Positions 1-64,000 of a DNA stretch of 64,000 nt are shown in pieces; positions within the stretch are counted from its first letter, which is position 1, and each line of letters starts with the position of its first letter. The stretch lies in NCBI GenBank assembly GCA_028278025.1, contig JANQFE010000049.1, positions 62,001-126,000 on the forward strand, given 5' to 3'. The position numbers and the translations under genes were made by a program. The stretch comes from Thermodesulfobacteriota bacterium (GTDB lineage Bacteria > Desulfobacterota > WTBG01 > CAIYCZ01 > CAIRTM01). The notes beneath the pieces were generated by a model. It was not told the DNA's origin, ran no database searches, and saw only the letters and a program-made list of their open reading frames with translations.

Positions 1-20
1 TAAATGTGACGCTGTAATAG
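1..20. repeat. End of a CTAG-type palindromic element cut by the window edge
   Basis: The first 20 bases are nearly identical, in reverse complement, to the left end of the element at 44208-44401 (one internal mismatch, and TAG at the outer edge). The rest of this copy lies before the window, so its size, core and orientation cannot be read. Confidence 0.6.
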
Positions 21-46
21 AATATTTTATCATTCCCTCCTCTTAC

Positions 47-110
47 TTGACAACACTTTGTACAAATAGTAATGAAATAGTGACAAGACAACTATAAATA
101 TACCTATAAT
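47..110 (+). promoter_or_regulatory. Candidate promoter region of the mla operon
   Basis: TTGACA at 47-52 is followed by AT-rich sequence with possible -10 hexamers around 68-75. A second pair, GTGACA at 80-85 and TATAAT at 105-110, has a long 19-base spacer. Either could drive the operon that begins at 163. The choice between them cannot be made from sequence alone. Confidence 0.35.
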
Positions 111-162
111 TTACTTATTTTTCCACCTGCCGCTTCTATGTCAAAGACTGACGAGGGATGCA

Positions 163-282
163 ATGCAAAAAAAATTTTCTGCTCTATTGCGTGCCTATAT
201 TTTATCATGGCAGGATTACATGCGCCAGCCCACACCCAGGCAGCTTATTATCCTTCTGCTTCTGATTATTCTCATACAGTAG
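163..282 (+). CDS. Small single-span membrane protein upstream of mlaE (39 aa)
   Basis: This short reading frame has an ATG at 163 preceded by GAGGG at 153-157 with five bases between, which is a good ribosome-binding site. It encodes 39 residues: a basic N-terminus (MQKKFSALLRAY), a polar middle, and a C-terminal run of about ten Leu/Ile (QLIILLLLIILIQ) that would span or dip into the membrane. Its TAG stop at 280-282 is one base before the ATG of the permease gene, and that ATG has no usable ribosome-binding site of its own, so translational coupling is likely. No family is recognised. It may be a leader peptide or a small subunit or regulator of the Mla-type transporter. It could also be chance, but start, spacing and coupling all agree. 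Confidence 0.5.
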   Translation: MQKKFSALLRAYILSWQDYMRQPTPRQLIILLLLIILIQ

Positions 283-283
283 G

Positions 284-1444
284 ATGCAGACACAAACCAT
301 GACACAAACTATGTCTACCAATTCCAGTCTGGCTTTCACACGACTAAATAGTGCTACATTGCTTATTCACCTTTCCGGCTGCTGGAAGATTACGGACAAT
401 CTGCCGGATGCTGCAGAGGTTTTCAAGCATATAGAATCCGATCCCGACATTAGGCACATATCTTTTGACACCCATGACCTTACAGAGTGGGACAGCAGCC
501 TGCTGACATTTCTTATAAAAATTATTGATCAGTCAGCCCTCAAAAAAGTAGCAACAAGAAAGGACGGTCTCCCCCCGGGAGTACAGCGCCTGCTCACGCT
601 TGCCCGTGCTGATGCAGCTGCAAAAGAAGCTCTGCAAAAACCCGCTGCGCAGTCTTTTCTATATACTATCGGCTCCGGCGCTCTTGTCTTCATGCGGACT
701 GCATATGAAATGCTCGATTTCCTGGGAGAGGTCTTTCTGGCATTTACAGCTCTATTGCGGGGCAAGGCCCGCTTGCGCGGTTCTGATTTACTCTTATTTA
801 TCCAGGATTGCGGTGCCCGCGCCCTGCCGATCATTTCTCTTATCAGCGTACTGGTAGGCCTGATCCTGGCTTTTGTCGGCGCTGTGCAGCTCAGATTGTT
901 CGGTGCTCAAATCTATGTAGCCGACCTGGTCGGAATTGCCATGGTGCGTGAGATGGGTGCCATGATGGTCGCGATTATCATGGCCGGCCGTACCGGTGCT
1001 GCCTTTGCAGCTCAAATCGGCACAATGCAAACAAATGAGGAGGTCGATGCCCTGGTAACTATGGGCATCTCACCCGTAGAATTTCTGGTAGTCCCGCGCA
1101 TGCTGGCACTTGTGCTCATGATGCCCCTGCTGTGCCTATATGCAGACTTTATGGGTATTCTGGGAGGCACACTGGTCGGCGTGGGGATGCTTGATTTGTC
1201 TTTTGGGCAGTATTTTCAACAGACCAAGGCTGCAATCAGCCTGACCGACATTTCCCTGGGAGTGGCAAAAAGCACTGTTTTCGGTCTGCTGGTTGCACTG
1301 GCCGGCTGTCTTAAGGGCATGCAGTGCGGACGCAGTGCTTCGGCAGTGGGCAGTGCTACGACTTCTGCCGTAGTAACTGCAATCGTTGCCGTCATTGTCT
1401 CAGACGGTATCTTTGCAGTTATTACAGACATTATAGGTATTTGA
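284..1444 (+). CDS. mlaE: MlaE-family lipid ABC transporter permease with N-terminal STAS-like domain
   Basis: Permease of an MCE-type phospholipid transport system acting at the inner membrane between inner and outer leaflets. The 386 residues hold an N-terminal STAS-like region (about 15-115) followed by the MlaE/DUF140 permease domain (about 130-385) with several hydrophobic spans. The family motif is clear: REMGAMMVAIIMAGRTGAAF, then AAQIGTM, then EEVDALVTMGISP and PR. Fusion of STAS and permease is common outside enterobacteria, where the STAS part (MlaB) is separate. It is first of the four classical genes (permease, ATPase, MCE protein, lipoprotein). The ATG at 284 follows the stop of a small ORF by one base; internal Met codons at 299 and 311 are alternative starts. 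Substrate direction (import or export) is not readable from sequence. Confidence 0.9.
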   Translation: MQTQTMTQTMSTNSSLAFTRLNSATLLIHLSGCWKITDNLPDAAEVFKHIESDPDIRHISFDTHDLTEWDSSLLTFLIKIIDQSALKKVATRKDGLPPGVQRLLTLARADAAAKEALQKPAAQSFLYTIGSGALVFMRTAYEMLDFLGEVFLAFTALLRGKARLRGSDLLLFIQDCGARALPIISLISVLVGLILAFVGAVQLRLFGAQIYVADLVGIAMVREMGAMMVAIIMAGRTGAAFAAQIGTMQTNEEVDALVTMGISPVEFLVVPRMLALVLMMPLLCLYADFMGILGGTLVGVGMLDLSFGQYFQQTKAAISLTDISLGVAKSTVFGLLVALAGCLKGMQCGRSASAVGSATTSAVVTAIVAVIVSDGIFAVITDIIGI

Positions 1445-1465
1445 TAAAAATATTATTACAACACG

Positions 1466-2260
1466 ATGACAGAAACATTCGAGTATATCAGGGTTGAAAA
1501 TCTCACCATGGCTTACGGCAGTTTCGTCGTTATGCAGGATCTCGACTTTACTATTCAGCAGGGGGATGTTTTTATCATCATGGGCGGCAGCGGCTGCGGC
1601 AAAAGCACACTCCTGAGGCATTTGATCGGCCTGAAAAAGCCTGCCGGTGGTCGGGTTTTGTACGACGGTATCAGCTTCTGGGAGTCGAACTCCCTGGAAC
1701 GCGACCATATGATGAGACGTTTCGGAGTTTTGTATCAAAGCGGGGCCCTGTGGAGTTCCATGACCCTGGCTGAAAATGTTGCTCTGCCGCTACAGGAATA
1801 TACGTCACTCAATCCTGCTCAAATTCGTGATGTTGTCAAACTTAAACTGGCCCTTGTCGGCCTGTCAGGTTTTGAAGAATTCTATCCATCCGCAATCAGC
1901 GGCGGCATGCGCAAGCGCGCCGGGCTGGCACGGGCTATGGCCCTGGATCCTGATATCCTCTTCTTTGACGAGCCCTCTGCCGGCCTGGATCCGCTAAGCG
2001 CCCGCCGCCTGGATGACCTTATCCTGGAGCTCAAGGATAGCTTTGGTACCACCGTGGTAGTGGTAACTCATGAGCTTGCCAGCATCTTTGCAATCGGCAA
2101 TAATTCAGTGTTCCTTGACCCGGAATCAAAAACCATAATAGCCACCGGGCACCCCAAAACACTTCTGGCCGAATCACAGGATCCGAAAATCATAAATTTC
2201 CTGACACGCGGCGAACAAAAACAGAATCCCGACAAAGTCGGGGTTACTAATTACCATTAG
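1466..2260 (+). CDS. mlaF: MlaF-family ABC transporter ATP-binding protein
   Basis: ATPase subunit that powers the MCE-type lipid transporter from the cytoplasmic face. It has Walker A GGSGCGKST at residues 40-48, a signature of the Mla subgroup (SGGMRKRAGLARA, with Met after SGG), Walker B ILFFDEPSAGLDP and the switch His in VVTHE. At 264 residues it is of normal length. It starts 21 bases after the permease stop, and ends 10 bases before the MCE-protein gene, so all four genes should be one transcript. No unusual residues were noticed. Confidence 0.93.
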   Translation: MTETFEYIRVENLTMAYGSFVVMQDLDFTIQQGDVFIIMGGSGCGKSTLLRHLIGLKKPAGGRVLYDGISFWESNSLERDHMMRRFGVLYQSGALWSSMTLAENVALPLQEYTSLNPAQIRDVVKLKLALVGLSGFEEFYPSAISGGMRKRAGLARAMALDPDILFFDEPSAGLDPLSARRLDDLILELKDSFGTTVVVVTHELASIFAIGNNSVFLDPESKTIIATGHPKTLLAESQDPKIINFLTRGEQKQNPDKVGVTNYH

Positions 2261-2270
2261 CGAGGTTTAC

Positions 2271-3185
2271 ATGCGCAGACAGGCAAATCCGACGCTTATA
2301 GGGGCTTTTCTTTTGGGCTCTATCATCCTGGCGGTAGTCGGGGTTCTGATTTTCGGTTCCGGAGATTTTTTTGCCGAAAAAAGGAATTTTGTTTTGTTCT
2401 TTGATGGATCGGTTAAAGGGCTCACTGTCGGTGCGCCCGTAATGTTCAGGGGCGTAAAGATAGGCTCAGTAACCGATATCAAAGTGTGGTTCAACAGAGA
2501 AAATCTTAAAATCTGTATCCCGGTATATATCACCATAGAACCCAGCCGGTTTACGTTCATTGGGACCGACTCGGCCCTGCGAAGTCGTTTAAAAGAGTCC
2601 GACAAAACAGAGCTCATGAACAGCCTGGTCACACAAGGCTTACGGGCGCAACTGCAGATACAAAGCCTGGTCACGGGCCAGCTTTTCATACAGTGTGACT
2701 TCTTTCCTGAAAAACCGGTTGTGCTGCGCGGCTTTGATCCCGAGCACTATGAAGTTCCCACAATTCCTTCACAGATAGATGAATTGACAAAGACCATAGA
2801 AAAACTTCCTCTTGAGGAGCTCGTCAATAAATTGATGCATGCCGTTGAGGGTATTGATAAACTGGTTCATTCACCCGAGTTAAGCGGCAGCATCAGCGCA
2901 TTACAACAGGCCCTCAATGATTTCGGTGCACTCGTTAAAAACATAGATGGAGAAGTTGATCCGGTCGCTGCAAGTTTCAGCAAAACTGCTGAAGCCGCCC
3001 AGGCCGCCCTTGATCAGATAAACAAAACATTTGAAGCCATTGAAGGCACCACCGGAAAGGATTCACCGCTTTACCATGAAATAAACAATGTCATTGAAGA
3101 CCTGTCTGCGGCAGTTCGCTCTATTCGCGTCATGGCAGACTATCTTGAACGCCACCCCGAAGCACTCATAAGGGGTAAAAAATAA
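2271..3185 (+). CDS. mlaD: MCE/MlaD-family lipid-binding protein
   Basis: Periplasmic lipid-binding subunit anchored in the inner membrane. Residues about 8-28 form one transmembrane segment. The MCE domain follows (about 38-116; FFDGSVKGLTVGAPVMFRGVKIGSV is the conserved start, given here as overlapping pieces of a longer motif). The rest (about 150-300) is helical with heptad-like spacing, as in MCE proteins that form a needle or barrel. The 304-residue length resembles PqiB/Mce-type single-domain proteins with a longer tail than E. coli MlaD (183 aa). An AGG-containing ribosome site precedes the ATG. It lies between mlaF and the lipoprotein gene. Confidence 0.88.
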   Translation: MRRQANPTLIGAFLLGSIILAVVGVLIFGSGDFFAEKRNFVLFFDGSVKGLTVGAPVMFRGVKIGSVTDIKVWFNRENLKICIPVYITIEPSRFTFIGTDSALRSRLKESDKTELMNSLVTQGLRAQLQIQSLVTGQLFIQCDFFPEKPVVLRGFDPEHYEVPTIPSQIDELTKTIEKLPLEELVNKLMHAVEGIDKLVHSPELSGSISALQQALNDFGALVKNIDGEVDPVAASFSKTAEAAQAALDQINKTFEAIEGTTGKDSPLYHEINNVIEDLSAAVRSIRVMADYLERHPEALIRGKK

Positions 3186-3201
3186 GCCGGAGGAAACCAT
3201 T

Positions 3202-3795
3202 ATGAACAAACGCTTTTTTTGCACCGTTGCACTACTCATACTCCTCAGCTTTGCAGGATGTGCCAGAACCCTGCCCTCGCGCTTCTATCTGCTGCATACT
3301 GAGACAGACACCGCACACATCACACCACCGCAGGCAAAAAATGACATTGCCGTTGGTATCGGTCCCGTTGAACTTCCGGAATACTTACACCGGCCGCAGA
3401 TCGTAACCCGCCTGAGCGGCAATGAACTTCATATAGCCGAATTTGACCGCTGGGCAGAGCCTCTGGATAAAAACTTTGCACGTGTCCTGGCGCAAAATAT
3501 TACTGTATTGTTGGGCTCAGATCGTATTTTCGTCTACCCGTGGGACAAGTCTACCCGGATTGACTACCGGATAGCTGTGGATATCACCCGTTTTGAGGGA
3601 ATCCTGGGCGGGCCTGTCACGCTGCAGGCCCGCTGGACCATATTCGGAGAAAAGAGTGCGGATATCCTGATGATACAGCAGTCCCGCTACACCCAATCAT
3701 CAGGAGGTCAGAGCTATAAAGCCCTTGTTGAAGCTGAAAGTCTTTTGATCGAAAAACTCAGTCGTGATATTACAGCAGCAATTAACAGACGTTAG
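3202..3795 (+). CDS. ABC-type transport auxiliary lipoprotein (PqiC-like)
   Basis: Outer-membrane-directed lipoprotein of the same transporter. The signal peptide ends in a lipobox, SFAGC, giving lipid-modified Cys20. The mature part matches the ABC auxiliary/PqiC family: an early RFYLL segment, a central IAVGIGPVELPEYLHRPQIV stretch and a later FDRWAEPLD motif. Length 197 is normal. GGAGG precedes the ATG by seven bases. By analogy with PqiC, it would dock the MCE protein at the outer membrane. It is the last gene of the operon; no clear terminator hairpin was found before the repeat pair that follows. Confidence 0.82.
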   Translation: MNKRFFCTVALLILLSFAGCARTLPSRFYLLHTETDTAHITPPQAKNDIAVGIGPVELPEYLHRPQIVTRLSGNELHIAEFDRWAEPLDKNFARVLAQNITVLLGSDRIFVYPWDKSTRIDYRIAVDITRFEGILGGPVTLQARWTIFGEKSADILMIQQSRYTQSSGGQSYKALVEAESLLIEKLSRDITAAINRR

Positions 3796-3926
3796 TCATA
3801 AAATAATTCTTGCTACAAATAATTGTGCTTTTCGATCAATCTTTTTTGCTGTTCACCAAAAAGACTTCCCAAAACATATCCTGTTCTGTTATTATATTTA
3901 AATTTTACACTAATTAATGTAAACCA

Positions 3927-4110
3927 CTGGTACTGACCGACAATTAAAACTGCGGATCAGAGGTTGGGCGTGTACCTGTTTGGGCAGCAAGGGCAGGACG
4001 AGCCTCAGCCTGAACTATACTAATAGTCGTTCCAGCAAGCAGGTTGCCCGCAGCAGTCAAGCAGGTGCGAACCCAGCTTACACCCAATGTTAATTGTCCA
4101 GAAGTGCTAG
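3927..4110 (+). repeat. CTAG-type palindromic element, copy A
   Basis: About 184 bp bounded by CTGG (3927-3930) and CTAG (4107-4110). The ends form an imperfect inverted repeat around GACAATTAA/TTAATTGTC. Inner arms pair again (GTACCTGTTTG with CAAGCAGGTGC). The core contains GCAGCAAGGGCAGGACGAGC, then 31 bases, then CAGCAAGCAGGTTGCCCGCAGC. It is one of a tandem pair sharing the CTAG at 4107-4110 with copy B. Both GCGAGC boxes carry a substitution compared with other copies, so this is probably the more decayed one. Confidence 0.75.
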
Positions 4111-4286
4111 TATTAACCGACAATTAAAATTGGGGACGGAGGGGCGTGCACCTGTTTGGGCAGCAAGGGCAGTGCGAGCCGCAACCTGAACTATACTAAT
4201 AGTCGTTCCAGCGAGCAGGTTGCCCGCAGCAAACAAGCAGGTACGCGCCCCGCTTGCGCCCAATCTTAATTGTCCTCATGTACTAG
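4107..4286 (+). repeat. CTAG-type palindromic element, copy B
   Basis: 180 bp bounded by CTAG at both ends (4107-4110 and 4283-4286). Terminal inverted repeat includes CCGACAATTAA and TTAATTGTCC. Inner arms: TGCACCTGTTTG pairs with CAAGCAGGTACG. A tip hairpin GCAACCTG/CAGGTTGC encloses the loop with ACTATACTAATAG. The core shows GTGCGAGC and, 31 bases on, GCGAGCAGG followed by GCCCGCAGCAA. It ends 16 bases before the start codon of the next gene, so that gene's promoter must lie in or before the element. Confidence 0.8.
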
Positions 4287-4301
4287 TGAAGGGATTGTAT
4301 A

Positions 4302-5384
4302 ATGGAACACTATCATGCAATTGTAGTCGGCGCCGGCCCTGCCGGTGCAGCCTGTGCAAAAGCCCTGAAAAACGCGGGGTTGGATGTCCTGATTATCGAA
4401 AAAGATCCGCTGCCGCGCCATAAGATTTGCTCCGGAATTCTTTTTGGACAGACCCAGGAACTGCTTCAAAATTACTTCGGCCTGTTGCCGCCTGATGAAC
4501 TCTATTGCACCCCCAAAGTTATCCCGGCATCACAAATTCAGCAATGGGACAGGGAAAAAGGATTTACACCGTACGTGTGGGAGCTGCCAAAGCAGGGCCA
4601 CTCATTTCCTGAGCACTATTATAGTATCTGGCGCAACACATTTGACCACTGGCTTGTCAAACAGTGCGGGGCGGCCTTAATGAAAAACTGTCTGGTACAG
4701 GATTTTTCTTCCGACGGCAACAGGGTCAGCGTAGAGGTTTTGCAGAAAAAACATACCCAGGTTGATTCACGCGAGAAAGAAAAAGCATACAGGACGATAA
4801 CCTGTGATTATCTTGTCGGCGCTGATGGCGGCAATTCACAGATACGTAAAATCCTGGATCCGGCCTGGACAAAACAGAGCGACCAGATAGTTGTTTTTCA
4901 GGCCTATTACAGCTTCTCGGAGATGGGCGCCCTGGAAGACGGCCATTGGTATGTTTTTTTCGAGCCGCAAATCGGTGAAATGCTTTGCTGTGTACACCGC
5001 AAAGATGATTTTTTGACCCTATGTGTCGGCGGATTTAAAGGTCGCAACCTTATTGAAAGCATGGAAACATTCAAAGCATTCTTGAGCGGGAACTTTCAGG
5101 TTGTGCTTGACAAACAGGAACGGGTTGAAGGCTGCTTGCTGCGCCTGGCTCCGCCCAATCTCGGTAAAGACAGAATACTGCTGACCGGCGAGGCTGCCGG
5201 GTTCATGTATCTGAACGGTGAAGGCATCAGTGCGGCAATTGATTCAGGCTACCGGGCCGGTAAAGCCCTGATCCGAAACATACAGCAGGGTGGCGATGTC
5301 CTGGAAATCTATCAAAGCGAGACTGCCGATATACGTGAGCATATGCAAAATTGTTTAGAAAGAACCCACTTCCTGACGGTATAA
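4302..5384 (+). CDS. FAD-dependent oxidoreductase, geranylgeranyl reductase family
   Basis: Flavoprotein of the geranylgeranyl-reductase/FixC-like family, 360 residues. The Rossmann FAD motif VVGAGPAGAACAKA is near residue 7-20 and is followed by the second-strand acid in IIEKD. A GADGGNS motif lies near the middle (about 173), and the third FAD motif reads LLTGEAAGF with the downstream GEGIS. Family members reduce isoprenoid double bonds or dehydrogenate cyclic and hydrophobic substrates; the substrate here is unknown. It differs from the six tandem paralogues at 24.9-34 kb, which are about 80 residues longer, and so is a separate subfamily. GAAGGG eight bases before ATG is the ribosome site. 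It stands alone between a repeat pair and a convergent gene. Confidence 0.8.
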   Translation: MEHYHAIVVGAGPAGAACAKALKNAGLDVLIIEKDPLPRHKICSGILFGQTQELLQNYFGLLPPDELYCTPKVIPASQIQQWDREKGFTPYVWELPKQGHSFPEHYYSIWRNTFDHWLVKQCGAALMKNCLVQDFSSDGNRVSVEVLQKKHTQVDSREKEKAYRTITCDYLVGADGGNSQIRKILDPAWTKQSDQIVVFQAYYSFSEMGALEDGHWYVFFEPQIGEMLCCVHRKDDFLTLCVGGFKGRNLIESMETFKAFLSGNFQVVLDKQERVEGCLLRLAPPNLGKDRILLTGEAAGFMYLNGEGISAAIDSGYRAGKALIRNIQQGGDVLEIYQSETADIREHMQNCLERTHFLTV

Positions 5385-5388
5385 CAGG

Positions 5389-6045
5389 CTATCGCTTTCG
5401 CCTGATTAAACGGTAGGCTGTCTGATTATAAATATCCGGACATATTCCGTGAATGACATGCCCGTCTACCTCCCAGGGGACACTGCCGCCTGCATACAGC
5501 AGATTCATAAAACGATAAGCACTCCAGTACAAATAACCGCACACTCCGCCTACATTGAAATGATCTACCTCGAAGTGCTGACCCGGCTGCTGACGCCATG
5601 TGCAGGAATGCTCAATACCAAGAATCTCTATCGTAACGCTGTACCTGTCTATGCCGACATACCCCTTACCGGTCATGTCTTTCGAGCTGCTCCCGGTGCG
5701 CAAAAGCTTAAAGTCATCTTTCTGCATGCGCTTCACCTCAACCTGCACCTTACCCATCTCGGGGCACAGCGCGCTAAACCTGTCGGGACTCGTTTCCCAG
5801 GGAGCCAGCCCCCCGTAATGAAGCGCGGCAAGTGAAGGATGTATAGCATTATACAGAGAGCCGCACAACCCGCCGCTGTTCATGGTGGTTGCTTTGAACT
5901 GCTGCCCCTCGGCATGGCCGTAGGGACACTCACCTTTAACCCCGGTAATGGTAACCTGTTCATAATGACGGTTGATTTCATTTTCTACAGCGCTCTTAAA
6001 GTCATCAGATACATCAACGTCGTAAAACTCTTTCTTTTCGTTCAT
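5389..6045 (-). CDS. TIGR04076-type protein with two tandem repeats
   Basis: 218 residues with two copies of a small Cys-containing domain. The first copy has CPYGHAEGQQF, GGLCGSLYNAIHP, LHYGGLAPWE and LCPEMGKVQVEV; the second has IEHSCTWRQQPGQHF, GGVCGYLYWSAYR, LYAGGSVPWE and ICPD. These match the pattern of the TIGR04076 family, which is normally one domain of about 80-90 residues; the function is unknown. The tandem arrangement and the conserved Gly-Cys pair in both copies suggest a metal or thiol role, but that is inference. It is last of a three-gene operon with a carboxylate-amine ligase and an M20 amidohydrolase (18 bases from its neighbour). Confidence 0.65.
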   Translation of the reverse strand: MNEKKEFYDVDVSDDFKSAVENEINRHYEQVTITGVKGECPYGHAEGQQFKATTMNSGGLCGSLYNAIHPSLAALHYGGLAPWETSPDRFSALCPEMGKVQVEVKRMQKDDFKLLRTGSSSKDMTGKGYVGIDRYSVTIEILGIEHSCTWRQQPGQHFEVDHFNVGGVCGYLYWSAYRFMNLLYAGGSVPWEVDGHVIHGICPDIYNQTAYRLIRRKR

Positions 6046-6063
6046 AATAGTATCCCAACAAAA

Positions 6064-7188
6064 TTATTCATATAACAAGGTCCTTGCGGCAATATCAAGC
6101 TCAAGGGCCTTCAGGTCACCGTTAAGCCGGTGAGCAAGCAGAAGCTGCTGCTCGGCTTCGCTTCCTTGCTCAATCATTTCCCGGGCATAGCCGACATGGT
6201 GTGCACAATTCAGCTCGGCTGCTTTGGGCATAACAAACGCAATTAGCCGCTCAAGTTGTGTTTGCATTGCTATAATCTCCCCGGTTTCAGGCTCTATAAT
6301 ATCAGCTCGTAATCCGTCCCGAATGGCCCGCCACCAGTTTTGTTCCAAAAAACCGGGGTTCAGCTTACTTGCCGGTTTTTGGGCACAATATGCATCCTGA
6401 TAAGTGGCAACGGCAGCCTGTACAAGCGCTGCAAACACTCCCAGTCGCTTCACATCTGTCGGCAGGTCAAAAAACCTGAACTCCACCGTTCCCAAAGGCG
6501 GTTGGGGCCGAATACACCACCACAGGTCTCCCGGTCGGGTTATGTCACCGGCTGCAAGCATTTTCTCATAATAGGCATCAAGTTCACTGAAACGGGTAAA
6601 AGGGGGTGCAAACCTGCTGCGGGGCATACAATTAAAAAGATGAGTCCTGGTTGATACCAGGCCGGTTTCCTCACCTTCATAGTAAGGCGAATTTGCTGAA
6701 AGGGCCACCAGAGGATAGGTCCAGCGGCGCATTTCGTTCATTACATACAGGGCTGCTTCATCACTGCGCACACCCACATGGACATGCAGCCCGAAGGCCA
6801 GCAGGCGGTGGGCAATATAGTTATAATTATAGTGCACCCACTGGTAATGGTCTGAATCTACGAAAGGCTGAGCACGCCATGAGCCAAAGGGGTGAGAACC
6901 GCCGGCAACAAGCATCATCCCCAGCTGTTTGCAGCATTCTGCCAGGGAGGACCTGGCCTTACATACTGCTGCAACAAGGTCATCAACTGTTGTAAAAACC
7001 CCCGTGCGATTTTCCAGCACACACAGCAGCAGTTCATAGCAGATCTGCTCACGCATTTCAGGATCCAGCCGGGCCATAACATCATCCACACGGGGACACA
7101 GCTCTGCTGTTACAGGATCAATCAGGTGAAATTCTTCCTCCACTCCCAAGGTGGGATAATCATTTGGCTTAAACGGTACCATACTCAT
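6064..7188 (-). CDS. YbdK-type carboxylate-amine ligase (glutamate-cysteine ligase family 2)
   Basis: ATP-grasp-like GCS2 family ligase of 374 residues, normal length for YbdK. The diagnostic start TLGVEEEFHLID is at residues 13-24, followed by the HVHVGV motif, RTHLFNCMPRSRFAPPF and VEFRFFDLPTD. E. coli YbdK has weak glutamate-cysteine ligase activity; the natural product is not known. Its gene begins 14 bases after the M20 amidohydrolase stop, and the TIGR04076-like gene follows closely. A ligase and a hydrolase of amide bonds in one operon suggests a pathway making or recycling an amino-acid conjugate, which is inference. Confidence 0.88.
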   Translation of the reverse strand: MSMVPFKPNDYPTLGVEEEFHLIDPVTAELCPRVDDVMARLDPEMREQICYELLLCVLENRTGVFTTVDDLVAAVCKARSSLAECCKQLGMMLVAGGSHPFGSWRAQPFVDSDHYQWVHYNYNYIAHRLLAFGLHVHVGVRSDEAALYVMNEMRRWTYPLVALSANSPYYEGEETGLVSTRTHLFNCMPRSRFAPPFTRFSELDAYYEKMLAAGDITRPGDLWWCIRPQPPLGTVEFRFFDLPTDVKRLGVFAALVQAAVATYQDAYCAQKPASKLNPGFLEQNWWRAIRDGLRADIIEPETGEIIAMQTQLERLIAFVMPKAAELNCAHHVGYAREMIEQGSEAEQQLLLAHRLNGDLKALELDIAARTLLYE

Positions 7189-7202
7189 AGAGATACCCGC
7201 TG

Positions 7203-8381
7203 TTATATTCTCTTTTTAGCTGCCTGCAGTGCCAGTCCGACCAGGATTGTAATTCCCGATTCCAGGGCCGCATCAGCAAAATCAAAATTACCGGAATGCA
7301 GCGGCGCACACGCCGTTCCCATGCCCAGCCGAAAAAGCAGTGTGGGTACCTGCTGCGAGAAAACACCGAAATCATCAGACCCCGTGCTCTGCTCGGATAA
7401 TACGTCGACTTTTTCACTTCCCAGTAAATTACCGGTTACGGTCTCAAAAAGGCTGTACAGATCAGGCTGGTTGTATACAGCCGGACAATAACCGTCATAA
7501 TGTATTTTTGTCCGGACACTATCCTGATCGGCTATCCCGGCTATTACCACACCGAATTTAGTTAGAATCTCCTGCCGTATGGTTTCATCCATCGAACGGA
7601 TGGTACCTCGTATGGTGGTTTCATCAGGGATGGTATTGTGCTGTCGGCCACCGCGTATTACGCCTACACTGATCACACACAGGGGCCGACCGTCACTGTC
7701 ATAACGGGTAAGATCACTAATTGCCCTCACAATCCGGGCCGCACTTAAAATAGGGCTTATGGTTTCATGCGGCCGGGCACCATGCCCGCCTCTACCCTTT
7801 ACTTTTATGGTAAACCGGTCATTACCGTATGTTACAAAGCCCGGCTTGGCTGCAACCACACCGCACTCCAGATACGGCCAGGCATGCAAACTGAAAATTG
7901 CTGCAGGCAGCCGGCTGCCCAGGGCACCCTCCTTGACCATCAGCTGAGCACCGTTGGTACCTTCTTCGCCCGGTTGAAAAATCAGCCTTACCGTACCGGC
8001 AAGACGGTCGCGCAGCCGTGCCAGTATACGGCCGGCTTCCAGAACACACACCATGTGCCCGTCATGACCGCAGCTATGAGCCCTGCCCGGACAGTGCGAC
8101 TCGTACGGCTTACCTGTTGTCTCCATAATCTTAAGTCCATCCATGTCTGCCCGCAAGGCAACAACCCGACCGGGCCGCGTGCCGGTAATCGTTGCAACAA
8201 TACCTGTTTGGGCTACGCCCTCTTTTGTTACCTCAATTCCTGATTCCTTGAGCTCCTGAACCAACAGTTGTGCCGTAAGCTTTTCTTTAAATGATTCCTC
8301 GGGAATTTGATGCAGCCGGTGCCGCAACGCGACTGCCTGTTTCAGGACAGCCCTGACCTCGCGCCTGATAATGGTTTTCAT
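7203..8381 (-). CDS. M20 family metallopeptidase (N-acyl-amino-acid / IAA-conjugate amidohydrolase)
   Basis: Zinc- or manganese-dependent amidohydrolase of the M20D group. It shows the early RHRLHQIPE motif, SCGHDGHM, LIFQPGEEG, HAWP and the C-terminal STGSDDFGVFSQ and PLHSGNFDF motifs that carry the metal ligands. It would cleave an acyl or amide conjugate of an amino acid. The frame is open up to a GTG at 8456 and an ATG at 8450, but the family normally begins near KTIIRREVR, so the ATG at 8381 (392 residues) is preferred; none of the starts has a strong ribosome site. First gene of the operon with a carboxylate-amine ligase and a TIGR04076-type protein. Confidence 0.88.
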   Translation of the reverse strand: MKTIIRREVRAVLKQAVALRHRLHQIPEESFKEKLTAQLLVQELKESGIEVTKEGVAQTGIVATITGTRPGRVVALRADMDGLKIMETTGKPYESHCPGRAHSCGHDGHMVCVLEAGRILARLRDRLAGTVRLIFQPGEEGTNGAQLMVKEGALGSRLPAAIFSLHAWPYLECGVVAAKPGFVTYGNDRFTIKVKGRGGHGARPHETISPILSAARIVRAISDLTRYDSDGRPLCVISVGVIRGGRQHNTIPDETTIRGTIRSMDETIRQEILTKFGVVIAGIADQDSVRTKIHYDGYCPAVYNQPDLYSLFETVTGNLLGSEKVDVLSEQSTGSDDFGVFSQQVPTLLFRLGMGTACAPLHSGNFDFADAALESGITILVGLALQAAKKRI

Positions 8382-8543
8382 CTGCCATACCGATATGTTA
8401 TATGTCCTCAGCTCAATAAATAATTTAGTTATATCACAATTATGTTTCATATCCACTGTTTAGTAATATAATCAATATGTGCTATACTGTTTTTTCAAAC
8501 GGATATCTTTTAGTAATGAAGTTTCAAATCAAACAACAATGCC

Positions 8544-9140
8544 ATGGAATTAAAAAAAACGCTCTACAAACTTCAGACAGGTCAAAAACTGAAAATTGTT
8601 GCCCTGGGTGATTCGCTCAGCTATGGCTGGATGGTTGAAAAAGGCTACCTTGCTTTTCTCAAGGAAAAGCTGATGGTCAAGTACCCGCGAAGCCTGGTTT
8701 CCATAAGTAACCGGGGCCTACCGGGTGATACGGCCCGGGGAGGACTGCATCGTCTGCAGGAACATGTTTTAGATGCCCGTCCCGACCTGGTACTGGTCCA
8801 GTTTGCTCTCAATGATGCATTTTCAGGGTATAGTATCGAAGAGTTTCAAAGCAATATTCTGGGAATAATAGATGGTATCAAAAGCAGCACTTCTGCTGAA
8901 ATACTGCTTATGACCTCATCTGCTCTTGAGGGCAGCGATCAGGCCATAGCTGAACAGTATTATGACTCCCTTAAACAAATTGCCGCAAAAAAATCCGTAC
9001 CTATTGCCTGTGTTCATGAATACTGGCAAGAGAAAATACGTGGCGGGGTACCCTTTGACAGCCTTGTGCAATATGATCGCGTACACCCGACTGTCGACGG
9101 CTATCGTCTCATGGCCGAGGCCGTAATGCAACTGCTATAG
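8544..9140 (+). CDS. SGNH/GDSL hydrolase (lysophospholipase or arylesterase-like)
   Basis: Serine esterase of 198 residues. Block I is ALGDSLSYG with catalytic Ser24; block II is NRGLPGD with the oxyanion Gly; block III QFALNDAF holds the Asn; block V DRVHPTVDGY carries Asp and His. No signal peptide is visible, so unlike E. coli TesA it should stay in the cytoplasm. It is a single gene in a divergent position to the amidohydrolase operon. Substrate cannot be deduced; short acyl esters are typical. Confidence 0.85.
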   Translation: MELKKTLYKLQTGQKLKIVALGDSLSYGWMVEKGYLAFLKEKLMVKYPRSLVSISNRGLPGDTARGGLHRLQEHVLDARPDLVLVQFALNDAFSGYSIEEFQSNILGIIDGIKSSTSAEILLMTSSALEGSDQAIAEQYYDSLKQIAAKKSVPIACVHEYWQEKIRGGVPFDSLVQYDRVHPTVDGYRLMAEAVMQLL

Positions 9141-9217
9141 CAAATCCCCTGGTTCGTGATTGACACATAAATCTTCGGAGCAATGCCGGTCGTACTACGG
9201 CAGGCTGAATTTCAATG

Positions 9218-9697
9218 TTACATCACTTCTAATCTATACAGGGACTGGTTACGCCACACAAGCGGCGGATTTCCGAGTTCTTGCTGGTTCACAACCCTGG
9301 CTATCATGAGATAGTTTTGCGCTATCTCATGACGCTCAACCACCCGGCACTGCATCCATGCGGCAGCATCTACAGGAACAAGGGCCGTGCCCTCCTGTGG
9401 CGGCAGCGTTTCTATTGAGAATCGTTCAAACTTGTCTTCCGCATCCCCACGGGCACTGCCCACCTGCCAGACAAGCTCCTGCTGCCCTTCCGCGGCAATA
9501 ACCAGCGTAAATTCCCCGGATTGCTCTATGAGCTGCGCCGTAAGATGGTCCTGGGCAACACTGACTGCCAGAACAGGTTCTGTTTCTGAGATAAATTGTG
9601 CCGTAGCCGTCATAATATCCCGTTTATCCCCATGGGCCGTGCTGATAAACACTACCGGACAGGGCAGCCAGCCGGTTACTGAATCGGTTTTACTCAT
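9218..9697 (-). CDS. Flavin reductase-like FMN-binding protein
   Basis: 159 residues of the FMN-binding split-barrel (flavin_reduct) family. The N-terminal CPVVFISTAHGDKRDIMTA segment, the ISETEPVLAVSVA strand and the SGEFTLVI strand match the family. Members reduce flavin with NAD(P)H or bind FMN for another redox protein. It lies immediately downstream of ptsP on the same strand (43 bases) but the two are not functionally linked in any way I know. Upstream AGG-rich sequence gives a good ribosome site. Confidence 0.78.
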   Translation of the reverse strand: MSKTDSVTGWLPCPVVFISTAHGDKRDIMTATAQFISETEPVLAVSVAQDHLTAQLIEQSGEFTLVIAAEGQQELVWQVGSARGDAEDKFERFSIETLPPQEGTALVPVDAAAWMQCRVVERHEIAQNYLMIARVVNQQELGNPPLVWRNQSLYRLEVM

Positions 9698-9740
9698 GAT
9701 AGGGGCCTCCTGTTACAGTTTGCTTTTGCTCTGCAAAACA

Positions 9741-12014
9741 TTATGCAAAAGTTTGGTTTTGCAGTATGTTACGTACACCTTCAATCGTGGCTTGCGACAA
9801 GAGCGCTTTGGCAAGGGACTGGGTATGAGATATGGTCAGTTGTGCAACAGTTCTTTGCACTGAAGATAAAAAGTGCGGATCCACACTAAAACTCCTTATG
9901 CCGATACCGATAAGAAAAGGGATATATTCGGTTACATGGGCCATTTCACCGCAGATGGAAACATCCTTATCCGCTTGCACGGCAGCATCGACAATCTCGG
10001 CAAGCCCTCTGAGCACTGCGGGGTGTTCAGGACAATAAAAAGCAGCCACCCTTTCATTAGCCCGGTCAACGGCAAGCATATATTGGACAAAATCATTAGT
10101 TCCTATGGAAAAAAAATCAGCCTCGCGGGCAAGGTCGGTAATAATACCGATTACGGAGGGCACTTCAATCATAGTCCCGATTTCCGGGTCAGGGCAATGG
10201 GGAAGGCTTTCGCGGTGCAGTGCATCAAGACATTCAAGAACGGCTGCCCGTGCCACACGAAACTCATCCAGTGATGAGATAAGCGGAAACATTATCCTGA
10301 GCTTTGTTGCATCAGCGCCTGCACGCAGTATTGCCCGCAACTGCTGTTCAAATAAATCCCTATAATTGAGTGCAAAACGGATTGACTTAAGACCCAGCTC
10401 CGGGTTGGCTTCCACCGGCTTGTCCTCATAGGCCCACGCTTTCTCACCACCGATATCCAACGTGCGGATGGTCACCGGTTTGCCGCACATCCCGTCAAAT
10501 AAATGCTTGTAGATAGGATACTGCTCCTCCTCTGAAGGAAAAGTCGTCCGGATTAGAAAAGGAAATTCAGTTCTATAAAGCCCTACACCTTCGGCCTTGA
10601 GCTTAAGTGCAGGTGCTATCTCACTCAAAATATTAATATTGGCCAGGACTGCTATACGAGTGCCGTCCTTAGTCACCGTTGCAGCAGGCCGTGCGTGTGT
10701 TTCAGGTTCTACCTCTTTGATTTTGTTGCGCTGCTCAAAGCGTTCGACAACATTTTTTGAAGGGTTTATATAAACATTACCAATCTCGGCATCGATTAAA
10801 ACCGGCGTGTCATCAGGAACCTCGATCAACTCCATCCGGTCGACAATAACCAGAGGAATCTGTAAAGATCGCGAAAGAATGCTGACATGAGACGTCACCC
10901 CTCCACTGACGACAATAATCCCCTGAACATTCTCAGATACCAGTTTCAGCACATCCGATGGATACAGCTCAGGTGCAATCACAATGCGCTCTTTTTTAAT
11001 GTCAGGATGCTGCTCGACATTTTTTGCAAGGTTCTTCAGGATCCGATTGGCAAGGTCTTTAATATCATAGACTTTTTCCTGAATATAAGCATGCGGGCTC
11101 GCTGAAAACAGGGTGCAATAATCCTGGGCTACTGTGTTTACCGCAGCGGCCGCGGCGGAACCGTCTTTGATAAGGGCCGCCATTTTATCGACAAATTTCG
11201 GATCTTTCAGCATCATTGTGTGAGCAGCAAAAATAAGTGCAGCACTTTCAGGTAAACGCTCAGCACAAACGCCCTGAAGCTCCTGTATCTGTAATCTGGT
11301 TTTCCTAACAGCCTCATGAAAGTCATCAAGTGTTGTGAGAAAGTCTATTCCCGGCTTGTCAATCGACATTAGGGGGTAATCGGCTTTCAAAACAAAGGCC
11401 GGCGCATAGGCAAATCCTTCTGCACCGACTTTCCCTTTTACAAATTGAATCTTTTTGAGCAGGTCGGCATCTGCGGCCTGCCGGTCATTGTGCTGAAACT
11501 CCATGAGGATCCGGGCATTTTCAATTGCCCCTGCAAGCTGGGAAGCGATTGCACGCAGGGCCATAACATCAATTTCTGTAAAATAATTCTTCCGTTCATG
11601 CTGGACAACAAGCACACCTATCTTTTCAACACCTTTCTGAATAGGAACTGCCAGGAAGGATTCGAAACAATCCTCATCAGCTTCCACAAAATATTTGAAA
11701 TGTGGATTGCTGCATACACAGCCTTCCCGGATCGGCTTCATATGCTGCATTGTTGTGCCTACCAGACCTTCACCGATTTTCATACGGATTACGTCAACAG
11801 CTTTGGGGTTCAATCCTTTGGTTGCTTTAAGCACAAGGTCATCACTGTTTTCTTCGTACAGATAAATCGAGCCGACATCGGCTTTCAAATGCTGGGCAAC
11901 CATCACAACAGTATCTTGCAGAAAACTTGCTATATCATTGCTGCCGGCCAGCATAACAGCCAGTTCTCCGATATCACACAGAAGATTTAAATGATCAATA
12001 TTGTTACGTTTCAT
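9741..12014 (-). CDS. ptsP: PtsP: GAF-domain phosphoenolpyruvate-protein phosphotransferase (EI-Ntr)
   Basis: First enzyme of the nitrogen-type PTS: autophosphorylates on His from PEP and passes the phosphate to NPr/HPr. Domain order: GAF (about 5-165), N-terminal HPr-binding domain (about 190-320), swivelling phospho-His domain with GGVTSHVSILSRS (about 370-385), and the PEP-binding TIM barrel (about 450-740) with RTDIGGEK-type motif (read as RTLDIGGEK), GIGTNDFVQY and the active-site Cys in SICGEMA. Length 757 is right for PtsP. No partner PTS genes occur in the window, so it signals to proteins encoded elsewhere. It is transcribed away from the acyltransferase gene at 12255. Confidence 0.93.
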   Translation of the reverse strand: MKRNNIDHLNLLCDIGELAVMLAGSNDIASFLQDTVVMVAQHLKADVGSIYLYEENSDDLVLKATKGLNPKAVDVIRMKIGEGLVGTTMQHMKPIREGCVCSNPHFKYFVEADEDCFESFLAVPIQKGVEKIGVLVVQHERKNYFTEIDVMALRAIASQLAGAIENARILMEFQHNDRQAADADLLKKIQFVKGKVGAEGFAYAPAFVLKADYPLMSIDKPGIDFLTTLDDFHEAVRKTRLQIQELQGVCAERLPESAALIFAAHTMMLKDPKFVDKMAALIKDGSAAAAAVNTVAQDYCTLFSASPHAYIQEKVYDIKDLANRILKNLAKNVEQHPDIKKERIVIAPELYPSDVLKLVSENVQGIIVVSGGVTSHVSILSRSLQIPLVIVDRMELIEVPDDTPVLIDAEIGNVYINPSKNVVERFEQRNKIKEVEPETHARPAATVTKDGTRIAVLANINILSEIAPALKLKAEGVGLYRTEFPFLIRTTFPSEEEQYPIYKHLFDGMCGKPVTIRTLDIGGEKAWAYEDKPVEANPELGLKSIRFALNYRDLFEQQLRAILRAGADATKLRIMFPLISSLDEFRVARAAVLECLDALHRESLPHCPDPEIGTMIEVPSVIGIITDLAREADFFSIGTNDFVQYMLAVDRANERVAAFYCPEHPAVLRGLAEIVDAAVQADKDVSICGEMAHVTEYIPFLIGIGIRSFSVDPHFLSSVQRTVAQLTISHTQSLAKALLSQATIEGVRNILQNQTFA

Positions 12015-12118
12015 AAGCGGATGTCTTGCTTAAGCAAATGGTTACCGGTCTATCTGATATAGAGATAATACATTCAAACAGCTATTGCAACCCCTCTATA
12101 TACAGCCCGGAATTTGCA

Positions 12119-12147
12119 TTGACAATCGTCGGGCTCTTTGCAATACA
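12119..12147 (+). promoter_or_regulatory. Candidate promoter of the acyltransferase gene
   Basis: TTGACA at 12119-12124 with a 17-base spacer to AATACA at 12142-12147. The -35 is perfect and the -10 is weak. It lies about 110 bases before the start codon at 12255. Confidence 0.3.
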
Positions 12148-12254
12148 TGTAACCATATCCAAGCGGTTTACTGTAAATGGCTGGATAATACACTCCTTGA
12201 AAGGATTTGTAGAAATTTTACTCGCAAGCCGTTACACGCAACGTTTCTGCAACA

Positions 12255-13256
12255 ATGAAAAGACTTTCGCTTGAGCAACTGGATTTACAGGCTGACCTAT
12301 ACAATGCATCCGTTGCCGCATCTGGAGGCATAGATCCTTTTTGTTCACGAACAGACTGGATTATACCCTTCCACCAAGCCTTTATGCCTGCGTGCGATGT
12401 TTTTATCTGGCAGGCGCACGATAGTTTTGTCGCGTTGGCCGGGAATGTGTCACCTGATGGCCGGATGTTCTTAGCACCTCTGGAACCGCTGTGGAGATTT
12501 CCTTCACCGCTCGTAGGCCCTGATGCGCCGGATATGCTTGCAGCCCTTTTGCAAAGCAACCCTCCTGATCCTGACCTGCGCGGCGTTCACCTTATCATGT
12601 TCGGACTGCCCGACAGCCCTGCTTTCATACAAGCTTTGATTGAAAAAACAGCTGGGTACCACCATAAACCGTTTCTGTTAGAGCCGACCCAGCGCTGCAC
12701 GGCTTCGCTTGCAGGAGGAGTTGATGGTTTTCTTCGTCGCCGGACCGCAAAATTCCGCTACAACCTGCGCCGGGCCTTGCGCAAAGAGCAAAAACAGCAT
12801 ATTACATTCCGTTACATTACAAACGTGACAGAGGATGCTATTGCAAAAATCTATGCAGAAATACTTGCTATTGAACGCACAAGCTGGAAAGGACTCAGCA
12901 GCCAGGGCACTGACCAGCCTCCCATGAAGGAGTTCTACCACTATATGTTACAGCGTATTGCCCCAGCGGGACAACTGCGGCTTATCATAGCCGTGCTTGA
13001 GAATAAACCTATTGGCTATATATACGGAGCAGTTGTCGGGAAGCATTTTCGCGGTTTGCAATTCAGCTTTGACCAACAGCATGCTGGGCTGTCCCCCGGT
13101 AACTTCATGCAGTATCGCATGATTGAATGGATGTGCAAAGAAGGGTGTGTGCAGTATGACTTTGGTATGCTGGTTCCGTATAAAAGAAGGTGGGCTGAAA
13201 GCATCCATACAACCCGGACAGTGTATCTGTATCCTATATTAAAACAAAGCTCGTAA
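12255..13256 (+). CDS. GNAT/FemAB-like acyltransferase (BioF2/CelD type)
   Basis: 333 residues resembling the peptidoglycan-interpeptide/CelD-type acetyltransferases. The N-terminal half contains SGGIDPFCSRTDWIIPFHQAF and the conserved early WRFPSPLVG region, while the C-terminal half carries the GNAT core: RYNLRRALRKEQK, then the KPIGYIYGAVVG strand, FSFDQQHAGLSPGNFMQYR and YDFGMLVPYKRRWAE. Family members transfer acyl or amino-acyl groups, often in exopolysaccharide or envelope synthesis. Its true acceptor is unknown. The ATG at 12255 has no strong ribosome site. The gene is alone. Confidence 0.7.
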   Translation: MKRLSLEQLDLQADLYNASVAASGGIDPFCSRTDWIIPFHQAFMPACDVFIWQAHDSFVALAGNVSPDGRMFLAPLEPLWRFPSPLVGPDAPDMLAALLQSNPPDPDLRGVHLIMFGLPDSPAFIQALIEKTAGYHHKPFLLEPTQRCTASLAGGVDGFLRRRTAKFRYNLRRALRKEQKQHITFRYITNVTEDAIAKIYAEILAIERTSWKGLSSQGTDQPPMKEFYHYMLQRIAPAGQLRLIIAVLENKPIGYIYGAVVGKHFRGLQFSFDQQHAGLSPGNFMQYRMIEWMCKEGCVQYDFGMLVPYKRRWAESIHTTRTVYLYPILKQSS

Positions 13257-13380
13257 GCCATGTAATTATAATTCGCTTTATAGCTGAATATGAGCGCCTA
13301 TCAGCTTACCAGTTCATCAGCTTTCTTGTCTCTCACAGAGCTCACAAAGATACAGGAGTGTTTCACAAAAGTCCTTGAGA

Positions 13381-13401
13381 GCAGGTTTTTTGTGAACCTG
13401 C
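13381..13401. terminator. Short hairpin downstream of the acyltransferase gene
   Basis: GCAGGTT and AACCTGC pair perfectly over 7 bp around a T-rich 7-base loop. There is no run of T after it on the + strand, so it is a weak terminator candidate. Confidence 0.3.
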
Positions 13402-13441
13402 AATAAACGGCATGGATTTTATGGTCGAATAGTATAGCTCA

Positions 13442-13637
13442 TTAGAGCATTTCTCTTTTTTCTATAGCCCTTGAGCACTGCGAAGGCTGATGTGGTAAGA
13501 GCAACTGCGGCGGTGCGAGCAAGGGACGATATTATTAATTCTGGATATTCCAGCGAGCACGTAGCCGCAGGCAGTCGAACCGCATCAGCCTTCGCTGCCT
13601 CAACTGTGAGGCTACGCTTTTTTGCGAAATGCTCTAG
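13442..13637 (+). repeat. CTAG-type palindromic element, copy E
   Basis: 196 bp, from TTAG (13442-13445) to CTAG (13634-13637), with an 11-bp terminal inverted repeat TAGAGCATTTC. An inner arm GAAGGCTGATG pairs with CATCAGCCTTC and CTGCGGC pairs with GCCGCAG around the tip. The core has GGTGCGAGC, 32 bases, then CAGCGAGCACGTAGCCGCAG. It sits between two convergent genes. Its termini are almost the same as those of copy F at 54 kb and the core-less copy at 62.6 kb. Confidence 0.8.
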
Positions 13638-13657
13638 CTTATCAGTTCACCGACTTA

Positions 13658-14032
13658 TCAGCTCTTTGTAAAAGACGTATCTTTGAAATAATCACTGATA
13701 TAGACTATCTTCCCTGCCGCCATATATACAAGTGTTACGCCGCGGTTATGGTACGGTTCCCCTTTGCTGCTTATGCCTTTGTTTGTCCAGCATATACATG
13801 CTTTGTGGTCCTCAGCAATTGTATCTTCTATGGTAAATGCAAGTTCAGGATATTTTCGCAGCAAAGCTTTGAGAAATATAATAATGCGTTTTTTACCGGC
13901 AACCTCCCCTGATCCCGGGAAATCGAAAACGGCATCATCGGCCAAATGCTTTGCAAACTCTACAAAATCCCTTGTGTTCATCGTTGCGATGACAATCTTC
14001 GCTAATTTTATAGCTGCTAATTGTTCCTCCAT
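13658..14032 (-). CDS. NTF2-like / SnoaL-type protein (ketosteroid isomerase fold)
   Basis: About 124 residues with the NTF2 fold signature: an N-terminal helix (AAIKLAKIVIATMNTRDF), then FAKHLADDAVFDFPGSGEVAGKKRI, then a strand pair ending in YHNRGVTLVYMAAGKIVYIS. Proteins of this fold are small isomerases, cyclases or ligand-binding proteins; no catalytic pair can be named with confidence. The frame extends upstream to 14095, but the ATG at 14032 gives the family's usual length and is preferred. It faces copy E of the repeat. Confidence 0.65.
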   Translation of the reverse strand: MEEQLAAIKLAKIVIATMNTRDFVEFAKHLADDAVFDFPGSGEVAGKKRIIIFLKALLRKYPELAFTIEDTIAEDHKACICWTNKGISSKGEPYHNRGVTLVYMAAGKIVYISDYFKDTSFTKS

Positions 14033-14453
14033 AGGATTATCTCTCAGATTTCTCGTTCCATACCCGTTCTTCTTTTCTGCAGCAAGCTTTCCCATCCCGG
14101 CAGATAGGCATGCATCAGACTTTTAAATAATCTGCCGTGGTTGGGCCGGGATTGCATTAATCTGTTACCATAGGACTCTTCGCCGGCATCGATCCTCTTT
14201 GCCGGTTAACAATTGAGATCAAGCGCTAACAGTGCAAAAAGCCTGATCGACCACACGCGAAAATGGTATCGAGCTGTGGTAGAAATAACGCCCCAGGCCG
14301 ATGGTAAAGATCAGAAAGCCGCAAGGGGCATATTCAAAGGCAACTGTAAAGGTTGATCTGGTCCGATCATAGGTAAAAGCAAACAGTATTCCTGCCCAAA
14401 AGGTACGTGCTACCGCTACACTATTTTGCAGCAGCTTATGGTCGTACTGTCTG
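14033..14453. other. Intergenic stretch with no gene recognised
   Basis: Only low-quality open frames occur here, including one that overlaps the next gene in another frame. No RNA gene, hairpin with T-run or repeat was recognised. Confidence 0.5.
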
Positions 14454-14747
14454 TTATTGTTTGTATAGCCGTTTTTCCATATCGCGGTACTCCCCGGCAG
14501 CTGTTTGGGCCTTATCATACCACGTTTCAACTTCCGAAGGCAGGTCTCGGCCGCTACGGGACATGGCGTCAATATGTTTCAACAGCAACAATACAAAATA
14601 TCGTTTGTCGTTTGCAAGATACTTGCAGCCCGGGCCGCATGATTTTTTCTTTGCGGCATGGGTCATAATATCGAACCCAACGAGCTGTGCTATCCGCTTG
14701 GCCTCATCAAAATCAAGCCGTGCAAAACCGCTATTATTGAATTTCAT
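14454..14747 (-). CDS. Small hypothetical protein (97 aa)
   Basis: Start chosen at the ATG at 14747; a TTG lies two codons upstream. The product is mostly helical and charged, with KKKSCGPGCKYLANDKRYFVLL in the middle, a Cys-x3-Cys pair, and a Tyr-rich amphipathic C-terminal helix. No family is recognised and no ribosome site is obvious. Amino-acid composition looks coding. It is bordered downstream by an empty region and upstream by the copy C repeat. Confidence 0.45.
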   Translation of the reverse strand: MKFNNSGFARLDFDEAKRIAQLVGFDIMTHAAKKKSCGPGCKYLANDKRYFVLLLLKHIDAMSRSGRDLPSEVETWYDKAQTAAGEYRDMEKRLYKQ

Positions 14748-14981
14748 AATCAAAAAGGAAAACTAATGAATTAAATTTTTACAAGCCTCTACAGAAACTA
14801 CGGTTTTTTCTCCAGTCCCATTGCAACGCAGCCGAGTGCAGGGCTTTTAGGCGGACAAGTTGCAGGGGGCCTTTTCTTTGGAGCACGCCAAGAAAAGTAA
14901 ATTATCTAACTTCTTATATATTGATGTAACAAAAGCAGGCAGGAGTGTCAACATCGTGCAGTGAGAATAAAACAGCACTAC

Positions 14982-15210
14982 CTAGCCCGCATTATTCATC
15001 AGCATGTAGTGAACACGCACTCCCCTCTGGTGTTTACTACAAAAAAAACTTCCGGCACGCCTGCAGTCTGCGGCATCGGGTTGGGCTGCAAAGGTGGTGC
15101 GAGCGATGTCCGGTAATCAAGAAAGTAGCTGTTTTTGCGAGCACATAGCCTGTAGCAAGCAGCCCGGTGTCGCAGACTAGCCGCTAATAGTCATGAATAA
15201 TGCGGGCTAG
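14982..15210 (+). repeat. CTAG-type palindromic element, copy C
   Basis: 229 bp with a perfect 18-bp terminal inverted repeat CTAGCCCGCATTATTCAT (14982-14999 and 15193-15210). An inner stem pairs the CAGTCTGCGGCATCGGGTTG region (15064-15083) with the CCCGGTGTCGCAGACT region further on. The core has GGTGGTGCGAGC, 32 bases, then GCGAGCACATAGCCTGTAGCAA. Longest of the copies; it contains an extra 50 bp on the left side between terminus and inner arm. Confidence 0.85.
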
Positions 15211-15213
15211 CAC

Positions 15214-15244
15214 AAAAAAATGCCCCCATCTATGGGGTGGGGGC
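15214..15244 (-). terminator. Rho-independent terminator of the minus-strand gene at 15283
   Basis: Read on the minus strand, GCCCCCA pairs with TGGGGGC around an 9-base loop and is followed by seven T. It lies about 40 bases after the stop of the 479-residue gene. Confidence 0.8.
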
Positions 15245-15282
15245 TGTCGGTAACTTTTTTAAAATGACCGGGTTGTTTCAGG

Positions 15283-16722
15283 CTACTGTCGTTGTGTCAG
15301 CACTGAATCAATAGCCTGATACAAAGCCTCGACCAGGTGATGCTGATATTTGCCGGTTGGAACACCATTATAGATAACATGGGTTTTGCCCTGCATGATC
15401 TCCCGCCAGTAAGGAACTGACTGGTCGGCATAATCAATCGGTTCGTCTATGTTATAATTTTCCATATTCTCATAGTTCTTCAGGGCATGGTGGAAGAGGG
15501 TATCGGAATTCTCTGCCATAAATTCAATAGGAAGACCAATGACATAATCATAACCGTCATTGATGGCCTGCCAGTAGACCCGGTTGGTGCCGGAATATTT
15601 CTCGTCGGGGTCCCAAATCGGATCGGCAAACTCATCCTGGCACGTGACAATATTGGTCCTGCCGAATTTATATGTTTCCAGCAGCTCTTTGCAGTCTTCA
15701 AAGAGTTTATCCCGATAAGGCGGAGCAAGCTGCAGCCAGGCCTCCCACTGAAAAGCATCCCAGGGCATGCCGTGTACGGTTACTGCTACCGTAACATCAG
15801 AGCCTTCCGGGATAGTGTCCAGCCGATCCTTGAGCATATCCACAAAGGCCTGCCGCATGGGTTGGAAATCTCCCATCTGGGGGGCCATGATTACCTTTAT
15901 CTTCTTGCCCGGATGCTTGTGTTCCCACTCCTCGATGTACTCAAAAACATGCCGGAAACTTGAATTAAATTCCTCGAAATGCGAGTAGATTGCCATGGGT
16001 GCAACCAGCACAATGGTTTCACAGCCGGCATCCAGCATTTCGAAAATTTTCTGTTTAGAAGAATAGTGGAACAGGTTTGTTTCAGAACGAAATTCAATAT
16101 TGTCATATTTCTGGCCCAACTTGTCAAAAGCAGCGTTAATCATCTTGAAGGTCTCTTCCCAGTGGGGCAATTTTTTCTGGACAATGCCGATGTCATAGTA
16201 ATAAAGCCTGGATTTGCCGGCCAGCTTACCGCACAGCGTGGGTGCACCGCCCAGACGGCCCTTATAAATGAAGTAGCCGTTGTCAAGATATATCCGCTTG
16301 GATGGCGGAGCCCAGACAACCTGGCCCTGCCTGTAGCGTTCAATATAGGGTGTGCCGTCAAAGTCTTCTTCATTGCCGAAGGCATCCACTAAGCGTGCGG
16401 GCGTAAACTCTTCGCGGGCATGCACATGGGCCGGATCATACAGGGCTACGCCCTTGTCCTTAAAGGCAAAAATTCTGAAAGGCCACGGCACAATCTGCGA
16501 AAAAATCTTATATACAATATTGTGCCAGAATGAGTGGACGTGCTTTTCCGGCAGAATCAGGGAGGTGGCAAAGACACCCACCTTACCGACAGGCACTGTA
16601 TCCTGGGTTTTGTAAATCTCAAAGTAGTCCGGTTCCGGCCTTTTATTTTTGACCTTATAGAGTATAAAAAAGCCCCCGACTATAACTGCGAGTAAAACGA
16701 TTATACTGATTAATACTGCCAT
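15283..16722 (-). CDS. Membrane-anchored protein with ferrochelatase-like C-terminal region
   Basis: 479 residues beginning with one transmembrane helix (about 3-24) and a basic cytoplasmic stretch. The remainder is soluble. A segment from about 270 on resembles the chelatase superfamily: MPWDAF and the Trp-rich EAWLQLAPPYRDKLFEDC region, later PDEKYSGTN, and a C-terminal SDTLFHHALKNYE that looks like the ferrochelatase ETLYE region. An HG pair in TVHGMPWDAF could be the metal-ligand His. This is a visual resemblance only; it could also be a family of unknown function. AAGGAGG precedes the ATG. It is a single gene with its own terminator. Confidence 0.5.
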   Translation of the reverse strand: MAVLISIIVLLAVIVGGFFILYKVKNKRPEPDYFEIYKTQDTVPVGKVGVFATSLILPEKHVHSFWHNIVYKIFSQIVPWPFRIFAFKDKGVALYDPAHVHAREEFTPARLVDAFGNEEDFDGTPYIERYRQGQVVWAPPSKRIYLDNGYFIYKGRLGGAPTLCGKLAGKSRLYYYDIGIVQKKLPHWEETFKMINAAFDKLGQKYDNIEFRSETNLFHYSSKQKIFEMLDAGCETIVLVAPMAIYSHFEEFNSSFRHVFEYIEEWEHKHPGKKIKVIMAPQMGDFQPMRQAFVDMLKDRLDTIPEGSDVTVAVTVHGMPWDAFQWEAWLQLAPPYRDKLFEDCKELLETYKFGRTNIVTCQDEFADPIWDPDEKYSGTNRVYWQAINDGYDYVIGLPIEFMAENSDTLFHHALKNYENMENYNIDEPIDYADQSVPYWREIMQGKTHVIYNGVPTGKYQHHLVEALYQAIDSVLTQRQ

Positions 16723-16853
16723 ACTGCCTCCTTATAGTTATAAAAACCGTATTAATGACTACAAGCTATTGAAGCTCCTTGGTGCTGTTGCCCGTGATCA
16801 TCCTTTTAACCTCTTTATAATAAAAGCCGGGACTAGGTACTCAGGATAAAGGC

Positions 16854-17150
16854 TTATAGGAGCAGACGAGAAGTCGATAAGATGTAAAATTTCGGCTGGT
16901 AATGCAGCGATGCCGCAATGGGAAGTTTCTTGAATGCTTCCGATGGTGAAAAAATGTCAACATGTGCAGCTTGAAAAAACTTTGCAAAAATAAAACGGCA
17001 TGAATCTTTAGAAAGCTTATTTACTATCTTCTTTTCAATATCATGACTGCCGGTCGCAGATCCATAAATCGTTTGCGCAAAAGGGCACGTCATCACATAC
17101 GTGAAGGCACATATAAACAACAGTATATGAAAACATTTCTGCACAGGCAT
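16854..17150 (-). CDS. Small secreted or membrane protein, paralogue of the 56334 gene
   Basis: 98 residues. The first 25 form a hydrophobic signal or anchor segment, HILLFICAFTYVMTCPF. It is followed by a polar region with DIEKKIVNKLSKDSC. The gene at 56334-56639 has the same start (M-P-x-x-K-x-F, then Y-x-M-x-CP) and the same K-x-S/H-KDS motif at the same distance, so the two are paralogues. Cys after the hydrophobic run could be lipidated. The C-terminal half is less well conserved. No family is recognised and no strong ribosome site is seen. Confidence 0.5.
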   Translation of the reverse strand: MPVQKCFHILLFICAFTYVMTCPFAQTIYGSATGSHDIEKKIVNKLSKDSCRFIFAKFFQAAHVDIFSPSEAFKKLPIAASLHYQPKFYILSTSRLLL

Positions 17151-17238
17151 AAATTTGTCTCACGTGCATTTTTTACTTCGCTTACAATCCTACTATTATA
17201 AAATACATAGTCCCGGTGTGTCAAGGTAAAGCAACTGC

Positions 17239-17736
17239 TTATTCTTCTTTCCAATCCCGTATTCTAAAAAGGCACTCTTCTTTGCCGTCGCCCATTCTGG
17301 AGAGTATTTCCCATCGGCCTCTTTTATCACGCCGGGCAACTTCCACATCATATTTACATATAAAATCACAGGGCAGTTCGGCTATGCCCATCTTTTTCGT
17401 CATGTTGAGAAACGGACACCGGGTCAGGTGTTCATAATACACATCCTCACCGTCTTCCACTTCATGATCAATATAAAGCTCAAAACCCAGCACCGGAAAG
17501 CTCACCAGCTCCCGCTTCATAAGCTCTCCTACCGACAGCTTGCCGCCCGGAAAGTTTTTCCTAATGCGCTTCATGCCTTCATCATACAGCTTTTTAAAAA
17601 CCGTTTCGCCCTGCTCATCGCCCAGTATCTTTTTTAAATCCAAATACAGGTTGATTCTGTCACTGGTATATGCCGCCCGCACTCTTGCAAGCTGCTCTTC
17701 AAGGGATAGCGGTTTCTCCGGCTTGGGGATTCTCAT
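17239..17736 (-). CDS. ATC-hydrolase-family-like protein (165 aa)
   Basis: 165 residues. The C-terminal third, RCPFLNMTKKMGIAEL followed by PCDFICKYDVEVAR and then GDGKEECLFRI, has the Cys-x-x-Asp/Cys pattern of the L-2-amino-thiazoline-4-carboxylic-acid hydrolase family (PF14196) and its relatives of unknown function. The N-terminal two thirds are helical. The link is a motif resemblance. An AAGGAG site lies before the ATG at 17736. Gene stands alone with a repeat fragment upstream of the next operon. Confidence 0.45.
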   Translation of the reverse strand: MRIPKPEKPLSLEEQLARVRAAYTSDRINLYLDLKKILGDEQGETVFKKLYDEGMKRIRKNFPGGKLSVGELMKRELVSFPVLGFELYIDHEVEDGEDVYYEHLTRCPFLNMTKKMGIAELPCDFICKYDVEVARRDKRGRWEILSRMGDGKEECLFRIRDWKEE

Positions 17737-17828
17737 GATGGTCTCCTTTTAAATGAAAAAATTACCATTTCGGCAAGCCGCTGAGTCATAAAGGCTCAAA
17801 AAGACGTATCAGCTTACCGGCTTAAAAA

Positions 17829-17868
17829 CTGGAGCATTTCCCTTTTTGCTATAGCCCGCAGCAATCAG
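17829..17868 (+). repeat. Deleted CTAG-type element (left end fused to half a core)
   Basis: CTGGAGCATTTCCC resembles the left terminus of copies E and F, and is joined directly to TATAGCCCGCAGCAATC, the right half of the core as in copy D. The GCGAGC boxes, tip and right arm are gone. The nearest matching right-hand end, TACTAATAG, is at 17912-17920, just before the next gene's stop codon. Confidence 0.5.
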
Positions 17869-17921
17869 ACCAAAGGTGGCCAACGTATACGAATAAAATA
17901 AAATGTCTATGTACTAATAGG

Positions 17922-18374
17922 CTACTTGACAACAATCTTGCCTTCAAAGCGAAAGTGATCGGATTTTCGCCACGTTGTGCTCATGGGTGTTCGTTCAATG
18001 AAGTACTCGAAGGTACCGCGCTCTACAAAACACAGGCTGGCAACCGCACCAAAGGGTATATCCTTGGAAACAAACACCCCCTCGTCATTAATAGAAAAAT
18101 TTACCGGACTTTTACACGCCAGGGTAACCTTTTTCTGGGGAAAAGTTACTTTAACCTCTCCTTTATACTGGTTGAGCCAAACCACCACCGTGCCCGGTTC
18201 TATAAAAAGATTAAGGGGGGCCACACCTTCATACCCTCTTATCCTGACAACAGCGGTCTTAATGTCCTTACCCTTCAACTCGACAACACCCTCTTGCGGC
18301 TGCTGCGGACCCGCTCCGGCCGGTCCTGTAAAAACGAAGACCCCGATTAGCAATACAAGCAATTTCTTTTTCAT
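17922..18374 (-). CDS. Exported cupredoxin-like protein
   Basis: 150 residues with a signal peptide (KKKLLVLLIGVFVFTGPAGA) and a mature part of predicted beta strands. The pattern EPGTVVVWLN, then VKVTFP, then a Cys in TLACKSPVNF, then FGAVASLCFVERGTFEYF and GKIVVK resembles the plastocyanin-like fold, in which the Cys before the last strands can bind copper. The usual C-x-H and M ligands are not obvious, so copper binding is uncertain. It is last in the minus-strand cluster, about 50 bases after the NmrA-like gene. Ribosome site GGGGGG. Confidence 0.6.
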   Translation of the reverse strand: MKKKLLVLLIGVFVFTGPAGAGPQQPQEGVVELKGKDIKTAVVRIRGYEGVAPLNLFIEPGTVVVWLNQYKGEVKVTFPQKKVTLACKSPVNFSINDEGVFVSKDIPFGAVASLCFVERGTFEYFIERTPMSTTWRKSDHFRFEGKIVVK

Positions 18375-18388
18375 AATCCCCCCATACT

Positions 18389-18430
18389 GTGTTTAGTGTT
18401 TAGTGTTTACTGTTTTGTGTTGTTTACTGT
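18389..18430. repeat. Short tandem heptamers GTGTTTA
   Basis: Three exact copies of GTGTTTA (18389-18409), followed by degenerate units ending inside the next gene's stop region. The same heptamer is repeated three times at 52087-52107. Function unknown; microsatellite-type repeats can alter spacing by slippage. Confidence 0.6.
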
Positions 18431-19308
18431 TTGAGCTGCTGCTGCAACCATGGCTCCAGCTTTTGAAATTCAATGGTGAATGATTCCCTAACCGTTTGCA
18501 TATCCTCCGAACTGCACACACTGTCACGCGACATCCTGTAAAGAAAATCCTTGCCGCCCCGGCTGCCGGTCACAAGGGCCATGAATGAAAACAGCAAATT
18601 CATAAGCCAGAATGGAAGTTTTTTAACTTTAGCCTGCCGGCCTACAACGGTGCCGACAAGATGCACGATATCTGCAAGTGTAAATACTTCCGGACCGGCA
18701 ATTTTAATAATCTTGTTTTTTATTTTTTCATTATCAATCGACTGGATAAATGCTTCTGCAAGGTCTGCCGGTGCAAGGGGCTGCAGGCGGGTTTGTCCAT
18801 CACCTATAAGCGTAAAACCGCCTGTCTCCTTGATCCTAGGGGCAAAGTGTTCGGCAAAATCAACAAAATAGCCTGATGGCCGAAAGATAGTATAGGGTAT
18901 ACCTGAATGTATCAGGGCCTGCTCGGCATTCCATTTAGCAGCAAGTGAAGTCGCCGGGGCTTGCGGCTTGACCCCCAGGGCACTGATATACATGACATGT
19001 TTTACATTGTTCTCTATAGCAGCCTGAACAACATTTTGCATACCGCCATGTTCAACCATCTCGTGGGTCAGTTCCTTTGTCTGCCGTTTCAGGCCCAACA
19101 CACACATAACCGTATCAACATCCCGGGTTGCTGTGCGCACTGCCTCAATATCCATGATATCTCCGGTAACAACTTCAAGGGCTGCTGTGTCAAGCCCGGG
19201 CATGTCGACCGGCTTGAGGTCAAAGCACCGGGCCCGGACAGCCCTATCGACAGCCTTCCTGACTATTTCCCGGCCTACATGACCATTAGCACCTGCAATA
19301 AGAATCAT
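18424..19308 (-). CDS. NmrA-like atypical SDR family NAD(P)-binding protein
   Basis: 294 residues. The Rossmann motif GANGHVG is at residues 6-12, followed by TGDIMD and the MYISALGV strand. The C-terminal segment SRGGKDFLYRMSRD and the absence of the YxxxK pair in its usual position suggest an atypical SDR (a5/NmrA group), which often senses redox state or reduces quinone-like compounds. It is one of a run of redox genes and is between the cupredoxin-like and VAO-type genes. GGGGG gives a ribosome site. Substrate unknown. Confidence 0.75.
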   Translation of the reverse strand: MILIAGANGHVGREIVRKAVDRAVRARCFDLKPVDMPGLDTAALEVVTGDIMDIEAVRTATRDVDTVMCVLGLKRQTKELTHEMVEHGGMQNVVQAAIENNVKHVMYISALGVKPQAPATSLAAKWNAEQALIHSGIPYTIFRPSGYFVDFAEHFAPRIKETGGFTLIGDGQTRLQPLAPADLAEAFIQSIDNEKIKNKIIKIAGPEVFTLADIVHLVGTVVGRQAKVKKLPFWLMNLLFSFMALVTGSRGGKDFLYRMSRDSVCSSEDMQTVRESFTIEFQKLEPWLQQQLKQ

Positions 19309-19340
19309 GATTTTTCCCCCTGAAAAATGATCTAAAGTGA

Positions 19341-19397
19341 AAAGTGCCTAAAGTGAGCTAAAGTTATAATTATTAAGATTTTAACTTTAGGCACTTT
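19341..19397 (-). repeat. Inverted repeat made of AAAGTGCCTAAAGT units
   Basis: AAAGTGCCTAAAGT (19341-19354) and its exact reverse complement (19384-19397) form a 14-bp stem around a 29-base loop, just after the stop of the VAO-type gene. Direct copies of the same unit extend each arm. It might act as a terminator or attenuator, but there is no T-run on the minus strand. Related units recur at 24100, 27754 and 32558. Confidence 0.6.
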
Positions 19398-19406
19398 AGT
19401 GCACTT

Positions 19407-21059
19407 TTAATGCCCCATCATCTTCTGCAGCTCTTCCTGAGAGAGCACATCCGGCCTGGTTGCATATCCGGGATTAGCAAGATTGTTGGGATCAAATTCT
19501 TTCTTCAGATCCTTCATGATAAGATGGACGTTGCCGAGCATGGGGCCGAATATATCATAGGCCGGTCCCAGAAGATGAATCACGGCTGCCGCCGATTTGC
19601 GCTCAAGCTGACTCTTGGCAACCTTGCCGATAATCTCGATGGCCTGATTACACTGTTCCGGTTCCTGTTCGGGGAACACATCAGTGGTATGCAGGCACCA
19701 GTAGCCGTATTCCTGGGGGCTTATCCAGCCGCCGTGGATACTGAGCGGTTGTACGAAATCCTTACCCAGACCTTCTTTTTTTAAAAGGTCACGGCCCACT
19801 TCATTAGACTCGATAATCTCATAGACGATCGAGTCAATCGAATCAACATTGGAGGAGCCGATGCTGAAGTTGTCTGATGGGCGTGCCAGGCGCTGGGCAT
19901 TGCCGAACCTGATCCATTCGTTGGCAGCCCGTTTAATCCAGACCTGATAGGCCGGCTCATCTTCCTCTACAAAAATACCGCCGACCTTTTTGACGATTTC
20001 CTTGAGAACTTTTTCCTCGTATTCCATCTGCTTAAACGAGGTTTTAGCCTGCAGGGCCACAACAACAAAACCGGAAGGGAAAACATCGTTTTTAATATTA
20101 TCGAAAAGATCCTGTTTGGTTACTGATGAATAGGTATAGAGGAACTGCTGGGCCAGATGTGTCGCCACTTCGCCGATCTCGGCTTTACCCATCTCGTAGA
20201 ACAGCTCTGCCGATTTCTTCAGCTCCAGCTCCTCTTCTTCCGGATACTTGTAGGGGAACTTGATCATGTACCAGCGCCATACATCCTCGCCGAAACCTGA
20301 AGAAAACTTCATATTTGCATTTCCTTCAGTTGGAAATACTTCCGGACCGGCAAATTGCCACAGCTTACATGAAATTTTCGTCACAACACCGATACCGCCG
20401 GCATGGCCGAACATCCCACCGCGCAGAAAGCCCCGCAAATCCGGTCCCGGCCCGTCGTTCCAGAAATTTCCGGCCCCCGGGCAGGTCATTGAGCCGCTTT
20501 TGACTACCTCACCGTCAGGCAGCACCAGCTCAAAACCCAGCAGGTTCTGCGCCCCGACACCCGTAATCCAGCTGTTACCATAGGCACCGTGCCAGGCATA
20601 ATTTGCCAGGCATGACACTTGGCTTCCTGCAAGGGGTGTCGGGGTATACAGTCCGTATTTCATGGCTTCGGACTGCAGACCCACAAAACTGACATACGGC
20701 TCAATAACCGCATACATGTCTTTTTCATTCAGTTCAATAATCCTGTCCATGCGTTTCGGATCAATCACTATTGTTCCGGCCGCAGTGGGAAAGGCCTGAA
20801 ACGTAAATCCCGAGCCGCGCGGGATAAAAGGAAACTGATAGCGGTTGGCAATCTTGACAATATTTTGCACCTCTTCTGTGGAGCCCGGCATAACAACGCA
20901 GGCAGGTCTCATATTCAGGCCGCAATTTTCACGCTGCATGACCCCCGAGGGCAGCCACTGCACACGTGAATAAGCCTGACAGATCGCCGGTTCGTTTGAG
21001 ACATTCTCTTCGCCAACGATATCTTGTAAAGCCTTATATGCAACTTCTGTAAATGCCAT
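19407..21059 (-). CDS. FAD-linked oxidase of the VAO/PCMH type (550 aa)
   Basis: 550-residue flavoprotein with an N-terminal FAD-PCMH domain: IPRGSGFTFQAFP is the pyrophosphate-binding loop, then GSQVSCLANYAWHGAYGNSW, GAQNLLGFELVLPDGEVV and MFGHAGGIGVVT. The C-terminal half is the substrate cap. The family includes vanillyl-alcohol oxidase, 4-cresol dehydrogenase, GlcD and alkyl-DHAP synthase; this one resembles hydroxy-acid or alcohol dehydrogenases. No His for covalent FAD is assigned. It lies in the same transcript as a CCG-domain Fe-S protein and a second FAD-PCMH protein, an arrangement like glycolate or D-lactate dehydrogenase complexes in which FAD subunit passes electrons to an Fe-S subunit. 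Substrate is unknown. GGAGG before ATG. Confidence 0.75.
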   Translation of the reverse strand: MAFTEVAYKALQDIVGEENVSNEPAICQAYSRVQWLPSGVMQRENCGLNMRPACVVMPGSTEEVQNIVKIANRYQFPFIPRGSGFTFQAFPTAAGTIVIDPKRMDRIIELNEKDMYAVIEPYVSFVGLQSEAMKYGLYTPTPLAGSQVSCLANYAWHGAYGNSWITGVGAQNLLGFELVLPDGEVVKSGSMTCPGAGNFWNDGPGPDLRGFLRGGMFGHAGGIGVVTKISCKLWQFAGPEVFPTEGNANMKFSSGFGEDVWRWYMIKFPYKYPEEEELELKKSAELFYEMGKAEIGEVATHLAQQFLYTYSSVTKQDLFDNIKNDVFPSGFVVVALQAKTSFKQMEYEEKVLKEIVKKVGGIFVEEDEPAYQVWIKRAANEWIRFGNAQRLARPSDNFSIGSSNVDSIDSIVYEIIESNEVGRDLLKKEGLGKDFVQPLSIHGGWISPQEYGYWCLHTTDVFPEQEPEQCNQAIEIIGKVAKSQLERKSAAAVIHLLGPAYDIFGPMLGNVHLIMKDLKKEFDPNNLANPGYATRPDVLSQEELQKMMGH

Positions 21060-21208
21060 TATGACCTCCTGATGTTTATGTAATATAAGATGATTGGTTT
21101 AATTGCATTTATACGCTTTGATAAAGTGCTTCTTGTTGACTAATGATACTGGATGCTTGATTCTTGATGCTGGATAAAATACTTACAACCAGTATCTAGT
21201 ATCCAGCC

Positions 21209-22504
21209 CTACCCCATGGCCTTCTTTACCAGGTCAAGGATATCTTCAACCTGCATACTCGATCCTGTAGCGTCAATGCCGTCGTTTAAGTTGGCCTCGC
21301 ACCAGGGACAAGCCGTGGCTATGGTGCCGGCACCTGTTGCTTCAGCCTCTTCAACCCGTTCTTTTGCCGTTGCAATGGCAAAATCAGGATAGGCCGACTT
21401 GGCTCCACCGCCGCTTCCACAGCACCATGAATATTCCTTGATCCTTTCCATTTCGACCAGCTTAAGGCCCGGAATCGCCTGCAGGACGTTGCGGGGCGCA
21501 TCATATATGCCGTTGACACCGCGGTTCATCTCCCGGGGCGGATCTGTCAGGCCGAATTGTACCCGTTTGCCCTCCCAGTGTTTATAGGGCTCACCGCGCC
21601 GGCCGAGATGGCAGGGATCATGCCAGGTTACCTGCATATTGACGGGGTTTTTGAATGTTATTTTCCCCTGCCGGATCAGTTCATCAATATACTGGGTGGA
21701 ATGCTTGACTTCGTAGGGCAGGTCTTTGGTATCAATTTTTTGCATACAAGCATATTTTTCAGAAAAAGTCATGAAGCAGCCCGGACAGTTTGTAACGATA
21801 GTCTTTGCGCCGGTTTCTGCAAACATCGTCAGATTCTTCTGCGCAATCTCTTCAAAGCTCTTTTTGTCGCCTACATTGTCGGCGATACCGCCACAGCAGA
21901 TCTCCTTTGCTCCCAGGATACCGAAATCTACACCTGCGGCCTTCAGTATATCCGTAGTATTTTGTGGTACGGTTTCCATGCCCGGCTTATAGGCATAGGT
22001 GCAGCCGACATAATACAGCACGTCTGCTTTTTCACCGGATTTGGAAAGGTCCTTAATGCCCAGTTTTTTAGCCCAGTTTGATCTTCTGGTGCGCGGCTGT
22101 TTCCAGACATTGTCATAATTCATTATGCTCTGGATGAATTCTTTATGGGCCGGCAGGGGGCCGTAGCCCTTCTCACAGGCCTCTTCCCGCAGGGCATCCA
22201 GCACACCGATTATATCCAGGTCCATAACCCGCTTGCAGCTTATATCGCAAGCCGCGCATACCGGACAGCGATATATGATTTCAAGCAATGCGTCCTTGCT
22301 CTCTTCCCAAGAGAGTTCACCCCGCAGCAGCCCGGTTACAATATCATTTTTACCCTGCGCAGCGTATGCATCGAATTTGCCGTACCACACCGACGGACAG
22401 TTCCGGACAAACCTCTGGCTCTTTACTTCCCATAGATGGGACCATTTACATGTTGAGCATCGCTGACAATGACTTGCATCGTATTCTATCTTTTCAAGTG
22501 CCAT
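21209..22504 (-). CDS. CCG-domain Fe-S oxidoreductase subunit (HdrD/GlcF-like)
   Basis: 431 residues. N-terminal Cys-rich segments (CQRCSTCK and RCPVCAACDISCKR) would hold [4Fe-4S] clusters. Two copies of the CCG domain follow: CCGGIADN with CPGCFMTF, then WHDPCHLGRRG with CCGSGGGAKSAYP and ACPWCEANL, binding a noncubane cluster as in heterodisulfide reductase HdrB/HdrD. Partner proteins are FAD-linked dehydrogenases, and two such genes flank it. Together they look like a three-subunit dehydrogenase feeding electrons from an organic hydroxy compound to ferredoxin, quinone or a disulfide. The direction is inference. Good ribosome site AAGG. Confidence 0.88.
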   Translation of the reverse strand: MALEKIEYDASHCQRCSTCKWSHLWEVKSQRFVRNCPSVWYGKFDAYAAQGKNDIVTGLLRGELSWEESKDALLEIIYRCPVCAACDISCKRVMDLDIIGVLDALREEACEKGYGPLPAHKEFIQSIMNYDNVWKQPRTRRSNWAKKLGIKDLSKSGEKADVLYYVGCTYAYKPGMETVPQNTTDILKAAGVDFGILGAKEICCGGIADNVGDKKSFEEIAQKNLTMFAETGAKTIVTNCPGCFMTFSEKYACMQKIDTKDLPYEVKHSTQYIDELIRQGKITFKNPVNMQVTWHDPCHLGRRGEPYKHWEGKRVQFGLTDPPREMNRGVNGIYDAPRNVLQAIPGLKLVEMERIKEYSWCCGSGGGAKSAYPDFAIATAKERVEEAEATGAGTIATACPWCEANLNDGIDATGSSMQVEDILDLVKKAMG

Positions 22505-22529
22505 AATATTATCCCTTTCCTTTCAATAA

Positions 22530-24017
22530 TTAAAAGCCCAACTTCCCTGGATTAAGAATACTGTGCGGATCAAGCGAACGCTTGATTCGCTTCAGTGTTT
22601 TATGATAGGTTCCGGTTCGCGAGTACACCATATCGGCCCAGAGACCATAAATTCGGTAGAAAAAGGCTCCCTGTGTCACCAGGGCTTCACTGACTTTCTG
22701 ATATACTGTTTCTATCCGCTGTCGTTGAGCGCTGTCTTCAGGATCATAAGGAAAACCTGCTTCCATATGGAAGGTCCGGCCATGCTGCTTGGGCTGTATA
22801 TAAAGGCCCATATCAGAAAGCGGATAATTGCACTGCGCTGCAACCTCAGTAATCACCTTCAAGAATTCCGGGGACCGCTGCAACTGGGTCAGAAAGAAAA
22901 CTTCCTGTGATGCCCCCCGGGCGCGAAACTTCCAGTACGTTCCGTTATCCCAGGGCTGATAGAGCAGCGCTGAAATTTTAGCGGCTACATCCGGCACATT
23001 GGGCAATGTTTCCAGAGGAGTAACCAGAAAGGTACGCGCAATATCATGCAGGGCCTCTTCCTGATAGGCCATCTTATCCTCAGGATACCATTCACCGGCA
23101 GTAAGGTTGAGCACAATCGTATAGGCCGGCAGAACCGAACTTATGCGTTCAATATCTGCAGCATCAGCAGCAAGTATGCTTGCCAAATACCTGTTGTTGA
23201 GCAGAAAACAGTCATCCCCGATCAGCGTGCGTTCAATATGATAGAACGGCTCAACACAGTCTTCAAGTTTGTCAAAGCCCAAAAAGACCATCTTGCTCTG
23301 TGTGGGGATCAAGGTCGTCTTTACATTCATGACGGTTACAATGCCGAAGGTTCCCAGGCTGCCGGGCACAAGCCTGAACCAGTCGACCCCCGGTCCGTGA
23401 AAATTGCACAGGTCACTGTGGGTCTCATCCGGAACCTTCTCCGGTTGTCCCTGTGATATGGCCATTGATCCGGTATGGAAAATGTTTCCGGTCGGCAGCA
23501 CCATTTCCATGGTCAGGATTGTCTCATCCAAGTGGTGCTTGGGGGTCAGCTTGGGCTCGCGCTCCAGCGTACTGGTTATTACTGATTTTTCACTGTGGGC
23601 CAGCAATGGATTCAATACACGCATACCCTCTTTGGCAAGTTCCGCCTGCACCTCTCCGTAAGTAACGCCTGCTTCAACCATGACCCATCTGTTCCTTTTA
23701 TCGATACGGCGAATCTTCTTCATAGCGCTCATATCTATCACAATACCGCCCTGTTCAGGGATACCGGCACCGTAAAATCCGACCCCGGAACTACGCGGCG
23801 TAACCGGGATATGGTGTTCATGTGCCAGTTTGACAATCTGCTGGACTTCCTCTGTTGAAAGCACCTTCACAACTGCATCCGGTCTTCCGGCAGCACACAG
23901 GCTTGTATCCTGTGCATACCTGTCCAGATACTCAGGATCAGTAAAAATACGGGTGTTGTCAACAATTGCTTCCAGCGTACTTACAACATCCTGCATAGTA
24001 GATAATTCGTTTGCCAT
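22530..24017 (-). CDS. FAD-binding oxidoreductase, GlcD-like (495 aa)
   Basis: FAD-PCMH flavoprotein, 495 residues from the ATG at 24017, which has AAGGAG seven bases upstream. A longer frame starts at 24074 but has no such site. FAD loop: VTPRSSGVGFYGAGIPEQ; later LAHSEKSVITSTLEREP, LGTFGIVTVM. The closest type is glycolate oxidase/4-cresol-dehydrogenase-like. It is not identical to the neighbouring 550-residue FAD oxidase, so the two could be different catalytic subunits of one complex with the CCG protein. The C-terminus ends LDPHSILNPGKLGF, the family's typical ending (PxxxLNPGK). Confidence 0.82.
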   Translation of the reverse strand: MANELSTMQDVVSTLEAIVDNTRIFTDPEYLDRYAQDTSLCAAGRPDAVVKVLSTEEVQQIVKLAHEHHIPVTPRSSGVGFYGAGIPEQGGIVIDMSAMKKIRRIDKRNRWVMVEAGVTYGEVQAELAKEGMRVLNPLLAHSEKSVITSTLEREPKLTPKHHLDETILTMEMVLPTGNIFHTGSMAISQGQPEKVPDETHSDLCNFHGPGVDWFRLVPGSLGTFGIVTVMNVKTTLIPTQSKMVFLGFDKLEDCVEPFYHIERTLIGDDCFLLNNRYLASILAADAADIERISSVLPAYTIVLNLTAGEWYPEDKMAYQEEALHDIARTFLVTPLETLPNVPDVAAKISALLYQPWDNGTYWKFRARGASQEVFFLTQLQRSPEFLKVITEVAAQCNYPLSDMGLYIQPKQHGRTFHMEAGFPYDPEDSAQRQRIETVYQKVSEALVTQGAFFYRIYGLWADMVYSRTGTYHKTLKRIKRSLDPHSILNPGKLGF

Positions 24018-24099
24018 ATGTTCTCCTTCCCTAACATCGAACTCTTTTTTTACGATGCACTCAAGAGCCATCAACCTTCATGAGTTTTTTAAAATACCT

Positions 24100-24141
24100 A
24101 CTTTAGGCACTTTAGCTCACTTCAGGCACTTCAGGCACTTG
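24100..24141. repeat. Tandem CACTTTAGGCACTT-type units
   Basis: ACTTTAGGCACTTTAGCTCACTTCAGGCACTT-type repeats (read in pieces of seven to eight bases), the reverse complement of the unit seen at 27754-27782 and 19341-19354. Lies between the FAD oxidase and the ferredoxin genes. Confidence 0.5.
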
Positions 24142-24152
24142 TTCATGCTCAC

Positions 24153-24335
24153 TTAGCCTGCTTCTTCTAAAACACGGGGTGCATTAAGCGGACATACCTG
24201 CACACATATCTTGCAGGTAGTGCACTTTTCAGGATCTATAACAACCCTATCATCAACCATCCTGATAGCTACCGTTGGACACAGGTCGATACACCCGCCA
24301 CATGACACACACTCATCCGTATTAATTCGTACCAT
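24153..24335 (-). CDS. 2[4Fe-4S] ferredoxin (60 aa)
   Basis: Two complete cluster motifs: CVSCGGCIDLCP and CTTCKICVQVCP, in a 60-residue clostridial-type ferredoxin. This is a likely electron partner for the FAD reductases and the CCG protein of the same transcript. The short spacing (136 bases to the FAD oxidase) and the same strand support this. GAGGAG precedes the ATG. Confidence 0.92.
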   Translation of the reverse strand: MVRINTDECVSCGGCIDLCPTVAIRMVDDRVVIDPEKCTTCKICVQVCPLNAPRVLEEAG

Positions 24336-24408
24336 CTCCGCACTCCTCAGCTTTTACACTCTTTTTATAATATGCTCTTTGAAATATTGTTTTGTGATGT
24401 AATAGCAC

Positions 24409-24915
24409 TTATTGCGATAATATGTTTTTCTTTGCTTTAGCTAAAAAATGGGCAACAGCTTCTATAGAGTGTAAAAATTCTTTAATTTCACTGTTGTTGA
24501 GCTCACGCAGGAATTGTTCCAGCGACCGCTTCCTGACACTCATTAAATGCGACACCACTTTATTTCCGGTTTTGCTGAGACCGACGCGCACGATACGTCT
24601 GTCTTTATCATCCTTATCCCGCTGTAAGAGACCATTCTGAATAAGCCGGTCTACCATGCTGGTCATGGTTGACACGGAAACCGAATGTACCGTGCTTAAC
24701 TCGGTCATGGTAAAATTATCTTTGGCGGCAAAACTCATGAGCACTTTCATCTGCGAGGAAGTCAAGTCCATTTTAACAAGCTGAGCAGGATTAATGCTTT
24801 TTGATATCTCATTATAGGCATCAAGAATACGGTTGATTGTCGCCTCCCAATGCTTCTTCTTGCCCTCGTCTGACTGCTTTGTTTTTGCAGTAGGTGTTTG
24901 CCTCCTCACATGCAT
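24409..24915 (-). CDS. MarR-family transcriptional regulator 1
   Basis: 168 residues with the winged helix of MarR: TSSQMKVLMSFAAKDNFTMTELSTVHSVSVSTMTSMVDRLIQ, then a wing with RDKDDKDRRIVRVGLS. The N-terminal 20 residues are basic and poorly conserved. Likely represses the FAD-reductase cluster in the absence of a phenolic or hydrophobic ligand. Its gene is between the last FAD reductase and the ferredoxin. A second MarR is at 30733. Ligand and operators are unknown. Confidence 0.88.
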   Translation of the reverse strand: MHVRRQTPTAKTKQSDEGKKKHWEATINRILDAYNEISKSINPAQLVKMDLTSSQMKVLMSFAAKDNFTMTELSTVHSVSVSTMTSMVDRLIQNGLLQRDKDDKDRRIVRVGLSKTGNKVVSHLMSVRKRSLEQFLRELNNSEIKEFLHSIEAVAHFLAKAKKNILSQ

Positions 24916-24942
24916 CTGTTGCGCTACCTCTTTATATTTTTA

Positions 24943-26262
24943 TTACTCCGTTAGGGTCTGGACCAGCAGGTCTGAAGGGAACATGAGCATCTTTCCGGCA
25001 AGCTGCTGCAGGATATCGGGTCTTTCCGCCATGATCGTCGGTATGAGAGACTGCAGTCTCTCACCCAGCAGCCCGACAGCCCGGTACGGATTAAAAGTCG
25101 GCAGAAAAGGCTCTTCCATCAGCCCGAACACATAATCAACAACTTCAGGGTTTGCAAAAATATAGGCAATCCCGAATATGGACAAATAGTCCTGGTAATC
25201 ATACTTTTTAATATATGTGTTAAGCCACCATTCTTCATACTGCGGAATTGCCTGGGGCGCGATACCCAGCTGCTGCTCTTTTAAAGCCGCGGCAACGGTC
25301 AGCCCGGCTTTCCAGCCGGTTACCATGGCTCCCAGGCACTCAAGCTCCTGGCACGACCCGGCATCACCGGTTATAAGCACATTATTTCTAAAAGGCTTCA
25401 CTACCGGTGAATATATTGATTCGATTGCAGCAAATTCCCGGGTTTTCTCACAGCCCTTGAACCATTCTGCAAAGCCCGATTCGGCAATAATCTTTTCATA
25501 GGCTGCTTCCAGATCTAGGCCTGCCTCGAATGTCAAAATCAAAAAGTTCCACTCAGCCCCTTCAGGACGCGGCAGCAGAAAAACGTACACGGGTTTTGAG
25601 TCAATAAAACTGATACCCGTTATAATAGATTCCTCAAAAGGCGGAGTAAACCCTTTGACAAAACAGGACTTGACGTACAGGTTGGCAATGTGTCTGCGGT
25701 TGTTATTATAGCCGAGCTTCTCAACCACTCTGGAGTTGGTGCCGTCAGCCGCAATTACCAACTTGCTCTGGAAAGTCTTGTCTCCCGCTTGAACCACAAT
25801 AGTTGGGCCCTGAAACGCAATATCGGTAAACTCGGTCTCATTGATTACATCGACATGATCGCTCTTGATTTCATTAAGCATACACTCAATCAATACTTCC
25901 TTGTCATAGGAGAGTGCAATCGGGGCACCCTCATTGCCCTGCCCGCGGCCGAACTGCATCTTCTGCATGCCGGGGGAAAACATGCGCCAGGTATAAAGGT
26001 TTTTAACAGGTCCGGTATAGGGAAAAGAAAGCCCTGAATGAGGAAAACAGAAACGCTTGTCTTTTGCATTATAGTGAAACAGGTCGCCAAAAAAGTATTC
26101 ATTAGGCGGCAGCAGTGATTGGCCGCAGGTACGGGTAAGGGTTGTCAGGTCCTTACGCCGATCCAGCACTGCAATATCAAATCCGTTTTCTGCCAGCGCC
26201 TTGGCTGCAAGGAGACCTGCAGGGCCGGCTCCGACAATAATTACATCGTATTGCTCTTTCAT
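24943..26262 (-). CDS. FAD-dependent reductase, geranylgeranyl-reductase family, tandem copy 6
   Basis: 439 residues. FAD motif VGAGPAGLLAAKALAENG at residue 10-28; a CGQSLLPPNEYFFG segment; the substrate-side CysGly; the central VIAADGTNSR motif; and YSPVVKPFRNNVLITGDAGS for the flavin pyrophosphate. Family includes archaeal GGR and plant ChlP, and bacterial relatives with unknown substrates. It is the last of six similar genes. The strong paralogy and the same order of motifs suggest repeated duplication. Good GAGGAG site. Starts 25-30 bases before MarR 1 gene on the same strand. Confidence 0.82.
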   Translation of the reverse strand: MKEQYDVIIVGAGPAGLLAAKALAENGFDIAVLDRRKDLTTLTRTCGQSLLPPNEYFFGDLFHYNAKDKRFCFPHSGLSFPYTGPVKNLYTWRMFSPGMQKMQFGRGQGNEGAPIALSYDKEVLIECMLNEIKSDHVDVINETEFTDIAFQGPTIVVQAGDKTFQSKLVIAADGTNSRVVEKLGYNNNRRHIANLYVKSCFVKGFTPPFEESIITGISFIDSKPVYVFLLPRPEGAEWNFLILTFEAGLDLEAAYEKIIAESGFAEWFKGCEKTREFAAIESIYSPVVKPFRNNVLITGDAGSCQELECLGAMVTGWKAGLTVAAALKEQQLGIAPQAIPQYEEWWLNTYIKKYDYQDYLSIFGIAYIFANPEVVDYVFGLMEEPFLPTFNPYRAVGLLGERLQSLIPTIMAERPDILQQLAGKMLMFPSDLLVQTLTE

Positions 26263-26352
26263 GTGATAACTCCTCGTATTAATATATTCTCAATCATGCT
26301 TTGTGAAAACAGCTACACGGCTCATGAGCTTTACAGCCCAACAGCTTTTATA

Positions 26353-27708
26353 TCAATCAAAATGTGCCGGAGGTTTACACGCTTCGGTTGTATCGGCAAG
26401 TATCTCGGTCATGGGCTGTGACATCCTGGCCAGCTTCGGCATAAGCTCCGGTCGCTCCTGCTGGATAGTCGGCACCAGGCTCTGCACCAGGGCGCCCATA
26501 TGATTCATTGCTGCATACGGGTTCCAGCATGGCGGGAGCGGTTCTTTAACCAGGCTGCAAATGTAATTAAAATCTTCTGCAGCATCCAGCACATACGGCA
26601 GCGCAAAATTCATTATATAAGCCTCATGCGGGCATTTTTCTATATAGGTTTTTTGCCACCATTGAATATAGTTCGATATGCCCTGTGACGCCGTTCCTAC
26701 CCGGTCTTCTTTCAGTGCTGCCGCAATTGCGCTGCCGGCCTTCCAGCCGCTGATCATTGCCCCGGAATTTTCAAGTTCCTGACACGATCCGGTATCACCG
26801 GCCAGCAGCACACGCTTGCGATAGGGCGCGGCAATCGGTGAAAAAATGTATTGAGCTGAAGCATGCATGTCAAGCAGTTCAGCCTGTGCAAACCACGCGG
26901 CCGTAAAAGGATTTTCCTTCATAAAATAATCGGCAACCTCATCCAGATTTACCCTGGCATCCAGGGCAAGAAATACAACATTTAATTCATCATCATAGGG
27001 CCGCGGGAAAATAAACATGTATCCGGGAGCCACCGGCTTATAGGTTATGCTTGACATCAATATATCCATCGAGGGTGCTTTCACGTTACGCATATACCAG
27101 CCCTTGGAAAGCAGATAACTGTAAAAGGTCCTGTCCCGGTTATATCCCAGTTGCCGTGCAATGCGTGAGTTGGTTCCGTCTGCGGCTATGGCATACAATC
27201 CCTCAAACGACTTATTACTGCCGCTGACCGTTACACCCTCATCGCTGGTCGAGACCTCATCGACATCAATACCGGTAAACACCGCTACCCCTGCTGCAGT
27301 AACTTCCTCAAGCAGGCACCTGAAAAGAATTTCCTTGTCATAGGCCAGCCCCACGGCGCCGTAGTCGCCTTTTTTCCTGGTCTCTTCAGGCAGGCCGAAT
27401 GCCAGGCGGTTACCGTTAGGCGAAAAAATATGCCAGGCATAGCAGTTTTGTGTGGGTCCCTCATAGTTACAGGAAAAGCCGTTATTGAGAAAAACAATTT
27501 TTTTACCTTCTCGATTATATTGGACAAGATCATCAAAATAGTAATCATTCATGGAGACCAGGGTCTGTCCACACATGCGCTCAAGGCTGCTTATCTCGGA
27601 CTTTCTTTCCAATAGAGCAACCTTCATGCCCGCAAGGCCGGCAGCCTTGGCAGCCAGCAGGCCGGCAGGCCCGGCACCCACAATAATTACGTCATACTTA
27701 TTAGTCAT
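26353..27708 (-). CDS. FAD-dependent reductase, geranylgeranyl-reductase family, tandem copy 5
   Basis: 451 residues, with VGAGPAGLLAAKAAGLAG, CGQTLVSMNDYYFDD, AIAADGTNSRIA and YSPI-type (read FSPIAAPYRKRVLLAGDTGS) motifs. Its leader sequence (CTTGAAAGGTTT followed by ATG ACT AAT AA) is nearly the same as that of copy 2 at 32520, so these two came from a duplication that included the 5' untranslated region. Closest relative by motif wording is copy 6. Substrate unknown. Confidence 0.82.
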   Translation of the reverse strand: MTNKYDVIIVGAGPAGLLAAKAAGLAGMKVALLERKSEISSLERMCGQTLVSMNDYYFDDLVQYNREGKKIVFLNNGFSCNYEGPTQNCYAWHIFSPNGNRLAFGLPEETRKKGDYGAVGLAYDKEILFRCLLEEVTAAGVAVFTGIDVDEVSTSDEGVTVSGSNKSFEGLYAIAADGTNSRIARQLGYNRDRTFYSYLLSKGWYMRNVKAPSMDILMSSITYKPVAPGYMFIFPRPYDDELNVVFLALDARVNLDEVADYFMKENPFTAAWFAQAELLDMHASAQYIFSPIAAPYRKRVLLAGDTGSCQELENSGAMISGWKAGSAIAAALKEDRVGTASQGISNYIQWWQKTYIEKCPHEAYIMNFALPYVLDAAEDFNYICSLVKEPLPPCWNPYAAMNHMGALVQSLVPTIQQERPELMPKLARMSQPMTEILADTTEACKPPAHFD

Positions 27709-27753
27709 ATTAGAAACCTTTCAAGGTATACACTTTAATGAAGTGCTTAGAAG

Positions 27754-27782
27754 GCCTAAAGTGAGCTAAAGTGCCTAAAGTT
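27754..27782. repeat. Tandem CTAAAGTG-type units
   Basis: GGCCTAAAGTGAGCTAAAGT followed by GCCTAAAGT, direct copies of the unit that forms the inverted repeat at 19341-19397. It precedes the copy 5 gene. Confidence 0.5.
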
Positions 27783-27914
27783 ATTTATTGACTTCGATTG
27801 TCAATTGTATGTTGTCGGTAGCATCGCAATCAGGCCTTTATCAAATTGTTAAGCATATGAGCTTAATAATTTTTACAGTTTTATCCTTTCACCTTTTAAC
27901 CTGTCTAATATTAA

Positions 27915-29267
27915 TCAATAATTCGGATAGCCGGTTGAGATGAACCCTTTCATCTGGACGTCGATGGGCACCGTTGCAGCAGATTGCAGCTTTGCCAGAA
28001 TATCGGGCCGTTCAGTTTGAATCCTGTCAAGCTTTTGCATTATTGACCCGTTGATACTGTTAAGCAGATTATACGGATTCAGCGAGCAGGGCAGTATCTC
28101 TGTAACAAGCTTATAAAGATAGGTTGCCGCATCCTCGCCGACAAGCCCTGAACTCAAAAGGGTCAGAAAATCTTTATAATCAACCGACTCGGGGAAATGG
28201 TGCTGCCACCATGAGATATATTTTTGAACCCCTGCCCTGTTCGGTTTACCTTCGCGCAGGGCCTCCGATATCGCATGGGCTGCTTTTAAACCGGACATCA
28301 TTGAGCCGGTGCACTCTGCTTCTACCGTCCAGCCTGCATCCCCGACAATAAGCACATTGTCTTTAAACGGTGTGGGAGTCGGTGACCAGATATTGTTGAC
28401 ATGGGCATGCCGCTTAACAACCTTGGCGTGCGTAAACCAACCGGAAAAAGGACTGTCGGTAACCGTCTGATCAAGGATATCTTTATAACTAATCTCCGGA
28501 TGGGAAGGGCCTCCGGCATAAATCCAGTATTCATCCTCTCCGTATGGGCTCCGTCCGACCCAGATCATAACCGGATACTGGGTTGTTTTATGGAAAATGA
28601 TCGGGTAATTAATAGCTTCGGGATGAGGCACCGCAACACCGGTCATATAATAGCCGGCCCCCTGCAGGGTGCCGTAAAATTTTCGCTGCTTATTCAGATC
28701 CAGAATTTTCATAAGGCGGGAGTTAATCCCGTCTGCAGCTATGGTAAAAGTGCTGCGAAAATGCGTACCCTCGGCCGTGATAACCTCATTTACATCCCCT
28801 ACACGTCGCCAGTCTACCACATTCATGCCGGGAAAAATGCTCACCCCGTTTTCCTGAGCATCCTTTAAAAGGGATTCCAGCAGGGCTTGTTTGCTGTAAA
28901 AGACCGAAAGGCGGCCCTTGTGGCCCTTTGCTCTGTTTTGTTCATAATCCCCGAGCTTAATACAATGCTTGCCGTCAGGGGTATACACATGCCAGGCGTA
29001 AAAATTCAGATAGGGGCCGGTATACGGCAGGGAAAAACCGGAAACCGGAAATACCAGCCGTTTCTGCTGCTCATTAAAATACATGCGTTCCCCGAAGTAA
29101 TACTCGTCTTCAATGGCAAACATGGTCTGACAGCTACGCTGGATAGCGGTAACATGTTCTTTGCGCTCCAGCAGGGCAACCTTCAACCCGTTTTCACCGG
29201 CTACTTTGGCAGCCATAAGTCCTCCGGGGCCGCCGCCGACAATAACAACATCATACATATCCGACAT
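27915..29267 (-). CDS. FAD-dependent reductase, geranylgeranyl-reductase family, tandem copy 4
   Basis: 450 residues starting at MSDMYDVVIVGGGPGG, where GAGGAG lies five to six bases upstream. The open frame extends seven codons further to 29288, but without a good site. It has RSCQTMFAIEDEYYFGERMYF in place of the CGQ motif of copies 5 and 6, TIAADGINSR, and WSPTPTPFKDNVLIVGDAGW. A Trp replaces the Ser after GDAG, so the active site may be different. Closest in wording to copies 1 and 2, which share CAQMFLMNMDSFYNE. Confidence 0.82.
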   Translation of the reverse strand: MSDMYDVVIVGGGPGGLMAAKVAGENGLKVALLERKEHVTAIQRSCQTMFAIEDEYYFGERMYFNEQQKRLVFPVSGFSLPYTGPYLNFYAWHVYTPDGKHCIKLGDYEQNRAKGHKGRLSVFYSKQALLESLLKDAQENGVSIFPGMNVVDWRRVGDVNEVITAEGTHFRSTFTIAADGINSRLMKILDLNKQRKFYGTLQGAGYYMTGVAVPHPEAINYPIIFHKTTQYPVMIWVGRSPYGEDEYWIYAGGPSHPEISYKDILDQTVTDSPFSGWFTHAKVVKRHAHVNNIWSPTPTPFKDNVLIVGDAGWTVEAECTGSMMSGLKAAHAISEALREGKPNRAGVQKYISWWQHHFPESVDYKDFLTLLSSGLVGEDAATYLYKLVTEILPCSLNPYNLLNSINGSIMQKLDRIQTERPDILAKLQSAATVPIDVQMKGFISTGYPNY

Positions 29268-29377
29268 ATTCTCTCCTCTCAGAAGCAAGTGCTTTACGTT
29301 ATATTTTATAATAGGCTTATTACATCACCTCGTGCAGCAGGGGCTGTCTGCAAATACCGCACGCTCAACACCATCCT

Positions 29378-30697
29378 CTAAATATTCTTAAACCCCTGCT
29401 TGAGCCTCCTTTCCATATTGGCATCCATGTCCTCCCGCACTTCAATGAGTTTGTCCATAACATCAGGCCGTTCCTCAGATATTCTGGTAAACAGCTCTGA
29501 ATAGGCTTTGCCGATATGGTTCACTACCTTGTAAATATCCATCGTCTGGGGAAACTGCCTGTTCGGCAACCCGGCCAAATAATCAATTTGTTCCGGAGTA
29601 AGATATTCGCTGAAGTCCCTGCCACCCTGTTTCCTGGTCCCATGGGGCTTGAAGTAATGTTCATCATACCATGCAAAATAATCACCCAGACCTTCTTCAC
29701 CGCTTTCCCCCCGCTTAAGTGCCTCGGCTATACACCTGCCGGCCCGGTAGCCGGTACTCAAGGAACCGACATTGCTCATTTCGCGCCGCCAGCAGGCATC
29801 GCCGATCAGCAGTACATTATCCTGAAACGGCTTCTCCAGCGGGCTCATCAGATTAACCACGCAGGCTGTTTTGTGATTAAGCACTTTTGCCCCCCGGTAC
29901 CATTTGGAAAACGTGGGGTCTTCATGAATAAAATAATCAAGCAGTTTCCTTGGTTGTATATCTCTTCTATAGGTTGAAGCGTCCATATGATAACAATTTT
30001 TTTGATAGTGGGGGATCATGGAAAAGATGCCGCGTTGCGTGATCATAAACAGGAACCCCTCCGGGTCGGGGCACTCGGTTCCCTCTATCTCAATTGAGGC
30101 ATCACGGGTTGTGCCGAAAAAATAGCGGTCTTTGTTGAGCTTCAGTACCCGTGCAATGCGGGAATTTATTCCATCAGCAGCAATAACAAATACACCCTCA
30201 AAAGAAGTACCGTCGGCACATTCAACAATGACGCCCGAGGTCTCTTTTTTCACAGAGCACACATTGGTATTGGGAAAAACAGCTACGCCGTGCTTTTCTG
30301 TTTCTTCAAGCAGTATGCGCAGCAGGTGCTCTTTGCTGGTTGCCAGACCGAGTCTGTTTTTTTGAGGCGCTTTACTCAGCTCGGCAAAATTTCCAAACTC
30401 AAGCCGCACCTCTCCCGGCGAGTAGATATGAAAGCCGTATACATTGCGATAGGGTCCATCATAAGCAATGGTAAAACCCTGCTTGGTGAACGTCACCACG
30501 TTTTGCTCATCATCAAAGCGGACGATCTCTCCGAAGGTCGGCTCATTGACATTGAGCACACCACCGCATGAACGGTGGATCTGAGGAATATCTTTTTTAC
30601 GCTCCAGCAAGGCTACCTTAAGCCCCTGCTCTCCTGCAGTGCGGGCCGCCATCAAACCGGCCGGACCGGCCCCGACAATAACGATGTCATACTTCAT
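29378..30697 (-). CDS. FAD-dependent reductase, geranylgeranyl-reductase family, tandem copy 3
   Basis: 439 residues: VGAGPAGLMAARTAGEQG, RSCGGVLNVNEPTFGEIVRF, VIAADGINSRIA, MSPLEKPFQDNVLLIGDACW. The segment CGGVLN differs from all other copies, and the C-terminus is basic (KLIEVREDMDANMERRLKQG). Lies between copy 4 and the second MarR gene. GGAG ribosome site. Confidence 0.82.
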   Translation of the reverse strand: MKYDIVIVGAGPAGLMAARTAGEQGLKVALLERKKDIPQIHRSCGGVLNVNEPTFGEIVRFDDEQNVVTFTKQGFTIAYDGPYRNVYGFHIYSPGEVRLEFGNFAELSKAPQKNRLGLATSKEHLLRILLEETEKHGVAVFPNTNVCSVKKETSGVIVECADGTSFEGVFVIAADGINSRIARVLKLNKDRYFFGTTRDASIEIEGTECPDPEGFLFMITQRGIFSMIPHYQKNCYHMDASTYRRDIQPRKLLDYFIHEDPTFSKWYRGAKVLNHKTACVVNLMSPLEKPFQDNVLLIGDACWRREMSNVGSLSTGYRAGRCIAEALKRGESGEEGLGDYFAWYDEHYFKPHGTRKQGGRDFSEYLTPEQIDYLAGLPNRQFPQTMDIYKVVNHIGKAYSELFTRISEERPDVMDKLIEVREDMDANMERRLKQGFKNI

Positions 30698-30732
30698 GGA
30701 TATGTGCTCCTAATTCATTAGTATAGAATGTT

Positions 30733-31188
30733 TTATTGGGTCATTTCTTTCATAAAGGCCTTTTCAAGGATTTTGCAGACAACCCGCAAGGATTGCAGCA
30801 GCTGCGTTTTATCACTCTGGTCGAGTTCTGCAAAAATGGTTTGGGCAGTTCTGTGCCGCTGGGCCAGCAAATCAGACCGTACTTTTTTACCCTTGGCAGT
30901 AAGCCGCACGATGACCTTACGCCTGTCATGGGTATCCCGGTCCCGTTCAACAATGCCCTCATCCATAAGATTATCCACCATCATAGTCATATTGGGCAGC
31001 TTTACCCCTATGTTGTTTGCCAGCTCTTTCATTGAAAGACAATCGCTGTCCCGGAATGCATATAAGGCCTTTATCTGTGACAGCTTGAGATCGGAGTTGT
31101 GCTGCGGATTGCCGTCAATAATCTTGTCGCGGTATAGACGGCCGAAATCACGCAACAGATTCAAATACTCTATCAACTGTTTTTCCAT
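30733..31188 (-). CDS. MarR-family transcriptional regulator 2
   Basis: 151 residues: helix SQIKALYAFRDSDCLSMKELANNIG, recognition helix VKLPNMTMMVDNLMDEGIV, wing RDRDTHDRRKVIVRLTAKGK. Only about three bases separate its ATG from the stop codon of copy 2, so it is translationally coupled with the preceding reductase. Located in the middle of the cluster, not at its beginning. Similar in architecture but not close in sequence to MarR 1. Confidence 0.88.
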   Translation of the reverse strand: MEKQLIEYLNLLRDFGRLYRDKIIDGNPQHNSDLKLSQIKALYAFRDSDCLSMKELANNIGVKLPNMTMMVDNLMDEGIVERDRDTHDRRKVIVRLTAKGKKVRSDLLAQRHRTAQTIFAELDQSDKTQLLQSLRVVCKILEKAFMKEMTQ

Positions 31189-31191
31189 GGC

Positions 31192-32520
31192 TTATCGGTA
31201 TGCCGGAAACCCGGCCCGTGTTACCGGTTGCATCAATTCTACCGCACTGGCAGGACTGAATGTTTCCAGTTTGGCCGCGAGCTGCGGCATTTCGCTTTGT
31301 ATCTGCTCCATATGGGGCTTGATACCATTCATAATATGCCTGTACAGGTTAAACGGGTTTATGGACCAGAAAAGCTTCTGATCGACAATTCTATGTATAT
31401 AGGTAAGCTCATCCTCGGAAAAAATATTAAAAAATACCGCATAGCATAAAAAGTCCCTGTAATCATGGGTTTGCGCCCAGTTGTGCTGCCACCATGACAG
31501 ATAGTTTGCCACCCCCTCACGGTCGGGCTTACCCCGCTGCAGGGCTTCACAAACGGCATTGGCCGCCCGATGACCCGAAAGCAGTGCACCGGTATTTTCA
31601 GCTTCGGCAAACCAGCAGCTGTCACCCACAAAAACCACGTTATCCTTAAACGGCTCGCGGGCAGGGCTCCAAGCAGTAATGACCGCACAGCGCTTGTGGG
31701 TGACCTCGATTTTTTTAAACCACTTGCTGAAACTGCTTTTGGTAGTAAAAAAATCAAAGCGCTCAGCGCCCTTGATATACAGCCAGTATTCATCATCGCG
31801 GTACACACTCGGCAGCATGCAGAAATGCACCGGACCCAGTCCGTTATGGTCATAGGTATTGCCCATACAAATCATCTCGGAACGCTCAAATGCAACGCCC
31901 GTAACGTAGTAGCTTATTGAGCCGGAAGTAAACAGAAAGGTCCTGTCACGGTTGAGACCCGTCAGCCGTGCCAGTCGGGAATTGAGGCCGTCAGCAGCTA
32001 TGCAGAATGTTCCGACAAGCCGGTCGCCTTCCCGTGTTTTCACCTCTACTCCTTGCGGGGTCTTGTTAACCTGGGTTACATTGCGTTCCAGAAAAAAATC
32101 AACATCTGCTGCCAGGCATTCTTTAAAGAGTCCTCTCAGCAGCGCAGCTTTATCGAACACAACCGCCGCGGTACCCTGCCCGGATGCATTGGCTTCATAG
32201 TTGCCTATCTCGATGCGGTCCTCGGCGTTGGGCGCCATAAAATGACAGGCATAAAATTCCCGGTAGCCGCCTTCATAGTTGACCGAAAAATTATTGACCG
32301 GGAATATCCACTTCTGCTGCTCTTTAGAAAAATACATACGTTCATTATAGAAAGAATCCATATTCATAAGAAACATCTGCGCACAGGCTCGCTGTACTTT
32401 AGCCGGATCGGTCTTGCGCTCAAACAGGGCTACCCGCAACCCGTTCTGGGCGGCTGTCTTGGCGGCCTCCAGCCCGGAAGTACCGCCGCCTACTACTACA
32501 ATGTCATATTTATTAGTCAC
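31192..32520 (-). CDS. FAD-dependent reductase, geranylgeranyl-reductase family, tandem copy 2
   Basis: 442 residues, GTG start with AAAGG upstream: VVGGGTSGLEAAKTAAQNG, RACAQMFLMNMDSFYNERMYF, CIAADGLNSRLARLTGLNRDR, WSPAREPFKDNVVFVGDSCW. Very similar to copy 1: the same CAQMFLMNMDSFYNE, the same HKR/AC..NNWSPAREPFKDN block. Note VGGGTSG in place of the usual VGAGPAG; both copies 1 and 2 share this, so it is a subfamily feature. Closely coupled with MarR 2 downstream. Confidence 0.84.
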   Translation of the reverse strand: MTNKYDIVVVGGGTSGLEAAKTAAQNGLRVALFERKTDPAKVQRACAQMFLMNMDSFYNERMYFSKEQQKWIFPVNNFSVNYEGGYREFYACHFMAPNAEDRIEIGNYEANASGQGTAAVVFDKAALLRGLFKECLAADVDFFLERNVTQVNKTPQGVEVKTREGDRLVGTFCIAADGLNSRLARLTGLNRDRTFLFTSGSISYYVTGVAFERSEMICMGNTYDHNGLGPVHFCMLPSVYRDDEYWLYIKGAERFDFFTTKSSFSKWFKKIEVTHKRCAVITAWSPAREPFKDNVVFVGDSCWFAEAENTGALLSGHRAANAVCEALQRGKPDREGVANYLSWWQHNWAQTHDYRDFLCYAVFFNIFSEDELTYIHRIVDQKLFWSINPFNLYRHIMNGIKPHMEQIQSEMPQLAAKLETFSPASAVELMQPVTRAGFPAYR

Positions 32521-32648
32521 AATACAAACCTTTCAAGACCTGCCCTTGTCTGAAGGGCCTAAAATGCCTACCGTGAACTCACGTGTCTAAAGTCAACCGT
32601 GCTGAGTAACGAGTACCCGGCCACAAAAATCTGTTCACTATTCACACG

Positions 32649-33974
32649 TTACGCATTCGGGAATCCCGTACGCGCCGCCGGTCTGATAAAAGACAGCACT
32701 TTTTCAGGCCGAAACATGGCAATCTTTTTGGCAATACTGGGCCGCTCTTTCCTGATCTGCTCTATATGCGGCTCTAAGCCGTTCATAAGCCGCTCATAAA
32801 GCTTGAACGGATTTAAGGTCCAGGGAAGTTTCGCGGAAACAAGGCCGTGCAGATAGTTGTACTCATCTTCGGTAAACATCCGGTTGAAAAGCGGGTAGCA
32901 GAGAAAGTCACGATAGTCATGAGTATCCGACCAGTTGTGTTTCCACCATCCGATATAGCTCAATACCCCCTCACGGTTCGGCCGGCCGGTCTGCAAAGCT
33001 TCACAGACCGCGCCGGCGGCCCGGTGCCCGGACAGAAGTGCCCCGGAATTCTCAGCTTCAGAAAACCAGCAACTGTCGCCCACAAAGATAACATTGTCCT
33101 TGAAGGGTTCCCTGGCCGGGCTCCAGTTGTTGACGACACATGCGCGTGTATGGGTAATCTCCAACCGGGGGAACCAGTGCTTGAAGTTGCTTTTCTGGGT
33201 AAGAAAGCGGTATTGTTCATCACCCTGGACAAAAAACCAGTATTCATCATCACGGTACACACTGGGAAGCAGGCAGAAAGGAACCGGCCTCACATTTTCC
33301 CGGTCCCAACTTATGCCCAGAAAAATTGCCTCTGAGCGCTCAAACTCAACTCCGGTAACGTAATGGCTGATTGTTTTGCGCGTATTGATAAAAAGCCGCT
33401 CCTTGTTTAATCCTGTTATGCGGGCCAGCCGCGAATTGATACCGTCAGCCGCGATGCAGAAAGTGCCGACAAAACGGTCGCCTTCGCAGGTTGTAACAGT
33501 CACCCCCTGCGTGGTCCTGTCGACATGGATCACATTTCGTTCCAGGAAATAATCCACACCTGCGGCCCGGCCTTCCTCAAAAAGACCATCAAGGAGGACG
33601 CCCTTGTCGAACACTACGGCCGGCACTCCCTTGCCCGAGGCATTCAGCTCATAATCCCCTATTTCTATCCGCCCCTTAGCATCAGGTCCGATAAAATGGC
33701 AGGCATAAAACTCCCGGTAGTCTCCTTTATAATCTATTGAAAAGTTATTGACGGGGAAAACCCATTTGTGCTGCTCTTTGGAAAAATACATCCACTCGTT
33801 GTAAAACGAGTCCATGTTCATCAAAAACATCTGGGCACACGAACGCTGAATCTTGGCCGGATGGGTTTTGCGCTCAAGCAGGGCTACCCGCAGACCGTTC
33901 CGGGCAGCAGTCCTGGCAGCCTCAAGCCCGGAAGTACCGCCACCTACGACAATCACATCATATTTTTTTGCCAT
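32649..33974 (-). CDS. FAD-dependent reductase, geranylgeranyl-reductase family, tandem copy 1
   Basis: 441 residues, first of the tandem array: VVGGGTSGLEAARTAARNG, RSCAQMFLMNMDSFYNEWMYF, CIAADGINSRLARITGLNKER, NWSPAREPFKDNVIFVGDSCW. About as long as copy 2, and clearly its sister. Ribosome site AAGGA. Upstream is the YCF48-like lipoprotein gene (60 bases), so the reductase array appears to continue the transport operon. Confidence 0.84.
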   Translation of the reverse strand: MAKKYDVIVVGGGTSGLEAARTAARNGLRVALLERKTHPAKIQRSCAQMFLMNMDSFYNEWMYFSKEQHKWVFPVNNFSIDYKGDYREFYACHFIGPDAKGRIEIGDYELNASGKGVPAVVFDKGVLLDGLFEEGRAAGVDYFLERNVIHVDRTTQGVTVTTCEGDRFVGTFCIAADGINSRLARITGLNKERLFINTRKTISHYVTGVEFERSEAIFLGISWDRENVRPVPFCLLPSVYRDDEYWFFVQGDEQYRFLTQKSNFKHWFPRLEITHTRACVVNNWSPAREPFKDNVIFVGDSCWFSEAENSGALLSGHRAAGAVCEALQTGRPNREGVLSYIGWWKHNWSDTHDYRDFLCYPLFNRMFTEDEYNYLHGLVSAKLPWTLNPFKLYERLMNGLEPHIEQIRKERPSIAKKIAMFRPEKVLSFIRPAARTGFPNA

Positions 33975-34034
33975 ACAGCTTATCCTTGCTTAAAAAAGTA
34001 TGCATTACATAGCTGTGCTGTTATTTCAAATGTC

Positions 34035-35093
34035 CTAGAAATCAGCCAAACCGAACTCTTCCATATCGTATCTGAATCCTGAAACCATATCCCAGGTCGT
34101 ACCGCCGTCTGCTGTTCGGGCAATGGTTCCACGTGCTCCTACAATCAGTCCATGGCTGTCATCAATAAAGGAGACCTCCCGCAGCCAGAACTTTGTCTTA
34201 AGAGTCTTTTCCTGAAAGGTCCAGGTCTGCCCGCCGTCACTGCTCATCAGATAGGTGCCTTTATTGCCGACCGCCCACCCCTTGTTGCCCCGCATCAAAA
34301 TAGAATAGAGCGGCTTATCGGTATTGGATACGACTTTTTTCCAGGTCACACCTCCATCCGTGGTAGTGATAATGACGCCGTCCATACCGGCAATCCAACC
34401 CGTATCTTTATTCAGAAAATATGTTCCATATAATGCCGGCAGAGGTCTTTCCCATTCAGTCTCACTGACCACAGGCACAATATCCTGGCAGTGCTGGGGC
34501 TGCCAGGTTGCCCCGCCGTCGGTGCTGTGAAGGATGGTCCCGAACTCTCCCACGACCCAGCCTGTTTGCCTGTCGGCAAAAAAGACATCATTATACAGCG
34601 TGTCCTGCTCCTCCATCTGCGCTGACCACGTTTTACCGCCGTCGGAAGTATGAATAAGGGTGCCGAATTCACCCACAGCCCACCCGTACTGTTCATCAAG
34701 AAAGAAAAGATCAAGCAGGTCGTTCTCGATCCCGCTCTCCTGCCGGTGCCAGGTTGCTCCACCATCAGCGGTGTGAATGATGGTGCCTTTAACACCGGCC
34801 GCCCAGCCTTCCTGCTGGTTGACAAAGACAATGCAGCCCAGCAGCACATCTTTAATGCCGCTGTCCTGAAGCTGCCAGGTGCGACCGCCGTCGGAGCTGA
34901 AACAGATGGTGCCGTAGTTTCCGCTTACCCACATATGCTCCTTATCAACATATGCTATGCTGTGCAGGCTCTCCGTGGTTACAAAATTAAATTCCGGCAT
35001 TTTTATTTTGGAACGGTCGAACTTTTTGCAACCACCCAACGGGAACAGGAGTATCAATAGAACAACTACGGCTCTTAGTATTCTTTTATACAT
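34035..35093 (-). CDS. YCF48/BNR-repeat lipoprotein
   Basis: 352 residues from the ATG at 35093, where a lipoprotein signal ends in LLILLFPLGGC. A longer frame reaches 35156. The mature part has about seven repeats, each with DGG(R/A/K/V)TW and a WAVG or WVVGE-type strand, forming a beta propeller of the photosystem-II-assembly (YCF48/Hcf136) type. In bacteria such genes often accompany DUF1302, DUF1329 and RND genes in hydrocarbon, terpene or steroid-related clusters. Role is probably in envelope assembly or substrate handling. Confidence 0.85.
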   Translation of the reverse strand: MYKRILRAVVVLLILLFPLGGCKKFDRSKIKMPEFNFVTTESLHSIAYVDKEHMWVSGNYGTICFSSDGGRTWQLQDSGIKDVLLGCIVFVNQQEGWAAGVKGTIIHTADGGATWHRQESGIENDLLDLFFLDEQYGWAVGEFGTLIHTSDGGKTWSAQMEEQDTLYNDVFFADRQTGWVVGEFGTILHSTDGGATWQPQHCQDIVPVVSETEWERPLPALYGTYFLNKDTGWIAGMDGVIITTTDGGVTWKKVVSNTDKPLYSILMRGNKGWAVGNKGTYLMSSDGGQTWTFQEKTLKTKFWLREVSFIDDSHGLIVGARGTIARTADGGTTWDMVSGFRYDMEEFGLADF

Positions 35094-35172
35094 AACAATG
35101 CTCACTATTTGTTGGTCGTAATTGGTGTTTTGTATTCGGTTTTTAATATCCGGCAACCGGTTTTCTCAGCAC

Positions 35173-35216
35173 TCATTGCTCATCACTTATTACTCATCAC
35201 TCATTACTCATCACTG
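35173..35216. repeat. Short tandem heptamers ACTCATY
   Basis: CATCACTTATTACTCATCAC, then TCATTACTCATCACT: degenerate copies of TACTCAT/CACTCAT in a row, just after the DUF1329 stop. The same simple pattern recurs around 52158. Same kind of 7-base slippage-prone repeat as at 18389 and 19341. Confidence 0.45.
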
Positions 35217-35217
35217 T

Positions 35218-36486
35218 TTAATAACTTTTCTCCTTAAGCGCCTGGGTGCGGAACTGCTTGAGCGGTATCTCGATGCCGACCGCCTTAACCTCACGCTTGC
35301 TGCAGCTGCCATGACTGCGCAGGAAATCTACGATATGTTCCGAATTAAAAATCGGCGTTGTCTGACCGCCATAGGATGGAAACTCCGTGTAAAAAAGTTC
35401 ATACATTTTCCAGAGCCGGCCCTGGCGGTCGTACATGACCTTAAAGTTCATTTGCCAGCTTTCAGGATCCAAATACCAGAGTTGTTTGCTGTAAACATAA
35501 TTGGGGTCCTTGTTCTTTACTTCAACTACCCAGTGGTTAACTCTCTCGCGCTGTACCCCGTCCCAGAAGCCCTGTCCGGTGATACGCTGTAGTTTTGAAG
35601 AGTCCTGGTGCCGGGCCACCAACAAATCGGCCCGGCCTATATATTTATACGTATTATGAATAAGATGCGTATACCAGCCGTCCTGGTCGTCATAGATCAT
35701 ATCGGTACCGTCGATCTGGTCTGTGCGCTGGTTATTGGCGTAACGGCGGATCCGCCTGAACATAGCCGTGTAGACCCACAGATCTTCTTCACGATGAATA
35801 TCCTGGTACTTGATCTCCAGCATGGTTGTATCCACGAAGTCTGCCGGTGCTGCGTGGCGCTGAAAAAATGATCGGGCGATACCGCGCGGATTCTGTTTTT
35901 TGGTAAATCTTGGTATCGGGGGAACATCATAGCGATTAATCCAGTAGAGCTCCCAGCGGTACTGCTCGGCTTCCCGCTCAAACCTGGTCCTGCAGTCGAC
36001 AACACTGCCCCGCTGGATTTCATGATGGCTGTCGCCCCTGGTATTGCCGTCAAAGTTCCAGGCCATCTCCAGCCCGGTTGCAGGCTGGGGGAAATGAATT
36101 CCGGGAACATCCCCGTACCCTACCAGCATACCCTCTGCATCGATCTTGTTGGTCGGAGCATGCTTTAAGGTGGCCTCAATCATTCCTTTTGACAGGCTGT
36201 ACTGCTTATAAGGAACAACCTCACACCACAAGGCCTCGGCGCCGAATATTGTCGGGTTTGTCATGGCCTTGTAAACACCCTCATGCAGGAAGTCCTTAAC
36301 CTGATCAATATTCTCAATAGTTATTTTCTTGCCGGCCCAGGTCTTTTCCCACTCCCTGACCTTTTTCAGCTTTTCACCTTCATAGCTGGGGGTAGGAAAT
36401 GTTATATCCGCAGCAAAACCACTGCCCAGCAGCAACATACTGATTACAAAACAACCTACAGTAGTACGTACAGACCTTCTTTTCAT
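35218..36486 (-). CDS. DUF1329 family exported protein (LolB-like fold)
   Basis: 422 residues from the ATG at 36486, which has GAGGAGG upstream; a longer frame to 36534 is not needed. Signal peptide: RTTVGCFVISMLLLGSGFAA. The mature part fits DUF1329, an outer-membrane or periplasmic protein of about 420-450 residues: EKLKKVREWEKTWAGKKITIEN, later YGDVPGIHFPQP, TRGDSHHEIQ, YPR-type (RYDVPPIPRF), and LWYLDPESWQMNFKVMYDRQGRLWKMYELFY. Found beside DUF1302 and RND proteins, where it may transfer hydrophobic ligand across the periplasm. Confidence 0.9.
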   Translation of the reverse strand: MKRRSVRTTVGCFVISMLLLGSGFAADITFPTPSYEGEKLKKVREWEKTWAGKKITIENIDQVKDFLHEGVYKAMTNPTIFGAEALWCEVVPYKQYSLSKGMIEATLKHAPTNKIDAEGMLVGYGDVPGIHFPQPATGLEMAWNFDGNTRGDSHHEIQRGSVVDCRTRFEREAEQYRWELYWINRYDVPPIPRFTKKQNPRGIARSFFQRHAAPADFVDTTMLEIKYQDIHREEDLWVYTAMFRRIRRYANNQRTDQIDGTDMIYDDQDGWYTHLIHNTYKYIGRADLLVARHQDSSKLQRITGQGFWDGVQRERVNHWVVEVKNKDPNYVYSKQLWYLDPESWQMNFKVMYDRQGRLWKMYELFYTEFPSYGGQTTPIFNSEHIVDFLRSHGSCSKREVKAVGIEIPLKQFRTQALKEKSY

Positions 36487-36586
36487 GATTTCCTCCTCAC
36501 TAAAGGTTTTTATACCCGATATTGTTACCAACACATATATAATAAATGTATTGTTAATCCGTTACGTAATGGTCCTTCGCCGGGTA

Positions 36587-38212
36587 CTACCACTCATATC
36601 CGATACGCAAATAAATTGAATCTTTATTCTCGGCAAATGCTTCAGATGAATCCGTGGGATCTTTTGCATAAAACCACAAAAAACCCACCTCGTAGCGCAT
36701 GTGTTTTCCGGGAGTATAACGCAGAGCCCAGACCCCGTAGCCCCAATTGCGGGTATTATAGAGAAAGCGCACGGTGGGCCACAGCTCATTATGCCGCAGC
36801 CGGGTACGTACTGTTAAGGTAAAATTCGACTGGTGACGATCATAGTAGCCGAATGTTTTTCTAACACGGGTCACATTTCCCAACCGCCACTGTCCATACC
36901 ACCCGAAGGTACAGTCAAAAACCCCGCTGGCACCCCAGTGCTGCGAAAGCCAATTCCACAGCAGGGGCTTGTCAAAGGTAAAACCGATATTAATCTGGTC
37001 ACGTTCGGAAGTTCCGGTTATGGCCTTTTGACTGCCGGGATTGGGATCAACATGCAGTGGAAAAGCTTTATTGACCGGCAGACCGATTTCATAGGACATC
37101 TCTCCGCGGGTCACTGCGCCTATTAAGGGCACATAGGTTTGAAAACTGGCCCCGATTGCATCAAAGAATTTGTATCGCCAGAAGCTGTCATAGGGCAGGC
37201 CCGGCTGGGGCAGACCGAAAACCCTGGTTAGGGCATTCCTGTTCAAGTATCCGTTCAGCGTGCTTGTATCAAAATTATTTGTAGACGGCCGGCCGAGCGT
37301 CTTATTGCGCGCTACCGGGGTACTGTTCATGCCGTGGTAATAGCTCACTGTCCAGTCAACCAGGTAGTAGTCGCCGAAAAGCTTTAGCTCTGAATTGCCC
37401 CGAATCCGGAAGGCCCAGGATGAATTGCGTAGGGTAAATGCCGGTTTGGCACGATAAAACGATCGGTAGACTGCATCCGACTGACCTCCCGTACGGGGTC
37501 TGAGGCGCTCGGGACCTTGCGGCTGAGGGATTGTGCCCATGCTGGTGCCTTCAATCGGTGTCCGTACCTGTTCAAAATCACCGGGAATCCAGATCCACTC
37601 AAAGACCAACTGGCCCGGCAGATCAGAGTTGTAAAAGCCGCGGAACATCCATAGTCCCAGCTTGATTTCATCCCAGGGATCAATGCCCGGCGTGGTATAG
37701 CGCAGGTCAAGGGGATTGATGCGGTCAATAGTGCGGACCATTTCCACTTCGCTCCAGAACACGATCTGCTTGCCCAGGCGCAGGTTCCACTTGTCATGGT
37801 AAAAGTCGATGTACAGCTCATTTATCCAGTCATCCTCATCGAAAAACGGCCCCTGGTATTTTTTTCTGGCCCATGATGCTATGCTGCGCCGGTATTCATT
37901 GTCAAGGTCCGGTACAGATTCATGCCAGTAGTGGAAAAACCCGAAAAAATTCAACAGCGTATTGCCGCTCTCATAAGCCTTGTAGAGCATCTCGAGGGTT
38001 GCCTTGGAGCGCATAAGTCCCCAGTTGGTGTTGCGGTACTGTTTCTCTTCCCGTTTCAGGTCGGTCCGGTACATCATGAACTGATACAAACTGCCTTTTA
38101 AGCGCAGTTTATCATCAAACAACATGACTTTTGCGGAACAGGTCTCGGGCAAAATAGCGTACCCGGCCACAACAAGAAAAACAATGATGCGGATTATTGT
38201 GTTGGTTTTCAT
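36587..38212 (-). CDS. DUF1302 family outer-membrane beta-barrel protein
   Basis: 541 residues from the ATG at 38212 (GGGGGG upstream). Signal peptide (RIIVFLVVAGYAILPETCSA) then many alternating aromatic strands, ending in ENKDSIYLRIGYEW with a C-terminal aromatic, as in barrel proteins. LRLGKQIVFWSEVEMVRTID and LRYTTPGIDPWDEIKLGLWMFRGFY are the conserved family signature. Likely a porin-like uptake or export channel for hydrophobic molecules, paired with the DUF1329 and RND partners. Confidence 0.9.
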   Translation of the reverse strand: MKTNTIIRIIVFLVVAGYAILPETCSAKVMLFDDKLRLKGSLYQFMMYRTDLKREEKQYRNTNWGLMRSKATLEMLYKAYESGNTLLNFFGFFHYWHESVPDLDNEYRRSIASWARKKYQGPFFDEDDWINELYIDFYHDKWNLRLGKQIVFWSEVEMVRTIDRINPLDLRYTTPGIDPWDEIKLGLWMFRGFYNSDLPGQLVFEWIWIPGDFEQVRTPIEGTSMGTIPQPQGPERLRPRTGGQSDAVYRSFYRAKPAFTLRNSSWAFRIRGNSELKLFGDYYLVDWTVSYYHGMNSTPVARNKTLGRPSTNNFDTSTLNGYLNRNALTRVFGLPQPGLPYDSFWRYKFFDAIGASFQTYVPLIGAVTRGEMSYEIGLPVNKAFPLHVDPNPGSQKAITGTSERDQINIGFTFDKPLLWNWLSQHWGASGVFDCTFGWYGQWRLGNVTRVRKTFGYYDRHQSNFTLTVRTRLRHNELWPTVRFLYNTRNWGYGVWALRYTPGKHMRYEVGFLWFYAKDPTDSSEAFAENKDSIYLRIGYEW

Positions 38213-38268
38213 ACTTCCCCCCATGTATAAATGATTAACACCACACCTCATGGCTTTACCCCGGCTAT

Positions 38269-40599
38269 CTATTTAGCACGCATCACAAATGCAGGCTTTA
38301 ATATACAGATAAGTGTCGGGACAAGAAAAAGTGCCCCCAGCATATTAAGAAACAACAGAATGGCAAGCAAAGCGCCCATTTCAGCCTGAAATTTCAGGGC
38401 CGAGAAAATCCATATAAGCAGACCGATGGTAAGTGTTGTGGCAATCTGGATAATTGCTTTGCCGTTTGTCTTGAGTGTCTGGCAAATTGCTTGGTCCAGA
38501 TCTGCTCCGCCCCTGCGTTCCTCCAGCAGCCGGCTGACAAAGTATATGCCGTAATCAACTCCAAGCCCGATGCCGACCGAGGCTACCGGATAGGTGTTCA
38601 CCGTAAGACCGATATGATAAGCCCCCATCAGAGCAAAGGTAAGAATATTGGAAATGGCCAGGGGTACGGTAAGGATCAGACCCGCCAGGAGCGACCTGAA
38701 GTTGATCGCACAAAAAATGAAAATACTCCCCAGAGCAAAAATCAGGTTCCATATCTGGGCATCCGCTATGACCTCCCGCACGCCGGCCTGCACGCCGACT
38801 GCACCGCCGGCCAGTATATATTTACCTCCCGGGGGGCCGGGCGTTTTGCCGGTATAGTCCCGTATGTGCTGCATAACACTCTCAATTGTCTTGGGCATCT
38901 TGTCACGACAGTAAATCACAATGTTTGCATACCTGTCGCGCATATCGACATAGCGGTCCCACGTGCCGGGCTCGCCGGCATAGATCAACCTGCGAGTGAT
39001 AAAGCTGAGCACCCGGTCTTCTTTGGGGATATGGAACCACTGGGGGTCATCCTCATAGGATGACATCAGAAATCCCGGCAGGGTGCTGGCAATAGAATAG
39101 GCAAACATCACCCGATCATGCTCCATCATGTAGCGCTGGAATCGGTTCATTTCACGCAAGGTTGTACCCTTGGTAACAAATCCGCCCTCATCTCCTTCCA
39201 GAATGACATACAGCGGATTCAACAGTGGAATGCTGAAGGTAATCCGGAAGGCATCCTTGTTGTAGCGGTGAAAGGGCCACAGGATCGACGAGCCCGGGAA
39301 AAAATCCCCTACGCGTATTTGATTGGCATAGTTCCAGCCTATAATAACAACAACGGTCGTAACCGCGGCAACATACCATTTGCCGCGCCGGGGGATCCAG
39401 GTGCCGATCAGGCTGAGAAATCTGCTGCGCACATCACGGTTCTGTTGTGTCGAGGTTTTCTCCAGGTGCTTTTTGAGCCGCTCTGTTTCGGTAAGACAGG
39501 CAAGCATAAGCGGTGTAAAGATAACAGAGAGGATAACCGTGGCAAAGCACCAGAAACTGCATGCAATCGAGATATTTACCAGAATGGGGATGAAAGCTAT
39601 CGCAACCAGGGCAATCCCGAGGGCATCGGTTATAATACTGGTAATCCCGGCTGCAAACATGGACTGAATCGTGATGACGGCAGCCTGTTTGATATCCTGA
39701 ACCGTTTGATATTCCTCCAGATAGCGGCTGATGCACTGCATGGAATGGCGCGCGGTCATCAATGAAATCAGAAAGGGCAACACCAGGATGAGGGGATCAA
39801 GGCTAAAGCCCACCAGCGACATAAAGCCCAGACCCCAGACAGCACTCAGGGCGGCAGACAGTATCGGAATAAATACCGCACGTTTGCTGCGGTAGTACAG
39901 ATACAGCATACCGATAATACCGAGAACGGTAATGCCCAGGATCATTAAGACCTGGTTCGTATGATAATTGATGTAGCCCAGGTGCATCGGTTCGCCGGCA
40001 ATATTGATAATATGGTTTTCATCTTCGGTATGCTGCCGGATGCGGCTCAGCTCATTAAATACCACCTCATAGTCGATATCTACCTCAAAAAAGTCCACCA
40101 TAATAAGGGTCTTCTTGCTGTCATAGGAAACATACTGCCCGTAATAGCGCGGGTTGCTGTAAATGCTGTCACGCAGAACCTGCATTGCTGCCTCGTCGGC
40201 GGGCACATCCGGAAACATTAAGGCTGTTATTTTCATGGTCCCGGAACTGAATTTAAAGTCTTTCATCTTGGATGTGGCAATCGACCTGATCTTGTAAGGA
40301 TCGACTCCCGGTATTTTTTCCAGCTCACGGGTAATCCATTGTACTTTTTCCAATGTCTTTTTATTAAAGATATCACCCTCACGGACCTGGACCATAATAA
40401 GCACCTGATTGGCACCCCCGAAAATATCCCTGGTTTTGTTATGTACTTTGATAAAAGGATGGCGTTGAGGCAGCAGATCACCAAAATTTGTCCGGACGGG
40501 AAGTTTTGTAAATTCATAGAGAAAAAAAGCGCTTATTACAAAGATAAGGGTTAAAAATACCATACGTTTTGCCACCAGAACTTCAGCAAATTTTTTCAA
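38269..40599 (-). CDS. RND/MMPL family transporter (hydrophobe exporter-like)
   Basis: 776 residues, TTG start with AAGGAG. Two sterol-sensing-domain-like sets of transmembrane spans: the first begins near 14, with FGDLLPQRHPFIKVHN and the RND GGANQVLI segment; later FSLDPLILVLPFLISLMTARH in the first half, and VGIGLGVDYGIYFVSRLLEERRGG and LIWIFSALKFQAEMGALLAIL in the second. It belongs to the patched/MMPL/HpnN-type group that moves lipids, hopanoids or steroid-like molecules. First gene of the cluster containing DUF1302, DUF1329 and YCF48, which is a recurrent arrangement for hydrophobic compounds. Confidence 0.9.
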   Translation of the reverse strand: MKKFAEVLVAKRMVFLTLIFVISAFFLYEFTKLPVRTNFGDLLPQRHPFIKVHNKTRDIFGGANQVLIMVQVREGDIFNKKTLEKVQWITRELEKIPGVDPYKIRSIATSKMKDFKFSSGTMKITALMFPDVPADEAAMQVLRDSIYSNPRYYGQYVSYDSKKTLIMVDFFEVDIDYEVVFNELSRIRQHTEDENHIINIAGEPMHLGYINYHTNQVLMILGITVLGIIGMLYLYYRSKRAVFIPILSAALSAVWGLGFMSLVGFSLDPLILVLPFLISLMTARHSMQCISRYLEEYQTVQDIKQAAVITIQSMFAAGITSIITDALGIALVAIAFIPILVNISIACSFWCFATVILSVIFTPLMLACLTETERLKKHLEKTSTQQNRDVRSRFLSLIGTWIPRRGKWYVAAVTTVVVIIGWNYANQIRVGDFFPGSSILWPFHRYNKDAFRITFSIPLLNPLYVILEGDEGGFVTKGTTLREMNRFQRYMMEHDRVMFAYSIASTLPGFLMSSYEDDPQWFHIPKEDRVLSFITRRLIYAGEPGTWDRYVDMRDRYANIVIYCRDKMPKTIESVMQHIRDYTGKTPGPPGGKYILAGGAVGVQAGVREVIADAQIWNLIFALGSIFIFCAINFRSLLAGLILTVPLAISNILTFALMGAYHIGLTVNTYPVASVGIGLGVDYGIYFVSRLLEERRGGADLDQAICQTLKTNGKAIIQIATTLTIGLLIWIFSALKFQAEMGALLAILLFLNMLGALFLVPTLICILKPAFVMRAK

Positions 40600-40770
40600 T
40601 GGTATGCTCCTTTGTGGTGAAGTTTAGCTGTTTGGGAAAGCTTTTCTACCGGAAAGGTGTTTATTGAATGTCTCAGATACATTGTCGCTTAAGCTGAAAA
40701 GGGTTTTTGTCAGGGCCGGTGTATGTATTACGAATCTCAAATATTTCGAATTTCAAACATTTTATTAACT

Positions 40771-40799
40771 GAAATATTATAAAATTTATCCTTTGTCAA
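40771..40799 (-). promoter_or_regulatory. Candidate promoter of the RND/DUF1302/reductase cluster
   Basis: On the minus strand TTGACA (40799-40794) is followed after 17 bases by TATTTC (40776-40771), with AT-rich sequence between (TATAAT occurs in it). It is about 175 bases upstream of the first gene of the 23-kb minus-strand cluster. The -10 is weak. Confidence 0.35.
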
Positions 40800-40936
40800 G
40801 CTTTTTTTGCAGAATAACCGTGGAGAAAAAAAGATATTTTGCTGTATGCTACAAGACTGTATCGGGGTGCTCACATATAACGCTGCCTGGCCCGGCAGAA
40901 TAAAAAATATAAGCAAAATCAGCAGATTGAAAGCTC

Positions 40937-40978
40937 AAAAAACAATGCCGGAAAATATGCTTTTCCGGCATTGTTTTT
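40937..40978 (-). terminator. Strong terminator after the DGR/SCP2 operon
   Basis: AACAATGCCGGAAAA (40941-40955) pairs perfectly over 15 bp with its complement (40961-40975) around a 5-base loop, flanked by A-run on one side and T-run on the other. It would terminate transcription from either side, and lies 20 bases after the SCP2-domain gene stop. Confidence 0.9.
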
Positions 40979-40997
40979 ATTTGGTGTTTTTCAAAAA

Positions 40998-41336
40998 TTA
41001 CCCTATAGTCCTGTCAAACATTTCATGAAAATGAACAGCCAGCCCCTCGTCCCCCTGCAGCTTTATTTTGCCGTGCATAAACATACTGAAAGGGGTAGCC
41101 TTTTCAAGCACAAGCTCGATATAATCTTTTGAATCCATTTTTATACCGACATCCGGTGCGTCGGCCCTGCCGGTTTTTACCTCGATTGTACCGTTGTCAA
41201 TTGCAACAGACCACACGCCGGCACCTTCACCGGTCAATTCAATTTGAAATACCGCTTTAAGCTTGCCGGCCCTGTCCGGCAAAAAAGCTTCGGGCATCTT
41301 TTCAAATATTGTTTTCACATCATCGGCTACACTCAT
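40998..41336 (-). CDS. SCP2 sterol-binding domain protein
   Basis: 112 residues from the ATG at 41336 (GGAGG upstream; a GTG at 41342 lies too close to the site). Fits the SCP2 fold: IFEKMPEAFLPDRAGKLKAVFQIELTGE, VAIDNGTIEVKTG, DVGIKMDSKDYIELVLEK, MFMHGKIKLQGDEGLAVHFHEMF. Small stand-alone SCP2 proteins bind acyl chains or sterols. It is the last gene of the transcript with the DGR proteins but the function seems unrelated to them; it may instead belong with the lipid-handling theme of the region. Confidence 0.8.
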   Translation of the reverse strand: MSVADDVKTIFEKMPEAFLPDRAGKLKAVFQIELTGEGAGVWSVAIDNGTIEVKTGRADAPDVGIKMDSKDYIELVLEKATPFSMFMHGKIKLQGDEGLAVHFHEMFDRTIG

Positions 41337-41363
41337 TATCACCTACCTCCTGTTCTGTTTACC

Positions 41364-41756
41364 TCATGTGGCGGACCAACAGCATATGCCATTACTATAA
41401 TTTATGCAATAAGAAAAAACATGCTTGATCCGGCCGCCGACTTCCGCACCGATCTCATTCAGGCTGCGCGAGACGAACTCATATTTTCTGATGCTTAGAT
41501 ACTTCAAATCTTTTACCAGCCGTACAAGATACCTCAGTTTTTCTATTTTCAAGTTTGCCTCCTGCAAAACGGCTGTTTTGTTCCTGGTATATACCGCCTG
41601 AATGATCAGTTCCATAACATCGAGCAGTGTTGTCTCGATCCGGTCTCCCAATAGATACCGTTGGCCCTTGGGAAACTTTTCCAGCACGGGAACGATCCAC
41701 AAAAGCAGATCGTAAGTCCTGGTAAGTGCATTCACTTCTTTAAGCGTTTTATCCAT
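41364..41756 (-). CDS. avd: Avd-type DGR accessory protein (four-helix bundle)
   Basis: 130 residues. TRTYDLLLWIVPVLEKFPKGQR (read in pieces), then LLGDRIETTLLDVMELIIQA, then ANLKIEKLRYLVRLVKDLKYLS and YEFVSRSLNEIGAEVGGRIK are characteristic of the Avd accessory protein of diversity-generating retroelements: a homopentameric helical bundle that binds the reverse transcriptase and template RNA. The same four-helix fold occurs in 23S-rRNA intervening-sequence proteins, but the LLLWIVPxLEKFP and EIGxxxGGW/R pattern favours Avd. Its gene is only 23 bases after the variable protein. The last 18 residues (VFSYCINYSNGICCWSAT) are unusual and may derive from a changed reading frame. No RT gene follows. 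Confidence 0.85.
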   Translation of the reverse strand: MDKTLKEVNALTRTYDLLLWIVPVLEKFPKGQRYLLGDRIETTLLDVMELIIQAVYTRNKTAVLQEANLKIEKLRYLVRLVKDLKYLSIRKYEFVSRSLNEIGAEVGGRIKHVFSYCINYSNGICCWSAT

Positions 41757-41779
41757 TCAAAGGGTAACAGGGTAAAAAA

Positions 41780-43792
41780 TCAAAGGTTAAGAGTCCTGGC
41801 GCAACGAAACCCCATACTGATGCCCCTGCCGAGAGGGTCGATCCTGCCGCGGATCGCACAGCGGCAGCCGCTTGATCCGCCGCCCCAGGAGCCGCCCCGC
41901 AAGACTCTTCTGTCCTTGTCTTCATCATAAAAGCTGGATGTCCACTCCCAGACATTACCCGCCATGTCATAGCATCCGTACGGGCTCCTTCCGTTAGGAT
42001 AACGTGTAACCGGCGTGGTTCCTTCAATACCGCTTTCGCGACTGTTGCATTTCTCTTTGTCAAAGCCATTTTCCCAGGGATACTCGAACCCCTCCTTTCC
42101 GCGGGCGGCTTTTTCCCATTCCTCTTCCGTCGGCAGCCGTTTACCGGCCCATGCGGCATAGGCTTGCGCTTCATAATAGGAGACCCCCACTACCGGGTGG
42201 TCGGGCAGCCCGGATCTTTCAGCCCAGTGTCTCGGCCGGGTAACTCCTGCCGTCTTCCTCCATTGTAATCCGGCACTGCTCCAGAATGTATCTTTTTCGT
42301 ACCCCCCTTCATCAATAAATTTTTTATACTGACTATTGGTCACAGGGTAAACATCCATGTAAAAATCATATTCAATGGTTTTATTATCCTTGTTTTCGCC
42401 GTAAAGAAACTCCCCGGCCGGGATTTTAACCATATTATCCGATTTATACTGAAAATCTTTTTCGCTTCCCGCCTTGTCTCTTGCATCAACAGCGCTTTCG
42501 ACAATCCCGCTCAATGTTATCAACTGTTCAAGTGTCTCCCGGTCGACATCAAACGCTTTAATAATATTTACCAGGGTCTTATTTCTCAGATACCCGTAAA
42601 ATGAATTGGGGATATTCTTTTCCTGGAATACTTCATCTGAAAATTCCCACCGATCATTTTTGGCGGTAATTTCATTTAGGTCTTTGATTGCTTTTTGAAG
42701 TTCCGCCAGGATATTAGGGTTTTCTTTCAGTTCCTCTCTGAGGGAGGGATAACTGTAGTCGATAATATTCCAGAAAAAGATGTGCTTAAAGGCGACTTCG
42801 ATCTTTCTTTCTCTGAAAAGGTCTTCCTGAAGGCTCATGTTATTAATAAACCGCTTAAACTGGCGGGGATTGTTTTTCACAGCCGGCAGAATCAAAGGCA
42901 GGTGGGCAATCATGTCCTCCTTAAAATCAGGGGAGATATGCTCAATAAACGATTCAAAACCGGTATCAGAAATATGAGGCAGGTTAAAGGTAACCTGAAC
43001 GATTTTGTCCATAAAAGCAACGGCATCGGCACCGTACCTTCCTTGTAACGCTTGCTCTATGATATCGTTGGCCGCGCCGATGACAAAAATACAGCCTTGC
43101 CGGTCCATAAACAACTTAATGGTTTCAAGGACCTTTAATATCCTCGGCCGCGGGCAGCGGTCAAGGTCATCAATGAACACAACCAGGGCGGCCGTTTTAT
43201 CATCCGGTTTTTCAGAGTCCGTGACTTTTGCACGCCAGCTTAGATACGTCCAGAGCAGGTCATCAAAGTATTTTTGAAACGTTTCATAGAATCCGAGTTT
43301 GTCCTTGTATTCGAGCTCCGAAAAAATTTCCGTTATATCCGTTCCCGTTACTATCTTCGAAATATTGCCGACAACCTTTGAATAATCCAACCTTTTTGTC
43401 AGTTTTTCAATCAGGGCCTTGCATTCTTCAAAAAAGTTGTCCGCCGCCATGGTTTTAAATATTTCTTCAATCAGAGCGGCAAGAATTTCGTTTTCATTAT
43501 TAAATTTCCAGGCCTGAAACCAAACGGACTTGCACTTCCTGTAAATGTTTGCATCCGTATATTCATCGCTGCCCAGGGACGATTGTACGGTTTTCATTAA
43601 TGTGGTCTTCCCGGACCCCCAGGGTCCGTATATACCTATAACAAGCGGCGTTTCGTTCTCTTTATTGGCTATCAGACCTGCTATGGTACGGGTATATGCG
43701 TCAAACCCGAAAGAGACTGTCCTTAAATCGCTTTCAGGATTGTCACTGATGATTTTTACCGGTAGAGTTTTTTTCTTTTCTTTCACCATCAT
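41780..43792 (-). CDS. DGR variable protein: KAP P-loop NTPase fused to FGE-type C-type-lectin domain
   Basis: About 670 residues. The N-terminal part is a KAP-family P-loop NTPase: Walker A GPWGSGKTT near 57-65, Walker B FIDDLDRCPRPRI near 210-220 with the Asp pair, and a helical region to about 450. The C-terminal part (about 460-670) is a formylglycine-generating-enzyme-like C-type-lectin domain: VKIPAGEFLYG, YPVTNSQYKKF, HPVVGVSYYEAQAYAAWAGKRLPTEEEWEKAAR (read in pieces), YDMAGNVWEW, RVLRGGSW and GFRCAR. The last 35 residues are the hypervariable binding face of DGR proteins. TTG/ATG/ATG start cluster at 43795-43789; ATG 43792 chosen, GGGGG upstream. NTPase plus diversified lectin domain suggests a conflict or ligand-recognition role; the absence of RT and template in the window is odd. 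Confidence 0.88.
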   Translation of the reverse strand: MMVKEKKKTLPVKIISDNPESDLRTVSFGFDAYTRTIAGLIANKENETPLVIGIYGPWGSGKTTLMKTVQSSLGSDEYTDANIYRKCKSVWFQAWKFNNENEILAALIEEIFKTMAADNFFEECKALIEKLTKRLDYSKVVGNISKIVTGTDITEIFSELEYKDKLGFYETFQKYFDDLLWTYLSWRAKVTDSEKPDDKTAALVVFIDDLDRCPRPRILKVLETIKLFMDRQGCIFVIGAANDIIEQALQGRYGADAVAFMDKIVQVTFNLPHISDTGFESFIEHISPDFKEDMIAHLPLILPAVKNNPRQFKRFINNMSLQEDLFRERKIEVAFKHIFFWNIIDYSYPSLREELKENPNILAELQKAIKDLNEITAKNDRWEFSDEVFQEKNIPNSFYGYLRNKTLVNIIKAFDVDRETLEQLITLSGIVESAVDARDKAGSEKDFQYKSDNMVKIPAGEFLYGENKDNKTIEYDFYMDVYPVTNSQYKKFIDEGGYEKDTFWSSAGLQWRKTAGVTRPRHWAERSGLPDHPVVGVSYYEAQAYAAWAGKRLPTEEEWEKAARGKEGFEYPWENGFDKEKCNSRESGIEGTTPVTRYPNGRSPYGCYDMAGNVWEWTSSFYDEDKDRRVLRGGSWGGGSSGCRCAIRGRIDPLGRGISMGFRCARTLNL
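41801..41905 (-). repeat. DGR variable region (VR) at the 3' end of the variable gene
   Basis: Codons for RGGSW to GFRC. Thirteen codons between 41819 and 41884 are of the form NNC (GGC, GGC, AGC, GGC, TGC, ATC, GGC, ATC, GAC, CTC, GGC, GGC, ATC), at the positions where the template repeats of FGE-type DGRs usually have AAC. This is the signature of adenine mutagenesis of AAC codons, with C fixed. The flanks (GGGTTTCGTTGCGCCAGG) would be the initiation-of-mutagenic-homology side. No template repeat was found in the window. Confidence 0.8.
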
Positions 43793-43795
43793 CAA

Positions 43796-44207
43796 ACCCC
43801 CTTTAGTTTGAAGCCTTGCCGGTGACTGCCCAGAGATTACTCTTCAGGAGTTTTTAACCAATGCCGTCATTGTAGGATTATACATCCGTTCTATCCGACT
43901 ACGGGCTACAGCCAAACACAATCTTTCATATTACCAAACATACCTACAGTGTTTGGAGTCAAGACCGCCTTAGCCGTATTTCAATATTTGTTCTATGATT
44001 TTTTAAGCCTGGTTCGCAGCTTCTTGTCAACCGTGGTTTGACCCCTCATCCGTACAATTATGCTGCACATACTGTTGTAAATACGTAAATACTTACTTTA
44101 GCACGTGAATACTAATAAGGTTCCCCCATTACAGATCGCCTGTCAAGAAAAACCTTTTTCCCCAACCAGTAAATATCCCCCTAGATGTAAAATACTGAAT
44201 CCGGTGT
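43796..44207. other. Intergenic stretch, no gene seen
   Basis: No convincing reading frame and no template repeat of the DGR were found. A short hairpin GTCAACCGTGGTTTGAC occurs near 44026. The region has a lower GC content than the genes. It is bounded by the variable-protein start and the palindromic element D. Confidence 0.5.
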
Positions 44208-44401
44208 CTAGTACAGCGTCACATTTGAATTTGTCAGTTTATCGGTGAAGGTCTTTGGTTTTGATCAGCAAGGGCGGTGTGAGCAATTGCCTATACCATA
44301 AGAGACGGTCGTTCAAGCGAGCACATAGCCCGCAGCAATCAACACCAAAGACCCTCACTAAATCATTACCCCCACATTCAAAAGTGCCACCGCGGCGCTA
44401 G
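44208..44401 (+). repeat. CTAG-type palindromic element, copy D
   Basis: 194 bp bounded by CTAG on both sides. The terminal inverted repeats are imperfect (CTAGTACAGCGTCACATTTG against CTAGCGCCGCGGTGGCACTT). Inner arm AAGGTCTTTGGT pairs with ACCAAAGACCCT. Core: CAGCAAGGGCGGTGTGAGC, 32 bases, GCGAGCACATAGCCCGCAGCAATC. It sits between divergent genes. Its left end matches the element end at the very start of the window. Confidence 0.8.
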
Positions 44402-44532
44402 CCGCCATATTGTACTTGAAAACACAGGCTTCTGTAGGCTATAAGTTATGAAGCTCGGCCCTGCCGGAGCAGGTTTCACCCGCAACAGGGCAGGTAAAAG
44501 GTTGATATCGGTTATCAGCAGGTATTAAAAAA

Positions 44533-46788
44533 ATGAGTAAACAGCAGCACACTATTAACGACGGTAAACCTCATAAACGCTACAGTACCTTCGCGGGCGT
44601 TTTCACTCCTACCCTGCTCACGATTCTGGGCGTGATCATGTACCTGCGGCTGGGCTGGGTCGTGGGGAACGCCGGACTTTTCGGCGCCCTGCTGATCGTT
44701 CTGCTCGGCAGCTTTATAACCCTGGCAACCGCCCTCTCGCTTTCATCCATTGCAACCAACACTCATATCGGTGCCGGCGGACCATATGCAATTATAGCAA
44801 AATCGCTGGGCCTGGAAATCGGAGGTAGTGTCGGCATACCCTTGTTCCTGTCCCAGACCCTTGCCGTGGCCATGTATGTGTTTGGATTTCGCGAAGGCTG
44901 GCTTTGCATCTTTCCCCACCATTTACCCCTTGCCGTGGACCTTATGATATTTGTTTGCCTCTTCATCATTACCTATATCAGCACCGGTCTGGCCTTTCGG
45001 GCGCAGTACGTTGTGCTGTTGCTTATCGCAGCATCTCTGGTCGCTGTGTTTGCGAGCGGTTTCGGGCGGGAAGCCGCGCAGCCCGTTATATGGTGGGGCA
45101 CATTCAAAGGCGTAAAGGACTCCGCGTTTTCCGGGAGCTCATTCTGGTATGTTTTTGCGGTTTTTTTCCCCGCCTGCACCGGCATTATGGCCGGCGCAAA
45201 CATGTCCGGGGAACTTAAAAATTCCCGCCGCGCTATTCCTCTGGGAACGCTGTCCGCAATTTGCGTGAGTACCCTGATTTACCTCGCCCTGTGTGTGTGG
45301 CTGGCAACCGTTGCTTCTCCGGATGAATTGATATCAAACTATAACATCATGCTTGACCGCTCATTATCAAGATACGTGGTGCTGGCAGGCATGCTTGGCG
45401 CAACCTTCTCATCGGCCATATCAATCCTGATCGGCTCACCGCGTATTTTGACCGCCATGATAGAGGATGGCCTTTTCCACAAATATAAATGGCTGGCTAA
45501 GCGCTCAGCCACTGGTGAGCCGCGCAAAGCCCTCTTCATCAGCTGTGCAATCGTGTTGCTGGCCCTCATGCTGCGCGATTTAAATATCATCGCTCCGCTC
45601 ATTACAATGTTTTTTCTGATCTCATATGCCACGATTAATGCCGTCATGCTGCTCCAGCAAAAAGTCGGCATGATAAGCTTCCGCCCGACTTTTCGTATCC
45701 CGTTACTTATCCCCTTGTGCGGTTGGGCCGGCTGTGTGGTCACCATGTTTATCATCCAGCCGATATTCAGCCTGATAGCTATAACTATAGTGGCCGTTTT
45801 AATCCCGATACGGTTCACCAAGGACGCCCAGCGCCGCCCGGCTGATGTTCGCAGCGGCCTGTACGTGTCGCTCGCTCATCAGGCCGTAGCACAGATCATC
45901 AAGCTCGAATTAACCACCGAACGGTCCTGGGCACCTTATCTGCTGGTTGCAACGAAATATGCTCCTCACTTTGAAACCCAAATCCCTTTCTTATCCGATC
46001 TTTGCAAATCCGAAGGAGCCGTCAAGCTGCTCGGTCTGGCCGCGGATATACACCAGGTCCCTGAAATTACCCGGGAGACCGAGCAGCTTACTGAATTGAT
46101 GCGTGCTGAAAATGTATTCTCAACCAGTGCTGTTTTGATTGAAGCGGATGAAACAATGATCATACCCAGCATGCTGGCGCTCAAAAGCGCCTTTTTCAAG
46201 CCCAATATAGTATTTGTATGGTGCAGCAAAGACGGGTCGCGGGATGCCATACAGAAAAATTTAATTAATGAAGCCGAATCGCTCCAGGTGGGTGTCATGC
46301 TGTTTTTGCCGTATGACGACAGTGAAGCAATCGATCGTTCCGGCGCTATAAATATCTGGCTTCCCGATCTTGACAGACTGCTGCAATCTACCGGTGGGCA
46401 GAGCAGGGATGGTATCCTGCAATTGCCTGATCTGCTGAAGCTGGACAACATGAACCTGGCAATACTAACCGCCTATCGCCTTTCGCGGGCCTGGCAGTCG
46501 CCACTGAACCTGATCTCCGTAATTGACAGCGACGATGAGCGCCAAAACGCCGAGCAGGTGCATGCAGAGATTATATCCCAGTGCAGGCTGCCGGCCAAAT
46601 TTGCCTGCAGTACCATTCTAACGGGTGCATGCAGAGAATGCCCGGCTGCCGCGCCGAAGGCCGGCTTGCAGCTTTTCAGCATCGGTTCAACACTTGTTGA
46701 TTTTGATCATTTTAGAGAAATTGGAGAGCAAACCGGAACCCCCTGCCTGTTCATGAAAGACTCAGGCCTTGAGGATGCGCTTGTGTGA
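44533..46788 (+). CDS. SLC12-like cation-chloride/amino-acid permease with C-terminal domain
   Basis: 751-residue membrane transporter of the APC superfamily. About 12 spans occupy residues 15-430, beginning FAGVFTPTLLTILGVIMYLRLGWVVGNAGL, the signature of the SLC12 (cation-chloride cotransporter) family, with GAGGPYAIIAKSLG, and MAGANMSGELKNSRRAIPLGT. A soluble C-terminal domain (about 440-751) follows, as in prokaryotic CCC homologues. Likely exchanges or cotransports Na/K/Cl or amino acids. Start ATG at 44533 with a modest AGG site. It stands alone in the + direction next to element D. Confidence 0.85.
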   Translation: MSKQQHTINDGKPHKRYSTFAGVFTPTLLTILGVIMYLRLGWVVGNAGLFGALLIVLLGSFITLATALSLSSIATNTHIGAGGPYAIIAKSLGLEIGGSVGIPLFLSQTLAVAMYVFGFREGWLCIFPHHLPLAVDLMIFVCLFIITYISTGLAFRAQYVVLLLIAASLVAVFASGFGREAAQPVIWWGTFKGVKDSAFSGSSFWYVFAVFFPACTGIMAGANMSGELKNSRRAIPLGTLSAICVSTLIYLALCVWLATVASPDELISNYNIMLDRSLSRYVVLAGMLGATFSSAISILIGSPRILTAMIEDGLFHKYKWLAKRSATGEPRKALFISCAIVLLALMLRDLNIIAPLITMFFLISYATINAVMLLQQKVGMISFRPTFRIPLLIPLCGWAGCVVTMFIIQPIFSLIAITIVAVLIPIRFTKDAQRRPADVRSGLYVSLAHQAVAQIIKLELTTERSWAPYLLVATKYAPHFETQIPFLSDLCKSEGAVKLLGLAADIHQVPEITRETEQLTELMRAENVFSTSAVLIEADETMIIPSMLALKSAFFKPNIVFVWCSKDGSRDAIQKNLINEAESLQVGVMLFLPYDDSEAIDRSGAINIWLPDLDRLLQSTGGQSRDGILQLPDLLKLDNMNLAILTAYRLSRAWQSPLNLISVIDSDDERQNAEQVHAEIISQCRLPAKFACSTILTGACRECPAAAPKAGLQLFSIGSTLVDFDHFREIGEQTGTPCLFMKDSGLEDALV

Positions 46789-46977
46789 AATACGGCAGAA
46801 CGGATGGGGCAAAGCACATTACGCCAATAGAATCCTGGAGTCACACCTCGTCTGATTTTATTAGACCTGTGGATATTTTATATTTGAATTATTAAGATAA
46901 AATAGGCTATATCTTACATATAGTGCTGAATTTCAAAAAACAATATAATCCCAGCAAACAGCATTTTTTACACACGT

Positions 46978-47601
46978 ATGGAAATTTCTCTTCAAGGTGT
47001 TATCGGAAAAATTTTTCTACCCAGTATATTACAGCTTTTGTGTAATGACAAAAAGACCGGGGTCCTGCGGGTCTGGCAAGGGGAAGCCGAGGTCAAGATT
47101 TACCTGCATGAGGGCAATATTGTCTATGCTGTAAGCTCTCAGAAAAATCACCGTCTGGGCTACCTCCTGCGCAAAAAGGGGATTGTATCCTCCCAGGAAC
47201 TGCGGACCTGTCTGAAAACAGCCCAGGAAAGAAAACAGGCCCTGGGAAAAATCCTGGTCGCAAGAGGCATTATAACAAAAAAAAATCTGCAAACATTCAT
47301 GTCTGAGAAAATACAGCTTACGCTTAACAGTCTGTTAACGTGGAAAACAGGACAGTTTGAGTACCTAGAGAAAAATCTTAACCTGACCGGTCATATTATC
47401 ACCCCGCTGCATTCCCTGGAGCTTATTATGGAGGCTTGCCGGAGCGCAGACGAAAAGTCGAAAACAGCAAAAAAAGAATCAATCAATAAAAAAAGGAGCG
47501 GCCAAGAACCGACCCGCAATAAGAAGGCGAAAAAAAGAAAACCAAAAACAATCACCCTTGTCCCTACAGATGAGTTTGATTCATTAATCAAGGAAAAATA
47601 A
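46978..47601 (+). CDS. DUF4388 (PatA-N-like) protein with basic tail
   Basis: 207 residues. The DUF4388 domain occupies about 1-125 (GVIGKIFLPSILQLLCNDKKTGVLRVWQ, read in pieces; GNIVYAVS; LGYLLRKKGIVSSQEL; GKILVARGIITKK; SLLTWKTGQFEY). This domain occurs in signalling proteins of deltaproteobacteria and cyanobacteria. The C-terminal 50 residues are a Lys/Arg-rich tail, possibly binding nucleic acid. Next gene follows after 175 bases with its own promoter. Confidence 0.78.
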   Translation: MEISLQGVIGKIFLPSILQLLCNDKKTGVLRVWQGEAEVKIYLHEGNIVYAVSSQKNHRLGYLLRKKGIVSSQELRTCLKTAQERKQALGKILVARGIITKKNLQTFMSEKIQLTLNSLLTWKTGQFEYLEKNLNLTGHIITPLHSLELIMEACRSADEKSKTAKKESINKKRSGQEPTRNKKAKKRKPKTITLVPTDEFDSLIKEK

Positions 47602-47658
47602 TACGTCTGCTTTACAGCTACCCCGGCTATTACCCGCAGGAACCAGCCATATTTACTA

Positions 47659-47687
47659 TTGACACATCAATGGCACTCCCGTAAATT
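47659..47687 (+). promoter_or_regulatory. Candidate promoter of the 47777 gene
   Basis: TTGACA at 47659-47664, 17-base spacer, TAAATT at 47682-47687. Good -35 and fair -10, about 90 bases before the start codon. Confidence 0.5.
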
Positions 47688-47776
47688 TATAGTTTAAAAT
47701 TGTTTACCTAGCGATCGTATACGTGAGTATGTATTGAAGCCTGGATAATAAGAACCTCTGAAGAAAGGAAATAAAA

Positions 47777-48520
47777 ATGAAAATATTCGACCTGGAACAT
47801 ATCCTGATAGAAAAATTCAGTACGTATATTAACGGGATGGAGGAAATTGCTTCCGGCAAAGAGCCGGCCGGTCAGAAAGATGACCAGAAACTTTTCCTGC
47901 ATGTCTTTGCCGCCGATGAGAAAGCAGACAATCCCTTGAAAAAAATAAGTTTCATGCTGCTGGAAAACGGGATGATTAAGAACAAAGATGATAAAACCCG
48001 GCTGGATCCGGGTGAATTTACGGTTGCCACATTTATTCCGAACGACTCCCTGCCGCTGCCCATGTTCAACATGGAATGCTCCATCCACTTTGAAAAATAC
48101 ATCCAGTGCCGCGCCGAAATTCCGCCTATGTCAACAAATGCCGCTTACCAGGAAGCCTTTTGCAGGCCGGTCCAGGAACTCAGACAGGGGCTGGAGGCTC
48201 TACCGGGCCTATCACCTCAAACAACACTTCCCGGTCTTGAAGAGTACTCATCAGGCGGGCTGCTGGCCGGCCATATCGAGCTGCAGCACAAGGAAACAGT
48301 CCTGCAGTGGTTTTTAGGATATGTTGACCTCTACCTGTCCTTTATAAACAAACGCGACGAGATCCCTGTCTTGCAAGATACTGCGATTATACGTGAAGGT
48401 GTTCAGCGCAAAGCTGCCTTCTGCCGGATGTTCAGCCAGATGACACCGCATATTCTCGGTGACCTGCCGGAACTCTACTCGGATGAGCTGGCGCAAAAAA
48501 TCAGCGGGCTGCTGTTTTAG
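47777..48520 (+). CDS. Bilin-reductase/RCCR-like protein, paralogue of the gene at 63630
   Basis: 247 residues, AGGAAATAAAA-ATG start. The central FIPNDSLPLPMFNMECSIHF, then a PPMSTNAAYQEAFCRPVQELRQ helix, then EEYSSGGLLAGHIEL and WFLGYVDLYLSFINK resemble, in order and spacing, the ferredoxin-dependent bilin reductase/red chlorophyll catabolite reductase fold (LPxF strand, catalytic-strand, SxxxxxxG, FxxYL). Length fits that fold. The gene at 63630 has the same C-terminal half. It may be an FDBR-fold protein of unknown tetrapyrrole substrate, or a non-catalytic relative. It overlaps the convergent gene 48517 by four bases. Confidence 0.45.
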   Translation: MKIFDLEHILIEKFSTYINGMEEIASGKEPAGQKDDQKLFLHVFAADEKADNPLKKISFMLLENGMIKNKDDKTRLDPGEFTVATFIPNDSLPLPMFNMECSIHFEKYIQCRAEIPPMSTNAAYQEAFCRPVQELRQGLEALPGLSPQTTLPGLEEYSSGGLLAGHIELQHKETVLQWFLGYVDLYLSFINKRDEIPVLQDTAIIREGVQRKAAFCRMFSQMTPHILGDLPELYSDELAQKISGLLF

Positions 48521-48720
48521 TTTTCTTCAATATCAACCTTCCATCCGATACGAAACCTGCGATGGCACTGGGGACAGATCAGCATGATCTTCCACGGCCC
48601 CGGTACTGCGGCCTGCTGAAAGGAAACATGAAAACCATCGGTATATTTACATTCAGGGCACGTGTATAGTTCCCCTGCGGGCCGGAGCTGCTCAATTTTT
48701 TCCTGGGTCCCCATCTCCAT
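48517..48720 (-). CDS. Small zinc-ribbon protein
   Basis: 67 residues with two CxxC pairs: CPECKYTDGF and CPQCHRRFRIGW. Likely a zinc finger or rubredoxin-type knuckle; no family name. The stop overlaps that of the 47777 gene by four bases (convergent). Good GGGGA ribosome site. Confidence 0.7.
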   Translation of the reverse strand: MEMGTQEKIEQLRPAGELYTCPECKYTDGFHVSFQQAAVPGPWKIMLICPQCHRRFRIGWKVDIEEN

Positions 48721-48757
48721 GGTACTATCCCCTCAAAAAAATGTTTACAAAATTATT

Positions 48758-49897
48758 TCACTTTTTTTGATGCTTGAACAATTTTAACAGTGCCCCCTCT
48801 CTAAGGTCAACTGCCCCGTGGGGACATACCTCCATACAGCACAGACACTGGATACATTCCTTAGAGTTGATTGCGAACCCGCCCTCACCGGCAGATATAC
48901 AATGCAGCGGGCAGGCTTCAACACAATTATTGCACTGCCGACACAGCTTGGTATCAATACATGGATGGGTGGTCAAAGGCCCTTTAAGGAAACCCAGGAT
49001 GCTTTTAATAAGTCCCTTCATTTCCGTAATTTCAGGAGGAAAGTGAAAGTCATGTGCGGTCACCTTATCAATCGGTTCTCCAAGAACGTTAACAGAGCTG
49101 AGCCGGGCGGTATCATAGTGCTCATTCAGAGCAACTTTCAGGGTAGGAAACCGCTTCGGCGGCAGACCGAGCACTGCAGTTATGACTGCATCCACTGCCA
49201 GAGCATCTGTTCCCGAGATGATTAATCCCAGATCATGGGGGTCCCCGAATCCCGGCCCCTTGCCCTGCATGGCAACAATCCCGTCGGTTATAGACAATAC
49301 AGGGTTAACCAGCGTATACAGGTCCAGCAGCATCTGTGAAAAATAGGCACTGCCTTTGTGTGCCGTGCGCACATGCCATTGGGCCTTGCGTATGCCCGGA
49401 ATGCATCCAAAAACATTTTTTACTGCAAGGGTCAGGAAAGTCAGCCCATGTGTTTTCAGTTTGGGCAGATTTATTATCTTATCAGCTTCCAGCACCACTT
49501 TACCTACTGTAAACTGCTTGAAGCATTTACCCTGCGGGTGCTTGACATCTACCGGCTCAAATTCGACAATCTCTATACCCAGCTCCCGCGCAGCCTCGGC
49601 AACCCCGCACTTCTCAGCCACTTTCAGGGCACTGCCCATCTGAGGACTGTCTCCTATCATGGGCCTGGCGCCGGTTTCCAGTACCAACTGTGCAACGGCT
49701 TTCACAACCGCCGGATGAGTGTTGACACATTTCTCCGGGGATCGACCGACAAGGAAATTCGGTTTAAGCAAAACCCGTTCCCCCGTGCTTACGAAGGAGC
49801 CCATTCCTCCCAACAGGTCAACTCCTTCTTTTACTGCCCGGTAAACCTGGTCGTATGAATAGTCTTGACACTTTTTTATCGATACCTGTGCTCCCAT
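48758..49897 (-). CDS. DUF362 domain protein with C-terminal 2[4Fe-4S] ferredoxin motif
   Basis: 379 residues from ATG 49897 (AAGGAG site); the open frame is longer, reaching 49969. DUF362 core: VSIKKCQDYSYDQVYRAVKEGVDLLGG, LLKPNFLVGRSPEKCVNTHPAVVKA, INLPKLKTH, AVKNVFGCIPGIRKAQWH, ITDGIVAMQGKGPG, then two cluster motifs CRQCNNCVEACPLHCI and CIQCLCCMEVCPHGAVD. This group is common in anaerobes; reported roles include oxygen sensitivity and substrate-CoA or corrinoid-associated reductases, none assigned. Single gene between convergent neighbours. Confidence 0.85.
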   Translation of the reverse strand: MGAQVSIKKCQDYSYDQVYRAVKEGVDLLGGMGSFVSTGERVLLKPNFLVGRSPEKCVNTHPAVVKAVAQLVLETGARPMIGDSPQMGSALKVAEKCGVAEAARELGIEIVEFEPVDVKHPQGKCFKQFTVGKVVLEADKIINLPKLKTHGLTFLTLAVKNVFGCIPGIRKAQWHVRTAHKGSAYFSQMLLDLYTLVNPVLSITDGIVAMQGKGPGFGDPHDLGLIISGTDALAVDAVITAVLGLPPKRFPTLKVALNEHYDTARLSSVNVLGEPIDKVTAHDFHFPPEITEMKGLIKSILGFLKGPLTTHPCIDTKLCRQCNNCVEACPLHCISAGEGGFAINSKECIQCLCCMEVCPHGAVDLREGALLKLFKHQKK

Positions 49898-50000
49898 GGC
49901 ATACTCCTTATAGTAACAATCTAAATGCGAGGGTTTTGCTCCCCGAGTGAGACAATAAAAAAATTGCAATGCAGCCGTAAATCAACGTTATCTCATTCTC

Positions 50001-51245
50001 CTACGTGCTGCGGGCCGCGCAGCGCCCGGCAAGCCAGCCGGTTGAGAAAGCGGCCTGGAGATTATATCCACCCGTATCGGCGTGTACGTTAAGAAGCTCA
50101 CCTGCAAAAAAGAGTCCCTTTGTCAGTCGGGACTCCATTGTCCGGGGGTTGATCTCCCGTGTATCTATGCCTCCCGCCGTTATGATCGCCTCGGCAAACG
50201 GACGGTGCCCGGTCACTTCCAGACGGAAGTCCTTAAGCCATGTGCGCAGGCACCTGCGCTCCTGTGCGGTAATCTGCCGCACCTGACGACTGGGGGCCAC
50301 CCCGGTCATTTCAGTGCAAACCGATATCATCTCTCTGGGCAGCAGCCCCCGCAGAAAGCTGCTGTATTGTTCCCGGCCCCGTGATGCAAAATCTCTCTGA
50401 AGACGCCCTGCCAGTTTTTTCTCATCAAGTGCCGGTTTAAGGTCGATGGAAAGAATTATTTTATGTCCGCCGCGCATGGCATCGACGGCATCACCGCTGA
50501 GGGTGAGGATCGCCGGCCCGCCGACGCCGAATTTCATGAACAGCATCTCTCCGAAAACTTCTTTGCGTTTCCTGTTGTCGACAAGCATGCGCACGCTAAT
50601 ATTGCGCAGGGTGAGCCCTGCCATTTTTTCGGCGGCACTACCCGAGGTTTCCAGAGGAACAAGCGCCGGACGTACAGGTACCGTGTGGTGGCCGGCCTCC
50701 TTTGCAAGCCGGTATCCGTCCCCCGTTGAGCCTGTTGCCGGATATGCTGCACCGCCGGTGGCCAGGATAACTGCATCACAGGCTATTTTCCGCCTGCGGG
50801 ATACAACACCGCTGACACTCCCCCTGCTGATCATCAGCCTCTCAACGCGTGAAGACAGCGTAATCTTTACACCGCACTGCTTAAGCCAGTGCATAAACAC
50901 AGTCACAACATCCTGCGCTCTGCTGCTTGCAGGAAACACACGACCACCCCTTTCCGTTACTAATTCCAGCCCGCGTTCTTTAAAAAAATCCGTAAGCTCG
51001 GTAGTGCAAAAACGGGAAAAAGCCTGACGCAGGAAAGTGCCCGTACTGCTGAAGTGGACTATAAAATCACCGGGGTCGGCAACGTTGGTGATATTGCAGC
51101 GGCCTTTGCCGGTAATGCAGAGCTTACGCCCGGGACCTTTCATCTTTTCAAGCAGAAGAATATCAGCTCCGGCTTCTGCGGCTTGCCCGGCCGCCATCAA
51201 TCCGGCGGCTCCGCCGCCGACCACAACTATTCTGCGTCTAATCAT
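50001..51245 (-). CDS. BaiN/HI0933-family flavoprotein (YhiN-like)
   Basis: 414 residues; ATG at 51245 preferred over a TTG six codons upstream. FAD motif VVVGGGAAGLMAAGQAAEAG, then LLLEKMKGPGRKLCITGKGRCNITN, the family's hallmark, and FSTGWLAGRCA at the end. Family members include the 3-dehydro-bile acid delta-4,6-reductase BaiN and E. coli YhiN; many are steroid or alpha,beta-unsaturated ketone reductases. A third type of hydrophobic-substrate flavoprotein in the window. Single gene. Confidence 0.85.
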   Translation of the reverse strand: MIRRRIVVVGGGAAGLMAAGQAAEAGADILLLEKMKGPGRKLCITGKGRCNITNVADPGDFIVHFSSTGTFLRQAFSRFCTTELTDFFKERGLELVTERGGRVFPASSRAQDVVTVFMHWLKQCGVKITLSSRVERLMISRGSVSGVVSRRRKIACDAVILATGGAAYPATGSTGDGYRLAKEAGHHTVPVRPALVPLETSGSAAEKMAGLTLRNISVRMLVDNRKRKEVFGEMLFMKFGVGGPAILTLSGDAVDAMRGGHKIILSIDLKPALDEKKLAGRLQRDFASRGREQYSSFLRGLLPREMISVCTEMTGVAPSRQVRQITAQERRCLRTWLKDFRLEVTGHRPFAEAIITAGGIDTREINPRTMESRLTKGLFFAGELLNVHADTGGYNLQAAFSTGWLAGRCAARST

Positions 51246-51420
51246 GAATCTGTTGTTGAACAAATTGGTGCAACAATAGAGTAGGTTCCGGGTTTCAGCA
51301 TTATAGGTTTCAGGTTCACCACGATAATCTTGGGGGAACTGTTAGAGTGTTATGTCTTTGTTGGTAATCTACTAAAACAATCCGGCAGTATGCGGCCGAC
51401 AACATATTACAAACAACAAA

Positions 51421-51999
51421 CTATTTCGTTTTAAACTCAACAACCTTACGGGTAAGTTCCAACTCACCCATGCACCTCATATACAGATCAAAAGCTCTGT
51501 TTTCCTTGGATGTCCAGTGTACTTCCATGTTGTGGTCATCAACCCGCTCAAGCATCAGGTCCCAGTTTGTCTTTCTAAGGATTTCGGCCTCTTCTTCATC
51601 TATTATACCTTTTGTCAGGGCCTCTTGTATATCTTCCGCTTCAGGGGGCGGATCAAACACGGCCTTGTGTCCGCCCTGCCAACGATAAATCTGCCATTTG
51701 AGGCTGTCAAAATCATAAAACACTTTGCCGGGCTCTTCTTCTCCGATTTCAATCACGTCGAACCCCTCAGTAGTTGTAGGAATAACTACGGCTTTTTCAC
51801 TGGTGAGCTTGTCAACAACTTTAACAGGGTACCATGCAAAGCCCTCATTACCACACCTGTTGCAAATAAAGAAATTTATCTCATCACGAAATATTTTATC
51901 ATCTGTTGTTTTGTCTTTCCCGATGGTCAACCTTGTCCATATCCTGGCAGAAAAACGCATACCGCATTCGGCACATTCAAGCACGACCTTTTGTTTCAT
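51421..51999 (-). CDS. CpXC-domain zinc-ribbon protein
   Basis: 192 residues. N-terminal CAECGMRFSARIWTRLTIGKDK and ICNRCGNEGFAWYPVKV form the CpXC domain zinc sites (two CxxC). The C-terminal half is acidic and helical (KGIIDEEEAEILRKTNWDLM). Function of the family is not known. AAGGA ribosome site. Confidence 0.65.
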   Translation of the reverse strand: MKQKVVLECAECGMRFSARIWTRLTIGKDKTTDDKIFRDEINFFICNRCGNEGFAWYPVKVVDKLTSEKAVVIPTTTEGFDVIEIGEEEPGKVFYDFDSLKWQIYRWQGGHKAVFDPPPEAEDIQEALTKGIIDEEEAEILRKTNWDLMLERVDDHNMEVHWTSKENRAFDLYMRCMGELELTRKVVEFKTK

Positions 52000-52086
52000 A
52001 TAAAAATCCTTACCTGTTTATTAAAACATATGAGCACGGCTGAGCTCCTAATAGATAGTTATCCCGCTGTAAGTGTTTGTTGTCTG

Positions 52087-52127
52087 GTGTTTAGTGTTTA
52101 GTGTTTAGTATCCCCGCCTCCGGCGGG
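52087..52127. repeat. GTGTTTA heptamers and a CCCGCC/GGCGGG palindrome
   Basis: Three copies of GTGTTTA (52087-52107) adjoin a perfect palindrome CCCGCC-TCC-GGCGGG (52113-52127). The same heptamer run occurs at 18389. The palindrome resembles REP-like units. From 52128 to 52420 no gene was seen. Confidence 0.55.
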
Positions 52128-52428
52128 ATTTGCGCTTCGCCCCAACCAGTATCCAGATTTCTCATTACTCATTATTCTTTATACCATCTTTTTCAATCCG
52201 AATATGCATCATAATATCTTGCATAAATATTTTTTTGCGGTTGATAACAGGAACTATTTATGGACTTTTCAGCATTGTCCAGTAACAGAAAAGGTAAAAA
52301 TGCATATTGTAACATAATAAATGTTTGCAATTATTTACATAATTATTATATTAAATATAAAAATTTTTAATATTAAATCGCTTTTACGGCAAACAAATTC
52401 ACCGGCATCAGTATCAATATGTTTAACC

Positions 52429-52457
52429 TTGACAAACAGATTCTATAACGTTATATA
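52429..52457 (+). promoter_or_regulatory. Promoter of the arsR-permease operon
   Basis: Perfect TTGACA at 52429-52434, 17-base spacer, TATATA at 52452-52457. It is about 70 bases upstream of the ArsR gene and overlaps the operator below at its -10. Confidence 0.75.
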
Positions 52458-52474
52458 TGAACAAATGTTCATAT
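52455..52474 (+). promoter_or_regulatory. ArsR/SmtB-type operator
   Basis: ATATGAACA-AA-TGTTCATAT, a 9-2-9 perfect inverted repeat (52455-52474). It matches the TGAACA-nn-TGTTCA half-site pattern of SmtB/ArsR-type repressors such as CadC, and covers the -10 region, so binding would block transcription until metal releases the protein. Confidence 0.8.
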
Positions 52475-52528
52475 GTTTTAATATTCAACTACACTGTTTG
52501 TATAAACCATAAATGATCAAGCGCTTTT

Positions 52529-52885
52529 ATGAAAACCGGAAATGAGCAGGAAGCCTGTCACGCCCATGATGAACCCGTAGCATCGGTAAAGAAGCAGATG
52601 CGTAACCGCGAGACACTTCTGGACCTGGCAGAGATTTTTAAAGTGCTGGGAGATCATACCCGAGTGCAAATCCTTGATGCCCTGTCACAGTCCGAGCTGT
52701 GTGTCTGCGCCCTGGCAGAACTGCTTAACATGTCGTCCTCAGCCGTATCGCATCAGTTGAGGGTCTTGCGGACTGCAAAAATTGTGAAATTTCGCAAGCA
52801 AGGCAAACACGTCTATTACAGCCTGGATGACCATCATATTGAAAATCTCATGCAGGAAGGTCTTGATCACATACAGCACGGATAG
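52529..52885 (+). CDS. ArsR/SmtB-family metal-responsive repressor
   Basis: 118 residues. Winged helix: LAEIFKVLGDHTRVQILDALSQSELCVCALAELLNMSSSAVSHQLRVLRTAKIVKFRKQGKHVYYSLDD (read in pieces). ELCVCALA carries the alpha-3 metal site typical of CadC/ArsR, and DDHHIENLMQEGLDHIQHG has the His and Asp ligands of the alpha-5 zinc site. Both sites suggest sensing of Zn, Cd, Cu or As. The N-terminus also has a Cys/His-rich CHAHDE. It probably controls itself and the permease 36 bases downstream. Confidence 0.9.
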   Translation: MKTGNEQEACHAHDEPVASVKKQMRNRETLLDLAEIFKVLGDHTRVQILDALSQSELCVCALAELLNMSSSAVSHQLRVLRTAKIVKFRKQGKHVYYSLDDHHIENLMQEGLDHIQHG

Positions 52886-52921
52886 CGCTTGCAATTGCAC
52901 ATACTTTGTATAGGAATTTTT

Positions 52922-54022
52922 ATGGATATTATCCTGACGGTTTTAAAAGAATCCTGGCATATTCTCCAGGACTCCGCCCTGTTTATACTCTTTGGCTTCT
53001 TTATTGCCGGCCTGATAAAAGCTTTTCTCCCTGATGACTTTGTAGCCGGCCATCTGGGCAAGGGTAAATTTTTCAGGGTCATGAAGGCTTCTGCTCTGGG
53101 CGTGCCGATTCCCCTGTGAAGCTGCGGGGTTGTCCCCACTGCCGCAGGTCTGCGGCGTCAAGGAGCAAGCAAGGGTTCTACCGCAGCATTTTTAATCTCT
53201 ACACCGGAGACCGGTGTTGATTCAATCGCAGTAACCTATGCCCTGCTGGACCCCATCATGACAGTGCTGCGACCGCTTTCCGCTTTTATCACAGCAACGC
53301 TTGCAGGCATTTGTATCGACAAGATTGATAAAACCGCCCCGGACAGGCTGCCGGACGCTTCCACCTGAGCCGACAATCATTGCTCCTGCGGGCCGGGAGC
53401 ATGCAAGCAACCGCTATTGCACAAGCTGTCCGACGGATTTTCCTATGCTTTCAATGATCTGCTGGGAGATATCGGCAAGTGGTTTTTAGCCGGCGTGTTG
53501 ATTGCCGGAATCATTTCCGCTTTTGTTCCGGGACAGTTTATTGAAACGCACCTTGGCGAAGGTTTCCTGCCCATGCTGGTCATGCTCATTGTCGGCATCC
53601 CCATGTATGTATGCGCAACCGCCACCACGCCCATAGCTGCAGCCCTGGCTTTTAAAGGTCTGTCACCCGGCGCAGCCCTGGTGTTTCTGCTGGCAGGTCC
53701 GGCCACCAATGTTGCCTCGCTAACCGTAATTACCAAAATCCTGGGCAAAAAGGCCACGGTGGTGTACCTGGCATCCATTGCGGTCTGCTCTTTGGCCATG
53801 GGAATTGCAGCTAACTATCTGTACGCATCCTTAGGTATAAGCGTAACCGGCTGGGTTCACAAAAGCTCGGTCCACGATCATGGTATTCTTTCCAATCTTT
53901 TTCCGCTAATCCTGCTGGCCCTGATTATATATACCCTGCTGCGTCAACACCTGTTTCAAAAACCCGTATGCGAATGCGGCCCTGATCATGACCATCAGCA
54001 TGACCATGGTCATTCCCAGTAA
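52922..54022 (+). CDS. SO_0444-type Cu/Zn efflux permease, probable selenoprotein with two UGA codons
   Basis: 366 residues when two in-frame TGA codons (53117-53119 and 53366-53368) are read through; the frame is otherwise open from ATG 52922 to the TAA at 54022. The first TGA gives PIPL-U-SCGVV, exactly at the Cys of the PLCSCG motif of this permease family. The second gives DAST-U-ADNHCSCGPGAC, in a Cys-rich cytosolic loop where family members have several Cys. Both are followed by plausible bacterial SECIS hairpins. The remainder has about eight spans in two related halves (LFGFFIAGLIKAFLP; GVLIAGIISAFVPGQF; MYVCATATTPIAAALAF; a family Cys replaces Cys in PMYVCAT). The His-rich tail (CGPDHDHQHDHGHSQ) should bind metal. 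A pseudogene with two nonsense changes is the main alternative; both changes at Cys positions and both TGA argue against it. Confidence 0.75.
53117..53157 (+). promoter_or_regulatory. Candidate SECIS element 1
   Basis: After the first UGA (53117-53119), GCCGC-AGGTCT-GCGGC (53141-53156) forms a five-base-pair stem with a six-base loop starting 27 nt after the UGA. The ten bases GCAGGTCTGC at the tip are identical to the tip of the E. coli fdhF SECIS hairpin as I remember it, including the GG/U of the loop that contacts SelB. A lower stem (CTGCGGG with CCCC) is also possible. This supports selenocysteine insertion. Confidence 0.65.
53366..53401 (+). promoter_or_regulatory. Candidate SECIS element 2
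   Basis: Second UGA at 53366-53368. TGCTCC (53381-53386) pairs with GGAGCA (53396-53401) around a nine-base loop with three consecutive G, about 22 nt from the UGA. The distance fits bacterial SECIS elements, but the stem is shorter and the loop is not as close to a known one. Confidence 0.4.
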
Positions 54023-54052
54023 AGGGTTTAGTTCTTTCTCCTTTGTGCTGCT

Positions 54053-54231
54053 CTAGAACATTTCTCTTGTTTCTATAGCCCGTGAGCACTGCGAAGGCTG
54101 CGGCAGTGCGAGCGATGGACGATATGGTAATTTCCGGATATTTCAGCGAACACATAGCCGCAGGCAGTCAAATTGCATCAGCCTTCGCAGTGCTCATCTG
54201 TGCGGCTACGCTTTTTTGCACAATGCTCTAA
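54053..54231 (+). repeat. CTAG-type palindromic element, copy F
   Basis: 179 bp, CTAG (54053-54056) to CTAA (54228-54231), terminal repeat YTAGARCATT. Arm GAGCACTGCGAAGGCTGC pairs with GCATCAGCCTTCGCAGTGCTC. Core: GGCAGTGCGAGC, 32 bases, CAGCGAACACATAGCCGCAGGCAGTC. It lies between two convergent genes; the minus-strand gene's stop codon falls within its right end. Confidence 0.8.
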
Positions 54232-54671
54232 TGGTCTGCAGCCGAAAACGCTTTCAGCTTCCAGAACGTAATGCTTGATGTGAGCAGTGCCACACAGATG
54301 GACAAATCAAGACCGCAAACTAAACAGAGAAAACCGAATTTTCCTGCTGCGGCCCTGGACATCCACGCGCCCGTGGGGATAATAATTGCTAAAAATATGA
54401 TCATACCGGGTCGGAAGCACTGCCAAAGCCTGGGTTGTTTAAGAGCCTTGATCCTTTTAATGTTTTTCTCACAGCTGTGAAAAAAAATAAAACGGGCCTT
54501 GATTAATCCGACTGCAACTCCCAAAAGAGGTGCAAGAAAGACCCAGATAGATTCCGGGTTGATTGCATAAGCACCCCGAGCCAGGGAGCCGCCCTTGAAC
54601 AACAGGGCAATCCCGCCGGAATACCAAACAAACGCGGCCAGGAGCATCACCAGACGATTTGAAACTGCCAT
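54228..54671 (-). CDS. Small integral membrane protein (147 aa)
   Basis: Start at ATG 54671, with GAGGAGGG upstream (a GTG lies one codon before). Three to four predicted spans: LVMLLAAFVWYSGGIALL, IWVFLAPLLGVAVGLIKARFIFF, MIIFLAIIIPTGAWMS, and GLDLSICVALLTSSITFW. No family is recognised. Basic loops (SCEKNIKRIKALKQPRLW) face the cytoplasm. It is downstream of two other envelope genes on the same strand (54764, 55384). Confidence 0.55.
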   Translation of the reverse strand: MAVSNRLVMLLAAFVWYSGGIALLFKGGSLARGAYAINPESIWVFLAPLLGVAVGLIKARFIFFHSCEKNIKRIKALKQPRLWQCFRPGMIIFLAIIIPTGAWMSRAAAGKFGFLCLVCGLDLSICVALLTSSITFWKLKAFSAADH

Positions 54672-54763
54672 CACACAATCCCTCCTCTAAAAAAAACTTT
54701 GAGAAGCATCATCCCGGGCCCCGGTCACCACACGGGACCGGGGACGTGCAGGAGCCTTAAATA

Positions 54764-55330
54764 TTAATCCTTTTCCCCGACGATGTATTCACCTTCAAAA
54801 TAAATGGATTCGATGTGAATCCCCTTGACGCCTGCATAGCCGGGGTATATTTCCCCGTACACCTCTATAGTACGTCCCACCATGGGAGTCTGGGTCGACC
54901 ACGTAAACAGACCTTCTGCTTTCTGCTGCTTGGTCAGCACCCGCGGCATGCGATGGGCCTGTTCGCTTTGCGTGACCCGCTCCCCTTTGCGGGGGCACGG
55001 ATAATAGAGAGTCCCGTCCTCTGCCAGCAGAAAAATCTTGCTGTTGCGCTCGGCGCTCTGCTTGGCGGCATATAACTCTTCGGCTGTGTAGGGCTTACCG
55101 AACGGTCTGTTCTGCGGCTCTGTGGTTCCGTTAAAAAAAGAGTTTCCTTCAACGAATACACCCTTAACGGTTTTTCCGGCCTGAGAAGCGGCCCAGAAGG
55201 TTTCTTCCATGGCCTTTATTTTTTCTGCATACTTTTCCTTGTGCGTCTTTTCCTGCTGTTCTTCGGCCTGAACAGACCCTGCCAGAACCAGGCTTACCAG
55301 TACGGTAATTATGAATTTCCAGTACTTCAT
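54764..55330 (-). CDS. Exported protein of unknown function
   Basis: 188 residues from ATG 55330 with AAGGAGG; the frame runs further up to 55384. Signal peptide MKYWKFIITVLVSLVLAGSVQA, then a Glu/Lys-rich helix. The rest has strands including VEGNSFFNGTTEPQNRPFGK, FLLAEDGTLYYPCPRKGERV and MVGRTIEVYGEIYPGYAGV, which look like an OB-fold. No family is recognised. Directly after a seven-span membrane protein gene in the same direction. Confidence 0.5.
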   Translation of the reverse strand: MKYWKFIITVLVSLVLAGSVQAEEQQEKTHKEKYAEKIKAMEETFWAASQAGKTVKGVFVEGNSFFNGTTEPQNRPFGKPYTAEELYAAKQSAERNSKIFLLAEDGTLYYPCPRKGERVTQSEQAHRMPRVLTKQQKAEGLFTWSTQTPMVGRTIEVYGEIYPGYAGVKGIHIESIYFEGEYIVGEKD

Positions 55331-55383
55331 GATGACCTCCTTATAAAAATAAAAAACGGGTGTGCGATCGCCCGTAAAAAACA

Positions 55384-56259
55384 TTACATTACATCGTTTG
55401 ACTCAATCATTTCCTGTTTTCTCCCGCGAAGATCTCTTACGATAAGATAGGTAGAAATAGAAAATCCGGCGATAATCACCGACATGATCGGCCAATTGAT
55501 GTGAACCCAAGGCTCCTTGAGCAGGCCCCACTTGGCCAGAATCTCCACATCGTTCCACAGAATCGTCACCGTTGGAATGGCATAGCGCAGGTTGGCGCCG
55601 AACTTACCGTAACCCAACAGCTTGTAGGTCAGATAAAAGAACACGGAAAAAGAAGCGAAGAACAACATATAAGTAAACCAGGAATGGGGGCCGAAAAGCT
55701 CCGGATCATAGGCGATCATCAGCAGCACGTAAAAAGTCCAGGTGACCATGATGTACTCAAAGGCGGTGCGCGGCCCGTAGTTGCCGATCTTTCCTGTGGC
55801 AATGGCCTTGGTGCGCATCAGCCCCAGGGTCCTGCGCAGGAAAAAGATAAAGTTACAGCGTACGCTTTCCTGGTACAGCAGGTAGGTAAAAACCATCAGA
55901 AGCATCATGAACGTCCACTTCATAAGACGGTACTCCGGATAGCTGCCGTTCCAGGTATAGCAGACGCCCATTCGCTCTCCACCGTACATCAGGCTGTATT
56001 CAAAAGAAAACCACAACCCCAGCCCGCCGAGTGTGCCCCAAAAGCTTTGCCACCCGTCTGATTTCATCCACCGGGTCAGGTAGATGATGACAAATCCTGT
56101 AATGGCCATCTGCCAAGCAAAGGTAAACTTGTATGCCGGATTGTATTTTTCAATCAGCACCATGACAATGTGGCCTATGGCCGACAGGCCGAAGATCCAC
56201 ACCAACGACACAGCGGTATAAAATATGGACTTTACCGAAATAATAGGTTTTTTTGCCAT
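55384..56259 (-). CDS. Multi-span membrane protein of unknown function
   Basis: 291 residues from ATG 56259 (AAGGAGA); a longer frame begins at 56289. About seven to eight spans, starting SIFYTAVSLVWIFGLSAIGHIVMVLIE and ending WPIMSVIIAGFSISTYLIV. Aromatic-rich: GGLGLWFSFEYSLMYGGERMGVCYTWNG and the WTFYVLLMIAYDP span. No family recognised. Followed by the exported 54764 protein and probably cotranscribed. Confidence 0.6.
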   Translation of the reverse strand: MAKKPIISVKSIFYTAVSLVWIFGLSAIGHIVMVLIEKYNPAYKFTFAWQMAITGFVIIYLTRWMKSDGWQSFWGTLGGLGLWFSFEYSLMYGGERMGVCYTWNGSYPEYRLMKWTFMMLLMVFTYLLYQESVRCNFIFFLRRTLGLMRTKAIATGKIGNYGPRTAFEYIMVTWTFYVLLMIAYDPELFGPHSWFTYMLFFASFSVFFYLTYKLLGYGKFGANLRYAIPTVTILWNDVEILAKWGLLKEPWVHINWPIMSVIIAGFSISTYLIVRDLRGRKQEMIESNDVM

Positions 56260-56333
56260 TTTATTTCTCCTTAAAACAAATGTAAACAATAATTCTGTTC
56301 AAGCCTTGCAGCGTAATGTAATGCAAGCAAGAA

Positions 56334-56639
56334 TCATAGGATAAGTATTACGATGGCAAGGAATAAAAGAATGGTGGATACTATTATCGTTAAAAAAAGA
56401 GGAATGTTCAGGGTCTCTTCCGGCCGGCAACTTGCAGCCGACTGGTCATTTGCCGACACCACCGAGAGGTTGGAAACTGGATACTTTTTACCCTGCGTGT
56501 CGAAAGAATCTTTATGTACCTTAGCAATAACGTTTCTGTTAACATACCCCTGACTTATCTTACTAACCGCAGGGCACATCATCAGGTAAATGAAAGTAAT
56601 GATGAGAAGTACTATCGGAAATATTTTGCGTTTCGGCAT
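56334..56639 (-). CDS. Small membrane protein, paralogue of the 16854 gene
   Basis: 101 residues with two hydrophobic segments: IFPIVLLIITFIYLMMCPA at the N-terminus and LFLTIIVSTILLFLAIVILIL at the C-terminus. Between them is a polar region with VIAKVHKDSFDTQGKKYPVS. The start and the xKDS motif match the gene at 16854-17150, which has a single hydrophobic segment and a different end. No ribosome site is seen. Confidence 0.5.
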   Translation of the reverse strand: MPKRKIFPIVLLIITFIYLMMCPAVSKISQGYVNRNVIAKVHKDSFDTQGKKYPVSNLSVVSANDQSAASCRPEETLNIPLFLTIIVSTILLFLAIVILIL

Positions 56640-57222
56640 AGTATAGCTTTATGCAATTCAGCAATTATTTTGTTATTCTCTTTGCGAGTGATGGGTGCCC
56701 TCCAGGGGTGCAGAGTACTCAATGCTAAAGCCGCAGTCGGTATAGTGCAGAAGGATTTTATCGCCTGTGGGGTCTATACGAACACATTCATTGTTAAATG
56801 GCTGATCCAGCAAACTCCATCCAAATTGTAGAGCAAAACCAATAAGGGGTTAAAACACTGGTCCGATATTTTAAATATTTGATCTTCTAATTATTATATA
56901 TTTTAAATTTCTTATATTCAAATTATTCAACTTAATATTATTATTAATTTATAATAGTTTGATTTTCGAAATATATTTTAAAATAATCTATTCCCATCCC
57001 CCTGTCAAGGATTTTTTAACAGGGTGTCATAAGGACCGGCAAAGGCTTCACCGCAGTTGATTTTTTGATCCTGCCTTTTTATAAAATTAGATCTATCGTT
57101 CACTCTATTTTTTCACTGGACATATTTTGGTCAGATATCATAGTATAGACCTTCCTTAGATAATTCATGCATATTACAGCGTGCAGGTATTACAGACCTA
57201 AGCAGAGGGGGTTTACGCTACA
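56640..57222. other. AT-rich intergenic region without genes
   Basis: About 580 bases, with an AT-rich block at 56870-56990. A hairpin CCCTGT/ACAGGG at 57000-57024 has a 13-base loop but no clear T-run. No RNA gene, promoter or coding frame could be supported. Confidence 0.5.
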
Positions 57223-58740
57223 ATGATGAAAAAAACCGGTTTTGATAATGAGCTGTATTTAAAGGAACAAACAGCGGCAATTCTTGACCGCACAAAAAAA
57301 TTCGACAATAAGCTGTATCTTGAATTCGGAGGTAAGCTGCTGTTTGATTATCATGCCTCCCGTGTTTTACCCGGCTTTGACCCCAATGTAAAAATGAAAC
57401 TTCTGCAGGGGTTTAAGGATACGGCTGATATTATTCTCTGTATTTTTGCCGGCGATATTGAACGAAAAAAGGTGCGGGCGGACTTCGGCATTACCTATGA
57501 TACCGATGCGTTAAAGCTCATTGATGATCTGAAAGAATGGGGCATAGACATAACTGCCGTCGTGATTACCCGCTTTGAAGATCAGCCGGCAGCAAAAGTG
57601 TTTAAAAACAAGCTGGAGCACCGCAATATAAAAGTCTATGTGCACCGCTACACCAGGGGATATCCCACTGATGTGGATTTAATAGTCAGTGATGAAGGCT
57701 ACGGGGCCAATGAATATATCCAAACCGAAAAGCAGCTTGTTGTTGTCACCGGCCCCGGTCCCGGCAGCGGCAAACTTGCTACCTGCCTTTCCCAGCTGTA
57801 TCACGAGTATAAACGCAACATTCATGCCGGATACGCGAAATTCGAGACGTTCCCGATCTGGAACCTTCCTCTAAAACACCCCGTAAATATTGCCTATGAA
57901 GCGGCAACAGCCGACATTCAGGACTATAACCAGATAGACCCGTTTCATTTAGAAACGTACCGGGAAACCGCCATCAACTATAACAGGGATGTTGAAGTCT
58001 TTCCGGTACTCAAACGCATCCTTGAAAAAATATCGGGTTCAAAGTCTATGTATAACTCCCCTACCGATATGGGCGTTAACAGGGCCGGATGTGCCATTAC
58101 AGACGATGCCGCCGTGCAGGAAGCCGCCAAACAGGAGCTTATCCGCAGGTATCTGCGATACAACTGCGAATATGTGTTGGGTTTTGTCGACCGGGATACT
58201 GTTCAGCGAGTTGAGCTTCTCATGAGTGAACTCAACATTCATCCCAATGAACGCGTGGTAATTGCCGATGCCAACAAAGCTGCTGTTACGGCTCAAGAAA
58301 AGAAAAAAGGCCATGACGGTATTTTTTGCGGAACAGCCCTTGAGCTTCACGACGGTACCATAATAACGGGATGTAATTCCCCTCTCATGCATGCTGCTTC
58401 GAGCCTCGTAATAAATGCCATCAAGCACCTGGCGGACGTGCCGCAAAAAATGCACCTGCTGCCGCAGAATATAATCGAATCCATCGCAAAATTCAAGAAA
58501 GGTGTCCTTAACGCCAAAAACGCAAGCCTGAACCTGGAGGAAACCCTTATCGCTCTGAGTATCAGCGCAATGTCAAACCCGGCAGCCCAGCTTGCCATCG
58601 GGAAACTCACTGAGCTGAGGGGGTGTGAAATGCATATAACCCATATTCCCACAAGAGGTGATGAGGAAGGTCTGAGAAGGCTGGGAATTAATGTTACCAG
58701 CGATCCGAACTTTTCCAGTAAAAATTTATTCATAACGTAA
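57223..58740 (+). CDS. DUF1846 family protein
   Basis: 505 residues, normal length for the family (about 500). Motifs: FDNELYLKEQTAAILDRTKKFDNKLYLEFGGKL (in pieces), FDYHASRVLPGFDPNVKMKLL, ITRFEDQPAAKVFKNKLEHR, GPGPGSGKLATCLSQLYHEYKR with a P-loop-like GPGSGK, GMNRAG-type region read as MGVNRAGCAI, and ITGCNSPLMHAASS. Members are oligomeric proteins of unknown function, with possible nucleotide binding. Cotranscribed with the hisF gene (18 bases). Confidence 0.9.
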   Translation: MMKKTGFDNELYLKEQTAAILDRTKKFDNKLYLEFGGKLLFDYHASRVLPGFDPNVKMKLLQGFKDTADIILCIFAGDIERKKVRADFGITYDTDALKLIDDLKEWGIDITAVVITRFEDQPAAKVFKNKLEHRNIKVYVHRYTRGYPTDVDLIVSDEGYGANEYIQTEKQLVVVTGPGPGSGKLATCLSQLYHEYKRNIHAGYAKFETFPIWNLPLKHPVNIAYEAATADIQDYNQIDPFHLETYRETAINYNRDVEVFPVLKRILEKISGSKSMYNSPTDMGVNRAGCAITDDAAVQEAAKQELIRRYLRYNCEYVLGFVDRDTVQRVELLMSELNIHPNERVVIADANKAAVTAQEKKKGHDGIFCGTALELHDGTIITGCNSPLMHAASSLVINAIKHLADVPQKMHLLPQNIIESIAKFKKGVLNAKNASLNLEETLIALSISAMSNPAAQLAIGKLTELRGCEMHITHIPTRGDEEGLRRLGINVTSDPNFSSKNLFIT

Positions 58741-58758
58741 CCAAAGGGGAGGATAGTT

Positions 58759-59523
58759 ATGGAAACTATTAAAATAATGCCCTGTCTTGATATGAAAGAC
58801 GGGCGGGTTGTTAAAGGAATTCATTTTGTCGACCTTCGTGATGCAGGCGACCCCGTGGAAAATGCGCAATTCTACCAGCAGGAAGGTGCCGATGAGCTGG
58901 CAATGCTGGATATAGCAGCAACCCTTGAGAACCGCAAAACACGTCTGGAATGGGTTAAGAATGTTTCCGCGGTTATTACTATACCGTTAACCGTCGGCGG
59001 CGGTATTGCAGGCCTTGAGGATATAGAGCTCGTTCTGGCGGCCGGTGCTTCGGCGGTATCAATGAACAGCGCCGCGGTAAAAGACCCCTCGCTTGTTTCT
59101 GAAGCAGTCAAAAAATTCGGTAGTGAAAAAATTGTTATAGCAATCGACGCCCGCAGGAACGCTGCAATGCCTTCCGGCTTTGAGCTGGTTGTTTCAGGCG
59201 GCACAAAGCCCGTTGCAAAGGACGCTATTGAGTGGGCCGGGCAGTGTGACTCTCTCGGGGCAGGTGTTGTTCTGCCTACCAGCATGGATGGAGACGGTAC
59301 GCAAGACGGCTATGATCTAGAGTTTACCCGGGCCATTGCAGATGCAGTCAATGTACCGGTAATTGCTTCGGGGGGAGCAGGAACTCTTGAGCATTTTTAC
59401 GAAGGGGTGGTCCAGGGTGGAGCCCGGATAGTGCTGGCCGCCTCCGTATTTCATTTCCGCACCCTGTCTATTAAACAGGTGAAAAGTTACCTGGAGGAAA
59501 AGGGGCTTAACGTTAATCTGTAG
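58759..59523 (+). CDS. hisF: HisF: imidazole glycerol phosphate synthase cyclase subunit
   Basis: 254 residues, TIM barrel: MPCLDMKDGRVVKGIHFVDLRDAGDP near the N-terminus with the catalytic Asp in CLD; VGGGIAGLEDIELVL; IDARRN with the second catalytic Asp; VVLPTSMDGDGTQDGYDLEFTR; ASGGAGTLEHF. Standard length, GGGGAGG site. It stands away from other his genes, and follows the DUF1846 gene. The LTSMDxDGT motif reads PTSMDGDGT here, a small deviation. Works with HisH, whose gene is not in the window. Confidence 0.92.
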   Translation: METIKIMPCLDMKDGRVVKGIHFVDLRDAGDPVENAQFYQQEGADELAMLDIAATLENRKTRLEWVKNVSAVITIPLTVGGGIAGLEDIELVLAAGASAVSMNSAAVKDPSLVSEAVKKFGSEKIVIAIDARRNAAMPSGFELVVSGGTKPVAKDAIEWAGQCDSLGAGVVLPTSMDGDGTQDGYDLEFTRAIADAVNVPVIASGGAGTLEHFYEGVVQGGARIVLAASVFHFRTLSIKQVKSYLEEKGLNVNL

Positions 59524-59531
59524 CTTTACAC

Positions 59532-60695
59532 TTATTTACATAATAATATATCTGCCTCTTCAAAAAGCCGTTTTTCAATCCTGTTCATAAAAGGAAGGCC
59601 GAGAGTAGCGTTAGTCAACACAACAACCCCAACCCCATCTGATGGCCTGAAAAACATCTGTGTGGCAACACCGGGATCAGCACCATCATGACCCCAGTAG
59701 ATCTCGCCCGCTGTTTCCTTGCTGTACCAGCAGAGGCCCTGGGCAGCGTCAATATCTGGATACTGGAGCGTAAGCATCATCTGCACAGTCTGCTCTTCAA
59801 GCAGCTGTACTTCATTGTATGTCCCGGCGTTTATAAAACAGAGCAGAAAATAGGCAAGCTGGGTAACGCTGGTGCGGATAGTGCCGCTGGGATAGTCCGG
59901 GTAGCTGTAATGGCCGGGCGTCCAATACCCCAGCAGCGGCACATGCAGATAGGGTAAAGCGATATGAGACACATCAAGCCCCTCTAGAAACCAGCCGGCC
60001 TCCTGCATGCCAAGGGGTTGAAAAATGTTTTCCGCACAATATTGGTAAAAAGGCTGGAGGGTAATGCGTTCTACAAGGTACCCTATCAGCATAAACCCGA
60101 TATTGGAATAGTTATAGCCATTACCGGGCTTATAAACATAGAAATTTCTTCTCAGGTACTCTTGCCCGCCGGGGGTAAAGTAGGATTCAAGGAATTCGCC
60201 GATCTCGCTGTCCGGATCGCCTTTTTGATACATGCGCATATAAAAAAGCGGATCCTTTATGCTTGATGTGTGTGCTAACAGCATCCTGAACGTCAGGGCT
60301 TCATCGGGAAAGAAGGGATTTCTTACACTGAAGGGCAGATACTGGTTTATATCGTCATCAAGCTCAAACAGTCCCTGTTCATACAACTGCATCAGTGCTG
60401 CTGCTGTCACTGTTTTTGATATTGAAGCAATCATGAACAGGGTGTCCGTGGTAACCGGCACACTGTTTTCCACATCAGCCAGTCCATATCCTTTGCTCCA
60501 GCAGATCCGGTTATCTTTAACAATCGCTGCAGCCAGCCCCGCTACATTACGCGCCTGCATATGCTTCAGGATAAATTCATCCAGCGCTTCTTCACTTGCA
60601 GCGTATGATAGACCTGTACCTGCACCGGTGCTTATGAGAAGAAAGAGAAACAGGCTTATCCATGGAAACTGAACATGAATTCTTTTACGATCCAC
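59532..60695 (-). CDS. Exported serine hydrolase, class C beta-lactamase family
   Basis: 387 residues, GTG start with GGAG upstream, and a signal peptide or anchor near 11-31. Catalytic SxxK is SISK (Ser91-Lys94), the second motif YxN is YSN in the NYSNIGFMLIGYLV segment, and the third motif is HDGADP (H-x-G). These are the penicillin-binding-protein/ beta-lactamase class C family used as esterases or D-peptidases. Not a lactamase by any specific evidence. Single gene on the minus strand. Confidence 0.85.
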   Translation of the reverse strand: MDRKRIHVQFPWISLFLFLLISTGAGTGLSYAASEEALDEFILKHMQARNVAGLAAAIVKDNRICWSKGYGLADVENSVPVTTDTLFMIASISKTVTAAALMQLYEQGLFELDDDINQYLPFSVRNPFFPDEALTFRMLLAHTSSIKDPLFYMRMYQKGDPDSEIGEFLESYFTPGGQEYLRRNFYVYKPGNGYNYSNIGFMLIGYLVERITLQPFYQYCAENIFQPLGMQEAGWFLEGLDVSHIALPYLHVPLLGYWTPGHYSYPDYPSGTIRTSVTQLAYFLLCFINAGTYNEVQLLEEQTVQMMLTLQYPDIDAAQGLCWYSKETAGEIYWGHDGADPGVATQMFFRPSDGVGVVVLTNATLGLPFMNRIEKRLFEEADILLCK

Positions 60696-60982
60696 TGTAA
60701 AGCTCCTTTCTCCTTAATCTGGAATTTTCAGGGACAGGCTACTAAATTACGGTAGTGCTTTTCTATGTACCAGTATACTCAATTCCCCGTGAATGCAACA
60801 GTTTTTGACATGATCCCGAGGCATCTTGTGCACCTTGAAAAAAAGATATTGTAATCATTTTCCGCTTTATAGTGAACACCCCCTTGTGAGAATTCAAAAC
60901 AGTAACAAAGCAAACAGTGCAAAATGTAAAATTGCAGTTTGCATGACACAGATTTTTCCTTTTAACCTCTTAAGCTTTGTTC

Positions 60983-62509
60983 TCAATATATACATCGAGG
61001 CGTTACTAATACTGGCCCATGCATAGTAGACACACCATTCACATCCACATCTTCCAGCTTGTAAAAGTATGTGTTCCTGTTTTTGACATCCTTGTCAACA
61101 TAGCGGTAGGCAGCACCGGCCGTGGGTGTGCCTTCCGCTGTTATCAAATCAGGGTTAATTTTCTTATAGTTACCATTTTTCATTACAGACCGGTAAATAT
61201 TAAACCCTGCGTTGTTAACCTCTGATACGGTAATCCATGCAACTATAACCTTTCCGGGTTTTGCTGTAGCGGTCAATGAATCCAGGGAAATGAGAACCGT
61301 TTCACAGGCATCGCCGACCCCGTTATTATCAGTGTCTTCCTGCCCCGGATTGAAGGCGACCGGGCAGTTATCACATGAATCATTGAGATATGCCGGTGTA
61401 CAGCCATCGGGCAGAACCGGGCATTCCTCGGAAATGCCGTCACAATCAACATCGGATAATGATGCCACTGTGGGAGTACCTTGACAGGTATAGGACAACA
61501 CCGTTATGCTCATTTCACAAGGCTCGGAACAAATAGTGGCTTCAATGGCACAACCGGCACTGGGGGCAAAGTTCTCAATCACAGGTTTAACCGGTTTCCC
61601 GTCACCCCAAGAACCCATGTCAAAAGTCAGCGAGATTTGATCGTCCAGGGCTGCATCAAGTGCGGCCCAGTAATAGCGATAATCCACACCATCCACCGGA
61701 TCGGACGGGGCTCCATGATGGCCTACAAGGGCCGGCGCACCGTAATAGTCACTCTGAACAGTATACACGACTTTGCCGGGAGAATTGATCAGGCTATTGA
61801 ACGCATCCACCTGCTGGTTCCAAGGGGCTAAAGCGGATGCACCGGTATCCGCATCCCCCCATAAAATAATCGCCGGATAGGTCACTGCCGGGGCCAGGGA
61901 TTCATAATCAAGAAGCGTTAGCATTTCACAAACAACAGCAGGCATGCCTCCCACACAGGGATACATGTTAGCATGGGCCGTAACCAGGGCCTTGACCGGC
62001 ACACCGCCAGCACCCGCCCAGCAGATACAAAAAAGTCCGCCGACCGAGTGGCCATACAGGACCATGTTATCTGTTTCGGCCTGCGAACCAATGGCTGTCA
62101 AAGCGCCATTGGTACTTGTAATGCATCTGTTGAGCATGACATTCTGATCAAGATCATTACCGGTATTAAACTGCGGGTAAATAACAATGTAGCCCTGCCG
62201 GAGCAGATGGATAATGTGGCCGGCATATTTGTTTCCGGCAACAGGAGGATCTTCAACGAACATTCCATGAAGAAAAATGACAACCGGAGCGGTCGTGCCG
62301 TTTCTTAATACGGCTGGAATATAGTAGAAAAGCTGCGTGCCCTCTGCTTTAATTCCCGATTCATAAGTCGTATACGTGTCAGTGATATAGTTTTCGTCAG
62401 AGCCATAGCCTGAAGACGGCTGACCGGGTGGTGTTGTTTGAGCATAAACCGCACGTGCTGTTGCAATACAAAACAGTATAATCAAAAAATAAAATAATAA
62501 ATTTTTCAT
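60983..62509 (-). CDS. Exported alpha/beta hydrolase with thrombospondin type 3 repeats
   Basis: 508 residues with signal peptide (KNLLFYFLIILFCIATARAVYA). The hydrolase core has the oxyanion start VVIFLHGMF, the nucleophile elbow YGHSVGG (Ser about 155), and a metal-dependent-like ILWGDADTGA region; this is chlorophyllase/PHB-depolymerase-like. A Cys-rich calcium-binding stretch follows (VDCDGISEECPVLPDGCTP, NCPVAFNPGQEDTDNNGVGDACE), i.e. thrombospondin type 3 repeats, then a fibronectin-like SLTATAKPGKVIVAWITVSEVNNAGFNIYRS module. Secreted esterase is likely. AAGGA site. Confidence 0.82.
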   Translation of the reverse strand: MKNLLFYFLIILFCIATARAVYAQTTPPGQPSSGYGSDENYITDTYTTYESGIKAEGTQLFYYIPAVLRNGTTAPVVIFLHGMFVEDPPVAGNKYAGHIIHLLRQGYIVIYPQFNTGNDLDQNVMLNRCITSTNGALTAIGSQAETDNMVLYGHSVGGLFCICWAGAGGVPVKALVTAHANMYPCVGGMPAVVCEMLTLLDYESLAPAVTYPAIILWGDADTGASALAPWNQQVDAFNSLINSPGKVVYTVQSDYYGAPALVGHHGAPSDPVDGVDYRYYWAALDAALDDQISLTFDMGSWGDGKPVKPVIENFAPSAGCAIEATICSEPCEMSITVLSYTCQGTPTVASLSDVDCDGISEECPVLPDGCTPAYLNDSCDNCPVAFNPGQEDTDNNGVGDACETVLISLDSLTATAKPGKVIVAWITVSEVNNAGFNIYRSVMKNGNYKKINPDLITAEGTPTAGAAYRYVDKDVKNRNTYFYKLEDVDVNGVSTMHGPVLVTPRCIY

Positions 62510-62652
62510 AATCGAGTCCTTTTATGAATTTTTATTAGTTTTATTATCTGCTTCGATTTCAAAAGAATATAGGTGAATTGTTTTAGGGTGTTAGAAATCT
62601 GGAATTTCTTAGTATTTTACAATGAATTATATTTCTTATCAATAAAAACTGA

Positions 62653-62724
62653 TTAGAGCATTTCGCAAAAAAGCATAGCCTTACAGGTGAGGCTGCAAAG
62701 GCTATAGAAAAAAGGGGAATGCTC
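62653..62724 (-). repeat. Core-less CTAG-type element (copy G)
   Basis: 72 bp from TTAG. The outer parts are the two ends of an E/F-type element (AGAGCATTTCGCAAAAAAGC and GCTATAGAAAAAAGGGGAA) joined by a short GC-rich turn. The core with the GCGAGC boxes is missing. Compared to copy E the ends are in reverse order, so this copy is inverted relative to it. It looks like an internal deletion derivative. Confidence 0.65.
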
Positions 62725-62740
62725 AAAAACTTTTAGTAGA

Positions 62741-63487
62741 TCAGTATTGTACCACAGGGGCAAAATGGATCAGCCCCATCAGTTCAAGCGGGGCGCCAAG
62801 TTTCTGAATTACCGTAAATGACATATCTTTAAGCATGTAAAATTCCATAATGCGGGCCCGCACATCATACATCAGTGCACCTGCCCGAGCATCAAATGGC
62901 GCATTGGCCCTTTTTGCTGCAATAGCGATATAGGATTCCAGCCATGCCTGAGCAGCCTCTGCCACCAGTTCAAATTGTTGCTGAGGCAGCTCCAGTCTGA
63001 TTCCAATACCGGCATTAAGGGCTCTATCCCAGTGATCCATTTTGTAAATATCTTTGACCTGGCCGCACAGCACTTCATACGTTTCGCCATGCTTTTCACA
63101 AATATCCTTTATGATAGTCTGCATGGATTCAAGGTCCTGGTGTGCTGCCGCAACCGGTGCTACGTCCAGAAAACCGTTAAACCTGTCTTCACCGGCTACC
63201 CTGTTTTCTATGTTACATAAAAGAATCGGCGTGTGTGGGTTCGCCGGATAGACTTTAATCTGAAAAATATTGAACTGCGTGTCCTCTCCGATGAGTGGGT
63301 TGGGAGTTTTTAGTTGTATCCGTGCCGTGGCAGCCTTTGCAAGCACGCTACCGCGCACTACATGGGCCTCAAGGCTTCCCACCGACAGCTTCCGGTTTTC
63401 GGTGTGTACCTTGTCGGTATTATCTAATCGCTTAAAATCATCCAGCGCTTTACTGTTTAGACTGCTGTAGAAATCTTCCATGTCCAT
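62741..63487 (-). CDS. Coproporphyrinogen-oxidase(HemF)-like protein
   Basis: 248 residues, GGGGGCGGG ribosome region before ATG. The order of motifs resembles HemF: an SVGSLEAHVVRGSVLAKAATARIQ strand pair, IKVYPANPHTPILLCNIENR (HemF: HPxNPxxPxxHxNxR), FNGFLDVAPVAAAHQDLESM (HemF: GGGxDLTPxxxxxxDxxxFH), and KMDHWDRALNAGIGIRLE (HemF: KHRxExRGIGG). Several metal-binding His are replaced, and the length is shorter (about 300 in HemF). It may be a divergent relative with another tetrapyrrole role, as seen for the bilin reductase fold. The neighbour at 63630 is of a related fold. Confidence 0.45.
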   Translation of the reverse strand: MDMEDFYSSLNSKALDDFKRLDNTDKVHTENRKLSVGSLEAHVVRGSVLAKAATARIQLKTPNPLIGEDTQFNIFQIKVYPANPHTPILLCNIENRVAGEDRFNGFLDVAPVAAAHQDLESMQTIIKDICEKHGETYEVLCGQVKDIYKMDHWDRALNAGIGIRLELPQQQFELVAEAAQAWLESYIAIAAKRANAPFDARAGALMYDVRARIMEFYMLKDMSFTVIQKLGAPLELMGLIHFAPVVQY

Positions 63488-63629
63488 TATACCCGCCCCC
63501 AGTATATGACCATAAAATTAACACCTTAGTTATCCTCACCCATAGACGAGTCTCTAAGATGCTCCCCCAAGGGAAGCTTAAAAATCATCCCCACTATTGA
63601 TACAGCGTTGATTAAAAAAAAGACTTTAA

Positions 63630-64000
63630 CTAGAAAAGATATTCACCCAGTTTCCGGCCCTTCTCTTCGCTGTGCAGATGGGGTATATCGGACAGTATCC
63701 GGGGAGTTTCTTGGCCGTATTTAGTCAGGAAGACTTCCTTAATGTTCTTGGCTTCTTCAATGATTGCAGGCTCCTGCAAAATCGAGTATTGCCCGCGGTT
63801 ATCCAAAAAGTTCTTGTAGAGATCAACATATTCAAACCACCAGGGAAATGTTTTATCGCGCAGGGCAACTGGGAAATCACCGGCCAACATACCCTGCGAG
63901 GTGTATTCACCCAGCAGCGAAGGAGTCCTCACGCCCTGCAGGAGCCCGGGAAGATCGTCATATTTGCTGCGCAGCTGTTGCACCGGAGCACAAAAAATCT
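63630..64000 (-). CDS. Bilin-reductase/RCCR-like protein, partial (cut by window edge)
   Basis: Reading frame open through the right edge of the window, so the start is outside. The visible 123 residues match the second half of the protein at 47777: FCAPVQQLRSKYDD (47777: FCRPVQELRQGLEA), LGEYTSQGMLAGDFPV (EEYSSGGLLAGHIEL), WWFEYVDLYKNFLDNRGQYSILQEPAI (WFLGYVDLYLSFINKRDEIPVLQDTAI) and the end LSDIPHLHSEEKGRKLGEYLF. A GTG at 63983 is not the real start because the matching continues upstream. It is 142 bases from the HemF-like gene on the same strand. Confidence 0.6.
   Translation of the reverse strand, partial: IFCAPVQQLRSKYDDLPGLLQGVRTPSLLGEYTSQGMLAGDFPVALRDKTFPWWFEYVDLYKNFLDNRGQYSILQEPAIIEEAKNIKEVFLTKYGQETPRILSDIPHLHSEEKGRKLGEYLF

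Follow-up and report, generated by a model that had tools for sequence, protein, structure and literature searches.

A KAP-FGE target gene and its avd as the probable frozen remnant of a DGR in a Thermodesulfobacteriota genome

Background

DGR loci that lack a reverse transcriptase (RT) or a template repeat (TR), variable regions (VRs) served in trans, and population variants that retain the intact parts have all been described (PMC10907252). In Thiohalocapsa PB-PSB1, DGRs 1, 3, 4, 5 and 7 are target loci without an RT and/or a TR, and conflict-type NTPases, some of them with a KAP NTPase, are among the targets described in that work (PMC10907252). More broadly, KAP-NTPase targets occur among the conflict-type sensors of DGR clade 5D (PMC10907252). 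The locus reported here lies in a 64,000-nucleotide stretch (the window) of Thermodesulfobacteriota bacterium GCA_028278025.1 (genome of 4.8 Mb in 170 contigs, assembly 93.5% complete). It has both features, the absence of RT and TR and a KAP-NTPase target, and is a further example of what has already been published (PMC10907252). Two differences separate it from the PB-PSB1 loci. In PB-PSB1, MITE arrays or transposons took the place of the lost parts, and for several VRs service in trans or variation within the population is described (PMC10907252). At the window junction we saw no mobile element, and the window VR has no template in the assembly.

We consider the window locus to be, most likely, the frozen remnant of a chromosomal FGE-target DGR from which the RT and TR were deleted, with an intact sensor/NTPase still encoded. 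So read, it would be a clean fossil of targeted hypermutation, in that the DGR history of the VR can be demonstrated from the templates of relatives while its own machinery is gone. Searches for DGRs that start from the RT would miss such loci, which offer a chance to study the fate of a diversified sensor once its diversifier has been lost.

The locus and its genes

Three genes lie on the minus strand, in transcription order a KAP-NTPase/FGE protein, Avd and an SCP2 gene. The first (41780 to 43795), the putative DGR target, encodes 671 amino acids from an ATG at 43792, where the initial annotation had also placed the start. Pfam assigns it an N-terminal KAP P-loop NTPase (about 42830 to 43705; PF07693, 3e-39) and a C-terminal FGE/C-type-lectin domain (about 41795 to 42439; FGE-sulfatase PF03781, 1e-57). 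The VR occupies 41792 to 41905 and ends three codons before the stop, as in a C-type-lectin target with a C-terminal VR; its variable codons, 638 to 661, correspond to 41813 to 41884. The avd gene (accessory variability determinant; 41364 to 41756, 130 amino acids, core intact) begins 23 bp after the target stop. A further 21 bp separate its stop from the co-oriented SCP2 (sterol carrier) domain gene (40998 to 41342; PF02036, 4e-17), which is unrelated to DGRs. Beyond SCP2 lies a terminator-like hairpin of 18 pairs (40938 to 40978); it was scored on the plus strand and is nearly symmetric, so it could also serve the minus-strand unit. An Avd-type protein adjoining a variable protein with an FGE-type VR (p = 1e-8 for the VR in round figures; see below), followed by an unrelated SCP2 gene and a terminator, is the arrangement that the initial annotation had described, and it is borne out by these matches.

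The same annotation had cautioned that the link to DGRs would be weaker if the Avd were an IVS-type protein. Curated cutoffs favor Avd: the protein scores 110.4 bits against the NCBIfam DivGenRetAVD equivalog NF033474 (cutoff 80) and 72 bits against Pfam bAvd PF22296 (cutoff 40), while an IVS-type identity (23S_rRNA_IVP, PF05635) was rejected at 22 bits, under the cutoff of 33.8. It is 70% identical to the Avd of the complete locus L076, 52% identical to that of a complete DGR in genome G070 (locus L065), and also similar to phage proteins annotated as DGR Avd.

The target is 39% identical over its length to the KAP-FGE protein of the G070 locus and has a weak PDB match to TvpA (2y3c); no full-length KAP-FGE match was found in the searched genomes of the family. 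Its KAP domain resembles the KAP-type defense ATPases QatA, PifA and PDC-S20 of PADLOC (87 to 102 bits), sharing their P-loop similarity. For those proteins no FGE lectin match is reported, unlike the window protein, which at 113 bits falls far under the QatA equivalog cutoff of 600. The KAP-FGE protein is probably still a fixed ligand sensor coupled to an NTPase switch, and domain similarity makes a role in defense or conflict likely.

Complete relatives and the history of the VR

Scanning genome contigs once with an alignment of Avd proteins yielded 19 loci from Planctomycetota, Poribacteria, Aminicenantes, Desantisbacteria, Proteobacteria/Deltaproteobacteria and other groups. Their usual order is FGE target, Avd, RT and an Asn-codon-rich TR just after the RT, sometimes with a second target, and in L065, L068, L076 to L079 and L081 the RT start overlaps or abuts avd. 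Judged by this order, the window holds an FGE-type cassette cut off after Avd. L084 departs from this pattern in that its RT (minus) and Avd (plus) lie on opposite strands.

Two complete relatives are closest in kind. The FGE-type DGR of Planctomycetota MAG B27T3L11 (L076) has a TR and VR in the frame GGSW...CRCA...GFRCA, in common with the window VR; unlike the window, it has an RT and TR after Avd, and its target is a NACHT-FGE protein. The G070 DGR, from the phylum of the window genome, has both RT and TR and carries a KAP-FGE target downstream of the TR, with an HD-CE/NACHT-FGE target upstream of Avd. In the downstream KAP-FGE VR (L065:9304-9417), 12 of 67 non-A sites depart from the local TR, which sets this pair apart from the others, and the upstream VR (L065:5390-5510) apparently has a 1-nt deletion that shifts the frame; the G070 DGR may itself be decaying.

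As the window has no TR of its own, its VR was compared with the TRs of relatives. With the count confined to codon positions 1 and 2, at which silent drift is uncommon, the window VR differs from the L076 TR, the closest of these, at 22 of 32 adenines and 3 of 44 other bases (p = 1.1e-8); over all positions the counts are 24/34 and 18/80. When the roles of the window VR and the L076 TR were swapped, the excess was gone. Against the G070 TR, over all positions, 23 of 34 A sites and 19 of 80 non-A sites differ (p = 1.5e-5), and six TRs besides that of L076 show an A-site bias in the same direction. Codons of the form NNC make up 15/24 of the variable codons, compared with 164/647 elsewhere in the gene. 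In the complete relatives the VR departs from its own TR at zero or one non-A site in 6 of 7 pairs; in L076, 21 adenines and one other base differ out of 114. The concentration of VR substitutions at template adenines, with an Avd gene adjoining the target, therefore indicates that a DGR wrote the window VR in the past, a history read from sequence comparison.

Changes at the inferred adenine sites within 41813 to 41884 are skewed to G (17/24, compared with 46/116 in complete relatives; binomial p = 0.003), giving a glycine-rich VR. Selection or a difference in mutational spectrum may lie behind the skew.

Search for an RT and a template

No RT fragment was found in the window or near the junction with the HMMER filters off (E ≤ 1), and template searches found no copy of the VR within the window, in agreement with the initial annotation. 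Outside the VR, the top A-tolerant alignment, at 47452, has 29 identities in 100, against 34 to 42 in shuffled sequence, and was rejected as a decayed TR in favor of an A-rich artifact. The genome was covered as well: a 90-nt pattern in which A was tolerated at any VR base, with up to three mismatches, matched the VR alone, and a BLAST search with the inferred TR again returned the VR, apart from short chance matches. A near-identical template elsewhere in the genome, which the initial annotation had proposed to look for, was thus not found in the 93.5% complete assembly, and no viral contig carried a matching VR/TR frame.

An RVT_1 search of the genome recovered three RTs. By ORF inspection only, one is group II intron-like and one retron-like. 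The third, on contig C97, is the sole DGR RT of the genome; it belongs to an intact DGR that has a target of the Lcl_C type together with an Avd and a TR of its own. A DGR RT, which the initial annotation could not have seen, is therefore present, but it is of a different, Lcl_C type and is not cognate. We rejected it as the enzyme servicing the window VR: its TR, which codes for an Lcl_C tail, matches its own VR alone, with zero mismatches outside adenines. The C97 RT ORF (L072:2240-3955) has a MutS domain I at its C terminus (PF01624; 31 bits, against a cutoff of 20.6) and contains the TR, in frame, in its N-terminal extension; a locus in genome G007 (L070) has a similar layout.

The initial annotation had left two outcomes, service in trans or a system that has lost its RT and TR and is frozen. 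Under the first, the RT and TR would lie elsewhere in the genome, in sequence absent from the assembly, with the local Avd as an accessory factor. Trans service has been reported for DGRs 4 and 5 of PB-PSB1 (PMC10907252), the Avd core is intact, and the genome contains a DGR RT of another type. With an assembly 93.5% complete in 170 contigs, the RT and TR could be in the missing sequence. Still, the absence of a matching TR, the unrelated TR of the resident RT and the altered Avd tail speak against it, and we regard service in trans as unlikely. The VR history, the lack of a cognate RT and TR in the assembly, and the rearrangement of the avd 3' end where an RT would start instead uphold loss and freezing.

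Probable loss of the RT and TR

The window Avd can be aligned with its relatives as far as GG-x-x-K, beyond which (from about residue 113) it continues as a run-on tail. Residue 109 (codon 41430 to 41432) is Arg in place of the Trp of a GGW motif present in 12 of 13 relatives; the 13th is truncated. Because W109R and the run-on tail fall at the point where the RT of relatives starts, the RT and TR were probably deleted 3' of Avd. The probable junction, from the Avd alignment and the RT position in relatives, comprises the run-on tail and the 21-bp gap to SCP2 (41343 to 41420). Deletion is the simplest account of the missing RT and TR. Recombination between VR and TR, or repeat-driven collapse of the assembly, is unlikely, as either would remove Avd too, yet Avd remains between the VR and the junction. 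No SCP2 homologue was found in the eight other genomes of the family, so SCP2 gave no empty-site comparison.

We propose that the ancestral locus would have had the order target, Avd, RT, TR. Its RT would have reverse-transcribed the TR RNA, changing adenines at random, and the resulting cDNA would have overwritten the final ~100 bp of the KAP-FGE gene, altering the ligand-binding face of the lectin-like domain. A deletion that began at the 3' end of avd and reached into the DNA ahead of SCP2, with breakpoints that we infer, would then have taken the RT and TR. With only target and Avd left, the VR would be frozen at its last written version and diversifying activity presumably lost.

Alternatively, the species could be polymorphic, with an intact cassette including RT and TR in some cells and the deleted form in the assembly, a situation that pink berry aggregates show for DGR 3 and DGR 7 (PMC10907252). 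The present data give no sign of this, and the family relatives searched contain no full-length KAP-FGE match; we consider polymorphism quite improbable.

Other loci without an RT

Six of the relatives (L088, L089, L090, L091, L092 and L094) likewise have an FGE target and Avd without an adjacent RT, making seven loci with the window; L086, which stops at a contig end, was left out of this count. RT loss from FGE-plus-Avd loci is thus recurrent. Four of the six (L088, L089, L090 and L094) carry a truncated or frameshifted Avd, the fate one would expect for a passenger gene, and in the window too Avd is probably an unselected passenger today. In a relative-rate test against the L076 relative the window Avd showed no acceleration, and this normal rate and the intact core would, as far as sequence can tell, also fit retained function.

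Retained function could mean that Avd, co-opted for a role outside any DGR, now partners the KAP-FGE protein in a stable two-gene system. The intact core and normal rate are compatible with such a system, as are L091 and L092 (Planctomycetes), which pair an open Avd-like frame with an FGE gene and no RT. Against it stand the broken Avd of the four relatives, the loss of the invariant Trp in the window Avd and the distance of the L091 and L092 Avd-like proteins (about 46 bits); we find co-option very unlikely. Equally unlikely is a general form of this idea, in which RT-less target and Avd pairs are a recurrent selected end state, the DGR picking a binding specificity and then being discarded while Avd is kept for another role. 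A passenger Avd beside a frozen VR remains our preferred reading.

L090 and L094 come from genomes in which a further DGR-like RT, accompanied by Avd, lies elsewhere, and these two loci may be served in trans. No RT match was found in the 7.2-Mb genome of L088, a Desulfosudis oleivorans MAG. There, four FGE-type genes, one of them KAP-FGE, surround the truncated Avd (4311 to 18508), which would make L088 a second, larger stranded cassette.
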